Shown: positions 1 to 64,000 of the stretch, piece by piece
How positions within the stretch are numbered: the stretch's first letter is position 1
How the letters are laid out: each line of letters starts with the position of its first letter
Assembly: GCA_029204225.1 (NCBI GenBank)
Contig: CM055097.1
Location: forward strand, 1,471,414 to 1,535,413
Length of the DNA stretch: 64,000 nt
DNA from: Diphasiastrum complanatum
Lineage: Eukaryota > Streptophyta > Lycopodiopsida > Lycopodiales > Lycopodiaceae
Direction of reading: 5' to 3'
The notes under the pieces: model-generated
What the model was told of the DNA's origin: nothing
The model's database searches: none
The model's input: only the letters and a program-made list of their open reading frames with translations
Made by a program: the position numbers and the translations under genes

Positions 1-137
1 TCAATAACAAATCTCTCTATGTCAAACTGAAAATCGAAATAGGACAAAAAATGGGTCTATCTGTCGCTAACCTTAACATCAACTAGGAAAGAACTAAGAG
101 CTTTATCATAGATCAAACTAGCAGACGAGGAGGCCAT
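1..137 (-). pseudogene. 5' end of divergent partner gene, cassette A (partial)
   Basis: Reading on the minus strand from the ATG at 137, the start is MASSSASLIYDKALSSFLV. It matches by eye the starts of two other minus-strand genes in this window (33,566 and 26,507), each the divergent neighbour of a histone H3-like gene. An in-frame TAG occurs at codon 27 (57-59), after which the same frame continues with a segment ending FDIERF, shared with the copy at 33,566. The gene runs off the window edge, so its domains cannot be seen. By analogy with cassette C it may encode a DNA methyltransferase, but that is inference. The start is supported by the shared MA(S/V)SS N-terminus and by a minus-strand TATA-like sequence about 230 bases upstream. 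Confidence 0.5.
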
Positions 138-948
138 ATCGATATGACGCGCCGGTTAGCAAGGGGATACAAACGAGGTAAGCGCGGGCGCATGATGGCG
201 ATATGCACTATACGAGAAGCCGAATATCGAAACCACGTGCCAGGGAATCAGTGCAACTATGAATGTCTTGCTGGGCACGGGGTAGCGATATTGTACAAAC
301 TGATTTGGAGCGGGCCGGTAAATTGGACTCAATATGCAAAACTGAATTACAGAAACGACACTCATATATATAGTCTAATACAAAGCATCTGAACAGTACA
401 CGTGTCTAAGTAACGTGCGGTCAAAATTGCCACACATGTGAAAATGACGAGGAAATCATTCTGAATGACACGTGTACTCTTCGGATCCTCACACGTGTCC
501 TCGCACGTGCATGCCAACTGTACTATCGTACGCCCCAGTCGTCTTCTGACATGTGTGTGGTCCAGATGTCGCCACGTGTCCTCGCACGTGCATGCCAGTC
601 GTCTGATCGTACGAACGACTGATATCCTGACACGTGACGGATACGTGTGACCACACGTGCGAGGAGTGGAGGTGTCACATCGAACGTGCAAATATGATGG
701 GACGTTCTACAGGTATAAAAGGACATTTTCGGGTCTTATTTCAGTTTCTTAATTCTTCGTTCTTTGGATCTCCTTAGTTTCCTTTATTCACTTCCGCTCC
801 CCGTTAGACGCATATCAGTACCACACGCCAAAGGCCCACATACTGGTACAACTGGCCCGCCCGTGCGTCATGGCAATACACCATCGCTCATATCGCCATC
901 ACGCGCCTCCCCTGTGGAATACTTGCTTTCCCTGCTCGTTGGTGCGTC
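138..948. promoter_or_regulatory. Bidirectional promoter A with dense G-box array
   Basis: This gap lies between two divergent starts (137 minus, 949 plus). A plus-strand TATA box (GGTATAAAAGG) sits at about 711-721 and a minus-strand TATA-like run (TATATATAG complement) at about 365-373. Between them, from about 398 to 690, there are roughly ten CACGTG or ACACGTGT-type G-box/ABRE-like cores, several near-perfect palindromes. The two leader segments outside the TATA boxes carry copies of a bipartite motif ending GCGATAT (187-204, 276-293, and inverted at 889-905). The same arrangement recurs at 26,508-27,342 and 33,567-34,442. G-boxes are bound by plant bZIP and bHLH factors; actual regulation here is inferred. 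Short open frames in this stretch are treated as chance. Confidence 0.7.
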
Positions 949-2796
949 ATGTCGATACCCTACCTTGCAAAGGCCCGTACCAAGCAGACAACCCGCCTTA
1001 CCACATTTGCCCCACCTCCTCGCCCTCCTCTACAAAGGGCAGTGGGCACTGGTAGGAGAGTAGGTCGGCCCAAAAGACCATGGTTAAGGGATATCAGGAG
1101 ACTTCAGAGGACCACGAATCTTTTGATTCTCCGTGCTCCTTTCTACAGATCTGTGAGACTGGTAACAAGGTCACTCTCACATGATGTTCGCTAGAACATA
1201 ACAGCCCTGGAAGCCCTCCATACTGCCTGTGAGGACTTCCAAGTCAAATTCTTTGAGGACTCCACGCTTTGCACAGTGCATGCAAAGAGAGTTACCCTCA
1301 TGCCTCAGGACATGCATCTTGTCATGAGGCTGAGTACATACGATCAGGTCTTTAAGAGTGGCTTCACCTCTAGGCCACCACCTACAGAGAGAGGTCCTGT
1401 TCCTCAACGAAGGAGGAGGAAGCAGACCAAGCCCACTAGGCCTGCCAAGCGAAGGCTGGTACTCAGCAAATCACCATCCCCCCCTCACATCTCTCGTGCT
1501 TTGGTTGGACCATCACACCATTCTGCAATGCCTTCTTCTCCTCCCACCACCCCTAACTATTCAAGTAGTCCCTCTTCCATTCTCTCCATTCCATCCCACA
1601 ATAACGAGGAAATGAACTCGACTGTAGATAAAATAATATCGGATCTAGATTTAAGTTTAATAGGTGATTTTTATAAGGATCTTTGTGTAAGATTTCATGT
1701 TGATCCCAAAGATTCATTTTTGGATTCTGGGAGGTATATAATTTTTGATGAGTATGTTGCCAAAGAAATTGACAAGCTAGGAGGTCAATTTTCTTTTTGT
1801 CTAAGTTCAATTAATTATATAAATCACATAAATAAAGACTTTTGTGATGCCCTGAAGGAGAAGACCTCAGATATATCAGATCCAGTTGTGGAGGCTGGTT
1901 TGATGTATTTTGTAAATAGATGTCAATGCGATGATACTAAGGACATTGGAGTTGTGTTGTCCTTTTCCGCACACAACCTTCATAGTCCAACTAAGGCGAT
2001 GAAGTATCTTCTCCATACAATCTCGGAGACCAAAGTCTTTATTATTCCATACTGCCAAAAGTAAGTGATTACATAGAATATATTCTAGTAATATTTTTAA
2101 TAGGTATTGTAATTCCTTTAGTTTAACTAATTATCTCTTGTTTGTAGTAAGCATTGGAGTGTGCATATAATCTCCCTTAGGGAAGATTCAGATGGGATCA
2201 TTAATCCCATCTGTTTAAAGATGAACTCCTTAAAGTCTACCCATGCCGAAATGGACGTGATGTACAGCAGAATGTTGCCATTTTTGCCAAGGCCAGATGG
2301 GGCCACTGTAAATAGCCACCTGAAGATTGTTGATGCAGAAGTAAGTATTTCTCATCAAGTATTTGATAGGTAATATGATCTGTTTTTTTTCAGAGTGCAC
2401 AACTAACCTATCATACGTTTTGTGATTGAAGTCAGCTTAGCAAGAGGATGGACATAGCTGTGGATGGTTCTCCATCCGCAATGTACAGAACTTTTTAGAG
2501 TGGTACATCATGCAATCCGGGGCTCCAGATATACGAAAGGTAAATAGACTAGTGAATGGCCTAACTAAGTTATTTTCGATTTGGTTTTTGATAAGTCAAT
2601 TGACCCGATTCTTTTGGATTTGCAGTATAAATGTCGAGCATTTTCAATGAATGAGATATATGAGTTTCGTCAACAAATGTTGGTGAACTTATTATCTCAT
2701 GCAACACCCAGTCCAGCTGCGGAAACAGGAGGCCAATCAAGTCCACAACTGACACTAGTGCAGAGTGGAGATAATCCATACTACTTTGAGCTATAA
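949..2796 (+). CDS. Histone H3-like / Ulp1 (C48) protease fusion, copy A, one nonsense codon
   Basis: Four exons: 949-2060, 2148-2340, 2441-2539 and 2626-2796, all with GT..AG introns and matching phases; 524 codons. Residues 9-14 are ARTKQT, the canonical H3 tail start. Residues about 44-128 form an H3-type histone fold with FEDSTLC and HAKRVTLMPQDM (alpha2-L2-alpha3). A basic, Pro/Ser-rich linker follows to about 220, then an Ulp1/C48-like domain: His373 in HW, Asn397 in MNSLK where Asp is usual, Gln436 and Cys442 in QEDGHSCGWF with the family's Q-x5-C spacing. Ulp1 enzymes remove SUMO or ubiquitin-like tags; a histone-fused form would place that activity in chromatin (inference). Codon 82 (1192-1194) is TAG where copy C has TGG. 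The ancestral ATG next to ARTKQT is AAG here, so the upstream in-frame ATG at 949 is taken as the start. It is probably a recent pseudogene, or an allele with one sequence error. Confidence 0.8.
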
Positions 2797-2988
2797 ATAA
2801 TAGATTAAATAGAGATATACATTTTTTATGTAATGCCCTGTGAATAATTATGGGCATATAGAAAGATAGAGACAATGAGAAAAAAGCATCTATTGTTAAA
2901 TACAGGACACACATGTACATTCTCAGAAAATGAGAAATATATCGATATTTAGGAGAGCTTTTACAAATTTTGTATCATGATTACTCTA

Positions 2989-4305
2989 TTATCTGAACAA
3001 TTCCGCCCAAATCTTTGCATTTGATTTCTCTTCATGTCTTTTACGTATCTGCACAAACATACATTAATTAGATTACAGTTAGTGATCCGAATATTGACAA
3101 AAAGGATAAGGAATATAAATTAATATACAAATTCATGGATTTCACATACCAATTTTCCATCCAATATAAAGTTGAAATATTCGGAAATATCTTGCTGTAA
3201 AAGTGTCAGTTCCGTTCTAATGTAGAATAAGGTCCAGTCTTGCTCAACCTCAATAGTAGTAAGTAAATCCCTATTTGCCATGATATCAATGCCTATATGA
3301 TCAGTGTGTCCAATGCTATCTAGATCTTGATCTAATGGGGCCCAAGTACCATTGTGTTCTTTCCATCTCTGATAATGAAACACCATAGTAAGCATCTATT
3401 TTTCTATATTGTATCTAAATGATATGGATGAATGTTTGATTCTACAAGAAATATCTGCAGTGGATCTTATATCCCAACCTTTGTCCATGAATTTGAATAA
3501 AAAATCATCTGAAAGATTTTTGCAAACAAACAATGTGGGAGTTCGATGCACTTCCATGTTTGAAAAAGAGCTGACAAACAATGACATTGGAACAAACCAG
3601 TTTAAGTGCACATTTCTTGATCCTATACTAGTTTTGAGTGACTTCTGTACATCATTATATAGCTTGGAATGAAAGCATTTTATTATATTGTCGTTGACTG
3701 CAATCTACCACACGTTATTTTGAAAATTAGATAGAGGTATATACTCTAGTTTTCTTATTCCTCCATTTGTGTCTGGAATATACATAGCATCATAAAAAAA
3801 TATTCCAGAATCTGCAAGTTCTTTTGTCGTTCGTCCTCTGTATTGCAATTTGCCAATTTCTGAATGGATGACATCTATAATACTAGAAAGAAACGCCACA
3901 GGTTCCCATTCATGTATATTTGAAGGATATAGATCTGCAATACAAAATCATAATAAGCTCCAATTCATAAATACGATTACGTTTTAAAAATGACAAGCAA
4001 TCCAAAAAATTAAGATACTTACAATTACACTTTCGAAAATCATGTGGATTTACAGCCTCCACATTAAGTTCTGAATGCATATAAACATGTTGAATAAGCA
4101 CCTCTGAAATGGTTTGTCTTCCTCGAGAAACTTCGAAATCAATGATCCGCCCTTTCCAATAAGATCTATATGTATACTTGGCCTTTTTCTTCTGGCGAAA
4201 AGCCCCTCTCGTCGATGGATGCATCAGTACCTTCTCATCGCCATAGCTTGAAGAGTTCACGTTTGAACTCGTCAATATGAGAGTCCAGAGTATAGTAGGC
4301 GCCAA
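2989..4305 (-). CDS. Unrecognised multi-exon gene Q, cassette A
   Basis: This gene converges on the H3-Ulp1 gene. Exons inferred from splice sites and open frames: about 4305-4023, 3934 to about 3705, about 3649-3400, about 3395-3130 and 3048-2989 (ending IRKRHEEKSNAKIWAELFR then stop). Exon 1 contains QKKKAKYTYRSYWKG, then a stretch with TISEVLIQHVYMHSE and a Cys-rich end (RKCNC) at the donor. Exon 2 begins YLYPSNIHEWEPVAFLSS. The same exon 1/exon 2 pair recurs behind cassette B (29,360-30,182), with the same intron phase, so it is a real conserved gene. I do not recognise a domain. No convincing ATG is visible upstream of exon 1, so the start is unresolved. A function linked to the histone/protease gene is suggested only by the repeated neighbourhood. 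Confidence 0.55.
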
Positions 4306-5378
4306 ACCTATTTGTGAGTCCCAAGATAATTTTAACTTGAGGTTAACCCAAGCAGTTTAGTCAACCAGTCGTCGCGCACGCCAGCCAATAGTATGCTTCC
4401 AATCTACCGGACTGGAAATTCAAATTTGCCCAAATATGAATTGTGTTTTCCGGCTCAAGCGAATTATGTTACATAGAAGCCACTATGTCAAGAACCGATT
4501 GGGCCACATGGACATAAATAGAGAGGAAAAAAAAAAACTCGTAACAAACGGCCCTTCTAAGTTTGAGAACTCATGTAATGTCTAGATTTTATGTGTTATA
4601 TGCTTTCAACCATATTTGTACGCTCAATATAAATGATCAATTCCATGGTGCATATTTTTCTAGACTTTATTCAAAAATGAGATCACGATACTGAATGAGC
4701 ACAAACTGGAATGGTCTCTCTTGATGCTTAGAGTTACAAGATGCTGATAAAGAGATCCGAATGAAATGGTGATGAAGATATTCAAGCGGGCAGCTGAGTT
4801 TCTCGTGTTCTTAATTTTTTCTATACCTTTTGAGCTTTTGTAATAGTTTATGAAGATTGGGTTGCATTACAGTTTAAGTGAAGGACAAAACTTAGAGAAG
4901 TCAAACAATAAACCAACCACGTGCAACAATATGCATGTTCAAACACATTCGTTCTTCCAACTAGTTCATTGGAAAGAAGTACAGTATCAGATCAACATCC
5001 CTGCTTGGCTTTGATTACGATAGTGATCTGATCAGCAACTTTAAATGCTCTTGCGGAGACTGATAGCCTTTTTTACGCTATCTGAATTCTCTTCGAAGCC
5101 AGCCAAGTTGAAGTGATATTACGTGACGAAATAGAAGAACCTAGGGCACACTATGTTTTTTTTCCTGATTCAGGAAGAAATCTCACTTAGATATGGATCA
5201 GCTTTCTACCATATTTTGTTGGTAAGACTCACGTCAAGATTGTCTGGATAGAAAAATCAGAATTTTGCATACTACAAGAACTTTTCCATTTCATACAAGG
5301 CTGGTAAGTCATGCCATTCGTCATATAGCATTTCTGATCTCTTTTCACTACAATGCAATAGGAATGCAGGCGAAGAAG
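4306..5378. other. Intergenic, nothing recognised
   Basis: AT-rich sequence with stops in all frames. No repeat, RNA gene or conserved coding segment was seen. It separates the Q gene of cassette A from the 3' end of the GT92 gene. Confidence 0.6.
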
Positions 5379-6941
5379 CTACCTCAGAAGCAAAGAGGCC
5401 GAATATTCTCTAGCTTTTCCAATCAAATTTGCAATTGAATCGTCTCGGTTGTAGTTTGAAAAGCCAGGCACAACCCAGTTTAAATGATCAATCGTCTCTG
5501 AAAGGTTGACTTTGGTGCCGCAAGGAGCAGATCTGGGTGACAGTATACCGTGGTAGTGATGTACTCTGGCTATAGAGGCATTGAAGTCCTTACCACCGGT
5601 GTTTGGAATGGCTACTTTGTGAACACCAGTTAAGAACACTTTCTTCGGATTTGCCACGTATTTCCGTCGTCCTGGTGCCTCCGTGCATGTCCAGGGATCT
5701 TTGGGATGCATGCATTCTGGTTTTTTTTCAACCCAGAGCATGCGCTGTAGAGACCATTCCGAAGAGTCCGTTGGAGGATCTCGGCAATGGCCATTGGAAG
5801 CAGGTAGATTTCCAAATGTCATCCATGGCAATTCCTTGTGTTCTTCGAGGAGTCCGGGTAGTGTGTTTGGTGCGGGAACGTAAAGGAACTCATCAAAGTC
5901 TTGGTAAAAGGTCCAGGATGCCAAAAACCGTGATCGATGGAGGCAGTCATTGATAAAAAGCAGCTGGTTGTAATACCAGGCGGAGTAGACTTTCTGCCCT
6001 GGAGCATCGATGATGGTGAGAAGACCTTCTTCAATAAATGGAAGAAAGAGGCGGCGACCTTCGTCATTCAGTCCACCAACATTGTAAAAGAAAAAATGAG
6101 CCTTTCCATCCCAGAGGTGATGATGATAAACCAGCCAGTGTAGCACCCACTCGGCTCTGATGGTGGAGTGCATCGGTGGCCCACAAAAAGCATAACGAAA
6201 GGGAGGTGATGGATCTTGCAGTTTCTTCAACAGATCTCCAGCATCTCTTTTATTTTCCTTCAGCGCCAGCACTTGTTGTGTCGTCCCTCGATTAGGCCCA
6301 GTCGACACAGTAATGAACAGTTTACCTCCATCATCATCCATTCCAATGTCCTCCGAAAAGGTGCAGTTCACAATTGCAGGCACATAAATCTGTCCATTTT
6401 CATCATAATCAACGTACATCATCTCTGCATCAGTAACTTTGATAGAAACGTCGTCTTTTTCAGTAGCTTCCTGATCCAGCGTCGCTGTATCCGTGAGCCA
6501 TCTGCACTCGTGAACAGGCCGATCAAAACTACGTGAAACGACCGATGTTATGCCAACAATGAAGAACGTCCTCGCAGATCCTCTGTATGCACTAAACTGT
6601 ACAAAAGGATAGTGTGCATGGCCATGTGGGACAAGATCATACATCAAGCTATCTTGTACTCCATCAGAAGTGGGCGATTGTCCTTTTTGCAAACATTCAT
6701 TCGATGCATCACTTTTTAAATCTAGTGTGTCATTGTCGTGTCTCTGGTAAGCAATGGAATCAGTAAGCCCTGATATGACAGCAAGGTGCAAAGAGTTGGA
6801 GGCTACAGAATTCCAGAGGCCCGAGTTATTGCAGATCACCTTTGAAAACTGAAATATAAGAAAAAAGGCAGGAAATTGTAGAAACAGTCCAAGTACCAAC
6901 ACAAAAAGAATACTTCTAACTACATCCCTGGTTTTTGCCAT
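5379..6941 (-). CDS. GT92 (DUF23) galactan beta-1,4-galactosyltransferase-like protein
   Basis: Intact single-exon frame of 520 codons. Residues about 10-30 (ILFVLVLGLFLQFPAFFLIF) are one hydrophobic segment near the N-terminus, as expected for a type II Golgi membrane glycosyltransferase. The middle carries the GT92 hallmarks: FVQFSAYRGSARTFFIVG, VNCTFSEDIG, an AEWVLHWLVYHHHLW segment, YNQLLFINDCLHR and the DxD-like DFDEFLYVP, followed by KYVANPKKVFLTGVHK and RVHHYHG. The order and length match plant galactan synthases (GALS family), which extend beta-1,4-galactan side chains of pectin; the exact acceptor here is inferred. The start is the first ATG, directly before the membrane anchor. There is no sign of decay. 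It is the only conventional host gene in the window and has no operon-like neighbours. Confidence 0.85.
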   Translation of the reverse strand: MAKTRDVVRSILFVLVLGLFLQFPAFFLIFQFSKVICNNSGLWNSVASNSLHLAVISGLTDSIAYQRHDNDTLDLKSDASNECLQKGQSPTSDGVQDSLMYDLVPHGHAHYPFVQFSAYRGSARTFFIVGITSVVSRSFDRPVHECRWLTDTATLDQEATEKDDVSIKVTDAEMMYVDYDENGQIYVPAIVNCTFSEDIGMDDDGGKLFITVSTGPNRGTTQQVLALKENKRDAGDLLKKLQDPSPPFRYAFCGPPMHSTIRAEWVLHWLVYHHHLWDGKAHFFFYNVGGLNDEGRRLFLPFIEEGLLTIIDAPGQKVYSAWYYNQLLFINDCLHRSRFLASWTFYQDFDEFLYVPAPNTLPGLLEEHKELPWMTFGNLPASNGHCRDPPTDSSEWSLQRMLWVEKKPECMHPKDPWTCTEAPGRRKYVANPKKVFLTGVHKVAIPNTGGKDFNASIARVHHYHGILSPRSAPCGTKVNLSETIDHLNWVVPGFSNYNRDDSIANLIGKAREYSASLLLR

Positions 6942-7351
6942 TTTATTGGAAATTCAGCTACACTGCTAGATGGGTTTGTATCTAATCCAGACGCTTCTGA
7001 CCCAATTCAAACTACACTTTCTACTTGTAATCATGTCTTTCTGAGATGCATACAATTGGGAATGAGGTATAAGTGGAAACTTATAGTCAAGTTTTAGCTG
7101 ATCAGGATCAGGATCAGCCAATATGGAGCAAATTGAACAGCTACATTATCAAAGCACAAGCACACAAGCTGTCTGGAAATTGTATCTTATGCTCGAGGAG
7201 GTCCTCGATGGGATTCTGTGATAAGCCAGACCAAACAAGTATCATTGTTGCACATAACTGCCTCTGAATTTTCTATTTTTCTAGGGTTGTTTTTTGACGC
7301 CCTCTTGGAGAGGGGACGCCTTTCCCCGGGGGAACTGCCCGAGGCCCGAGG

Positions 7352-7449
7352 AGCCATAATTCATCCTCCTAAAATATGTTTTTACATTTATTTATTTAGG
7401 AGCCATAATTCATCCTCCTAAAATATGTTTTTACATTTATTTATTTTTA
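7352..7449. repeat. 49-bp direct tandem duplication
   Basis: The sequence starting AGCCATAATTCATCCTCC at 7,352 is repeated without change starting at 7,401. Two adjacent copies, unit 49 bp. Confidence 0.85.
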
Positions 7450-8013
7450 CACGCACCTTTCCAGATAAAAAGTGCACGTAGTAATACAAGGTTATAAATT
7501 TTTTTTGCATGCACCTTTTGGGTGCCAGAAGGTGCTTGTAAAAACAAAGTTTGCCTCATAGATTTCATTTTGTGAGGCTCCTCCATTTCCTTCATGAAAA
7601 TGTTCAAATTGATTTTATGGGCGAGGGGAAGTCCTCTTCTTGAGACCCATGGCAGCCCTTTTGTCGACAGAATGGCCTGAAGAAAGACCTTCCTAGACAT
7701 GAAAACCTTTTCAAAAAATTTTGTACTTTTGTTTTGAAGTAAATTGATTTTACATACCTTCGGTGTGTGAAAAAGGTGAAAAAGTTTTTTCACATGCATG
7801 TTCTGGCACTGGAATGGTGCATTTTAAAAATTTAGCTTTAAATTTATTTTTTTGTTCGTATTTTGAGTGAGAAGGCATTTTCAATTCCTTTGTGAAAATG
7901 TAAAAATTGATTTTACATTACTTAAAAGTTTATCCTAATAATAGGAAAAATAAAAAACACACATTTTTTACAATCTAGAAAAAAGCTCTACTTTGAAACT
8001 TATTTGAAGATCA

Positions 8014-8015
<2 letters not shown>

Positions 8016-8065
<50 letters not shown>
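8016..8065. repeat. CT microsatellite
   Basis: Uninterrupted (CT)n of about 25 units in non-coding DNA. Confidence 0.95.
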
Positions 8066-8070
<5 letters not shown>

Positions 8071-9520
8071 GTGTTATGGCTCTCTTTCAAAAAAAAAAAT
8101 TGAATTTAAAAAAAATTAGGCTGTTTCTTAAGGCTCAAGCGTATTAAGCGCATAAACCCACAAGGTTCAATAATTGACTACAAGGTTGTGAACACACAAA
8201 TTCACACCCATATTTTGGTACCTACCATTTTAAAACCTTACTTACCCCCACCTGCCTACATGACAATTTTGTCCTCTAGTAGGCGTGAATAGGCCCTGCT
8301 ACAGGCGTAGTAAGTCCCCAGCCTACCTCGCTGCAGAGCGGGCTCATAGGTACTAATGACTTGCTACACGAGGTAAAATTGGCAAAGTCTAGCAATGGAA
8401 CTGGCAAATCTAGAGTCAAAAAATATTTCACAATTTTCATTGCGAGCATATAAACCTTTTTATAAGTAAAATTTTTTAATAAAATGCAAGTTTTTGAGGA
8501 TAACTCAAAAGAGATTTCCGTGTTACATGTTAAACACCCATGACACAGTCCTTAAATTTAGGCTCAACATAGGTTCTCCCAGATTTGAAATCAGCCCCTC
8601 ACGAGCATAACCAGCAATTCAGCATAGTGGACCTTAGCTGTGCACGCTGTAATATTACGAAAAAAAATAGGTAAGTTCTGTTCTATTGAGGTCTTTTGAC
8701 CCTTTTTTGGTGCATCTGTCAGGTGCCTTGGCAGCCACGTTGAGGAGCAGATCATGGGTGGCGCCCATCGGCACCGTCTATTTCTGAATCCGACGGCTCA
8801 GACCGGGCTGTGTAACGCTCTTTGCTTCCCCCGCCCTGCGGGGCTCCTCGTCTTCTTGGCCATACTCCCCGGTATCCCGACATACTTGCTACTGGAATCT
8901 TGAATCAAAGTGTTCGTTGTACGTTTGCATGTGGGATTTCCGTTAAGCCTGGCCTGCCAACAATTGTTTTAACTTTTCTCTTCTTAGACAGCTTGCTTTG
9001 CTTGTAGATTCTATATTAGTCAATGCTGGGCTTGCTATTTGCAAGCTCCAAGTGTGCAAATTAAATGCAATGCATGTGGAGTGCCTACTTTTGCAACGTG
9101 CTAATTGAAAGGCAAAACTTGAAAGCAGTGATTGGAAAATTTCTTCTGAGTTATTTTAAAAAAAATTACATTCTTTTAAGCATTTCTGTTTTCTGAAGAC
9201 CATTACTCGTAAAAGGGTATATATTGATGTAGTTTTTGAAGACCATTGCTCAGAAAAGGGTATTATGCATATATGAAAAATCATCAAAGGTTTATGATGT
9301 TGGTTTTTGAAAAATTATGCTGATTCCATTCCTACGCTTTGCAGATTTTCCCGAGTACTCATTTAAAAGGCAACACAAGTGATGAAAATTCTTGAAGTCA
9401 AATTTCACAAGAGGCCAGATATAGTGAGGGATCATATTAAGCACTATTAGAAATTCCAAGTGAGATAAGAAATGAGTTTTACCTAGAGACCAACTTGCTT
9501 AAGTCCATAAAGAATTTTTT

Positions 9521-10220
9521 TCAAAGGGGCCGCATACGACCGCAACAGGACCACATATGACCATACGACCGCAAAGGAGGGGAGGGCCGAAGGGAGGGGC
9601 CACAAAGGACCACAAACGACCTCCTTGCGGTAGTTTGGGACTGCATAAGACCGCATACGAATGGAGGGCTAAAGGGAGGGGCCGCATAGGGCCGCAAAAG
9701 GACCGCATAGGACTGCCAACGACCGCATAAGACTTTAATGGACCGTAATGGACGTCCATAAATGACCGTAATGGACCGCAAACAACCATAATAGACTGCA
9801 GACGATCGCAAATGACCTCCTTTGCGGTCGTTTGGGACCGCATACGACCGCAAAGGAGGGGAGGGCCAAAGGGAGGGGCCACATAGGACTGCATAGGACT
9901 GCAAACGATCGCATAGGATGACAAACGCCCGTAATGGACCGCAAAAGACCGCATAGGACGCAAATGACCGTAATGGACCGCATAGGATCGCAAAACGGCC
10001 GCAAAATGACCGCAAAAGGCTGTCACCATAATAGACCGTAATGGGCCGCATAGGACCGCAAAAGGAATGCATATGATCGCAAACGACCTCCTTTGCGGTC
10101 ATTTAAAACCGCATATGACCACATACGAATGGACAGCTGAAGGGAGGGTCGAAGGGAGGGGCCACATAGGACCACAAATGATAGCAAACGATCGCATAGG
10201 ATAGCAAAAGGAGGTTATCA
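9521..10220. repeat. GACCGCA-type degenerate minisatellite
   Basis: About 700 bp built from short, shuffled units such as GGACCGCATAGGACCGCAAA, mostly 10-20 bp apart, with the TGCGGTC complement also present around CCTCCTTTGCGGTCGTTTG. Longer blocks beginning GACCTCC.TTGCGGT recur at about 9,609, 9,814 and 10,084, so a higher-order unit of roughly 200-270 bp is likely. It is CpG-rich against an AT-rich background. Long open frames on the minus strand (up to 193 codons) are a by-product of stop-poor repeats. No gene is called here. Confidence 0.85.
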
Positions 10221-10338
10221 AAATAGAAGGATCTGTGCATTCAAGTAAACATATTCTGATTTTTGTAAGTTTTTCAATGAAATTTGGATTTAATTTTAGC
10301 TATGGTGATATTCAGTTAACTATCTTTTTTTTTTGCAG

Positions 10339-12114
10339 ATCTGCATTAGTAGCTCCTCGGAATATTAAAGACAATGTTTCACTAGGAATGTCATTGGGCA
10401 CAATATTGACTTGCAAATCCACCGAGCGTATCATGATGAACAATAGGATTTCAAATGTAAAGTGTAAAATAGCAGAGTCTTTGATGGTGGACATTCAAAA
10501 ATTTTTAGATAAGACTATAGTTCAGGGTGCTTGTGATTTTGCGGGTATTAGCAGGGAAGCATATGCAACAATATTTAAACTATTTAGAGAAGCTTTTAAG
10601 CAAGTTCAAATTAGAAAAGTTCCAATCCCTAGGACATATCACTTGAAGAAAGAGAGGGATACATTAAACATAGGTATGCATAAAATCACTGGAACTCCAT
10701 TTCATATCGAGGAGGTGTATGAACTGATGGAAGATTGATATTCTATAATTCATCAAACAATCTATTTGTTGATCTAAATTACTTACTGAGATACATCATC
10801 ACATTCTATGATATAACCTATGAAAAGGTGAATGGCAAAATAATCATAGTACTTAAGTTAGATGAGTCAGAAATTGTGAAAGGACAGAAGATGGAGAGAG
10901 TTAGTATAACTCTCATGAATGGTGCTCTATCACAAACAGAGAACCAAGAAGATTTCAGATTCAGTGTCCAGTCAGAAAATGATATATGGTGGTTTGCAGC
11001 ATTTCAAGTAACTAGCCTCATTGTTACATTACATTCATTGAATAGTATTAATACATTGTAAATTAAGTCTGATTAATTTTTTTGGACAGGTGCTAAAAGA
11101 GGATCATGATATATTATCATGGATATTCTCAAGGACATCTTATCCTAGGATCATCAAGGACCATATGGATGGAGGACTTCTCAATGTTCCAGGAGTTGGA
11201 GACTTCAATGTTGAATGGCACTTAGCAGGGGATTTGAAACATTAAAATGTATGTATAATGTCTCTCACGGTGCTACATCAAAACACCCTTGTTTGTACTG
11301 TATGAAAATGGCAAAAGATGTAACTAGGAGCACAGGAATTACTAAAGAATATGCAGATCCAAACTGGAAGCCTGTGCTGCCTATCCTCTTAAAAAATGTG
11401 CATGTTTGCACTCTTCATGCAGAAGTTAGATTAATAGAAAAGATCATTTATCTTCATATAGTTTTTGCTTGGAATACTAAGCCAGCATCATTAGCAAAGG
11501 AAGCTATCTCTCGATTAGAAGATGTTTTATCAAAAGCAGGACTCCATAAAGGACATGTCAAAATTCAAAAAGATGAAAAGCTTTCAGGAAAGAATGGGAA
11601 CATGCCAACTAAGCCAAGCATAGGAGGAGCAAAAGCACGTGGTTTCCTATCAAATCATACTGGTAGGGCTTCTAATATTCAACACTCAGTCTGGACAGAT
11701 ATTATTGCTGCTACTCAGGACTTCGAGAAAGATGGCAAAACCAGAGTACTAAAAGCTGATGTATGGAAAAAGCTTGATAGTATGATTGCTATTTTAAGAA
11801 AAGAAAAATACTTTGATATTGATAAGAAAGCTGTCCAAAGGGCTTGTGTCAAAAACATGGGGAGATGATTACATCACTCATTACATGGTTAGTATTAAAC
11901 TCTTAAAATGCTTTCAAATTTAAATATATATTTAGATCCAAACATAAGACTAACATTATGATTTTGACATATGCAGCACATACTAAGAGATCATACAACA
12001 TTTTTTGCAAATACATATGGAAGCTTGAGTGTATGGTTCACAAGGGATGGAGAAGTCACACTGGCAAGCACGAGCAGCATTTCATTGAAATACACAACAT
12101 GGAGGAACCAATGA
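10339..12114 (+). pseudogene. Frameshifted multi-exon gene with transposon-like GDLK/CLYC core
   Basis: An acceptor at 10,338 opens a frame running to about 10,735. A one-base shift continues it to a donor at about 11,008; the next exon starts after the acceptor at about 11,090. A second one-base shift near 11,228 joins WHLAGDLK to TLKCMYNVSHGATSKHPC, followed by CLYC. The last exon (from about 11,978) reads HILRDHTTFFANTYGSLSVW and ends at 12,114. The order GDLK, CxxC, a distant HxxxR-type helix, then W..YitHYM-HILRDH resembles a widespread, often repetitive family of uncharacterised eukaryotic proteins seen near transposons; I cannot name it precisely. The first exon is missing and may have been lost to the adjacent minisatellite. 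It converges on the partner gene of cassette B. The two frameshifts argue for a pseudogene. Confidence 0.5.
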
Positions 12115-12378
12115 AAAACGAAACTACATTTGTCAATTGTTTCAGTGGTTCTACCGTAGAGTTCAAATTCGACATATAACAAAGTCCGCACAATACAACA
12201 AGTTTAGAAAAGCATGCAAGTTCATACAGGAAGAGAAAATTAGATGATTGTTGAGTACAAGATCATCATTATCAAATCATGACATGTTCAGAATTGCTTT
12301 GCAAATTCATTGAACAAGAAAGGAGAAATACTCAATGTAAATGTATTGATTGTATTATACCAAAATACAAAGTGTCAA

Positions 12379-13348
12379 CTATTCATCATCAGATCTTGTG
12401 TCAGATTCTATGGCAGTATTGTCATGAAGAAATTCCTTGCTAGTGTATGCATCTAATAGATGTGCATTATCCTTATTTCCACTAAGCTCAATATAAGTGG
12501 AATACAATGAATAATGGGAGCTCCTTAAAGGAACATTCCCATCAGTAAAGCCTAAAATGTTCAAAACATAAGATCTTTTGACAAAAATGATCTTATTTGT
12601 CTTTACAAATTTATGTCCTCCTAGGTAAAATGATAAAGCTTTAACTGTCATTATAAGAGTCTCCCCAACTAGGCTCAACTTGGAATAAGCAATACAGATT
12701 TCATTCTTCAGGAAATGCCTAAGATAGTGGCCAAGTCCACTATCCCTCTGGAAAGACGATGTGTGTTGTTTGAAACCACCTCGTCTCGCAGCAAAATCAT
12801 CTATTATGAGAGCATCCTGCAATAGGAAATCTGTTAGCAAAAACACATTTAGTGATTAGAAATATCATAATGCAAGGAAGTTTAAACACTTACACATTCT
12901 TCATCATCAGTAGCAACCAGATCAAGATGATCAATATAATGACCACGTACTGAACTAGAATCATCCGTGAAATGCAATAATGATGGACGAGGGAAGCCCA
13001 TCAGAGATTGAAATGTCGTGAATTCTTCATCGGATGGTCTGCCTCGCCCATATTTGATAAAATCTTAGTCAAGCATTCTTCAGCAGTCATAATTCCCTCC
13101 TCGTCATCAAAATCAATACTAGCAACAAGATCATCTGTTTCAAAATCTACGAAGTCAGAGAATTTGAAAATCGTGTCGGATAATAGACATAGAACCTCGT
13201 CTTCACGATAGTCAAAAAATTTACATAAATCAGCAATAGTAAAATATACATTGTCATTAATATAATATACAGGCAAATTGAATAGACATTTGGAATCCTC
13301 TGTAGGGTTGGATTCATCAGCAGATGTATTTTGGCCAATAAAAGAATC
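12379..13348 (-). pseudogene. Partner gene of cassette B, 3' half (split by copia insertion)
   Basis: This is the continuation of the minus-strand gene that starts at 26,507. Coding resumes right at the retrotransposon target site (GAATC at 13,344-13,348) with FIGQNTSADESNPTEDSK, runs through an acidic region, then after a one-base frame change has YGRGRPSDEE (AT-hook-like GRGRP) and MGFPRPSLLHFTDDSSS up to a donor at 12,893. After a short intron the last exon (12,816-12,379) reads DALIIDDFAARRGGF and ends NTAIESDTRSDDE then stop. No catalytic domain is recognised in this half. It lacks the methyltransferase motifs seen in the cassette C partner, so either the two differ or this one diverged strongly. 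It is dead because a 12.6-kb nest of elements interrupts it. Confidence 0.5.
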
Positions 13349-14086
13349 TGTTAAATTTCACAGGTGTGGATTGTCCACTACATGTACTTGTGATCTCCTA
13401 AGGTGTGTAGATGCACCAAGATCAAGACTAGATTGAGATTCAAGATCTATCTTTGATTCTATGGCAAAAACACACTACTACATGCATTCAATCACTTCCA
13501 ACTCTCACTCACACATGTGGGAAGTATTCAAAAAATAATCTAAGAAAAAACAAGCTGCTCTACTCGGGTAGAGAGAGAAAAAACATCATGAGCTCTCGGG
13601 TAGAGAGAGAAAGCTAGAAATCCAATAACTCACAAAATCTATAAAATCACCAAATCAATTAGCTTAAAAAATGAGGAGTACAATGATACTAGTAGATCCA
13701 CGAGCTACCACTATGCTTAACTATGATTGGACCATACTTTGTCACTTCTTGATCCTATTGGACCATTGATCTATGCACCTCTTAGGTCTATTGGACTATA
13801 TTCAAGCACACCTCAATTTCCTATTGGACCTCACAAGGTTCCACCTCTAAATCCTATTGGACCTCTTGGAATTCATCAAACAAAAGCTTTACACTTGTCT
13901 ACACTCTAATTGGCACGTGTTTAGCCTCTTACTCTATTTTGGCTCAATAGTGACATTACAAGTGGAAATGCATAATTTGCCATCTATGCCAAATTTATTC
14001 CTATCAACATCCTACACCTAGATGCTTGATGTGAAAAACATAAGACCCCTATATGTAACATAGATAATCTTTTTCAATTCTTCACA
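13349..14086 (-). repeat. 3' LTR of outer copia element
   Basis: 738 bp, TGTTAAATTTCACA..TTCTTCACA as read on the plus strand. It differs from the partner LTR (25,244-25,978) by scattered substitutions and small indels, so insertion is not recent. It contains several spaced copies of CCTATTGGACC. Confidence 0.92.
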
Positions 14087-14104
14087 CTCCTCCTAAAAAA
14101 TTAT

Positions 14105-16785
14105 CTATGAAGATTTGAGCATTGATCTTGATATAACTCCAAGATTAGATCTATGCTTGATGAAAGCACTTTTGCTCAAAGGCTTGGTGAGTAGATCGGC
14201 AATACAAGAGGACGAGTTGACATGCTCCAAATAGATTTCTCCTCCAATAAGCTTTTCTCTCACAAAGTGGTGTGCCACTTCTATGTGCTTGCTTCTTGTA
14301 TGAAATATGGAATTATTGGCAAGAGCTTGGGCCGAGATGTTATCACACTTGATCATTGGTAGATCATCCTGCTTGATGCACTTTAGCTCCATTAATAACC
14401 TCAAGCTCTTGATCCAAAGCACTTCTTTGGTTGTTGTAGTGAGTGCTTTGTACTCGGCCTCACATGAAGAGAGAGATATAGTATCTTGCTTTTTGGAAAG
14501 CCAAGATATTAGATTGCCTCCAAGAAAGATAGTGTATGCACTAATAGACTTTTGATTCATCTTGTCACTTGCAAAGTACGAATCCGAGTAGCCAATAATG
14601 GATAGATCTTCACTTTTATAGAGTAGACCATAATCACAAGATGAAGATACATATCTTAGAATCCTCTTGGCCATCTTCCAATGATGGATCTTAGGATCTT
14701 GCATAAATTGACTCAATTTGTGCACACAAAAACTTAGATCGGGCCTAGTAATGGTAAGCCAAATCAAGGAGCCTACAAGACTCCTAAAAAGTGTGATGTC
14801 CTCAAAGGATCTTTCATCACCTTTATTAGGACCTCTTACAATTTGCTCCATTGGAGTATCTATGCTCTTATAATTTTCCATATGGAATTTTTTCAACATA
14901 GAGTGAGCATATCTAGATTGGCATATAAAGACATGATTTTCATAAAAATCAATTTCTAGGCCTAGGATGTAATGCATCTCTCCTAGATCTTGCATTTTAA
15001 ACTCACATCCAAGTGCTAGCTTGGTTTCATCAACTAGCTTGATACAACTTCCACAAAGAATAGTGTCATCAACATAAATTAGAAGAATGACAATATTGCT
15101 ATCAACAAACTTTAGATACATGGAAGGATCATAGTAACTAAGAGTAAATCCTAGTGAGATAAGAAAAGAATTAAGTCTTGAATACCATGATCTTGGTGCT
15201 TGCTTGATTCCATAAAGACTTTTGAAGAGCAAGCACACTTTGGACTCATCCTTGATGAATCCTTGAGGTTGTTCCATATAGATCTCCTCCTCAAGATAAC
15301 CATTTAGAAAAGCATTGGATACATCTAATTGGAACACCTTCCACTTGAAAAAACAAGCAAGATAAATAAGAATTCTTATTGTCACCATCTTTGCAACGGG
15401 TGCAAAGGTCTCCTCATAATCAAGACCATGGATTTGAGCAAATCCTTTGGCACATAATCTTGCTTTATGCTTGTTGATGGTGCCATCATGATTGAACTTG
15501 ATCCGAAATACCCACTTGCAACCAATCACATGCTTGTTGGATGGAGGATCCACAAGCTCCCAAGTATTGTTGGTGATCAATGCATAATACTCTTGCTACA
15601 TGGCATCATACCACTCCTTGGTATTGAGTGCCTCTTGTACATTCTTTGGCTCTTCATGAGAGACTTAAAAAACATAATTAGTGGAATCAAGATCCACTTG
15701 TTTGCCTTTGTCAACATATGAGAGCCTCTTGGGCTCGGATCTATCTCTCATGGATCTTCTTGGTGAAAAAATCCGAGGAGAGTCTTCTTCAAATCTCGAC
15801 CCCATCACATCATGATTGTCTTCAAAATCAATAATTGATGATGCATCCATAGATTTCTTGATCTCGGCCTCTTCAAAAGATGAGTGTTGATCTTCATGGA
15901 AGACAACATCTCTACTTTCAATAACTTGAGAAGTAGAGAGACACTATAGGCCTTCTTGGTGGATGAGTATCCAACCATGATCCCTTTACATGCACTAGGA
16001 TCTTCCTTCTTCCTTGTTTCCAAGGGAATATGGACAAGGCATAAGCATCCAAAAACTCTAAGGTGATCAACCTTAGGCTTCTTCAAAAATAAGATTTCAT
16101 ATGGTGACTTTCCTCCAAGAGCTATATGTGGGAGCCTATTGCAAAGATAATTTTCACAATTAATGGCTTCTCCCCAAAAATCTTTGGGCAAAGATGCCTC
16201 AATTCTCATAGATTTTGCACATTCACATAGAGATCTATTCTTTCTCTCAGCCACTCCATTTTGAGATGGAGAGTAGGCACAAGAGAACTCTCTTTTAATG
16301 CCTTCAAGCTCACAAAAATCTTGAAATTTATTGGAGATATATTCACCACCTCTATCACTTCTAAGAGCTTTAATCTTGAATGAGAATTGCTTCTCTACAT
16401 AAGCTTTGAAAATAAGGAAATGATCAAACACCATAGATTTAGAAGCAAGAAGATATATCCAAGTGAATCTTGTGTAATCATCAATGAAAGTAACAAAACA
16501 AGTGGCTCCTGCCTTACTTGTAGTTGATGAGAAATGCACATCCGAGTGGATTAACTCCAAAGGATGCTTGCTTTTGATAGAAGATCTTGTAAATGACTTT
16601 TTGTGAGATTTAGCAATAGCACAAGCCTCACAAGGCTTGATCTTCTTGGAGAGTGACTTTGGCAAGCCAATAGCTTTGGCTTCTTTGATCATAGAGAGCA
16701 TGGATTTGTAGTTGGGATGTCCCAACCTCCTATGACATAATTCCTCCATAGAGAGCTTGTTCACAAGAGCAACATTACAAGCATA
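14105..16785 (-). pseudogene. Outer copia: integrase, reverse transcriptase, RNase H
   Basis: Read on the minus strand. The integrase zinc region (CHRRLGHPNYKSM, CEACAIAKSHKKSF) and integrase core (IHSDVHFSS, FIDDYTRFTW, LRSDRGGEYIS, QNGVAERKNRSLCE) come first. The RT follows with CKWVFRIKFNHDGTINKHKA, QLDVSNAFLNGYLEEEIYM and LLIYVDDTILCG, then copia RNase H (GYSDSYFASD, SLSSCEAEYKAL, HTRSKHIEVAHHFV). The two main frames (16,785-15,805 and 15,580-14,105) are separated by a stop and a frameshift in the hinge region. The N-terminal half lies beyond the nested element (23,217-24,488). Non-functional by these breaks. Confidence 0.9.
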
Positions 16786-17440
16786 TGTGAAAATCGTCAA
16801 CATTTCCTAGCTAGTTTGAGACCTAAATTGGCTAAAATTGTAAATAGTTTTGGTTCTGGAGTTTTGCACGTGTGAACCAGGCCACAATGTTTTTATTTAC
16901 TGTATTTTTTCAGTATGATGAAGTGTCAAACTTCATACCCTTCAAAATGAGACCATTTTGATGTATTTTGGTCATATAAGCCATTTTTAGCTATTTTTCC
17001 TATATAGGGAATATCTAGGGTCAAGTACCTTCTAGAGAGAGGAGAGAGAGTCATCTTCCTCATCCATAAATAGTAGGGAAGTCGTGGAGAACAGGTTGGA
17101 GAAACCTTTTGTATGCTTCATTGAGATCAATAGATCATTGTCATTGTTTCTTCCTCCATTGAGAGCATTGTTGTGTGTATTGTCTTCAAGCTATTGTGTA
17201 TGATCTTAGGTGCTTTCCAAAAGTGGTAGGCTGATGTATTATGGACTGTATAATGCTATTTTGGGCCGCACTTGATGTTTATGGAAGTTTCCATTTGTGA
17301 TAAATGCTTTTTGATCAAGTTCTTTGCATTCTAGGTAGCATAGAATGTGTTGCCAATTCCTAGCTTATGTAGTTTGGAGTGCAAGCATTCAAGCCAATGA
17401 TCTTGGAGTTTAGATCCACTTAGGATCTGTATTTTTCACA
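16786..17440 (+). repeat. 5' LTR of inner copia element
   Basis: 655 bp, TGTGAAAATCGTC..TATTTTTCACA. Contains CCATAAATAG (TATA-like) near 17,065 and a GCACGTGTG G-box-like site near 16,866. Confidence 0.95.
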
Positions 17441-17456
17441 TGGTATCAGAGCTGGT
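17441..17456 (+). other. Primer binding site of inner copia
   Basis: TGGTATCAGAGCTGG directly abuts the 5' LTR; it is the usual plant copia site complementary to the 3' end of initiator Met tRNA. Confidence 0.9.
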
Positions 17457-18612
17457 TGGCTTCTATTTACAGTAAGTATTCCATTTTTGGTGATATTTGG
17501 ATGTTTGATCAAGTTTTGGCATGATTTTGCATTGCTTTGTTGATCAAATCTTACTAACCTTTGTTTTGTGAGTTGAACTTGTGGATCAAAAGCATATTTC
17601 AGGTCTATTGAAGATCAGAGGCTGAAAAGAAACTATTTTGGATCAGATCATAACACCTAATCATTTGTGATTGTGAGGCTTGTGCATATTCAATACTAAC
17701 AATGTTCTTTTCAATCCTATTGTTGACAATCTCCATTCTTGGATGAACACTCTCCTTAAGTGGATGAAACTTCTCCTTAAGTGGATGACAAATGCTCTTT
17801 TAAGTGAGTTGTAATTCTCCTAAAGGCTGAGCAAAGCTCCCATTTGGATGAAAGATCCCCTTTTTTGGGTGAACATATTGTAAGCTCCATTGTGAAGAGC
17901 ATATTGTAAAGATTGTCATCAATTTTGGCATAAATTTTGGTGTACTTTGTTGAGCATGTAAGTAACTCTCCTTATGTAATTTGATTGGAGCATTTGCTGG
18001 AAGGTGTTAACCATTATGCAAGTGTGTTTTCAGGTTCTTAACAGGTTGAGGAACATTCTCATGTGAAGTGATCTTAGATCTACATCTAAACACCAAGATT
18101 TGACAAGATAGTGAAGCTAGTCTTGTGATTCACTAAGTGTGCTCATTCATTCACCTCTAAATCTTGTATTTATCACTTGCTGGAGTTTATAAACTTTTAG
18201 AAGTGTGGTTTACATGTGGTTTTACAGGTTGAATCAATATCTTAGTGTGTTGATCATATGTTGATCAAGTTTGTTCATTACTAGGTAATCTTGGCATCCT
18301 AGTTTTGGGTATTTTCTAAGAATGCAAGTAACTCTTCACACCATAACTTGATTTGGTCACTTGCTGGAAAGTTTGAGAGCTTAAGCAAGAGTGTGTTCAG
18401 GTTGGTTTGATTTTGTAATCCATTCTTAGTGTGTGCAAAGTGTTGCATGTGTTTCAATCTTCCTTTCTATGCTTGGAAACCATCTAGGTTCAAGATAGAA
18501 GTGTTTTAGGGTCCTAAATCTTCATAGATCTCTTTATCTATCATTTGTTGAGAGAAAAGTGAGTGCTAAGTGCTTTAGGACAGAACCTAAAAGTTGAAGA
18601 AACATTAGAATC
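17457..18612 (+). other. Untranslated leader of inner copia with degenerate repeats
   Basis: About 1.16 kb before the gag start. It contains three diverged blocks, near 17,957-18,045, 18,140-18,235 and 18,325-18,410. Each has a CACTTGCTGG or ATTTGCTGG core followed about 50 bases later by a TTTTCAGGTT- or TTACAGGTTG-like, splice-acceptor-like string. TCTCCTTAAGTGGATGA also occurs twice in a row near 17,752-17,790. No coding sequence was seen. Confidence 0.6.
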
Positions 18613-21600
18613 ATGGCTTCCAATGGTGGGATCATGCTAGAGTCTAGTGAAAGGTTGAGTTCATCAAACTACTCTACTTGGAAAGTGAGGATGGAGTCCT
18701 TACTTGAGTTGAATGAACTCATGGACATAGTTGCAGAAATTGAAGAGAGACCTCTCACACTTCAAGAGCAACAAAGGTTTGATAAGAAGGCCAAAAGGTC
18801 TCTTCATATCATTAAAATGAATGTTACAAATGAACTTCTCAAGGAAGTTGGAAAGTGTCAAAGTGCAAGTGAGGCATGGAATGCCTTAAAGAAGCTCTTT
18901 GAATCAAAGTCCACATCTAGGGTATTGACCCTAAGGAGACAAATATTTTCTAGTAGGCAAAGAGAGGGTGAAAGTGCTCATGCATTTATCTTGAGAGTTA
19001 AGTCCCTAAGTGATGATTTAGCATGCATTGATGAGAACATAAAAGATGGTGAAATAGTCCAAGTTATGTTGAATGGTTTGCTAAATGAACATGCTAACCT
19101 TGTGCAAAGTTTTGCCATTCAAAGAGTCTTGCCAAGTGTGGTTGACTTGCAAGAAATCTTATTGGCTGAAGAACATAGGTTGCAATCAAAGCTTGATGGT
19201 GCATCCTTGCAAGGTGGAGGTGAAGAGGCTTTCTTCACAAAAGGCAAATTCAAGGGCAAAGGTAAAGGCAAAGGGAAATGGTCCAAAGGTGGTAACTTTG
19301 ATCATGATGATCACTCTTCCTCTTCCTCTTCTACTAAGAACAATAAGTCAAAGTTCAAGTGCTTTTATTGTGGGATAAAAGGTCATTTTGCAAATGAATG
19401 TTATAAGAAGAAAAGAGAGCAAGGAGAGAGGCAAGGAAATCTTACAATAGATGAGGAAGAACATAACACATGTGAATCACTTGTTATGACTTCAAGTTTG
19501 TTAGCCAACATAGATGATAATGATCCTTGGTGGATTGATAGTGGAGCCTCATCTCACATGACAAGACATAAGGAATACTTTACATCCTTAAAGTCTTATG
19601 AGGGAGAAGGTAACATCATCTACACTGCAAATGATGGTCAATGTGACATCAAAGGCATAGGCACTATTCCTATTTCCCTTTCAACAAATAGGAAAGCAAA
19701 TCTTGAAAATGTTTTGTACATTCCTTCAATCACTAAGAATTTGCTTAGTGTAAGTCAAATGATTGACAAAGGACTTGATGTGGAGTTCATTGGAGATGCA
19801 TGTTTGATAAGTAAATGTGGATCCTTGATTGCTCAAGGTAGGAGGCATGGTAAACTTTTCAAGCTTGATGCATGTGTGATCTCTAATCATGAAGGATGTA
19901 TGGCTAGGGAGCAATTGACAAACCAAGAAGTTTGGCACAAGAGGTTGGGCCATCCCAACTTCAAATCTTTGGAGGTAATGGCAAAGAAAGAGCTTGTTCT
20001 TGGTCTCCCTAAAAGTCTTGTTGCAAACAATAGTGTTTGTGAACATTGTGCCTTGTCCAAATCTCATAGACTTGCTTATTCTAGATCTACTTCTAGATCT
20101 AAAGAAGCTTTTCAACTTGTGCATTCTGATATTCATTCTTCTAGTACAACTAGCAATGGTGGGGCAAAGATGTATGCAACTTTCATTGATGACTTTAGTA
20201 GGTATACTTGGATCTATCTTCTTAAAAGTAAGGATGAAGTGTTTGCTGCATTTGTCAAGTTCAAGAATGAAATGGAAAACCAATTCAATACAAAGATCAA
20301 ATGCTTAAGATCTGATAATGGAGGGGAATACACCTCAAATAGGTTCAAAGACTTTTGTATAGCACATGGGATTAAGAGGGAGATGTCTAGTCCTAGGACT
20401 CCACAACAGAATGGAGTGGCCGAGAGGAAGAATAGAACCCTTTGTGAATGTGCCAAGGCAATGAGACTACATGCTAATCTTGCTAAGTCTTTTTGGGGGG
20501 AAGCTTTAGCATGTGCTAACTATCTATGTAATAGATGGACAAGTGCTTCCTTGGATGGTAAAACTCCTCATGAGGTTCTTTATGGTAGAAGGCCGAGTGT
20601 CAAGCATTGTAGGATCTTTGGATGTACATGTTTTGTCAATATCACACTTGATGATAGAACTAAAGAAGATCCTTCATCAAAGAAGGGTGTGTTTGTTGGC
20701 TATAGTGAAGTAAGCAAGGCTTACAAAGTGTACATTCCTTCTACAAAGAAAGTTGTCATAAGTAGGGATGTCATCTTTCATGAAGAGAATGTTTCCAATG
20801 TTGTTGATGTTGATGTTGATGTGCCTACTAATCATCATGATGTGCAAGATGTCTTGGATGAAGATGGAGATGCCACTCCAAAGCAAACTTCAAGGAAGAC
20901 TCAAAGGCAAAGGGCTAAGCCATCAAGGCTAACCTATGATGAAAAAGGAAAGCAAGTGGTGGACAACTCTAACTTTGCTTTTCTTACCTCTTTTGATGAA
21001 CCAACTTGTGTAGGTGAAGCAATTCAAAAGAAGGAATGGATCCAAGCCATGGATCATGAGCATCAAGCACTCATCAAAAGCAACACATGGAGGTTGGTAA
21101 AGCTTCCAAAGGACAAGAAGGCAATTGGTTGTAAGTGGATCTTCAAGATCAAGACAAATCAAGATGGATCAATCAACAAGTACAAGGCAAGGTTGGTGGC
21201 AAAGGGGTATGCTCAAGAATATGGTATTGACTATGATGAGACCTTTGCACCCGTGGCAAAGATGGTAACTATTCGAATCCTAATCTCTCTTGCAACTCTT
21301 TATGATTGGGATATGTGGCAAATGGATGTTACTAATGCCTTCTTGAATGGTGATCTTGAAGAAGATATTTACATGGAGCAACCCGAGGGCTATGTTTCAC
21401 ATGATGAGCCTAATCATGTGTGCTATCTCCAAAAGAGTTTGTATGGGCTAAAGCAAGCACCAAGGAGTTGGTATGCTAAGCTCAATTCCTTCTTACTTTC
21501 TCAAAACTTTGTTATGAGTGAGTATGATCATTCTCTCTACTTTAGATTGAATGAAAATGATATCACTTTACTTTTGATCTATGTTGATGACATTATCTTA

Positions 21601-22566
21601 AGTGGTGGTAACAATCTAGATATAGATGAAATCAAGATGGCACTCAAAAGAGAGTTTGAAATTCAAGATCTTGGTAAACTTCATTATATCTTAGGAATAG
21701 AGATTATTAGAACTTCTAAATCTACATTCATATGTCAAGAAAAGTATGTTAACTCTATTCTAAAAAGGTTTCATATGGAAGATTGTAAAGTTGTTTCTAC
21801 TCCTATGGAATCAAATGTAAAGCTAACTACAAGAAGTAATGAAAGATCCTTCAAGGACATTACTCTCTATAGAAAGCTAATAGGATCTCTTATATGGTTA
21901 ACCATCACAAGACCTGATCTAAGCTTTGTGGTTGGTAAACTAAGTCAATTTATGCAAGATCCTAGTGAGGCTCATTGGAAGCTAGGAAAGAGAGTACTTA
22001 GATACATCTCGGGATCTAGAGATTTTGGCATCTTGTATGGAGGTACTACACCTAACCTTTGTGGATTTTCAGATTCAGATTTTGCAGGTGATCAAATGGA
22101 TAGGAAGTCAACAAGTGCCTTTGCAATCTATCTTGGAGATGGAGTGGTCTCATGGCTATCAAAGAAGCAACCAACTATCTCTCTATCTTCCACCGAAGCC
22201 GAGTACAAGGCATTAACAACATGCACCAAGGAGATTCTTTGGATCAAGAGGATGTTATTGGATCTTCACTTGATGGAACCAGAGAAGACTCCAATCATAC
22301 TTTGTGATAACCTTTCAGCCCAAAGCTTGGCAAGCAATCCTGTTTTTCATGCAAGGAGCAAGCACATTGAGATTGCTCACCATTTTGTGAGAGATCAAGT
22401 CATTGCCAAAGAGGTGGAGCTTCAACATGTCTCTTCAAAGGAGTGTGTGGCTGATATCTTCACCAAACCATTGGGAAAGGACCTATATTTAATGCATAGA
22501 TCTAATCTTGGAATGTGCTCAAAGACTATGTTGAAACTAGCATCCAATGTTGAAGAGGGAGTGTGA
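18613..22566 (+). CDS. Copia gag-pol polyprotein, intact (1,317 aa)
   Basis: A single frame encodes the whole retrotransposon polyprotein. Gag (UBN2-type) spans residues 1 to about 210, followed by a Lys/Gly-rich stretch and a CCHC zinc knuckle (FKCFYCGIKGHFANEC) near 255. The aspartic protease site is DSGASSHM near 308. The integrase zinc-binding region (WHKRLGHPNFKSL..CEHCALSKSH) is followed by the integrase core with HSDIHSSST, IDDFSRYTW and RSDNGGEYTS. The RT has KYKARLVAKGYAQEYG, QMDVTNAFLNGDLEEDIYM and the catalytic YVDDIILS. Copia RNase H has FSDSDFAGD, STEAEYKAL and the HFVRDQ region. The start follows a stop-rich leader and matches the MxxxxG..LESSERL..NY start of related copia gag. 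The stop TGA (22,564-22,566) lies inside the 3' LTR, so the frame runs through the purine tract into the LTR. Confidence 0.96.
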   Translation: MASNGGIMLESSERLSSSNYSTWKVRMESLLELNELMDIVAEIEERPLTLQEQQRFDKKAKRSLHIIKMNVTNELLKEVGKCQSASEAWNALKKLFESKSTSRVLTLRRQIFSSRQREGESAHAFILRVKSLSDDLACIDENIKDGEIVQVMLNGLLNEHANLVQSFAIQRVLPSVVDLQEILLAEEHRLQSKLDGASLQGGGEEAFFTKGKFKGKGKGKGKWSKGGNFDHDDHSSSSSSTKNNKSKFKCFYCGIKGHFANECYKKKREQGERQGNLTIDEEEHNTCESLVMTSSLLANIDDNDPWWIDSGASSHMTRHKEYFTSLKSYEGEGNIIYTANDGQCDIKGIGTIPISLSTNRKANLENVLYIPSITKNLLSVSQMIDKGLDVEFIGDACLISKCGSLIAQGRRHGKLFKLDACVISNHEGCMAREQLTNQEVWHKRLGHPNFKSLEVMAKKELVLGLPKSLVANNSVCEHCALSKSHRLAYSRSTSRSKEAFQLVHSDIHSSSTTSNGGAKMYATFIDDFSRYTWIYLLKSKDEVFAAFVKFKNEMENQFNTKIKCLRSDNGGEYTSNRFKDFCIAHGIKREMSSPRTPQQNGVAERKNRTLCECAKAMRLHANLAKSFWGEALACANYLCNRWTSASLDGKTPHEVLYGRRPSVKHCRIFGCTCFVNITLDDRTKEDPSSKKGVFVGYSEVSKAYKVYIPSTKKVVISRDVIFHEENVSNVVDVDVDVPTNHHDVQDVLDEDGDATPKQTSRKTQRQRAKPSRLTYDEKGKQVVDNSNFAFLTSFDEPTCVGEAIQKKEWIQAMDHEHQALIKSNTWRLVKLPKDKKAIGCKWIFKIKTNQDGSINKYKARLVAKGYAQEYGIDYDETFAPVAKMVTIRILISLATLYDWDMWQMDVTNAFLNGDLEEDIYMEQPEGYVSHDEPNHVCYLQKSLYGLKQAPRSWYAKLNSFLLSQNFVMSEYDHSLYFRLNENDITLLLIYVDDIILSGGNNLDIDEIKMALKREFEIQDLGKLHYILGIEIIRTSKSTFICQEKYVNSILKRFHMEDCKVVSTPMESNVKLTTRSNERSFKDITLYRKLIGSLIWLTITRPDLSFVVGKLSQFMQDPSEAHWKLGKRVLRYISGSRDFGILYGGTTPNLCGFSDSDFAGDQMDRKSTSAFAIYLGDGVVSWLSKKQPTISLSSTEAEYKALTTCTKEILWIKRMLLDLHLMEPEKTPIILCDNLSAQSLASNPVFHARSKHIEIAHHFVRDQVIAKEVELQHVSSKECVADIFTKPLGKDLYLMHRSNLGMCSKTMLKLASNVEEGV

Positions 22567-23216
22567 AAATCGTCAACATTTCCTAGCTAGTTTGAGACCT
22601 AAATTGGCTAAAATTGTAAATAGTTTTGGTTCTGGAGTTTTGCACGTGTGAACCAGGCCACAATGTTTTTATTTACTGTATTTTTTCAGTATGATGAAGT
22701 GTCAAACTTCATACCCTTCAAAATGAGACCATTTTGATGTATTTTGGTCATATAAGCCATTTTTAGCTATTTTTCCTATATAGGGAATATCTAGGGTCAA
22801 GTACCTTCTAGAGAGAGGAGAGAGAGTCATCTTCCTCATCCATAAATAGTAGGGAAGTCGTGGAGAACAGGTTGGAGAAACCTTTTGTATGCTTCATTGA
22901 GATCAATAGATCATTGTCATTGTTTCTTCCTCCATTGAGAGCATTGTTGTGTGTATTGTCTTCAAGCTATTGTGTATGATCTTAGGTGCTTTCCAAAAGT
23001 GGTAGGCTGATGTATTATGGACTGTATAATGCTATTTTGGGCCGCACTTGATGTTTATGGAAGTTTCCATTTGTGATAAATGCTTTTTGATCAAGTTCTT
23101 TGCATTCTAGGTAGCATAGAATGTGTTGCCAATTCCTAGCTTATGTAGTTTGGAGTGCAAGCATTCAAGCCAATGATCTTGGAGTTTAGATCCACTTAGG
23201 ATCTGTATTTTTCACA
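22562..23216 (+). repeat. 3' LTR of inner copia element
   Basis: 655 bp, apparently the same sequence as the 5' LTR. Its first bases TGTGA supply the gag-pol stop codon. Confidence 0.95.
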
Positions 23217-24488
23217 GCATCCACATACTCATTTGGATCTACTTTATAGATGCCACCAGATCTAGATCCTAATGCAAGTATCTCATCATTCTTCTTGATA
23301 GTGCAAGTATCAACATTGAATTTTACATCAAGGCCATTATCAAGCAATTGGCCAACATTAATAAGATTCTTGGTAATCTTAGGTACATAAAGAACTTTAG
23401 AGGATGCAAGCTTCAAGGGAATGTTCCCTATGCCTTCAATAGGACATTCAAAATCATTTCCAGTGTATATTGATTTCTTGACTTCATCATAAGGTGCAAT
23501 AGAAGAGAAAGAGTCCTTGGAGCTACACATATGTGAAGAGGCTCCACTATCAATATACCATAGGCCGTCCTTCTTGGAAGGAGTAGATAAGAGATCCCTC
23601 TCCATCACTTGCAATAGTGTCTTCCTTCTCATTGGTAATGTTGGCTTGCTTGAGTTGATTCTTCTTCTTGAAGCAATTGGTGGCATAATGACCTTTCTTG
23701 CCACAATAAAAGCACTGGATCTTCTTCTTCTTGAGCTTGGATGATGAAGCATTAGAGGAATCATCTTCCTTCTCATCTTTGTCTTTGGATTTGACTTTGT
23801 CCTTGCTTGAGGATTGTTGATGTTGGTTCTTGCTCCTCCCTTTGTGCTTATCCTTGGCAAAGAGAGCTTTGCCATCATTATGAGTGAGAGAAAGCTTGTC
23901 CATCCTCAAGAGCTTGTACTATTGTCTTGATTCTTCCAAAATTAGCACACTTTGGAGAGCCTCCAAACTTGGTAGCTCCTCCTTAATGGCATAGGATTGG
24001 ACAAGGTTATCAAATTCACTTCTCAAGCCATGGAGAATGACTTGAACTAGCTCATTTTGATTGATGGAATCACCAATACAAGCAAGTTCTCTATGAATAT
24101 CTTTTACTCTCAAAACATAACTAGATGCACTCTCATCACTCTTTTGGCTATTTTGAAAGATTTGATTCCTAAGAGTGAGAAGCCTAGAGGTATTGTTAGC
24201 CTCATAGATAGTCTTGAGACAATCCCAAGCTTCTTTGGTTGTTGTACAAGTACCTATCTCCCTCAATATCTCATTAGAGACATTCATCTTAATGTAGTGG
24301 AGAGCCATCCTAGCCCTCTTTTTGTATTTTTGAACCTCTTGAAGAACTTGTGGTTCTTCTTCAAGGCCAAGAACTATGTCCATCACATCTTGAAGAATCA
24401 AGATGGACTCCATCCTCATTTAAATTGAATAGTTTGAAGTGGTCAATCTTTCACTTGGTTCCAACAAGGATGAACCCATTGAAGACAT
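23217..24488 (-). pseudogene. Outer copia: gag and protease region
   Basis: Minus strand, starting MSSMGSSLLEPSERLTTSNY at 24,488. A TAA interrupts after NYSI, where relatives read W-K; a 3-base loss explains it. Gag then continues (24,419-23,919), with a frame change near 23,900. The Lys/Ser-rich part and zinc knuckle (IQCFYCGKKGHYATNCF) follow, then protease (LWYIDSGASSHMC), ending where the nested element is inserted (EYVDA). It is in register with the downstream half at 16,785. Disabled by a stop and frameshifts. Confidence 0.88.
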
Positions 24489-25230
24489 TTGAAGTGAAGA
24501 AAACTCAAATGATGAACAATAAATGTTGCTACACACTCTCAATAGGATCCAATAATAGAGTACTATCTCTTCCTATGAAAGATCTTGCAACTATTTGTGA
24601 ATTGATTCTCACTAGCTACACAAATCTCTCTAAAACAAGATCTAATTCACATCAAATGATGGAGTACAGGCAAAGTTAGGATCAAACACTCTCAGCACTT
24701 GTGAAGTACTCTAAGAAAACAAATTTGACTCAAATACAATGATATTGCATGAAACAAAATGGCTAAGATCTCAAAATAGTGCCTAGATCACATATAGATG
24801 AGATTGGCAAGCATACAACTATGATTTTGGATCAACCAAGCAATCTCTTGACCAAACCAAATGTGTCCACCCAGGTCTAGGTGCCCTACCTAACCCTCTT
24901 CAAAAGCTTATAGCTTCTGATTGCTCAACCAAATGGAATGAAACTGATTGCATCAGAAACTAGACAAAAATAGCTTCAAAACAAGCTATCAAGCAAGATA
25001 AATGGATCAAGCATGAGAGAGAACATCCAAACTGAAATTGGATGTTCCTCACACATGTCTGAGCACCTGATTCCGTATAGTACCAGGTCAGACCCAATCA
25101 ATGTCCTTTTGATCTCTTTTGATCCAAGATTGAACAAGATAGCTAGGAAAATGGGCCTTGACAACTTCTAGCTCAAGATTGATGAAAATTTTTCACTTAG
25201 ATGGATCAAAATGCATGGTAACCTCAGGTA

Positions 25231-25243
25231 GGCTCTGATACCA
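25231..25243 (-). other. Primer binding site of outer copia
   Basis: On the minus strand TGGTATCAGAGCC abuts the 5' LTR, complementary to initiator Met tRNA. Confidence 0.9.
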
Positions 25244-25978
25244 TGTTAAATTTCACACGAGTGGATTGTCCACTACATGTACTTGTAATCTCCTAAGGTG
25301 TGTAGATGCACCAAGATCAAGACTAGATTGAGATTCAAGATCTATCTTTGATTCTATGGCAAAAACACATTACTACATGCATTCAATCACTTCCAACTCT
25401 CACTCACATGTGTGGGAAGTATTAAAAAAATAATCTAAGTAAAAACAAGCTGCTCTCCTCGGGTAGAGAGAGAAAAAGCATCATGAGCTCTCGGGTAGGG
25501 AGAGAAAGCTAGAAATCCAATAACTCACAAAATCCATAAAATCACCAAATCAATTAGCTTCAAAAATGAGTACAATGATACTAGTAGATCCACGAGCTAC
25601 CACTATGCTTAACTATGATTGGACCATACTTTGTCACCTCTTGATCCTATTGGACCATTGATCCATGCACCTCTTAATTCTATTGGACTATATTCAAGCA
25701 GACCTCAATTTCCTATTGGACCTCACAAGGTTCCACCTCTAAATCCTATTGGACCTCTTGGAATTCATCAAACAAAAGCTTTACACTTGTCTACACTCTA
25801 ATTGGCACGTGTTTATCCTCTTACTCTATTTTGGCTCAATAGTGGCATTACAAGTGGAAATGCATAATTTGCCATCTATGCCAAATTTATTCCTATCAAC
25901 ATCCTACACCTAGATGCTTGATGTAAAAAACATAAGACCCCTATATCTAACATAGATAATCTTTTTCAATTTTTCACA
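25244..25978 (-). repeat. 5' LTR of outer copia element
   Basis: 735 bp, partner of 13,349-14,086 with small differences (for example AATTC versus AATTT near the end). Followed by the target duplication GAATC. Confidence 0.92.
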
Positions 25979-25983
25979 GAATC

Positions 25984-26507
25984 CCGTAGATAATCAGTAT
26001 TTATATTTATAAAGTCACTTTCCTTATAAGAAAGTGACTGATGTCCTTAATAGCTGACTGAACGGAGAATGATGAAAAGCGAGGGTCAGCAACTGAAATT
26101 TCATCATCATCTGGGATCTGAACTAACAGAAAAAGTACGAAACCACTCTGATATTCAACCAATCGACATTTCTTGTTGCAATAAGGACATAGTGAACTGC
26201 TTTTGAAAAGATCAAACAATTTGGTGAACATTCTATCCAGTCTATGTCTGAAAGCTGGGAAGAAGTGAACCGAATCAGTATAATGCATGTACTGGAGTGA
26301 ACCTATGGAGAAAATAGGCTTACTAAGTATATATCTGAATCTAACATAATGTTGATAAAAAACGTCAGAATTCGGTTGTGCAGTCCTGAAAACATGTTGA
26401 TATGGCCTGAATAGGCTGTGGAAGTAGTCCAGATTTTCAGTAATCCCAAATTCACTAAGAAATGAACTCAAGCCTGAATCTCGTGAGAATACTGAGGAAG
26501 AGGCCAT
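25984..26507 (-). pseudogene. Partner gene of cassette B, 5' half
   Basis: Minus-strand frame from the ATG at 26,507 (MASSSVFSRDSGLSSFLSEF). The N-terminus resembles the starts at 137 and 33,566. A segment near residue 120 (LCPYCNKKC, then FVLFLLVQIPDDDE) aligns by eye with CDQHNRSC..VYLSALVPEE in the cassette C partner, suggesting a shared Cys-containing, possibly metal-binding N-terminal domain. A one-base frame change near 26,015 links it to a segment ending at the copia target site (GAATC, 25,979-25,983); coding resumes at 13,348. The start is supported by a minus-strand TATA-like TATAAAT at about 26,728-26,735. Function unknown; cassette C suggests a DNA methyltransferase relative, but no such motifs are visible here. 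Confidence 0.55.
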
Positions 26508-27342
26508 CGAAATAAAGTGAATATCGCACTTGTGCGCGAGGGAGACGAGAAAGAAAACTAACTATCAAGATGCCGCAGAAGAGAGATATGTACAACTCGA
26601 GATACCGAATATCGCACTTGAGCGCAAGTAGGTGTCGTTGAGTGCAAACGGTCAACAAAGCGCACGCACAAGAGCGATATGCCACGAATTTCGATAATGG
26701 AAAAAGGTAAAAAATTAATCGGTTTTCATGCCATTTATACTAAATTTTTGCACGTGCGGTCAACGGTCAATGGACAGGTGTCTACTTTCGATTCGACTAC
26801 AGCTACTGGCACGTGCGAGGTGACACCTGGACACATGTGAAATGACAACTAGACACGTGTCGCGTGTTCATTCATGTGCTCGAAAAGACGTGTTGCTCTA
26901 TCATTTGCTCGTACAAATCCCACACGTGTAAAGTGACAACGTGACACGTGTCGCTCTGTCATTTGTTCGTACAACTCCCACACGTGTGATTGGACATTCT
27001 TTCGCACGTGTGAATTAGGATATAAAATCACAAACTTCGATGAATTTTTTTCACTTTTTTTTTTTTTGCTCCGCATATCGCACTTGTGCGCGTCCTTCAC
27101 ACTCGAATTTCCACCTACCGCCTTTCATGCGCACAGGTCCGATACACCTGCCTACGTGTCCCCCTGTATCGCACTTGTGCACGTTTCTTCAGAACTAATA
27201 TCTTTTTGTTATATTCAGCTCGCACAGGTCCGATATACCATACGTTCCTTCCATACATATCGGTCCTCTGCGAGATTTTTGTCACCTTTCTATTCTCATC
27301 CTCCCCGTCGCGCGCAAGTCCGCTATTGCATAGTACACATCC
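26508..27342. promoter_or_regulatory. Bidirectional promoter B with dense G-box array
   Basis: Between divergent starts at 26,507 (minus) and 27,343 (plus). A minus-strand TATAAAT lies at about 26,728-26,735 and a plus-strand GATATAAAATC near 27,010-27,020. From about 26,750 to 27,010 there are about nine CACGTG/ACACGTGT-type cores plus CACATGTG variants. The leaders outside the TATA boxes carry a bipartite motif ATATCGCACTTGTGCGCG (26,521-26,538; 26,608-26,625; inverted 26,660-26,680; 27,074-27,092; 27,166-27,183) and a variant GCGCACAGGTCCGATAC (27,129-27,145). The outer GCG and CGATAT parts are the same as in promoters A and C, while the centre differs. Confidence 0.7.
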
Positions 27343-29164
<1,822 letters not shown>

Positions 29165-29359
29165 GATCAGAACATATATAGATAGCATAGAAAAAAAATA
29201 CATGTATAGAATTCATAGAAAAATATACATTTATATATCAAATGTTGTTCCATTTTATGAATTTGGGAGCACAAAATACATGTACTGATGTCCAACTTGG
29301 GCTTTCATTTATTGAATGAAAGAGTGTATACACAGATTTTTACTAAAGTTTATTTGAAA

Positions 29360-30182
29360 CTATTGTTCTCCCACAATGGTGATTGTTGTAGGTAGATCTT
29401 TGCAGCACGTTATCAGCTCTTGTCTTTTTCGCATTCGTGACATGACAAATATTAGTGATTGTGCAATTGTAAATCATGACATTGGCTATGATTTTGTTCT
29501 ATTTTGACATGGCAATAAACATAAAGTACTTACGAGTCTTCCGTTGATGATAAATCTGAAATATGTTGGTAGATTGGTTTGTAATAGCATGAGCTCTGCC
29601 ATTCACTTATGCATGATGGATATAAATCTGAAAGAAGAAAACAATGTTGAAGCATTTAAATCATAATCTGAAGAGCATCAATAAAGAAAATCACCTATGA
29701 TTGCCCTAGAGTGCATATGTTTTGATATACTTACAATTACATTTTTGATGATCATGAGGATTGATATCATGTACTTTGATTTCTGAATGCATATATACAT
29801 GTTGTACTAGGACTTCTAATATAGATTGGCCTCCCGGGGTAGTCTTAAACTCCAAATTTTTTGCTTTCCAATAAGATTTGTAAGTCATTTTTGCTCTTTT
29901 CTTTTGTTGAAAATTGCCCTTTGATGATGGATGCAGCAATACCCATGAGTTCTTCATATATTTTGTTGGCTTCCAGTTATCAGCTTCATCTTTCTCATTG
30001 TAAAGAATCACAGAATCGATTGTAGATCTGGGTCTCCTTGCCATTGCTATTTTCAAAGCTTGGGCGCCAAAAATCTCTCTGATATGATACTTAATTTCAA
30101 TTTTTCGTATCACATTTGATCTAATGTGAATGCCAACATAGTCACAGTTACTGCATATACCATATTTTATGTAATTGTACAT
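29360..30182 (-). pseudogene. Gene Q, cassette B, with internal deletion
   Basis: Minus-strand counterpart of the gene at 2,989-4,305, again converging on the H3-Ulp1 gene. Exon 1 includes MARRPRSTIDSV (ATG at 30,044), QKKRAKMTYKSYWKAKNLEF, SILEVLVQHVYMHSE and HQKCN at the donor. Exon 2 (29,627-29,534) starts YLYPSCISEWQSS. In another frame it ends with TYFRFIINGRL, matching the end of the much later exon of copy A (EYFNFILDGKL), so the intervening part has been deleted. A last exon near 29,450-29,360 reads MRKRQEL like IRKRHEE of copy A. Function unknown. The shared exon-1 sequence and phase confirm a gene family. The deletion makes this copy defective. Confidence 0.55.
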
Positions 30183-30583
30183 ACTATATTTCTATAGCTG
30201 TAACTAGTATAGTTAGAAAATTTCATTACACTAACCAGCATAGTCAAGTAAATTTTACTTGAGGTATTGACGTCAGGCAGATTAGCACGTGTCAGGCAGG
30301 AAGAAGAAACCAATGGGATACGTCCATGCTGCCCGGACACAAATTTCAAAGTTTTCTATATTGCATTTTTATTTTTTAGTTAATTTGAACTACATTACAT
30401 AGATTTCAAATCTGTGCATTTTGATTGGGCCTGGTGACGGTCGAAACTAAAGAAAAAAAATAAAAGTATCTTTACAAAGGGTCTTTTTGATATTGAGATC
30501 TCCTCTAGTGATAGATTGAAAAAAAAAATTAGAAGGCTTGGAGATTAACCTTCAATGAATGACATCAAAACAAGAAAACGAAT

Positions 30584-30910
30584 TTGTTTACCTACGGTAA
30601 AATATTGGCGAAGACATACACAACCATTTTAAATAAGTCTTCAGAGGGAGATATTCAAGAACTACTTCTGCATCCAACTTTTCAGGAGTTGTCATTTAAT
30701 ACTGTTGAAAGCAATCTTGTTTCTAACATTCGTAACACCCTCAATCAAATTAAGGTGCTCCATTCAGTGAATGAACTCTTCGTGAATAGATCTTTTCTTG
30801 TGATGGTACTAAATAAAGTTGATGGCACAATGAATCTCCCTCATTCAAGAATTGCAGGTGCTTTTGGGTATTCATCGCATAAATATTGTTGTAGCCAGTT
30901 CTCACCTTAA
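30584..30910 (+). CDS. Unrecognised short open frame
   Basis: 108 codons, no ATG at the frame start (opens on TTG). Contains FTYGKILAKTYTTILNKS and a helical segment TVESNLVSNIRNTLNQIKVL. No family recognised and no second copy seen, so it may be a remnant of a host or transposon gene, or chance. The following 31,000-31,190 has nothing supportable. Confidence 0.15.
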   Translation: MFTYGKILAKTYTTILNKSSEGDIQELLLHPTFQELSFNTVESNLVSNIRNTLNQIKVLHSVNELFVNRSFLVMVLNKVDGTMNLPHSRIAGAFGYSSHKYCCSQFSP

Positions 30911-31189
30911 CATTAAGGACGATGAGGAGGTTCTGCCCTTGAGTGCCTGTCAGAGATAGTTGCCTAGAGGTAGCATAATTACGGCTCGGGTCAAGGAACT
31001 GGTGTATGCCTTTTGGAGCTCAGAAACTCGAGTGTCCTCCAACAAAAAAGACATATGCCGACAGAGGATTGGAAGAAAGAGTGTTGTCAGGCATCTAGTA
31101 CATCTTTCTTGACGACACTCACGTTCTTTCTTTTTTTGGACTTTTGGTTTTTTTTTGGAGTGTGTATCTGTAATGTTTTATTACCTTAT

Positions 31190-31850
31190 GTCTCATTTTC
31201 ATTCTAAAATCATCCAAATTGGTCTACTGAGATTTAGAGTGTGTACCATTTTATTTTAGAATCTACAACATTTGGTTCTATTTTTTTAGATTTCGTCGTA
31301 TTTGTAGTTTGCACACGTCCCAATTTGGTCTTTTTGGTACTATTTTAGTGTTGTTACACCAATTGGTAGTATTACTCCAATAGTCGGGTACTAATTTTAC
31401 ATATTTTGTACTATTTTTGTGTTGGTAAAACTCTTGAATACAAAAGAATGGTACTACAATAACTTATCATGTACCAATTCTGATCCTTCTTACTACCTAA
31501 TTAGGTTCTCTTATAGTAAGTGTCTCATTTTTATCTTAAAATCTACCAAATAGGTACTATTTACCATGTTTTATGGATAAAACTATTAAATTAGGTACTT
31601 TTTTTATTATATTTATTTGTGTTCACAGCTCGCATACAATCCCTTGTGGTCTTTTTGGTACTATTTTAGTGTTTTTTACCAATTGGTGGAATCTAAGCTT
31701 TAGTTACTACCAATTTTACAAGATTTGTACTATTTTTGTGATGCTCAATGCATGTTTTTGAAACTTTTGAGTAGCAAAGATTGATACTATTTGAACCTAT
31801 CATGTAACAATTTTGATCCTCTAGACTACCAATTAAGGTTCTTTAACTTT
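31190..31850. repeat. Two diverged copies of a ~320-bp GGTACTA-rich unit
   Basis: Two adjacent blocks share the order TCTCATTTT..TAAAATC..CAAAT.GGTACTATTT, then GGTCTTTTTGGTACTATTTTAGTG, then ACCAATTGGT and TTTGTACTATTTTTGTG. The first is about 31,190-31,500 and the second about 31,520-31,840. Confidence 0.65.
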
Positions 31851-31854
31851 CTGC

Positions 31855-32047
31855 ATGTGTAGTACTTTGGTACTATAAGATGCTTTGGTACTTTGGTACT
31901 ACCTTTATATGATGCTTTGGTACTACTTGCAAGTACTTTTTATCTTTTGGTATTACTTGTGTATGATACTTTAGTACTACCTATATATAATGCTTTGGTA
32001 CTACCTGTAGGTACTTTCTACCTTCCTGGTACTACCTGTGTATGATA
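31855..32047. repeat. TTTGGTACTACCT minisatellite
   Basis: Repeated units such as ATGCTTTGGTACTACCT with spacing of about 30-60 bp. The array runs into the 3' end of the methyltransferase-like gene and may have replaced its C-terminus. Confidence 0.65.
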
Positions 32048-33566
32048 TGTCTGCCTTTTTCGACCGCACATACACCGCTTGTCCCGCTACCATTAAACAA
32101 ATCCAAAATCCAGTTAGCTGGATGAGAAAACATGTCTATCAATTTATTTACAAGTTGTTGTGGCTTTTGGTGTGGAGAAGCCATAGAACCAGTCATGGGA
32201 TTTTTTAACTTTTTTGTCACTGTAGGAAATTTGAAATGGTTGTCAAAATCAATACTTCTTGCAATGTTGTATTGTAGCATTGACCTCTTTCCATCGGTTG
32301 AAAAATAGCCGATAGAGAGATATTCAATCTCATTACAAAGTCGAGCTCCACCAGAATTTCTTACATTTGGCTTTAGTTGCAATTAATAAAAAAAAATGAT
32401 TAAAAAATGTTTAATCCAATTGGTAGAAAATATTCAGAGTAGAGAAACATATTATTGTGCTTGGGCAAAAGTAAACTAGTTACTTACCAAATTGCATTCT
32501 TGATGCCTGCATTGCAAACTTCGAGAAGCGCTTTGTGCACACCAACTTGTTGCCAATTGGAGTGGAATACCACTATCCTCCAAAGTGGAGCTAGAGTGAC
32601 CTCCAGGAAATTAGCAACAACTTCCTTCATCTCAGTGTATTTAAAAGGGCAATCGTCATTCAACAAGCCCACCAATTTGAAACCATAACGAATGTCAGCA
32701 ATGCAAAAAGTGTATGGTCTTTTTTTCACAAACTTTGTGATTTCTCTTGTATCGCCTTGCTGAATTGTGTAAGAACAAGTGGGGGTCATCAATAGACTTC
32801 GAGACAAATGTCTCCTTCGGATCTTCATCGACGCTCGTGTCCCCAGCCTGATGACTTTCCCCTTTCCTTTTCTCAGCTTTTGTTTTTTGAAGGTGGGTCC
32901 TAAATTTCTTAGAAAGCTGCCCACTCTTCTTATCTTCATAACTCTAAAAAAAAATACAAAATTGCATATGTTAGAATAGACTTATGCTTAGCATGGATAA
33001 ATTCCTCGGAATCATAAAGGGCCTGTCATTAGTAAGGGTCAATAGGGGGCCACATTGTCCAATGTCCAAGATAGCACTCAAGGCGTCGTCAACAATAGCT
33101 AACTCTGATATCACAGAATCAGTTGATGATGAGGAACCCTCAATGCTTAGCCTCGAAGTTCCTGCCTCCTCAGGAACAAGAGCAGAAAGATAAACACAAA
33201 GCCCATGCCCTCCTGCAAAAAGTGACATGATCGATTGTGCTGGTCACAATGGACCACACGTTTAAAATCACTCACTATTTTTGTGAATCGTCGGTTGTGG
33301 CTTTGCTTTGAAGATGGTTGGGCAAGTACCAGATCATGGAAATGGATCAATCGTAGATTATCCATTATCAACATAGATTGATTCAGACTATCATAATACT
33401 CTTTATACAATGCTGGAAAATAGGATTTATGTTTTGATCCAAACCTCTCGATATCAAAAGACATATTGAAATACATCTTATAGTGACATATTTAGTTACC
33501 AACACTGGATTCAACGAGGAAGGCGTGCAACGCAGAATCAAAAGTATTAGAAGATGAGACAGCCAT
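32032..33566 (-). pseudogene. DNA amino-methyltransferase (N6_N4_Mtase type) partner gene, cassette C
   Basis: Starts MAVSSSNTFDSALHAFLV at 33,566; an in-frame TAA occurs at codon 25 (33,492-33,494) and one-base frame changes occur near 33,200 and 32,850. The C-terminal half is clearly a beta-class DNA methyltransferase: QQGDTREITKFVKKRPYTF, then ADIRYGF (about 32,684-32,700) at the place of the catalytic (D/S)PP(Y/W) motif, VVFHSNWQQVG, and after an intron NEIEYLSIGYFS, SPHQKPQQLVNKLI and the SAM-binding DLFNGSGTSG (about 32,077-32,106). The family transfers methyl from SAM to N4 of cytosine or N6 of adenine. The catalytic motif has Ile-Arg instead of Pro-Pro, so this copy is probably inactive. 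Divergent from the H3-Ulp1 copy C across a shared promoter. The C-terminal end meets a minisatellite. Confidence 0.72.
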
Positions 33567-34442
33567 CTCGAAAGTATGCATAGTAGGGCCGAGTATCGCT
33601 ACGACGTGGGGTGGCAGGGAGTTAGAAGACAATTAGGGAATCCTCGCGTGATGGCGATATTGGTGAATGACCGGATATCAGAACGATGCGAGGGATCCAA
33701 GATCGTCTAGAATCTGAAATAGATTCTCGCATGGTAGCAATATTGCAAAGAACTAGTAGTGTTGACACACCAAGAGCTATAGGGAGTGAAAATCGAAAAC
33801 TTAGTGAAAGGTTTTAACTGATCAAACAACATTTATATAGCTAAAACCAATAAAAGCTAAGCCATACATGCGTCGATCCAACAACGGATCAGATCTATGA
33901 CGCGTAATATGACCATCCACACGTGCCAGACCACACATGCTACAATACACGTCAATCTGCCATTCGGCCACATGTCGACACGTGAGATCCCACACGTGTT
34001 GCTCCAGACGTGCAGTTTCACACATGCGTATACAGACGTGTAGTTCCACACGGCAGTTACTGATTGGGCCATGTGTCGCAAGTATTTACACGTGCCAACT
34101 TTTTTTTGCCTATATAAGTCCATTCCCGGGGATTGTGCAGGTTTTTGTGTAATTTGCCTTCACCTTTGATTGCTTCATACGACTTGCATTCGTGATATCG
34201 CCATCATGTGAGCGACCTCATCCCCAGGCTTGTTCTTGATACCCTTTCGCATTGTAGCGATATCAACCTGACTCTCCCAGTATCGCCATCATACGAGCCC
34301 GTTCCTCTCTCCGCCTGACTCTGCTACTCTCTCGCGTCGTAGCGATATCATCCTCAGAGTTTCCAGTGTCACCATCATGCGAGAGACTAGCTTTCTCTAC
34401 TGTTGTATCTCTGTCCTCGCATGGTATAGATATCCGGCCTCG
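33567..34442. promoter_or_regulatory. Bidirectional promoter C with dense G-box array
   Basis: Between divergent starts at 33,566 (minus) and 34,443 (plus). A minus-strand TATATAAA lies at about 33,832-33,840 and a plus-strand CTATATAAG near 34,110-34,118. From about 33,915 to 34,090 there are about ten CACGTG, ACACGTG, CACATG or GACGTG cores. The leaders hold many copies of an 18-bp bipartite motif, CTCGCATGATGGCGATAT or its inverse: 33,642-33,660, 34,194-34,214, 34,247-34,263, 34,281-34,297, 34,331-34,349, 34,366-34,383 and 34,415-34,434. On the plus-gene side the copies alternate in orientation. This is the clearest of the three promoters for that motif. Confidence 0.72.
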
Positions 34443-35478
34443 ATGGCTCGGACGAGGCAAACCGCTAGGCTTACCAGCTTTGTTCAACCGTTCCATCTCC
34501 AGACTTCTGAACCATACGCCCGCAAAGACGCGGAAGACCTCGCCATCCATGGTTGAGGGACATCAGGGCATTGCAGAGGAGCACCAAACTTCTGATCCCG
34601 AAAGCAGCCTTCTACCAGGCTGTGAGGGAGGTTACACAAGATATGATCACTCATCTGCCCTATGCAGTGAGGTGGAATATCACTACATTGGAGGCACTCC
34701 ATACTGCATACGAGGACTTCCAGACAAAATTGTTTGAGGATTCGATGTTGTGCTCCATTCATGGCAAGAGGGTGACACTGATGCCCAAGGACATGCTTCT
34801 TGTCATGAGGCTTCGAAACACTTATGACATCATTTTTAAGTCTGGCTTCACACAAAGGCAAGTTCCTCTTGAAAGGGGGCTTGTCCCACCCCGAAAAAAG
34901 AGAAAGCAAGCACAGCCCAAGCGTTCGCAACGCAAGCCCAAGTCTCTTAGATCTTCACTCTCACCTCCTCCCATTAGAAAAGATCTGGCTAGTACGTCTG
35001 CAATTCCATTGGTTGAGAGTCCTCCCCTAACCCTGATCTTCAATTGCACAATTCTCCTTCTATACATGTGAATGACCTAAATACAGTGGTGGACCTTATT
35101 GTTTTTTTATGTTGATGCAACTAATAAAGACACATATTTTTATTCTGAGAGGTACATTGGTTTTGACATGTATATAGCCAAGAAAATAGATAATCTTGGA
35201 GGAGAGTTTATGTTTTGTATAGATGATATTAATTTTGAAATGCATATCAAAGACCCGCATTGTAGGGAGCTAAAAGAGAAGACCTCCTATATCTCAGACA
35301 CAATAGTTGAATCCGCTTGTGGATACTATGTACGTAAATACACATATACAGTCATGAAGGATATTTTTGTTGTATCTCCATTTTTTGGGCATCTATTGAA
35401 TAAAGAGAGAAAAGCTAGAAGGCTCTTCAGGCACACTAGCAAGGAGGCATCAATGTTCATCATCCCATACTGTTCAAA
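34443..35478 (+). pseudogene. Histone H3-like / Ulp1 fusion, copy C, truncated
   Basis: Starts MARTRQTARLTSF, the closest of the three to a canonical H3 tail. A one-base shift between about 34,480 and 34,515 leads into RPRHPWLRDIRALQRSTKLL, then VREVTQDMITHLPYAVRW and NITTLEALHTA (loop 1 longer than in H3, with Trp as in CENH3), then FEDSMLCSIHGKRVTLMPKD. The linker is basic (PPRKKRKQAQPKRSQRKPK). A frameshift and stop near 35,030-35,071 and a roughly 60-base loss precede the protease pre-domain (YFYSERYIGFDMYIAKKI, EKTSYISDTIVESA, FIIPYC), which ends at a donor (35,479) equivalent to the first donor of copy A. The exons with catalytic His and Cys are absent: copia debris begins at once. Truncated pseudogene. 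Confidence 0.75.
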
Positions 35479-35489
35479 GTAAGATAATT

Positions 35490-36840
35490 TCTTCTTGTAA
35501 TATTTGTTTTTTGTAAGATTTGTTTTTTGGTCGTCGAGCTTGCCTCTTTTTTCTTTTGGTATGTGCATGTAGGTTGCACATCCATACACACGTACATACG
35601 ATAGATCGGACCTCTCACCCGTCCACATTTCATATGACGTTTTGTCTTCCAGGGTCGTCATTGTCGATATGTTCTCCAGGTGTACAGCTGCAGCAATTGC
35701 CTCTGCCCAAAATTGACTCAGCAACTGAGCTTGTGCCATCATGCATCTGGCTCCTTCAACAAGCGTCCTGTTTTTCTTTCTGCTACACCATTGTACTGTG
35801 GTGTATAAGCAGGTGTGAATTGATGCTTGATTTCTTGTTCTTGGCAGAAGTTTAAGACCTTCTTGTTTTTGTATTCACCTCCATTGTCAGACCTGATAGT
35901 TTGCACTTTCTTGGAGGTGTGTCTTTCTATGAATGCCACGAACTTCTTGAAGGCATCAAACACTTCTTATTTTTTTCTTTATGTAGTATATTATTATCAT
36001 CCAACTACAATCATCAATGAAGGTGATGAAGTATCGCGATTCTGAGAGTGAGTCGACTTTCATTGGTCTACACACATCTAAGTGAATGAGCTCAAGAATC
36101 TCCTTGGCTCTTCTTCCTTCATGCACAAATGGACTTCGATGTTGCTTTTCTTTTTGACAGACTTCACAGAAGTCGGTGTCAAGTCTTGTTATTTTCAGAC
36201 CTATGACAATCTCTTTTCTGCTCATGTCGTACAAACTTCTCATACTCTGATGATACATTCTTTTGTGCCAGAGATGATTCTTATTTTCTGATGTATTTAA
36301 TATGCTTTCATGTTTGTTGATGAACTTTGTCTGGTAAAAATTTTCCTATCTTGATCCGACAATTAGTAGCTTGCTTGATTTTTGCTCGATTATTTGGCAT
36401 ACGTTCTCGTCAAACAAGACTCGTGCACCAAGATCAACAATTCTCGACACAGAGAGCAAGTCTCTTCTGAGCATTGGCACATAGAGCATTACTTGTAGCT
36501 CTACATATCTGGACAGTGTACGTAGATGTAAAGTTCCGATGCCTTCCACATTGTGTCTGCTCCCATCGCCTAGCATCACTGCTCTTGCATTTCGAGTGCC
36601 TTGAAATTGATCAAGACATTCTTGTTGTAGGTTATATGCAGCGTAGCTCCTGAGTCAATGACACTGTCATAGTCGTGCTCAGTGTAGCTTGTTGATGCTT
36701 AATCAATGATTGTGAATGCATTGTCACCCTTATCTGCATCATTTAATGACTTTGCAACATTTGCTTTATCTCATTTGTTCTTCCGCTTTGGATTGTATCG
36801 GCATTCATATGCTGAATGACCCTAGAGACAGGTTGACTTT
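35490..36840 (-). pseudogene. Copia pol fragment (protease-end to integrase)
   Basis: Minus strand, several frames. Pieces include MMLGDGSRHNVEGIGTLHL and MLRRDLLSVSRIVDLG (post-protease), MYHQSMRSLYDMSRKE with CEVCQKEKQHRSPF (integrase zinc region), LIHLDVCRPM, FITFIDDCSW, IRSDNGGEYKN, TPQYNGVAERK and WAEAIAAAVHLEN (integrase core). No LTRs were found. It abuts truncated cassette C, so its insertion or a linked deletion probably removed the rest of that gene. Confidence 0.8.
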
Positions 36841-37407
36841 CTAGAATTAACTCAATCTTGTGGTCTACTGACCTAGACGATGACAAATCATGAGGTAATT
36901 CAGATGGAAAAACATCCATAAATTCATCTATGATCTATTTTTTCATTTCTTGTATATGATCTATATTTATTGAGCTAAGAATTGCTGAGAATTCACAACC
37001 ATTTAGATTCATTTCCAGAACATCCACAACTAGAATTACAAAATAGAAAAAGCCTCATACTCAAAATATTCCAATGCTTCCATTTCATTAATTGTAGAAA
37101 TCTTATCCAACAGACGTACAAAATTACTGCCAAATAATGTAACTAACTTATCACCCTCCTTGAAAGTGAGAACATGTTTCTCAAAATCAATTATGAGAAA
37201 AGGCGATTTACTAAATAACCACTCGTGACCTAAAATTAAATCAGTATGGGCTAGGTCTAGAACATGAAAATTAACTAATTCTATGTGTCCTTGCATCAAA
37301 ACTAGGAGCTTCGGGACTTGTACGTTCCAAGGCTCCAACTCTGCTCTTGAAACTAGATAGATTTTATATCTATGATTGATGGCTTCAATTTTCAAGCTGT
37401 CTACCAT
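36841..37407 (-). pseudogene. Gypsy protease/RT-start fragment
   Basis: Minus strand, related to the gypsy copies at 43,212 and 54,521: NHRYKIYLVSRAELEPWN, VNFHVLDLAHTDLILGHEWL (aspartic protease C-terminal part) and, near 36,850, a stretch equivalent to the SVDHKIEL start of RT. No LTR seen. Confidence 0.75.
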
Positions 37408-37429
37408 TTTAGGACTATTCCAGGTCCTT

Positions 37430-38165
37430 TATCAAATATGGCCATAACAAGTACCATGTATCCAAGACTACGAGTATATCGAATCCTATGTACTGGTCAT
37501 GGACATAACATATCGGATGGAAAATCAGAAAACTTTGAAGGTTTAATGCTAGTTGAGCAAACAAGGACAAAAGGCTGTGAATCATCAGGGAGTTCAACAG
37601 AGTCAAGTGAATCAAGTGCAACAAGTCACCACGAACCTAATACATCAAGTTCCGGCTATTATCAAACTCAAGCTCGCAAAGTAAAGTTTCTTGAGAAAGA
37701 ACAATGTACATACTGCTTTGAGAATCATCCAAGTACAAGATGTCCAGTCAAGAATCCGTGATTCTTACAAAATAAGGAGTAGAAGGTCCGATAGCCAGAT
37801 ACAAAGGATCAAAGGTCCGAAGAAGAATCAAGTCGACAAGGAGCTCACTATAGGGATGGATGTCAGAGGATCCATCTAAATCACAAATTTCTTCAAAAAC
37901 CAGTGGCAAGGTGGAAGTTTTGGTCATATCATCTTGCATGTCTCCAAACTCCAAAGAAGACCACAATAGCCTACTGTTGAAAATGGTGAATTCGGCAACC
38001 ATTCGCTGTCATTCCCCAAGTCACCAGATAGTCGGACCCCCCTACAGAAAAGTTGAAGTGCCAAATAAGATTATCGGACATGGCCGAACTATCGGTACCA
38101 TAGCCCATCAGACGAGCTGAACCATCAGCCTCCTGACATTGGGCGTGAAGCTATCAAGCTGTCAT
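37430..38165 (+). pseudogene. Retroelement-like fragment with zinc knuckle
   Basis: The frame to 37,761 has a Ser-rich stretch and CTYCFENHPSTRCP, a Cys-x2-Cys-x4-His-x4-Cys knuckle as in gypsy gag proteins. The remainder (37,860-38,120) has an open frame with no recognised motif. Boundaries are uncertain. Confidence 0.35.
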
Positions 38166-38891
38166 TGTGAAGATTATTAAAATATTATCTTCCTGTCTCG
38201 AGTTTGGGGCCATGTCCATGGTTATTTCCACTATATTTCATGTTGTACATAAAAGGTATGTGAATTGAGCACATAACCTTCTAGTATAGGTCGAATTTGA
38301 GTTAGGTAAATTTAATTTTGATGACATGCAGATGTTTAGATAGCATGGTCATACTGTATGCATGCAAGCTACATGCAATCAGTGCATGCAACATGCAAAG
38401 TGATTTCTAGTGATCTACACATGTCTAGGCAGTTTTATGAGTTGACATGCAATACATGCAATATCCATGCATGCAGTTACACATGTGGATCTCTAGTAGG
38501 TGAATTAGTTCAGTTAAGTGGACTTTCCATGCAACTCCACTGTAGGAATTCGAGTCTCTCTCATGTAGGAAAATCTTGGCATGTTTTGCCATATTGTGAA
38601 TATTGAGATTTTGGTGTTTTGGACTCATTCTCTCTCTACCGGAGCTTTTCATGATTGATTTTCTCTCTCTACTCGAGAGTAGCCTCTTTTTCCCATACTG
38701 AGCACTTAGAATTATTTCTGACATTTATTTCTCATAGTGAGAAGTTAGATTTTTTCATCAGATGTATGCCATTGTGCTCTTGCCTTAGATTTTTCAAGCA
38801 TATTGTTCTATGATCAATCTTGTGCAATCACAACACCTCAATAAGATCCTGTAGGGTTTTTGGTGAAGTTCACACTGCTAAAATCTTCACA
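38166..38891 (+). repeat. 5' LTR of a decayed copia element
   Basis: 726 bp, starting TGTGAAGATTATT and ending AAAATCTTCACA, so the ends form a 10-bp inverted repeat. It is followed at once by GGGTATCAAAGCTTC, a decayed initiator-Met primer site. A cluster of ATGCATGC/CATGCA motifs occurs at 38,350-38,480. No matching 3' LTR lies in the window. Confidence 0.75.
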
Positions 38892-39626
38892 GGGTATCAA
38901 AGCTTCATGCTTTGAAGAGGTGAGGGTGTATACATCAGATCTTCAGTGCTTTTTCTTGTAGGAACTCTAGATTTGGAGAGGGATTCAAACTCGATGAGAG
39001 ACAAGCTATCTGTGGATCATAAGTGGATCAAAACAAGCCTGATCTGCTCCAGCGGAACCCCTGTACGGACAGAGCGCTTACACTGTGTGAAATTAGCCCT
39101 CATTAATGAGTGCTACTTCTCAAGATTTGATCCAAATTTGATGATCTATAGCTTGCTGGATAGGTATTGAAGAGTAGAGTGTGTTGCTCATGTTTCTAAA
39201 CCAATTTGATTTGTTTTTAGAAGAGTTTTAGGCAATCAGAGAGTTTGAGAGAGTACTCAACTTGTGGGATATGCCAAAGTGAGCACACATAAAAGAGTTG
39301 GATAGAAGTGAGTGTTCTGAGGTCTTAGACTTTTCATTTCACACATATTACTATGTTTGAGTTGAAAGTAAGGTCCCTAGAGAGTTTTTCAGTACTTTGA
39401 AACTCGTGGGAGAGATAGACTTGTTACTGGCATGTGCTTCTTCTTTGTGACTAAAGCAAGATCCAAATTCAAGATAGATTGATTTTCTGGGTTGAGAATT
39501 TGTTCTCACATCTGTTGCCAGATTTCATAGGTTGGATCAACGTCAGTGTTAGATCCTAGAGTGAGATAGTAAGCAACATCCTTTCAACTCCATTTTTTGT
39601 CATTAGTAGAATTTCTCATTGAGAAT

Positions 39627-42600
39627 ATGTCTTCAACTGGTTCACATTTCTTGGAGAACAGTGAGAGATTAACATCTTCCAATTATGCAATGTGGAAGAT
39701 TAGAATGTAATCATTATTGATTCTATAAGATGAAATGGATATTGTGAGTGGAGCTAAAGAAGAACCTACAGCACCTAATGAAGCTGCAGCATTCCACAAA
39801 AGAACCAGAATCGCCCTTCATTTCATAAAAATGAATGTAACCAATGAAGTGTTTAAGAGAAATCAGTACATGCACCACTGCCAAGGAAGCTTGGGATACT
39901 CTAAAAAGAATTTATGAAATCAAGAATACTTCTAGATTGCTTACACTTAGAAACCAAATATTTCTAAGTTATCAGAGAGTAGATGAGAGTTCTTCATCAT
40001 ATGTCATGAGAGTTAAGAATCTTCATCAAGAGTTAGCTGGTATTGGCGATGCTCTTAAGAACACTGAACTTGTTCAAGTAGTCTTTAATGGACTCAGAGA
40101 TGAGTATGACAATATTGTGCAAACTTATGTTGTCAGAGATGATCTTCCATCCTTGGGAGACATTGCAAGGTGTTCTCATTGCTGAAGAAAGCAGGCAAGA
40201 GAGGTGGTGGTGATGACAAAGCACTCTTCATCATAGACAAGTCAAGAGGCAAGAGCAAAGGACAACAACAGTTCAAGAAGGACAAAGCCATGGAAGGTGG
40301 TGAGGATCAGTCCCCACAAGCTGGCACAATCTAGTGGCAAGAAGAAGCTGTGAAAGATCAAGTGTTTTTTTCGTGCAAGAAAGGACACTATGCATCAAAT
40401 TGTTTCATGAAGAAGAACCAATCTAAACAAGCTAACCTTACTAATGAGGTATGAGTGTGAGGATGTAGAGAGAGTGAAAGAGAGGATTTATTAATGATGT
40501 CCACTTTTTCATCTTTTCCTTTAAAAATGAAAAAGTTTGGTGGATAGATAGTGGGCTAGTTCCCATATGTTTAGCTCTAAAAACTCTTTCACTAGTCTCA
40601 TGCCATATCTAGGTGCAAAAAGATCAATCTATACTGGCTAATGATGTAGAGGTGTGGGGTGAAGGAATAGGTAGTATTCCACTACATGCATCATCATCAA
40701 AATCTTTTTGCTTACATGATGTACTTTATGTACCTAGATTGACTAAGAATCTCATTAGTGTAGGACAGTTGTTTGATAGTGGGATTGGATGTCAAGTTCC
40801 AATTTGACAAGTGTATAATCTCAAGAGAAAATGAAGTTATTGCTAGAAGATCTAGAATTGGTAAGTTGTACAAACTAGACTCTAGGGAAAGTGCTAACAT
40901 TTCAGATATTGCTTATGAGACCAAAGTTCTAAAAAAGGAACTGTGGCATAAGAGATTGGGACATCCCAATTTCAAAGCCATGCAATCTATGGTCAAGAAA
41001 GGAAAAGTTGTTGAACTACCAAAGACATTGTCAAAGGAGCTTCTACCTTGTGAAGCTTGTGTGTTGGCAAAATCACACAGAAGGCCTTTTCCTAGATCAA
41101 GCATCAAAACAAAGCAACCATTTGAACTAGTGCACTCTGATGTTCATTTTTCATCAACTAAGAGCAAAGGAGGAGCAAATCGCTTTGTTTCTTTTGTGGA
41201 TGATTATACAAGATTATTCTTAGATCTAATATGTTGTCTTCATAAAGCCATGGTCTATGACGTTTTTCTTACTTTCAAGCTTATGTAAGAAAAGCATTTT
41301 CCTTTCAAGTTGAAAGCTTTGAGAAGTGATAGTGGAGGAGAATACATCTTCAATAAGTTTAAAGACTTTTGTGAGAGATGAGGGCATTCAAAGAGAGTTT
41401 TCTTGTTCATATACTCCTCAGCCAAAATGGAGTAGCTGAGAGAAAAAAATAGAACTTTGTGTGAATGTGCAAAAGCCATTAGGCTAGAAGTTTCTCTGCC
41501 TAAAGAATTTTGGGAGAGGCAGTTGCACTGTGCAAAACTATCTTTGTAATAGGCTTCCAAATCTTGCCAATAGGAGGAAAAACACCATTTGAGATGTTGT
41601 ATAAAAAAAAAGCCTAAGGTAGATCATCTTAAGATTTTTGGTTGTGTATGTTTTTGTGGCATGTGCCTCTAGAAACTAGGAAGAAGTAAGATCCTAGTGC
41701 AGTATAAAAGAATTTTTGTAGGATATGCATCCACTAAAAAAGCATACAAAGTATATCACCCCTCTACTGACAAGAATGTTTGTTAGTAGAGGATGTGATC
41801 TTCCATGAAGATCAAAAATTTAACTTGGATGATGCACAGGTCAAGGAGTCTCATGCAAGATCAATTATCAATCTTGATGTTATTCAAGAAGAGGTGAGGC
41901 GAGGCTTGAAGAGGAGCAAATTCAAGCTACTACACCAAGGAAGATGTACACAGCAAGATCTAAGCCAGGGTAGGCTCACATATGATGCTGAAGGAAGGCA
42001 AGTGGAAGGTGAAACTTCCTATCATGCACTTTTTCATATCAGATGAAGAGCCTAAGGATGTCAAGAAGCACTTCATTCTGAGAAGTGGGGCGAAGAAATG
42101 ACCCAAGAGTTTGAAGGCCCTTGATGGTCAAATAACGCATGGGAGCTTGTGGAGGCCACCAAACAACAGCATATGATTGGATGTAAGTGGGTATTCAGAA
42201 TCAGAGTATAATCATGATGGATCTATAAATAAGTATAACGAGTTAGACTTTGTGCCAAAGGCTACTCACAAATCAAAGGGCTTGATTATGCAGGACACCT
42301 TTGCACCAGTTTGCGAAGATGGTAACAATCCGAATACTCATATCTCTTGCATGTTTTGACAAATGGGATATGTTCCAGCTTTATGTTTCTAATGCTTTTC
42401 TCATGGTTACCTTGAGGAGGAGATTTATATGGAGAAGCCTCCAGGTTTTGTGAAGGAAGGGGTGATGAATCAAAAGTTTGTCTTTTGTTCAAAAGTCTGT
42501 ATGGACTGAAAACAGGCACCAAGGTCTTTGGTATGCAAGGCTCAACTCCTATCTCATATCACTCGGAATTTGTTCTAAAGTGAATATGACCCTTGTCTGT

Positions 42601-42957
42601 ACTATAAGTTTGTAGATAACTTTGTAATTATACTTCTCATCTATGTAGATGATATCATTCTTTGTGAAAATAATGAGAAGCTCGTTGAAGAAACTAAGCA
42701 TGCACTTGGTAGTGAGTTTAAGATGCAGGACTTAGGTGGAACACTATATTTTAGGCCTTGAAATAGATTTTTGGAAAGGTCGTGCATTTATAAGCCAAAG
42801 TAGATATGCACTTTCCATGCTCAAAAAATTCCAAATGGAAAACTGTAAAGGCATAGATACACCTATGGAACACACTATAAAGTTCCTATGAAAGATGATG
42901 AAAATTCCTTTGTGGACATCACTCTTTATAGGAGTCTTATTGGCTCACTTATATGGT
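39627..42957 (+). pseudogene. Decayed copia gag-pol with many single-base indels
   Basis: Starts with MSSTGSHFLENSERLTSSNY-type gag at 39,627. Gag pieces (ALHFIKMNVTNEV, REISTCTTAKEAWDTLK) are followed by a knuckle remnant near 40,370-40,410, integrase (KRLGHPNFKAMQSM, CEACVLAKSHRRPF, HSDVHFSST) and RT remnants to the YVDD region (about 42,640-42,655). Many one-base insertions and losses break the frame, especially 41,300-42,900, where the paralogous segment 52,404-54,275 is mostly in frame. It ends at 42,957, where gypsy sequence begins inside SLIW. Confidence 0.85.
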
Positions 42958-45900
42958 TCGGTTGCTTAATACCTAACGGTGGATTTTTATGAATTTTTGA
43001 GGAAATATAAAATTTTTAAAAAAAATTAAAAGTGCGAAAACTCAAAAGTTTTAGGTTTTTTTTTTCAGTTTCTTGTAATGTCTATGAAATTGACTAAAAA
43101 TAGTGATTTGGCCATGTTGGAGTCAATTTTAGTCGGTTTTGGTCAACTGTACTTTACTATGACTCAATCTGATATTAAGTAAATCTAGTAATTTTCAAGA
43201 TAGATTTCGAGATGGCCGAAGAAACTTCAAATCAAGTTGTGAATCTAGGTGCGCCATCTTATATGGTGATTTGTCAGCATTTGAGTATGGCACTCAATGA
43301 TATGAATAATCGTAATCAAATGAGAGATCAACAAATGGAGGTTCTGTTGAATCAAGTCAAATTGATGTCTTTGTCCAATCTTGATCTTCAACCAAAGGTT
43401 TATGCGGGGGAGAAGAAGGAGAAGAAACCTAAAGTCGTTGAAAACTGGTTGGCGAAGTGGAGTAGTTACTTCAATCTGCACGGTGTTCCTGATGAGAAGA
43501 AAATCGAAAGTGTCGTGTTGTTTTTACACGGCAAAGTGTCATCGTGGTGGCGAGATTTACCGAAGCCAACTACTTGGGGTGCGTTTGCGGAAGTTTTTAA
43601 AAAAGCTTTCGTAGTTGTTGATGATGTTGACTGCAGGATGGGTACAAAGAGTTAAGACTCTTATATCTAGGAATTCATGGACCTATGAAATAGGGTTCCA
43701 TCATTCGATGCGAAGTTGGCATTTTGGCAGTTTGTTTGTTTTCCTAGGTTTGCCAACTGACTATCAGAATGAATGCAGGCGAAATGTGCTTCAAAACCTC
43801 GAGGATGCATTTCGGATTGCGAAATCATATGATTCCACAGTGATGGCATCCAGAAAGCAGTCTGCGCAAATTCCAACCACTTTGAAAGCCAAGAAGGGTA
43901 AGAAGTGCGGTCTAGACCAAGCAAAATATTTTGACGAATTAGATCAAGCAGCATCGAAACCCAGGAAGCTGAAGAGAAAGAGATTTAAGAAATCTATGTC
44001 CTGGGAAAAGGCTGAGAAAGAGAACTTATGTTTCGTCTGTAAGAAGCCTGGACATATGATGAAATTTTGTCCAGAAAGGAAGAAAGTGTCTGCTCACATG
44101 ATTGAGATCCCAGGAGGCAATGGTAAGACTTTGGAAATTAATCTGACAAATTATGAGTGTGAATGTTCTTTCAGTACTACTTCTTTATTGCCTAATGGAC
44201 TTTTTTGTTTAATTGGCATAGTTAAAGATCAAGAAGTGAGTATTTTATTGGATAGTGGTTCAACTCATAATTTTATTAATTCTCGTCTTGTTCATAAACT
44301 CAACTTGGAAACTGAAGCCAGCAATCATAGATATAAAGTTTATCTAGCTTCAAGAGCAGAGTTGGAGACTTGGAACATAAAAGTCCCAGTTATAGACAAT
44401 GCTCTTACTTAAGTTAACTTAACTATCTTGAGAGACAGTTAGCCCTTGTTAAGTATTATTTAAGCTACATTGGGCCCTTGTTGGCCTATTATCCTTATTA
44501 ATTACTTTGGAGGGCCTAAAGAGGGAACCGCCTTGTTCTTAAGGCTAATAGCTCCTTTTGGGCCTACAAAGCTTACAATGGACATTCTGATGCATTGATA
44601 AGCACTAATGTACTAGTAGTACATGACATCATAAATGAATTCAAGGATGTTTTTCCATCTGAATTACCTCATGGTTTACCACCGTCTAGGTCAGTAGACC
44701 ACAAGATTGAGTTAGTTCCAAGAAGTCAACCTGTCTCTAGACAACCTTATAGGTTCTCTCAGAAGGAAGAGACAGATATTTCAAATCAACTAGAAAACTA
44801 TCTGAGGATGAGACATATACAACCTAGTAAATCACCATGGGACGCTTCTGTTCTTCTTAAAGTGAAGAAAGATGGAGGTTTCTGGATGTGTGTGGATTAC
44901 AAGAGACTTAATAAAATGACCATAAAAAACAAATATCCATACCCAGGATGGATGACCTTGTAGATCGCTTCGGTGAGCTCGGTATTTCACCAAGATAGAT
45001 CTCAAGACAGGGTATTAAGTCGGAAGAATTAAGTCGAAAGATGTCCAACAGACATGATTTCATTCTAGATTTGGTCATTATGAATTCTTAGTGTTGCCAT
45101 TTGGACTAACGAATGCTCTAGCAACATTCCATCAAATGATAAACGATTTATTTTGTCCATATTTGGGGAAGTTTGTGGTTGTATTCTTAGTCGACATTCT
45201 CGTTTACAATAAATCCTTGGTGGAACATGTAGAACACTTAAAAATCATCTTGATGAAACTCCATCAGGAGTTACTCTATGCTAAAGAGTCCAAGTTTGAA
45301 TTCTTTAAGCAAGAATTGCTTTATCTTGATCATAAGATCACAATAAATGGAATCAAGATTGACGAGGATAAAATCAAGATTGTGATTGAGTGGCCAATTC
45401 CGGAAACTGTGAGGCAAGTAAAGTCATTTTTAGGTTATACACTTTTGTTCAAAAGATTTATTGAGGATTATGCTAAGTTAGCAGCACCACTTAATAATCT
45501 GACAAAATGGTTTGTTAGTTAAAAAAAATCAATCAATCTAGTTCACCTATTGTTTGGAACGAGGAATTGAATCAATGTTTTGAGAAACTTAAAGTAATGA
45601 TTAATTCGACTCTCGTGTTACAAGTTGCAAATCCAGATTTACCTTACGTCATGAGAACGGACGCAAGTGATGTTGCAGTTGGAGCAGTTCTATTACAAAT
45701 GGATAGGCCACTAGCGTTCGAGAGCAAAAAATTCACTGGTCCTCAGTTGCGTTATACTACGCATGAAAAATAATTGTTTGTTGTAATCCATGCACTTAAA
45801 ACCTAGAGACACTACTTGTATGGTAGTAAGTTTGTTGTGTATATGGATCACCAGCCTCTTAAGTATTTTCGTAATCAACATGATCTTCGAGAGAGAAAAG

Positions 45901-47453
45901 CTCGATGGGCTGAATTGATGCAAGAATTCAATCATGAAATCCGTTACATAAGAGACATCTCTAATCAAGTTGTAGATGCTCGGATCGGTGAACTGAACGA
46001 GTTGTCATTCACCCAGATTTCTACAAATCTATATTTTTCAATGAGAGGAAAATATGAATCAGACTCCCAGTTTGCTCACATTTGGAACATTGTTCAGACC
46101 GAAAGAAATGTGGACGGTATTGAGTCAGAAACACAGGGGACTCAACTAACTAAGAAAGATAAGAAGATTGTGAAACAATTCACCATTCGAGATGGATTAC
46201 TATTTCGGAATTGTTAAGTTTGTGTACCTAGGGATGATGAGCTCAAACGTAAGATTTTGTTTGAATGTCATGACATACCCTGTGCAGGACATCCCGGTAT
46301 ACACAGGACTCTGGACTTGGTTAAAAGAGAATTTTATTGGCCAAAGCTCAAGCCATATGTCGAGTCATATGTTGTTAAATGCAAACCCTGTCAACTAGCA
46401 AAGGCTAAACACCATAAGTCTGGTGGTTTGCTGCATCTGTTAGATATCCGTAATAAGAAATGGGAAAGCATATCTATGGATTTTGTAGTAGGACTTCCAC
46501 AAACCCAATGACAAAATGATTCTATTTGGGCTGTAGTGGATCGGTTAACTAAATTAGCTACATTCATACCAGTCAAGTCAACTATAAAGGCTTTTGAATT
46601 AGCCTAGATCTTTGTTAATGGATTATTTTTGGTTGTATGGTCTGCCCAGTGACATTATTAGTAATAGAGATTCTAAGTTCACAGGTCACTTTTGGTCAGC
46701 AGTATTCCATAAATTGGAAACTTCTTTGAGTTTAAGTTCTTCTGATCATCATGAATCAGATGGCCAGACAGAAAGGACTAATTAAACTATGGAAGATATT
46801 TTGAGGATGTATGTTTCTCATTGAAAAGATTATCTCCCATTGGTTGAGTTTGCATATAATAGTAGAAAACATTTTGCTACATGTTACAGTCCTTTTATGC
46901 TTATGTACGGTTTTCAACCTAGATCTCTAGTAAATGTTGAGAAGAAGTCTATTAAGATCCAGAAGGTTGTTGATTTTTTGCATGATATGCAAGAGATGTT
47001 GCAAGTGGCTAAGGATAGTATCTGTAGTGTTCAGGATAGAGCTAAACAATATACCGATCTTAAGAGATCTCCAAGAGATTTTAAAGTTGATAACTGTGTA
47101 TATCTTAGGATACCAAAATATTCTAAGACATTACGTACAAGAAGCATTATAAACTATCTATCCGTTATGTGGACCTTTCAAGATTGTACGTAGAATTGGT
47201 CTTTGGCATATGAGCTCGATCTTCAAGGAAAATCGATTGCACACTCAGTATTTCATGTAAGTTGTATGAAACTAAGTTTACATGAAGGTGATATAGTTGG
47301 ATCGGATGAGGATTTATCCCAATTGGAAGATTTGTCGTTCAATGTACCTTTGGAACCTGAGAAAGTGCTCAGAACCAGAGATAAACAATTGAGAAATCGT
47401 TCTTTCTCTGAGTGCTTAATTCGGTGGAAAGGTCGTACTGATGCAGTTTAAGG
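42958..47453 (+). pseudogene. Ty3/gypsy gag-pol, copy 1
   Basis: A leader of about 250 bp precedes gag at 43,212 (MAEETSNQVVNLGAPSYMVI; VENWLAKWSSYFNLHGV; SSWWRDLPKPT). A knuckle CFVCKKPGHMMKFC, protease LLDSGSTHNF, RT ([27 protein letters not shown]-like, LPFGLTNALATFHQMI, VVFLVDILVY in place of a YxDD-type motif), RNase H (MRTDASDVAVGAVLLQ), integrase zinc region (HPGIHRTLDLVKREFYWPKL..CKPCQLAK) and core (WESISMDFVVGLP) follow. Stops and shifts occur throughout, several at the same place as in copy 2, for example TGA after VSH. The protease C-terminus is deleted relative to copy 2. No 5' LTR was found; a purine tract AAGGAGAGAAGAA near 47,450 precedes TGTTATATCC, a possible 3' LTR start. 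Confidence 0.88.
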
Positions 47454-48000
47454 AGAGAAGAATGTTATATCCATGACCAATACATAGGATACAGTATACT
47501 CCTAGTCTTGAATACATGGTACTCCAATGAAACAAGCTGTTAGTTATGCCACGTCATACTGGACGTGACCCGAAAGTAACTAATATCCTTGTGAGGCCCA
47601 GAACACACTAAATGGAGTTTAGACAAGGTATGAGACAGTGTATGCATGTGTAGAGTTATCAATAGCAATTCTATGAATAGTTGTTCCATGCTTAGGACTC
47701 TATTCTTGATGAATCTATGTATAGAGAACTTAGGGCTATGCATGGCTATGTGCCCAAAATGCTTTTGGCTCTATATATTGGATCCAAACTCGCCCTACTC
47801 CTCATTATGGTTGTGGATTCATTGCCAGGCTCTCACTCTACATTCATGCTTCTTGTTCCTTGGCTTGGGGGTGAAGCTTCTAGCGTTTGATTGGATGCTT
47901 CTACTTGGTTTGGTGGTTTCTCCATAGTGTGTATCCATTGTGTTTGTGATTTGTAAGCAGGATCTAAAGAGCTTCCCTCATAATCATAGGGTCTAAAATA
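47454..48000 (+). repeat. Possible gypsy 3' LTR, copy 1
   Basis: Follows the purine tract and starts TGTTATATCCATGACC. The 3' boundary is not visible to me. Almost the same sequence follows gypsy copy 2 at 59,423. Confidence 0.35.
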
Positions 48001-48451
48001 TCGCCTTGTAGGGTTTGGAGTTGGACATATTCAGAGGCAAATATCTTTTGAATGACATAAGGTCCTTGGCCAAAAAATTTGAGTTTTTCTTTAAATGCTT
48101 TGGCTTGGTATAACAAGACCTTATGTTCGACCTGAATTTCTTTGAGTTTTAGGGATCAATCATGCCATGCCTTTTGTCGACGTTCGTGGACTTGTTGAGC
48201 ATGAATGCTGATCCGACGTGTTTCACACAGTTGTTCCAGATGAAATAACCGTTCGCTAGAATATGTCGATTATCTAGCTCGAGATTATAGGCTACTTGAA
48301 GGGATGGAATATGGAATTTGATGGGCATAATGGATTCTTGTCCATATACTAATTGGAAAGGGGTTAAGCTAGTGATACTTAATGTCAATGTGCTTACTCC
48401 TAGAATGAAATCTGGAGTGGGCTGATAAAGCAATGGCACTTTGATTATCAC
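48001..48451 (-). pseudogene. Gypsy integrase C-terminal fragment, copy 1
   Basis: Minus-strand frame containing SLTPFQLVYGQESIMPIKF, the typical end of a gypsy integrase core, then LDNRHILANGYF. It differs from the gypsy element just upstream, which is on the other strand. The same fragment is at 60,118-60,420. Confidence 0.7.
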
Positions 48452-48483
48452 AAATCAGGATTGTCGGAGCATATTGATTCAGA

Positions 48484-49028
48484 CTAATATTTGAAAGTAA
48501 GTTTCTCATCCCTTGCTTCCTTTGTAGCTTGAGAGACTGTGATATACTCTGACTTAGTGGAAGATAGAGCTATCAAAGTTTGCTTGTGACTGTTCCATGA
48601 AATAGGACCATTGTTGAGAAAGAATGTAAATCTTGAAGTGGATTTATGAGTGTCTACATCTCCTGCCCAACTTGCATCTAAAAAACCACTGAGAATATTG
48701 AGTTTGTTGTTGTTGACTCCTCCATAACAAATGCAAAAGTCCATAGTAGCTCAAAGATATCTCATGACTTTGATAAGAGTCTTCCAATGTGTTATACCAG
48801 GATTGGTTATACCAAGATTGGTCATATACTGACTGCAAAAGCTATGTCTGGTCTGTTACAGATCATTATGTACATAAGAGATCCTATTATCGAATGATAA
48901 GAATACTCACGCATCTTCTCCTTCTCTTTGATTGTTTGGGGACACTGGTCCTTCGACATCTTGAGCCCTAGATCCATTGGTGAGAGCTGATGCGAAAAAA
49001 AATGTGGAACGCAAATTGCAAATATCAA
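48484..49028 (-). pseudogene. Copia RT end and RNase H fragment, copy 1
   Basis: Minus strand. MREYSYHSIIGSLMYIMIC and NRPDIAFAVS (end of RT) are followed, with a stop and frame change, by LSGFLDASWAGDVDTHKSTS and LSSTKSEYITVSQATKE (copia RNase H). Same in copy 2 at 60,453-60,997. Confidence 0.8.
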
Positions 49029-49059
49029 TTAGACTCTGAAAAGAAACGAAATGAAATGA

Positions 49060-49740
49060 AGCAAAACTGGACGAAATGAAACGAAACGAGACGAAACTTG
49101 AACAAGCTCTGATATTGACATTGCTAAAGTGAAATCAAATTAATCACGAACGAAAAAACAATTCGAATGGATTTCAAATATGATTGCTGGTCACTGCCGG
49201 CTATATCATTTCTACAATCCTCCAGAATGTAGACAGACACTGTTGACCTACGTTTTAGATTAATACAACATTCAACAAAAACTGAACCAGTGTGCGGAAT
49301 AGATAAAACAAGTGAGTGAGATACACAAGCAATAGCAGACAATAATTCATTCAATATCAGACAAAATTAAGAGTGATATGTGCATAATAGCTACAGTATC
49401 ATCTCAGTGATCTTCTTGTTTTTCGAGCATTGTATGACAGACCCACACAGTGCGTTGGCGTGAGGAAAGCAATGTTCTCCCATGAGTAATGTCTTGCTTA
49501 CTAGCGGACTTCTTGGATCTCTATGGATCCTGCTTATAAAACTTGTCTCGCTTGCAAGCGGACTTCTATTCTGTGTGTTGTCTATTTTTATCTGCTATTG
49601 TATGTATCTTATACCTTCAGAGTAGCATACCAGATTAGATAGACTAAACGATCTATAACTAATCATAGATTAAAAGAGAGATGGGTGAGGCACGTCTTAA
49701 CGCTCTTTTCCACTGACGTCATCATATCATATCAGGATTT
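49060..49740 (-). repeat. Copia LTR-like block, copy 1
   Basis: On the minus strand, sequence starting about TGATATGATGACGTCAGTGG and ending about TTTAGCA is followed by TCAATATCAGAGCTTG, similar to the copia primer site TATCAGAGC. That arrangement fits an LTR plus primer site; boundaries are approximate. A TGACGTCA palindrome lies at about 49,722-49,729. Confidence 0.5.
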
Positions 49741-49756
49741 TGTACTTCATGGTACT

Positions 49757-50390
49757 TGCATGATCTTCTAGAATTGGCTCATTCTGGACACAACATAAGC
49801 AATGTCAGGATGCGTGTTACCTGCAAGGTACATCAGCGATCCGATCAGCTTCCTGTATGGTGTAAACTGCATCAACTCTCGTTCTTCTTCAGTCTTCGAA
49901 CAGTCTTCATTCGTCAGGACTGTTCCTACAAGCATGGGAGTATTTGCTCCTTTGCAACTCAGCATGCCGAAATCTTCTAGGATTTTTTGGGTATATCTAG
50001 ACTGATGAAGGTACAATTTGCCTCCCTCATAGTCTCTGTCAATCTGTAAGCCAAGATAACATCTGGCTTCTCCCAGGTTTGCAATCTCGAAATGTTTCGA
50101 GATGTCATAATTCACCTCAGCATTAAGATCTTCACTTCTGCAGAATATCAGAGTGTCGTCCACATACACAACTACAATGATGATCTTCCCATCTGTAGTT
50201 CTTACATAAACATTGGAATCAGCCATTAGTGGCTTGAATCCTAAGGATTTCAAGGCTTGATCATTCTTCTTATACCATTGTTGTGCTGACTACTTCAGAC
50301 CGTAGATACTCCTATGCATTCTGCATGCATATGTAGGAAGTGAGTTCAAAATGTAGCCTGGAGGTTGATCCATGTAGACTTCCTCGTCTA
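49757..50390 (-). pseudogene. Copia RT fragment, copy 1
   Basis: Minus strand: DQPPGYILNS-type start near 50,370, SLGFKPLMADSNVYVRT, VVYVDDTLIFC (catalytic), GEARCYLGLQID, SRYTQKILEDFGML and TPYRKLIGSLMYLAG. Relative to copy 2 the RNase H part (about 580 bp) is deleted between 49,756 and 49,757. Confidence 0.85.
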
Positions 50391-50966
50391 GCAAGATGAT
50401 AAAAAGAAACAATTCTCATTGTATTTTATTGATATGAAATGCTATACATTAAATCACACTTGACCAAAAATTGGACGGAACTTTTAGTAACTTTGTAATA
50501 CATGCTTGACTTCCTAGGTTTGAAACTTTGGGTTTAGAATGTAAGGATTGTAGCTCTTTCGCCCTTTCGCCCTTTTTGTAACTTGGGGTTGAATGGCTAG
50601 TGAGTGGGTAAGGGTTCTACATTGTATTAGATGAATGGAGATCAAATCTACCCTAAGGCGCATGCATCAATGAAGGTTTAGTGAAATCAATGCACCTACA
50701 ACTCGCTCAAAAAAACATCAAAAAATGATTAAGTTATGATGATTTACCACTAACATTGCCTTTCATGTACACTAAATAGTAAAACAATTTTGTGGACATT
50801 GGCCTCTTCCATGCTATTTTCACGCATGTGATGCCACACTTTAACTTCTAGTCGAACTATTTGATAGGCTTCCAAGTTTTTATTTATTTATTTTATTTAA
50901 TTAATTAATCTATTTTTCCAGTTTTTCATTCTTAAAGGTTGCTCTTGCAAGGAAAAGGCCACAACA
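50391..50966. other. Non-coding spacer between copia fragments
   Basis: AT-rich sequence shared with 62,940-63,482. It includes TTCGCCCTTTCGCCC and a TTTATTTATTTTATTTAATTAA tract. No gene or element end recognised. Confidence 0.5.
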
Positions 50967-51596
50967 ATGATCGCCAAAGCCAGATTGTCGAAGCAAGACT
51001 ATCCAAGCACAAAAGATGAGAGATAGAAGATGGAGAAAGTACCATATTATAACCTGATTGGTAGTATGATGTACCTTACAATTTGTACCAGACCTAACTT
51101 GGCATTCTCTGTCTACTCACTTAGTCAATTCTCTTCCAATCCTGGCATGGCACATTGGCTGATGGCGAAACGAATACTACAATATCTGAAAGGCACTCTC
51201 AATTTGGGATTGACCTACAAAGCAGAAGATGAATTTATGTTGCAACACTACAGTGATGCAAGCTGGGTGAGCTGCAAGGATGACATCAAGTCCATGACAG
51301 GCGGATGTTCGATAGCGTGCGGAACAGTGATCAGGTGGACATGCAAGAAGCAGACACTTGTAGCTCAATCCTCGCGCGAAGCCGAATATGTGGCAGCATC
51401 GAAGGTGGCAAATGAGGTAATGTCATTAAAGATGATGCTGGAGGCAACCAGCATACAACACAAAGACCCTTCCATCATGAAGATGGATTCTCATAGTGCC
51501 ATTTACTTAGCCCAGGATCTAGTGTTCCATTCAAAAACCAAACACATAAAGTACCATCACATTCGAGATCTGATCTCGAAAGGACAGCAAAAATGA
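50967..51596 (+). pseudogene. Copia RT end and RNase H fragment, plus strand, copy 1
   Basis: MIAKARLSKQDYPSTKDER, a stop, then VPYYNLIGSMMYLTICTRPN, MAKRILQYLKGTLNLGL, HYSDASWVSCKDD, LVAQSSREAEYVAASKVANE and FHSKTKHIKYHHIRDLI: the C-terminal part of a different copia lineage. Matches 63,480-64,000. Confidence 0.82.
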
Positions 51597-51857
51597 GAGT
51601 GAAAATGAGAGGGAAGGTTTTGTTTTCTTAGAGTCAAGTCCTAAGGCTGTTGCTTATGTAAATGTTAATGAAGTTGAATTAGTGACATCCAACACCTATT
51701 GTAAGGAGTTCACCTAGGGAGAGCAAAGAGATATTGTTTTTTAACCTTGTCATGGATCTTGGTGGTGACAAAAAATGGGAGGATCTAAACAATAAAGGTT
51801 TGAAAGGACTCGGCTGTCTCTAAGTTTTGAGAGCCTCTCTTATTTGGGTGTTCAAAG

Positions 51858-52403
51858 GTGAAGACGATGGAGTCAAAATGGAGCAGGAAGAAAGAAAGAA
51901 ACAACCAACAACCTGAGAAAATGAAAGAAGAGAAAGGAGATGAAACGTGCCAGAAAAGGAGGAAAGTCCCATACAAACTCGTCAAAAAGTATGAGAAGCC
52001 GAAGAAAGTCATTGAGCTCAGTGTTACTATCGGTGTTGGCAGCATAGACATAGACCCGTCCTTGCTAGTAGTTATGGAGAGGTTCTTGCAAAGAGAATGC
52101 ATCGCAGGCTTGTGCGACTGGAAAGAGGGGTAGCTTATTGCATTGCACATGCAAATGATTTGCAAGTGCTTGGCGTCAAGCGTTTTAAACGTAAATTATC
52201 TAACCAAATCGTATTTTTTGGCAATATTGTTTTGTGTCGTTATTTACAACAGAAAGGCATTCACACGTGGCACAGAATGATTGGATACTGTTAGGCAAAG
52301 AACATTTCCAATTCGTGCTGCATGGTGTGATAGAAGAAGATATGGAGAAAGGACGTGAGTAATATATGAAGTATGGCGCCTTGAAAAGCAAGGAAGGAAA
52401 AGT
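51858..52403 (+). pseudogene. Fragment resembling HUH-type transposon protein
   Basis: Lys/Glu-rich start (MKTMESKWSRKKERNNQQ), then VTIGVGSIDIDPSLLVVMER and FLQRECIAGLCDWKEG, where the next codon is a stop and a neighbouring frame gives LERG. An LHMQMI-like string follows in another frame, later HFQFVLHGVIEEDMEKG. ERG plus HxQ and the VLHGV..EDM..G order resemble the Rep/HUH proteins of plant replitron-like transposons. That match is from memory and weak. It ends at the start of the second copia fragment. The stretch 51,597-51,857 has nothing recognisable. Confidence 0.3.
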
Positions 52404-54275
52404 TGTTAAAATCACACAGAAGGCCTTTTCCTAGATCAAGTATCAAAACAAAGCAACCATTTGAACTAGTCACTCAAATGTTCATTTTTCATCAACTAAG
52501 AGGAAAGGAGGAGCAAATCGCTTTGTTTCTTTTGTGGATGATTATACAAGATATTCTTGGATCTATATGTTGTCTTCTAAAGCCATGGTCTATGATGATT
52601 TTCTTACTTTCAAAGCTTATGTAGAAAAGCATTTTCCTTTCAAGTTGAAAGCTTTGAGAAGTGATAGTGGAGGAGAATACATCTCCAATAAGTTTAAAGA
52701 CCTTTGTGAGAGAGAGGGCATTCAAAGAGAGTTTTCTTGTTCATATACTCCTCAGCAAAATGGAGTAACTGAGAGAAAAAATAGAACTTTGTGTGAATGT
52801 GCAAAAGCCATTAGGCTAGAAGCTTCTCTGCCTAAAGAATTTTTGGGAGAGGCAGTTGCATGTGCAAACTATCTTTGTAATAGGCTTTCAAATCTTGCAA
52901 TAGGAGGAAAAACACCATTTGAGATGTTGTATAAAAAAAAGCCTAAGGTAGATTATTTTGGGATTTTTGGCTGTGTATATTTTGTACATGTGCCTATAGA
53001 AACTAGGAAGAAGGAAGATCCTAGTGCAGTTAAAGGATTTTTTTGTAGGATATGCATCCACTAAAAAAGCATACAAAGTATATCTCCCCTCTACTGACAA
53101 GAATGTTGTTAGTAGAGATGTGATCTTCCATGAAGATCAAAAATTTAACTTGGATGATGCACAGGTCAAGGAGTCTCATGCAAGATCAATCATCAATCTT
53201 GATGTTGTTCAAGAAGAGGTGAGGCTGAGGCTTGAGGAGGAGCAAATTCAAGCTACTACACAAAGAAGATGTACACGAGCAAGATCTGAGCCAGGTAGGC
53301 TCACATATGATGCTGAAGGAAGGCAAGTGGAAGGTGAAACTTCCTATCATGCACTTTTCATATCAGATGAAGAGCCTAAGGATGTCCAAGAAGCACTTCA
53401 ATCTGAGAAGTGGGTTGAAGAAATGACCCAAGAGTTTGAAGCCTTGATGTCAAATAACACATGGGAGCTTGTGGAGCCACCAAACAACATGCATATGATT
53501 GGACGTAAGTGGGTATTTATAATCAAGTATAATCATGATGGATCTATCAATAAGTATAAAGCAAGACTTTGTGCCAAAGGCTACTCACAAATCAAAGGGC
53601 TTGATGATGAAGACACCTTTGCACCAGTTGCAAACATGGTAACAATCCGAATACTCATATCTCTTGCATGTTTTGACAAATGGAGTATGTTCCAGCTTGA
53701 TGTTTCTAATGCATTTCTCAATGGTTACCTTGAGGAGGAGATTTATATGGAGCAGCCTCCAGGTTTTGTGAAGGAAGGTGATGAATTAAAAGTTTGTCTT
53801 TTGTTCAAAAGTCTGTATGGACTGAAACAGGCACCAAGGTCTTGGTATGCAAGGCTCAACTCCTATCTCATATCACTCGGATTTGTTCTAAGTGAATATG
53901 ACCCTTCTCTGTACTATAAGTTTGTAGATAACTTTGTAATTATACTTCTCATCTATGTAGATGACATCATTCTTTGTGAAAATAATGAGAAGCTCGTTGA
54001 AGAAACTAAGCATGCACTTGGTAGTGAGTTTAAGATGCAGGACTTAGGTGAAACACTATATTCTACGCCTTGAAATAGATTTTTGGAAAGGTCATGCATT
54101 TATAAGCCAAAGTAGATATGCACGTTCCATGCTCAAAAAATTCAATGGAAAACTGTAAAGGCATAGATACACCTATGGAACACACTGTAAAAGTTCCTAT
54201 GAAAGATGATGAAAAATTCTTTCTGGACATCACTATTTATAGGAGTCTTATTGGCTCACTTATATGGTTCGGTTG
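52404..54275 (+). pseudogene. Copia integrase-RT fragment, copy 2
   Basis: Paralog of 41,072-42,957. Mostly in frame: MDDYTRYSWIYMLSSKAMV, LRSDSGGEYISNKFKD, TPQQNGVTERKNRTLCE (integrase), then KWVFIIKYNHDGSINKYKA, QLDVSNAFLNGYLEEEIYM, LLIYVDDIILC (RT) up to SLIW, where gypsy sequence begins exactly as at 42,957. Only a few frameshifts (for example near 53,030 and 54,060). Confidence 0.88.
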
Positions 54276-57200
54276 CTTAATAACTGATGGTCGATTTTTA
54301 TGAATTTTTAGGAAACATAAAATTTTTAAAAAAAAATTAAAAGTGTGAAAACTCAAAAATTTTAGGTTTTTTTTCAGTTTCTTGTAATGTCTATGAAATT
54401 GACTAAAAATAGTGATTTGATCATGCTGGAGTCAATTTCAATCAGTTTCGGTCAACTGTATTTCACTATGAGTTAATCTGATATTAACTAAATTTAGTAA
54501 TTTTCAGGATAGATTTCGAGATGGCCGAAGAAACTTCAAATCAAGTTTTGAATCCAAGTGCGCCATCTTATATGGTGATTTGTCAGCATTTGAGTACGGT
54601 GCTCAATGATATGAATAATCGTAATCAAATGAGAGATCAACAAATGAAGGTTTTGTTGAATCAAGTCAAATTGATGTCTTCGCCCAATCTTGATTTTCAA
54701 CCAAAGGCTTATGCGGGGGAGAAGAAGGAGAAGAAACCTGAAGTCGTTGAGAACTGGCTGGCGAAGTGGAGTAGTTACTTCAATCTGCACGGTATTCCTG
54801 ATGAGAAGAAAATCGAAAGTGTTGTGTTGTTTTTACACGGCAAAGTGTCATCGTGGTGGCGAGATTTACTGAAGCCAACTACTTGGGATGCATTTGCGGA
54901 AGTTTTTAAAAAAGCTTTCATAGTTGTTGATGACGTTGACTGCAAGATGGGTACAAAGAGTTGAGACTCTTATATCTAGGAATTCATGGACCTATGGAAT
55001 AGGGTTCCATCATTCGATGCGAAGTTGGCATTTTGGTAGTTTGTTTGTTGTCCTAGGTTTGCCAGCTGACTATCAGAACAAATGCAGGTGAAATGTGCTT
55101 CAAAACCTCGAGGATGCGTTTTGGATTGCAAAAGCATATGATTCCACAATGGTGGCATCCAAGAAGCAGTCTGCACAAATTCCAACCACTTTGAAAACCA
55201 AGAAGGGTAAGAAGTGCGGTCTAGACCAAGCAAAATATTTTGACGAATTAGATCAAGCAGCATCGGAACCCAGGACGCTGAAGATAAAGAGATTTAAGAA
55301 ATCTATGTCCTGGGAAAAGGCTAAGAAAGAGAACTTATGTTTCGTCTGTAAGAAGCCTGGACATATGATGAAATTTTGTCCAGAAAGAAAGAAAGTGTCT
55401 ACTCACATGATTGAGATCCCAGGAGGCAATGGTAAGACTTTGGAAATTAACCTGACAAATTATGAGAGTGAATGTTCTTTCAGTACTACTTCTTTATTGC
55501 CTAATGGACTTTTTTGTTTAATTGGCATGGTTAAAGATCAAGAAGTGAGTATTTTATTGGATAGTGGTTCAACTCATAATTTTATTAATTCTCGTCTTGT
55601 GCATAAACTCAACTTGGAAACTGAAGCCAACAATCATAGATATAAAGTTTATCTAGCTTCAAGAGCAGAGTTGGAGACTTGGAACATAAAAGTCCCGAAG
55701 CTCCCAGTTTTGATGCAAGGACACACAGAATTAGTTAATTTTCATGTTTTAGACTTAGCCCGTACTGATTTAATCTTAGGTTATAAGTGGTTATTTAGTA
55801 AATTGCCATCTCTATAATTGATTTTGAGAAGCATGTTCTCACTTTCAAAGAGGGTGATAAGGTACTTACATTATTGGCAGTAATTTTGTACATCCTTTGG
55901 ATCAGATTTCTATAGTTAATGAAATGGAAACATTGAATTATTCTAAGTATGATGTTTTTTCAATATGTGATATTCTAGTTGTGGATGTTCCTGAAATGAA
56001 TCTAAATGGTTGTGAATTCTCAACAATTCTTAACTCAATAAATTTACATCATGAACAAGCAATGAAAGAACACATCATATGTCATGTGCCAAATCTAAAC
56101 AAATAGCAATTACAATGGAAGTAAAGCTATGAGCAAGAAAAGTACAAAGCAATCAAGATTACATATCCATAGAAAGCTAGAAACACAAAGATCTCCATAG
56201 TATCACAATAGAAATGAAATGAAAAGTACAAAGCAATGTAAATGAGCATGGATTCATGTAGATAGGGTACATGAGACCTAGCAATGGAGATCCCTATGGC
56301 TCACATTCACAAGGAAGCAAGAAGCTCTCAGCTTGCAAATGAGCCAAAAGATTCACAAAATGATGTCTCTTGCCTAGTTATAGACAATGCTCTTACTTAA
56401 GTTAACTTAACTATCTTGAGCTACATTGGGCCCTTGTTAAGTATTATTTAAGCTACATTGGGCCCTTGTTGGCCTATTATCCTTATTAATTACTTTGGAG
56501 GGCCTAAAGAGGGAACCGCCTTGTTCTTAAGGCTAATAGCTCCTTTTGGGCCTACAAAGCTTACAATGGACATTCTGATGCATTGATAAGCACTAATGTA
56601 CTAGTAGTATATGACATTATAAATGAATTCAAGGATGTTCTTCCATCTGAATTACCTCATGGCTTACCACAGTCTAGGTCAGTAGACCACAGGATTGAGT
56701 TAATTCCAAGAAGTCAACCTGTCTCTAGACAACCTTATAGGTTCTCTCATAAGGAAGAGACAGAGATTTCAAATCAAATAGAAAACTATCTGAGGATGAG
56801 ACATATACAACCTAGTAAATCACCATGGGACGCTTCTGTTCTTCTTAAAGTGAAGAAAGATGGAGGTTTTCGGATGTGTGTGGATTACAAGAGTCTTAAT
56901 AAAGTGACCATCAAAAATAAATATCCATACCCAGGATGGATGACCTTGTAGATCGCTTCGGTGGAGCTCGGTATTTCACCAAGATAGATCTCAAGACAGG
57001 GTATCATCAAATAAGAATAAAGTCGGAAGATGTCCAAAAGACAGGATTTTGTTTTAGATTTGGTCATTATGAATTCTTAGTGTTGCCATTTGGACTAACG
57101 AATGCTCTAGCAGCATTCCATCAAATGATAAACGATTTATTTTGTCCATATTTGGGGAAGTTTGTGGTTGTATTCTAAGATGAGATTCTCGTTTACAATA

Positions 57201-59420
57201 AATCCTTGGTGGAACATGTAGAACACTTAAAAATCGTCTTGATGAAACTCCGTTAGGAGTTTCTCTACGCTAAAGAGTCCAAGTCTGAATTCTTTAAGCA
57301 AGTCTCGATCATAAGATCACAATAAATGGAATCAAGATTGACGAGGATAAAATCAAGATTGTGATTGAGTGGCCAATTCTGGAAACTGTGAGACAAGTAA
57401 AGTCATTTTTAGGTTTTACACTTTTGTTCAAAAGATTTATTGAGGATTATGCTAAGTTAGCAGCACCACTTAATAATCTCACAAAAGGGTTTGTTAATTA
57501 AAAAAAAAAATCAATCTAGTTCACCTGTTGTTTGGAACGAGGAATTGAATGTTTTGAGAAACTTAAAGTAATGATTAATTCAACTCTCGTGTGACAAATT
57601 GCAAATCCAGATTTACCTTACGTCATGAGAACGGACGCAAGCGATGTTGCAGTTGGAGCAGTTCTATTACAAATGGATAGGCCACTAGCGTTTGAGAGCA
57701 AAAAATTCACTGGTCCTCAGTTGCGTTATACTACGCAGGAAAAAGAATTGTTTGTTGTAATCCATGCACTTAAAATATGGAGACACTACTTGTATGGTAG
57801 TAAGTTTGTTGTGTATATGGATCACCAGCCTCTTAAGTATTTTTGTGATCAACATGATCTTCAAGAGAGAAAAGCTCGATGGGCTGAATTGATGCAAAAA
57901 TTCGATCATGAAATCCGTTACATAAGAGGCATCTCTAATCAAGTTGCAGATGCTCTTAATCGGATCAGTGAACTGAACGGGTTGTCATTCACCCAGATTT
58001 CTACAAATCTATATCTTTCGCTGAGAGGAAAATATGAATCAGACTCCCATTTTGCTCACATTTGGAACATTGTTCAAACCGGAAGAAATGTGGACAGTGT
58101 TGAGTCAGAAACACAGGGGACTCAACTAACTAAGAAAGATAAGAAGATTGTGAAACAATTCACCATTCAAAATGGATTACTATTTCGAAATGGTTAAGTT
58201 TGTGTACCTGGAGATGATGAGCTCAAACGTAAAATTTTGTTTGAATGTCATGACATACCCTGTGCAGGACATCCCGGTATACCCAGGACTCTGGACTTAG
58301 TTAAAAGAGAATTTTATTGGCCAAAGCTCAAGCCATATGTCGAATCATATGTTGGTAAATGCAAACCCTGTCAACTAGCAAAGGCTGAACGCCATAAGGC
58401 TGGTGGTTTGTTGCATCTGTTAGATATCCCTAATAAGAAATGGGAAAGCATATCTATGGATTTTGTAGTAGGACTTCCACAAATCCAACGACAAAATGAT
58501 TCTATTTGGGTTGTAGTGGATCGGTTAACTAAATTAGCTACATTCATACCAGTCAAGTCAACTATAAAGGCTTTTGAATTAGCCCAGATCTTTGTTGAAA
58601 GATTATTTTTGGTTGTATGGTCTGCCCAGTGACATTATTAGTAATAGAGATTCTAAGTTCACAGGTCACTTTTGGTCAACAGTATTCCATAAATTATAAA
58701 CTTCTTTGAGTTTAAGTTCTTCTGATCATCCTGAATCAGATGGCCAGACAGAAAGGACTAATTAAACTATGGAAGATATTTTGAGGACGTATGTTTCTCA
58801 TTGAAAAGATTATCTCCCACTGGTTGAGTTTGCATATAATAGTAGAAAACATTTTGCTACATGTTACAGTCCTTTTATCCTTATGTACGGTTTTCAACCT
58901 AGATCTCTAGTAAATGTTGAGAAGAAGTCTGTTAAGATCCAGAAGGTTGTTGATTTTTTGCATGATATGCAAGAGATGTTGCAAGTGGCTAAGGATAGTA
59001 TCTGTAGTGCTCAGGATAGAGCTAAACACTATACCGATCTTAAGAGATCTCCAAGAGATTTTCAAGTTGATGACTGTGTATATCTTAGGATTCCAAAATA
59101 TTCTAAGACATTACGTACGAGAAGCATTATAAACTATCTATCCGTTATGTGGACCTTTCAAGATTGTACGTAGAATTGGTTCTTTGGCATATGAGCTCGA
59201 TCTTCAAGGAAAATCGATTGCACACTCAGTATTTCATGTAAGTTGTATGAAAGAAGGTGATATAGTTGGATCGGATGAGGATTTATCCCAATTGGAAGAT
59301 TTGTCGTTCAATGTACCTTTGGAACATGAGAAAGTGCTCAGAACCAGAGATAAACAATTGAGAAATCGTTCTTTCTCTGAGTGCTTAATTCGGTGGAAAG
59401 GTCGTACTGATGCAGTTTAA
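54276..59420 (+). pseudogene. Ty3/gypsy gag-pol, copy 2
   Basis: Same layout as copy 1: gag from 54,521 (MAEETSNQVLNPSAPSYMVI), knuckle CFVCKKPGHMMKFC, protease LLDSGSTHNF with its C-terminal part VNFHVLDLARTDLILGYKWL retained, RT ([55 protein letters not shown]), RNase H (MRTDASDVAVGAVLLQMD, KELFVVIHALKIWRHYLYG), integrase (HPGIPRTLDLVKREFYWPKL) and a C-terminal part to 59,420. Its frames are longer than in copy 1 but shared stops show that the common ancestor was already dead. A foreign segment at about 56,100-56,590, partly shared with copy 1 (44,393-44,600), lies between protease and RT. Confidence 0.88.
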
Positions 59421-59422
59421 GG

Positions 59423-59970
59423 AGAGAAGAATGTTATATCCATGACCAATACATAGGATACAGTATACTCCTAGTCTTGAATACATGGTACTCCAATGAA
59501 ACAAGCTGTTAGTTATGCCACGTCATACTGGACGTGACCCGAAAGTAACTAATATCCTTGTGAGGCCCAGAACACACTAAATGGAGTTTAGACAAGGTAT
59601 GAGACAGTGTATGCATGTGTAGAGTTATCAATAGCAATTCTATGAATAGTTGTTCCATCCTTAGGACTCTATTCTTGATGAATCTATGTATAGAGAACTT
59701 AGGGCTATGCATGGCTATGTGCCCAAAATGCTTTTGGCTCTATATATTGGATCCAAACTCGCCCTACTCCTCATTATGGTTGTGGATTCATTGCCAGGCT
59801 CTCACTCTACATTCATGCTTCTTGTTCCTTGGCTTGGGGGTGAAGCTTCTAGCGTTTGATTGGATGCTTCTACTTGGTTTGGTGGTTTCTCCATAGTGTG
59901 TATCCATTGTGTTTGTGATTTGTAAGCAGGATCTAAAGAGCTTCCCTCATAATCATAGGGTCTAAAATAT
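59423..59970 (+). repeat. Possible gypsy 3' LTR, copy 2
   Basis: Counterpart of 47,454-48,000, starting TGTTATATCC after the purine tract; boundary uncertain. Confidence 0.35.
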
Positions 59971-60420
59971 CGCCTTGTAGGGTTTGGAGTTGGACATATT
60001 CAGAGGCAAATATCTTTTGAATGACATAAGGTCCTTGGCCAAAAAATTTGAGTTTTTCTTTAAATGCTTTGGCTTGGTATAACAAGACCTTATGTTCGAC
60101 CTGAATTTCTTTGAGTTTTAGGGATCAATCATGCCATGCCTTTTGTCGACGTTCGTGGACTTGTTGAGCATGAATGCTGATCCGACGTGTTTCACACAGT
60201 TGTTCCAGATGAAATAACCGTTCGCTAGAATATGTCGATTATCTAGCTCGAGATTATAGGCTACTTGAAGGGATGGAATATGGAATTTGATGGGCATAAT
60301 GGATTCTTGTCCATATACTAATTGGAAAGGGGTTAAGCTAGTGATACTTAATGTCAATGTGCTTACTCCTAGAATGAAATCTGGAGTGGGCTGATAAAGC
60401 AATGGCACTTTGATTATCAC
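59971..60420 (-). pseudogene. Gypsy integrase C-terminal fragment, copy 2
   Basis: SLTPFQLVYGQESIMPIKF on the minus strand; apparently the same as 48,001-48,451. Confidence 0.7.
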
Positions 60421-60452
60421 AAATCAGGATTGTCGGAGCATATTGATTCAGA

Positions 60453-60997
60453 CTAATATTTGAAAGTAAGTTTCTCATCCCTTGCTTCCTTTGTAGCTTG
60501 AGAGACTGTGATATACTCTGACTTAGTGGAAGATAGAGCTATCAAAGTTTGCTTGTGACTGTTCCATGAAATAGGACCATTGTTGAGAAAGAATGTAAAT
60601 CTTGAAGTGGATTTATGAGTGTCTACATCTCCTGCCCAACTTGCATCTAAAAAACCACTGAGAATATTGAGTTTGTTGTTGTTGACTCCTCCATAACAAA
60701 TGCAAAAGTCCATAGTAGCTCAAAGATATCTCATGACTTTGATAAGAGTCTTCCAATGTGTTATACCAGGATTGGTTATACCAAGATTGTTCATATACTG
60801 ACTGCAAAAGCTATGTCTGGTCTGTTACAGATCATTATGTACATAAGAGATCCTATTATCGAATGATAAGAATACTCACGCATCTTCTCCTTCTCTTTGA
60901 TTGTTTGGGGACACTGGTCCTTCGACATCTTGAGCCCTAGATCCATTGGTGAGAGCTGATGCGAAAAAAAATGTGGAACGCAAATTGCAAATATCAA
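60453..60997 (-). pseudogene. Copia RT end and RNase H fragment, copy 2
   Basis: Same as 48,484-49,028, with one substitution noticed (YEQSW for YDQSW in a side frame at about 60,788). Confidence 0.8.
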
Positions 60998-61029
60998 TTA
61001 GACTCTGAAACGAAACGAAATGAAATGAA

Positions 61030-61710
61030 GCAAAACTGGACGAAATGAAACGAAACGAGACGAAACTTGAACAAGCTCTGATATTGACATTGCTAAAGTG
61101 AAATCAAATTAATCACGAACGAAAAAACAATTCGAATGGATTTCAAATATGATTGCTGGTCACTGCCGGCTATATCATTTCTACAATCCTCCAGAATGTA
61201 GACAGACACTGTTGACCTACGTTTTAGATTAATACAACATTCAACAAAAACTGAACCAGTGTGCGGAATAGATAAAACAAGTGAGTGAGATACACAAGCA
61301 ATAGCAGACAATAATTCATTCAATATCAGACAAAATTAAGAGTGATATGTGCATAATAGCTACAGTATCATCTCAGTGATCTTCTTGTTTTTCGAGCATT
61401 GTATGACAGACCCACACAGTGCGTTGGCGTGAGGAAAGCAATGTTCTCCCATGAGTAATGTCTTGCTTACTAGCGGACTTCTTGGATCTCTATGGATCCT
61501 GCTTATAAAACTTGTCTCGCTTGCAAGCGGACTTCTATTCTGTGTGTTGTCTATTTTTATCTGCTATTGTATGTATCTTATACCTTCAGAGTAGCATACC
61601 AGATTAGATAGACTAAACGATCTATAACTAATCATAGATTAAAAGAGAGATGGGTGAGGCACGTCTTAACGCTCTTTTCCACTGACGTCATCATATCATA
61701 TCAGGATTTT
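61030..61710 (-). repeat. Copia LTR-like block, copy 2
   Basis: Counterpart of 49,060-49,740. Here the copia RNase H end (DHASTMKYKILI, stop near 61,696) directly precedes the block on the minus strand, as expected for a 3' LTR, which strengthens the LTR reading. Confidence 0.55.
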
Positions 61711-62945
61711 GTACTTCATGGTACTTGCATGATCTTCCTGATCCTTTGGAGCATGAAGGTTGCCAAGACTCCTCCTATGTTTCTCGAACAGACCTTTGTC
61801 TAAGGCCTTTGTGAAAATGTCAGCCACCATCTCCTTTGTTCCAATGAAGATAGTCTGTAGCATCTTCTTCCCGATCAGATCCCTTATCAAGTGATACTTG
61901 ATTGCCATGTGTTTTGTCCTTGAATGAAACATTGGATCCTTTGTCAGATGCATTGCAGATGTATTGTCCATCTGTAGAATCAAAGGTTCATTCCTTGTTT
62001 TGCCCAGTTCGTCAAGGAACTGTTTGAGCCAAATGATCCATCTTTGCTGTTGCAACGTACTTTGCTTCATAGGATGACTAAGTCACAATGGTCTGCTTCT
62101 TTTTGACCCAGAGAATCGCTGCTCCTGACGCGATGGTGCATCCTCCTGAGACACTTTTGCAGTCGTCCTTGAGAGATTCCCAGCTAGCATCACTGTAGGA
62201 AAGCATTTGGAACCCTACATCATGAGAATAACACAAACCAAAATCCTTCGTTAATTGAAGGTATCACAAAATTCGTTTTGCAATCTTCCAATGAGTTGAG
62301 CCTAGATTTGTATAGAATTGGCTCATCCTGAACACAACATAAGCAATGTCAGGACGTGTGTTATCTGCAAGGTACATCAGCAATCTGATCAGCTTCTTGT
62401 ATGATGTAAACTGCATCAACTCTCTTTCTTCTTCAATCTTCGAGCAGTCTTCATTCGTCAGGACTGTTCCTGCAAGCATGGGAGTATTTGCTCCTTTGCA
62501 ACTCAGCATGCCGAAATCTTCTAGGATTTTCCGGGCATATCTAGACTGATGAAGGTACAAGTTGCCTCCCTCATAGTCCTTGTCAATCTGTAAGCCAAGA
62601 TAACATCTGGCTTCTCCCAGGTTTGCAATCTCAAAATGTTTCGAGATGTCATAATTCTCCTCAGCAATAAGCTCTTCACTTCTGCAAAATATTAGAGTGT
62701 CGTCCACATACACAACTACAATGATGATCTTCCCATCTGTAGTTCTTACATAAACATTGGAATCAGACATTATTGGCTAGAATCCTAAGGATTTCAAGGC
62801 TTGATCTTTCTTCTTATACCATTGTCGCGCTGACTGCTTTAGACCGTAGATACTCCTATGCATTCTGCATGCATATGTAGGAAGTGAGTTTGAAATGTAG
62901 CCTGGAGGTTGATCCATGTAGACTTCCTCGTCTAGCAAGATGATA
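61696..62945 (-). pseudogene. Copia RT-RNase H segment, copy 2
   Basis: Minus strand: RT from about 62,940 with SNVYVRTTDGKIIIVVVYVD, VDDTLIFC and LGEARCYLGLQID; then RNase H to 61,696 with LQMDNTSAMHLTKDPMFHSR, KYHLIRDLIGKKML and VADIFTKALDKGLFEKHR. Several stops. It is longer than copy 1, which lost the RNase H part. Confidence 0.85.
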
Positions 62946-63479
62946 AAAAGAAACAATTCTCATTGTATTTTGTTGATATGAAATGCTATACATTAAATCG
63001 CACTTGACCAAAAGACGGAACTTTTAGTAACTTTGTTATACATGCTTGACTTCCTAGGTTTGAAACTTTGGGTTTAGAATGTAAGGATTGTAGCTCTTTC
63101 GCCCTTTCGCCCTTTTTGTAACTTGGGGTTGAATGGCTAGTGAGTGATTAAGGGTTAGATGAATGGAGATCAAATCTACCCTAAGGCGCATGCATCAATG
63201 AAGGTTTAGTGAAATCAATGCACCTACAACTCGCTCAAATATGATTAAGTTATGATGGTTTACCACTAGCATTGCCTTTTATGTACACTAAATAGTAAAA
63301 CAATTTTGTGGACATTGGCCTCTTCCATGCTATTTTCACGCATGTGATGCCACACTTTAACTTCTAGTCGAACTATTTGATAGGCTTCCAAGTTTTTATT
63401 TATTTATTTTATTTAATTAATTAATCTATTTTTCTAGTTTTTCATTCTTAAAGGTTGCTCTTGCAAGGAAAAGGCCACA

Positions 63480-64000
63480 ACGATGATCGCCAAAGCCAGA
63501 TTGTCGAAGCAGGACTGTCCAAGCATAGAAGAGGAGAGACAAAAGATGGAGAAAGTACCATATTATAACCTGATCGGTACTCTAATGTACCTTACAATTT
63601 GTACCAGACCTGACTTGGCATTCTCTGTCTACTCACTCAGTCAATTCTCTTCCAATCCTGGCATGGCACATTGGCTGATGGTGAAATGAATACTACAATA
63701 TCTGAAAGGCACTCTCAATTTGAAATTGACCTACAAAGCAGAAGATGAATTTATGTTGCAACACTACAGTGATGCAAGCTGGGTGAGCTGCAAGGATGAC
63801 ATCAAGTCCATGACAGGTGGATGTTTGATAGCGTGCAGAGCAGTGATCAGGTGGACATGCAAGAAGCAGACACTCGTAGCTCAATCCTCCTGCAAAGCCG
63901 AATATGTGGCAGCATCGAAGGTGGCAAATGAGGTAATGTCGTTAAAAATGATGCTGGAGGCAACCAGCATACAACACAAAGACCCTTCCATCATGAAGAT
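63480..64000 (+). pseudogene. Copia RT end and RNase H fragment, plus strand, copy 2 (cut by window end)
   Basis: MIAKARLSKQDCPSIEEERQ, VPYYNLIGTLMYLTICTRPD, a stop after HWLMVK (TGA where copy 1 has CGA), then YKAEDEF and HYSDASWVSC, and AEYVAASKVANE at the edge. Confidence 0.82.

Follow-up and report, generated by a model that had tools for sequence, protein, structure and literature searches.

A predicted protein that joins a histone H3 part to a C48-type cysteine protease part is most probably encoded by a transposon, a reading to which we assign a probability of roughly 0.93. Its sequence marks the element as a DNA transposon, bounded by terminal inverted repeats and carrying four predicted genes, referred to here as T, A, the H3–C48 fusion and C. 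The copy at 949-2796 on the forward strand of the window, i.e. the whole 64-kb stretch of DNA analysed here, is a dead copy of the transposon gene as judged from its reading frame and surroundings. Capture of H3 in fungi and capture of Ulp1 in plants are known; a fusion of the two was not encountered in the literature searched, which consisted mostly of openly readable papers, and the first-pass annotation likewise knew of none.

Copies of the fusion in the window and in the genome

The window contains three copies of the fusion on the forward strand, each from a different family, and all three are broken. Copy 1 (family 1; 949-2796) has exons at 949-2060, 2148-2340, 2441-2539 (or from 2432) and 2626-2796. 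The first-pass annotation had read this copy as one spliced frame that joins an ARTKQT tail and an H3 fold to a C48 protease with readable His373, Asn397, Gln436 and Cys442. The domains and the four residues are indeed present; however, the frame contains a TAG at 1192-1194, inside the histone fold, and the residue numbering takes this stop codon as residue 82. Moreover, copy 1 has no start codon before ARTKQT, where its relatives have one directly, and a second in-frame TAG lies at 2438-2440 if exon 3 is given the start point used in copy 2 and in the relatives. The part of copy 1 before the stop (949-1191) matched PF00125 with an E-value of 2.1e-5 (25.2 bits, slightly below the cut-off of 26.4), the part after the stop with an E-value of 7.3e-12 (46.1 bits, well over the cut-off), and the C48 part, which is in the same frame as the H3 part, matched PF02902 with an E-value of 2.0e-4 (21.7 bits; cut-off 20.7). 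The three proposed introns of copy 1 (2061-2147, 2341-2440 and 2540-2625) all have GT and AG ends in the sequence.

In copy 2 (family 2; 27343-29164), the H3 part is open and matched PF00125 with an E-value of 1.4e-28. It is followed by a (TA)59 tract at 27993-28110, after which the frame changes. The C48 exons of copy 2 (28533-28710, 28823-28926 and 29027-29164) are recognisable, with a PF02902 E-value of 6.2e-7 that is stronger than the C48 match of copy 1, and the layout is the one that had been proposed to be shared by the two copies. Copy 3 (family 3; 34443-35479), which the first-pass annotation did not list, has a frameshift in the tail and stops in the linker; its H3 part matched PF00125 with an E-value of 2.5e-22, catalytic C48 exons were not found, and LTR-type coding sequence comes next. 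Between the three window copies, the proportion of synonymous differences (pS) was 0.73-0.87, i.e. near saturation, while the proportion of nonsynonymous differences (pN) was 0.21-0.47 and not saturated. The copies therefore diverged while they were working genes and were broken later.

Elsewhere in the genome, we analysed 20 family-2 loci taken from 150 matches; this sample is not random because the loci were picked mainly for open frames. All four exons were mapped in 13 of the 20 loci, and seven loci were not assembled. Two of the 13 mapped loci, L012 and L019, keep an open frame as far as the normal end (479 aa), a third, L011, is open and has no stop at the usual place, and ten are interrupted. 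L019 has lost the catalytic Cys. In L012, three GT..AG introns with canonical splice sites give one uninterrupted 479-aa frame, in which both domains score over their cut-offs (PF00125, E=3.1e-24; PF02902, E=1.3e-7). From families 1 and 3, 11 loci were retrieved, and assembly was attempted on six of these. Within family 3, L042 is open over 512 aa (PF00125, E=1.1e-15), although its histone fold is short of a few residues and His-Gln takes the place of the His-Trp seen in the others, and L040 reads through 466 aa (PF00125, E=1.7e-17) with one splice acceptor that is not AG. Pfam detected only the histone and no C48 domain in these two loci; their C48 part aligns with the family-1 C48 part by sequence similarity. 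The family-1 locus L045 has 482 codons followed by a frame shift and is thus open to near its end, and its first 463 residues match both PF00125 (E=8.8e-21) and PF02902 (E=2.4e-5) over the cut-offs. Finally, L044 is interrupted, and the tail of L043 is in another frame.

Taken together, these observations show that open genomic copies encode the fusion as a single predicted protein. They also bear out the earlier suggestion that it is more than a chance gene model: the histone match of copy 2 is strong, pN is far lower than pS, and one uninterrupted 479-aa genomic copy has both domains.

Genes, ends and dispersal of the element

Self-comparison of the window revealed modules in which gene A lies before copies 2 and 3 in divergent orientation (24% identity) and gene C lies after copies 1 and 2 in convergent orientation (60% identity). 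The first codons of gene A also precede copy 1, at 1-137 on the reverse strand, from where the gene continues beyond the window. Family-1 gene C lies at 3477-4230 on the reverse strand, with matched stretches at 4021-4230 and 3477-3935 and in-frame stops further on. The family-2 element is split. Its left part (10205-13348), which is cut by an LTR retrotransposon, holds gene T (10723-11887, forward strand) and the downstream part of gene A (12382-13282, reverse strand); the first part of gene A (25979-26507, reverse strand), fusion copy 2, gene C (29733-29972, reverse strand; first part matched and most of the remainder missing) and the right terminal inverted repeat (30476-30510) follow on the other side. 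The gene order of the family-2 element is T, A, fusion, C, with T and the fusion pointing to the right and A and C to the left. Because similarity to other copies begins at 10205, we place the left terminal repeat of the family-2 element outside the window. Family-3 gene A (33084-33566, reverse strand) is cut at 33084.

Several other features lie next to or within these modules. A GC-rich degenerate tandem repeat at 9499-10204 lies directly to the left of the family-2 element and hides its left end. The LTR retrotransposon at 13349-25978, which is inserted in family-2 gene A, has LTRs that are 96.5% identical, has GAATC on both sides and contains another Copia-type element. Between modules 1 and 2, there is an uninterrupted GT92 glycosyltransferase gene (5379-6953, reverse strand; PF01697, E=2e-19).

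In two full family-2 copies, the similarity is bounded precisely by CATTAGAGGAGTTCTCAATATC on the left and by the inverse of this sequence on the right. These copies are approximately 9.0 and 8.0 kb long, the second having a deletion, and both have terminal inverted repeats of 35 bp. Moreover, additional copies share the family-2 right end but differ in the sequence that flanks it. A target-site duplication was seen neither in the two full copies nor in a 382-bp insert in gene T of L016. This insert, at approximately -2760 to -2378 from the start of the fusion, has ends like those of the element and is likely a short non-autonomous relative.

In a family-3 copy on contig C12, the arrangement of family 2 is found again, with T, A and the fusion followed by part of C. 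The T genes of families 2 and 3 share 66 and 54% identity over two stretches, compared with 41 and 34% for A. T is therefore the best conserved gene between these families and, for this reason, the candidate transposase. T was pieced together from open frames and is possibly incomplete; family-2 T had no match in Pfam, NCBIfam or PDB, and no hAT domain was matched by Pfam in T. Similarly, the T, A and C sequences scanned with Pfam had no match to a MULE transposase, DUF1985 or DUF287, and Pfam scans recognised no DNA-binding domain in A or C. Gene C was considered as a TnsA-like nuclease; this candidate was rejected, as the match (E=0.0048) is under the cut-off and another family-2 copy gives no match.

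An N6/N4 DNA methyltransferase exon (PF01555, E=3.3e-11) at 32035-32685 on the reverse strand is part of a separate dispersed repeat, which borders on the family-3 element at 33084. In the genome, all 150 places scored matched this repeat, mostly with 62-81% identity, among 2331 candidates. The PF01555 exon (32035-32382) at first resembled a part of gene A in module 3. This reading was rejected, as the family-3 copy continues A in the manner of family 2 and without this domain, its similarity to the window ends at 33084, and the methyltransferase belongs to the other repeat.

In the 1.745-Gb genome from which the window comes, H3 queries from copies 2, 3 and 1 returned 7404, 6670 and 5319 first-look candidates, respectively, and for each query 150 of 150 scored places matched and were dispersed over many contigs. 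We claim no copy number because the lists may overlap, with at least 150 matches per query. Three diverged families have the same layout. The fusion in the window belongs to a multicopy element with terminal inverted repeats and is not a gene of the host at this position.

Among known systems, hAT elements of fungi have taken up H3 by itself and multiplied it, with 784 H3-like copies in one genome (PMC6710886); there, too, an H3-like sequence is present in many copies by means of a DNA transposon with terminal inverted repeats. By contrast, the H3 in the fungal elements stands alone and was inactivated by RIP in most of those genomes (PMC6710886), whereas here H3 is fused to C48, the C48 part has introns, there is purifying selection and no hAT domain was seen.

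Selection on the histone and protease parts

We calculated dN/dS (NG86) for the 20 family-2 loci over 189 pairs, leaving out the L014-L015 pair and excluding stops and shifted codons; the sample includes the close relatives L014, L015 and L019. Ratios were 0.42 for the tail, 0.20 for the H3 fold, 0.78 for the linker, 0.51 for the N-terminal part of C48, 0.33 for the C48 core and 0.55 for the C terminus. These values show that purifying selection has acted on the predicted histone fold and on the protease core.

The H3 part matched the PF00125 profile over the cut-off in copy 2, copy 3, L012, L042, L040 and L045. In common with histone H3 and CENH3, it has this fold, an ARTKQTAR-like N-terminal tail and conserved interface residues; it differs from them in that the fold is 40-50% identical, position 9 has no lysine and a protease follows at the C terminus. 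K4 is present in 18 of 20 family-2 tails and in all nine tails read from families 1 and 3 (two of the 11 loci had no tail match), i.e. in 27 of 29 tails. At position 9, none of the 29 tails has a lysine; this residue is Asp or Asn in family 2 (20/20) and Leu in the others (9/9). Positions corresponding to H113, R116 and D123 of the H3-H3' interface are kept in 20, 20 and 19 of 20 loci, respectively, so that action of the fusion inside a nucleosome, as the first-pass annotation proposed, is possible.

Loop 1 of families 1 and 3 is long and CENH3-like with Arg-Trp (Trp-Trp in L045), and that of family 2 is H3-like. Among PDB chains, the best match of the family-3 H3 part is Schizosaccharomyces pombe CENP-A and that of family 2 is H3. 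As for kinship with H3 versus CENH3, identity to reference sequences is equal and so are the counts of H3-type and CENH3-type residues. A search of the genome with a CENH3 fold returned 13 stop-free H3-like open reading frames at 60% identity, followed by the elements described here; no clear host CENH3 was seen in this search. Further H3-like matches, with 50-53% identity to the CENH3 fold, were located at 53.5-54.5 Mb on C7 and at 31.0-31.9 Mb on C15; some of these are in open frames of 412-416 aa and may represent further families of the element.

The C48 part matched PF02902 over the cut-off in families 1 and 2, and, as in peptidase family C48 (Ulp1/SENP), His, Gln and Cys occur in the usual order with Q-x5-C spacing. 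These three residues are all present in L012, which has Asn at the acid position. The acid of the triad in C48 peptidases is usually Asp; here it is Asn in both families for which there is an alignment. Among the family-2 loci, His is present in 18 of 20, Asn in 17 of the 17 scored, Gln in 15 of 16 and Cys in 10 of 17, so that Cys, unlike in the peptidase family, is lost in 7 of 17. With phmmer, the C48 part of copy 1 had no PDB match up to an E-value of 10. Both the Asn at the acid position and the many loci that lack Cys call for caution about the predicted protease activity.

Motif arrays and possible functions of the fusion protein

Divergent intergenic regions of 0.8-0.9 kb separate gene A from the fusion in family 1 (138-948), family 2 (26508-27342) and family 3 (33567-34442), and all three contain arrays of CACGTG and of a TATCG motif. 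These intervals hold 20 of the 28 CACGTG sites in the window, for which approximately eight are expected in total from base composition. The TATCG motif occurs in both orientations with a spacing of 79-91 bp, and its form differs between families; its orientation alternates at this spacing in the three regions, and transcripts could fold into hairpins. Because the patterns were derived from the window copies, the other copies serve to test them. The family-2 form was detected in 19 of 20 family-2 copies (3-9 each) and in none of the 11 family-1 and family-3 copies, while the family-1/3 form was detected in all 11 of the latter (3-7 each) and in none of the 20 family-2 copies; near-identical copies contribute to these counts and are not independent. 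The exception, L022, lacks the homologous upstream DNA. CACGTG was present in 18 of 20 family-2 copies and in 10 of 11 family-1 and family-3 copies. In 20 coding stretches of family 2, neither form of the TATCG motif nor CACGTG was found. The arrays might be ordinary promoter elements.

Family-specific motif arrays are also known from the VANDAL elements of Arabidopsis, in which VANC proteins, which bind these non-coding arrays, cause methylation to be lost there (PMC5735166 and PMC10398659). Plant MULEs have captured Ulp1, and a subset of the VANC genes (KIU, Kaonashi) includes an Ulp1 domain, whose role in plant transposons is given as unknown (PMC13317346). VANDAL/KIU elements resemble the element described here in having an Ulp1-type domain, several encoded proteins, family-specific motif arrays and a better-conserved candidate transposase; however, they are MULEs without terminal inverted repeats, and in KIU the Ulp1-type domain is joined to VANC and not to H3. 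We do not file the present element as a VANDAL, since it ends in inverted repeats and none of its scanned proteins matches a MULE, DUF1985 or DUF287 domain.

We tentatively favour the idea that the fusion is a self-targeted anti-silencing chromatin protein, and would put this mechanism as a whole at somewhat short of even odds. The H3 part would enter, or dock on, the element's nucleosomes, to which it might be recruited by A or C when these bind the family motif. The tail of the fusion mostly keeps K4 and has no lysine at position 9, so that the K9 silencing mark could not be placed on it. The tethered C48 domain would free silencing proteins at the element of SUMO or a related modifier, and this action would keep the promoters of the transposon open. 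We consider it doubtful that the proposal extends to its strongest form, in which the element would build its own modified nucleosome, with a K9-less H3 variant that carries a SUMO-type protease, is placed by the motifs and strips silencing marks.

The most serious alternative, in itself unlikely, is that the fusion is an accessory to transposition. The H3 part would anchor the transposition complex on chromatin in general or on a given chromatin state, and C48 would act through SUMO on the transposase or on host repair; thus, the fusion would serve integration and not anti-silencing. In both families in which T was sought, it accompanies the fusion, and the CENP-A match of family 3 together with the CENH3-like loop 1 of families 1 and 3 would suit such a targeting function. 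However, copies, as judged by eye, lie across many contigs and are not confined to a single site on each, family 2 has H3 as its best match and a loop 1 of the H3 kind, and the family-specific arrays are left unexplained. The alternative that we rank next, also unlikely, is that the H3 part is an anchor for docking in the nucleus or on nucleosomes, or pairs with H4 without nucleosomes, so that a protease for ubiquitin-like modifiers would act on host proteins generally. The histone fold being under the strongest selection and the basic linker being conserved support this possibility, which, however, explains neither the family-specific arrays nor the lost K9.

It is improbable that host H3 and Ulp1 pieces were captured as passengers, joined by chance and are useless to the transposon. 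Transposons do capture H3 and Ulp1 (PMC6710886 and PMC13317346), and the window copies are broken; against this, both domains are under purifying selection within family 2 and between families, and the layout occurs in three diverged families. Similarly improbable is a self-cleaving histone, suggested in the first-pass annotation, in which C48 would release the H3 part: its sole support is the fusion itself, and the linker is the least constrained part of the protein. Giant viruses can carry histone and protease genes, and a remnant of an endogenous giant virus was therefore considered; this origin is very improbable given the introns and the small size of the element with its terminal repeats, and four single-sequence queries in viral_contigs, a search that reaches close relatives only, found no viral relatives. 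Least probable of all is an ordinary, non-mobile host gene family, with which the introns and purifying selection would agree, as opposed to the very many dispersed copies that are bounded by terminal repeats and have different flanks.

If the element does build such a modified nucleosome of its own, then selfish DNA would encode a catalytically armed histone. The fusion has been kept by selection on both of its parts, and this suggests an answer to the question of what Ulp1 domains do in plant transposons, namely docking on or incorporation into chromatin together with removal of SUMO at the element. The H3 part suggests how the protease might reach chromatin.
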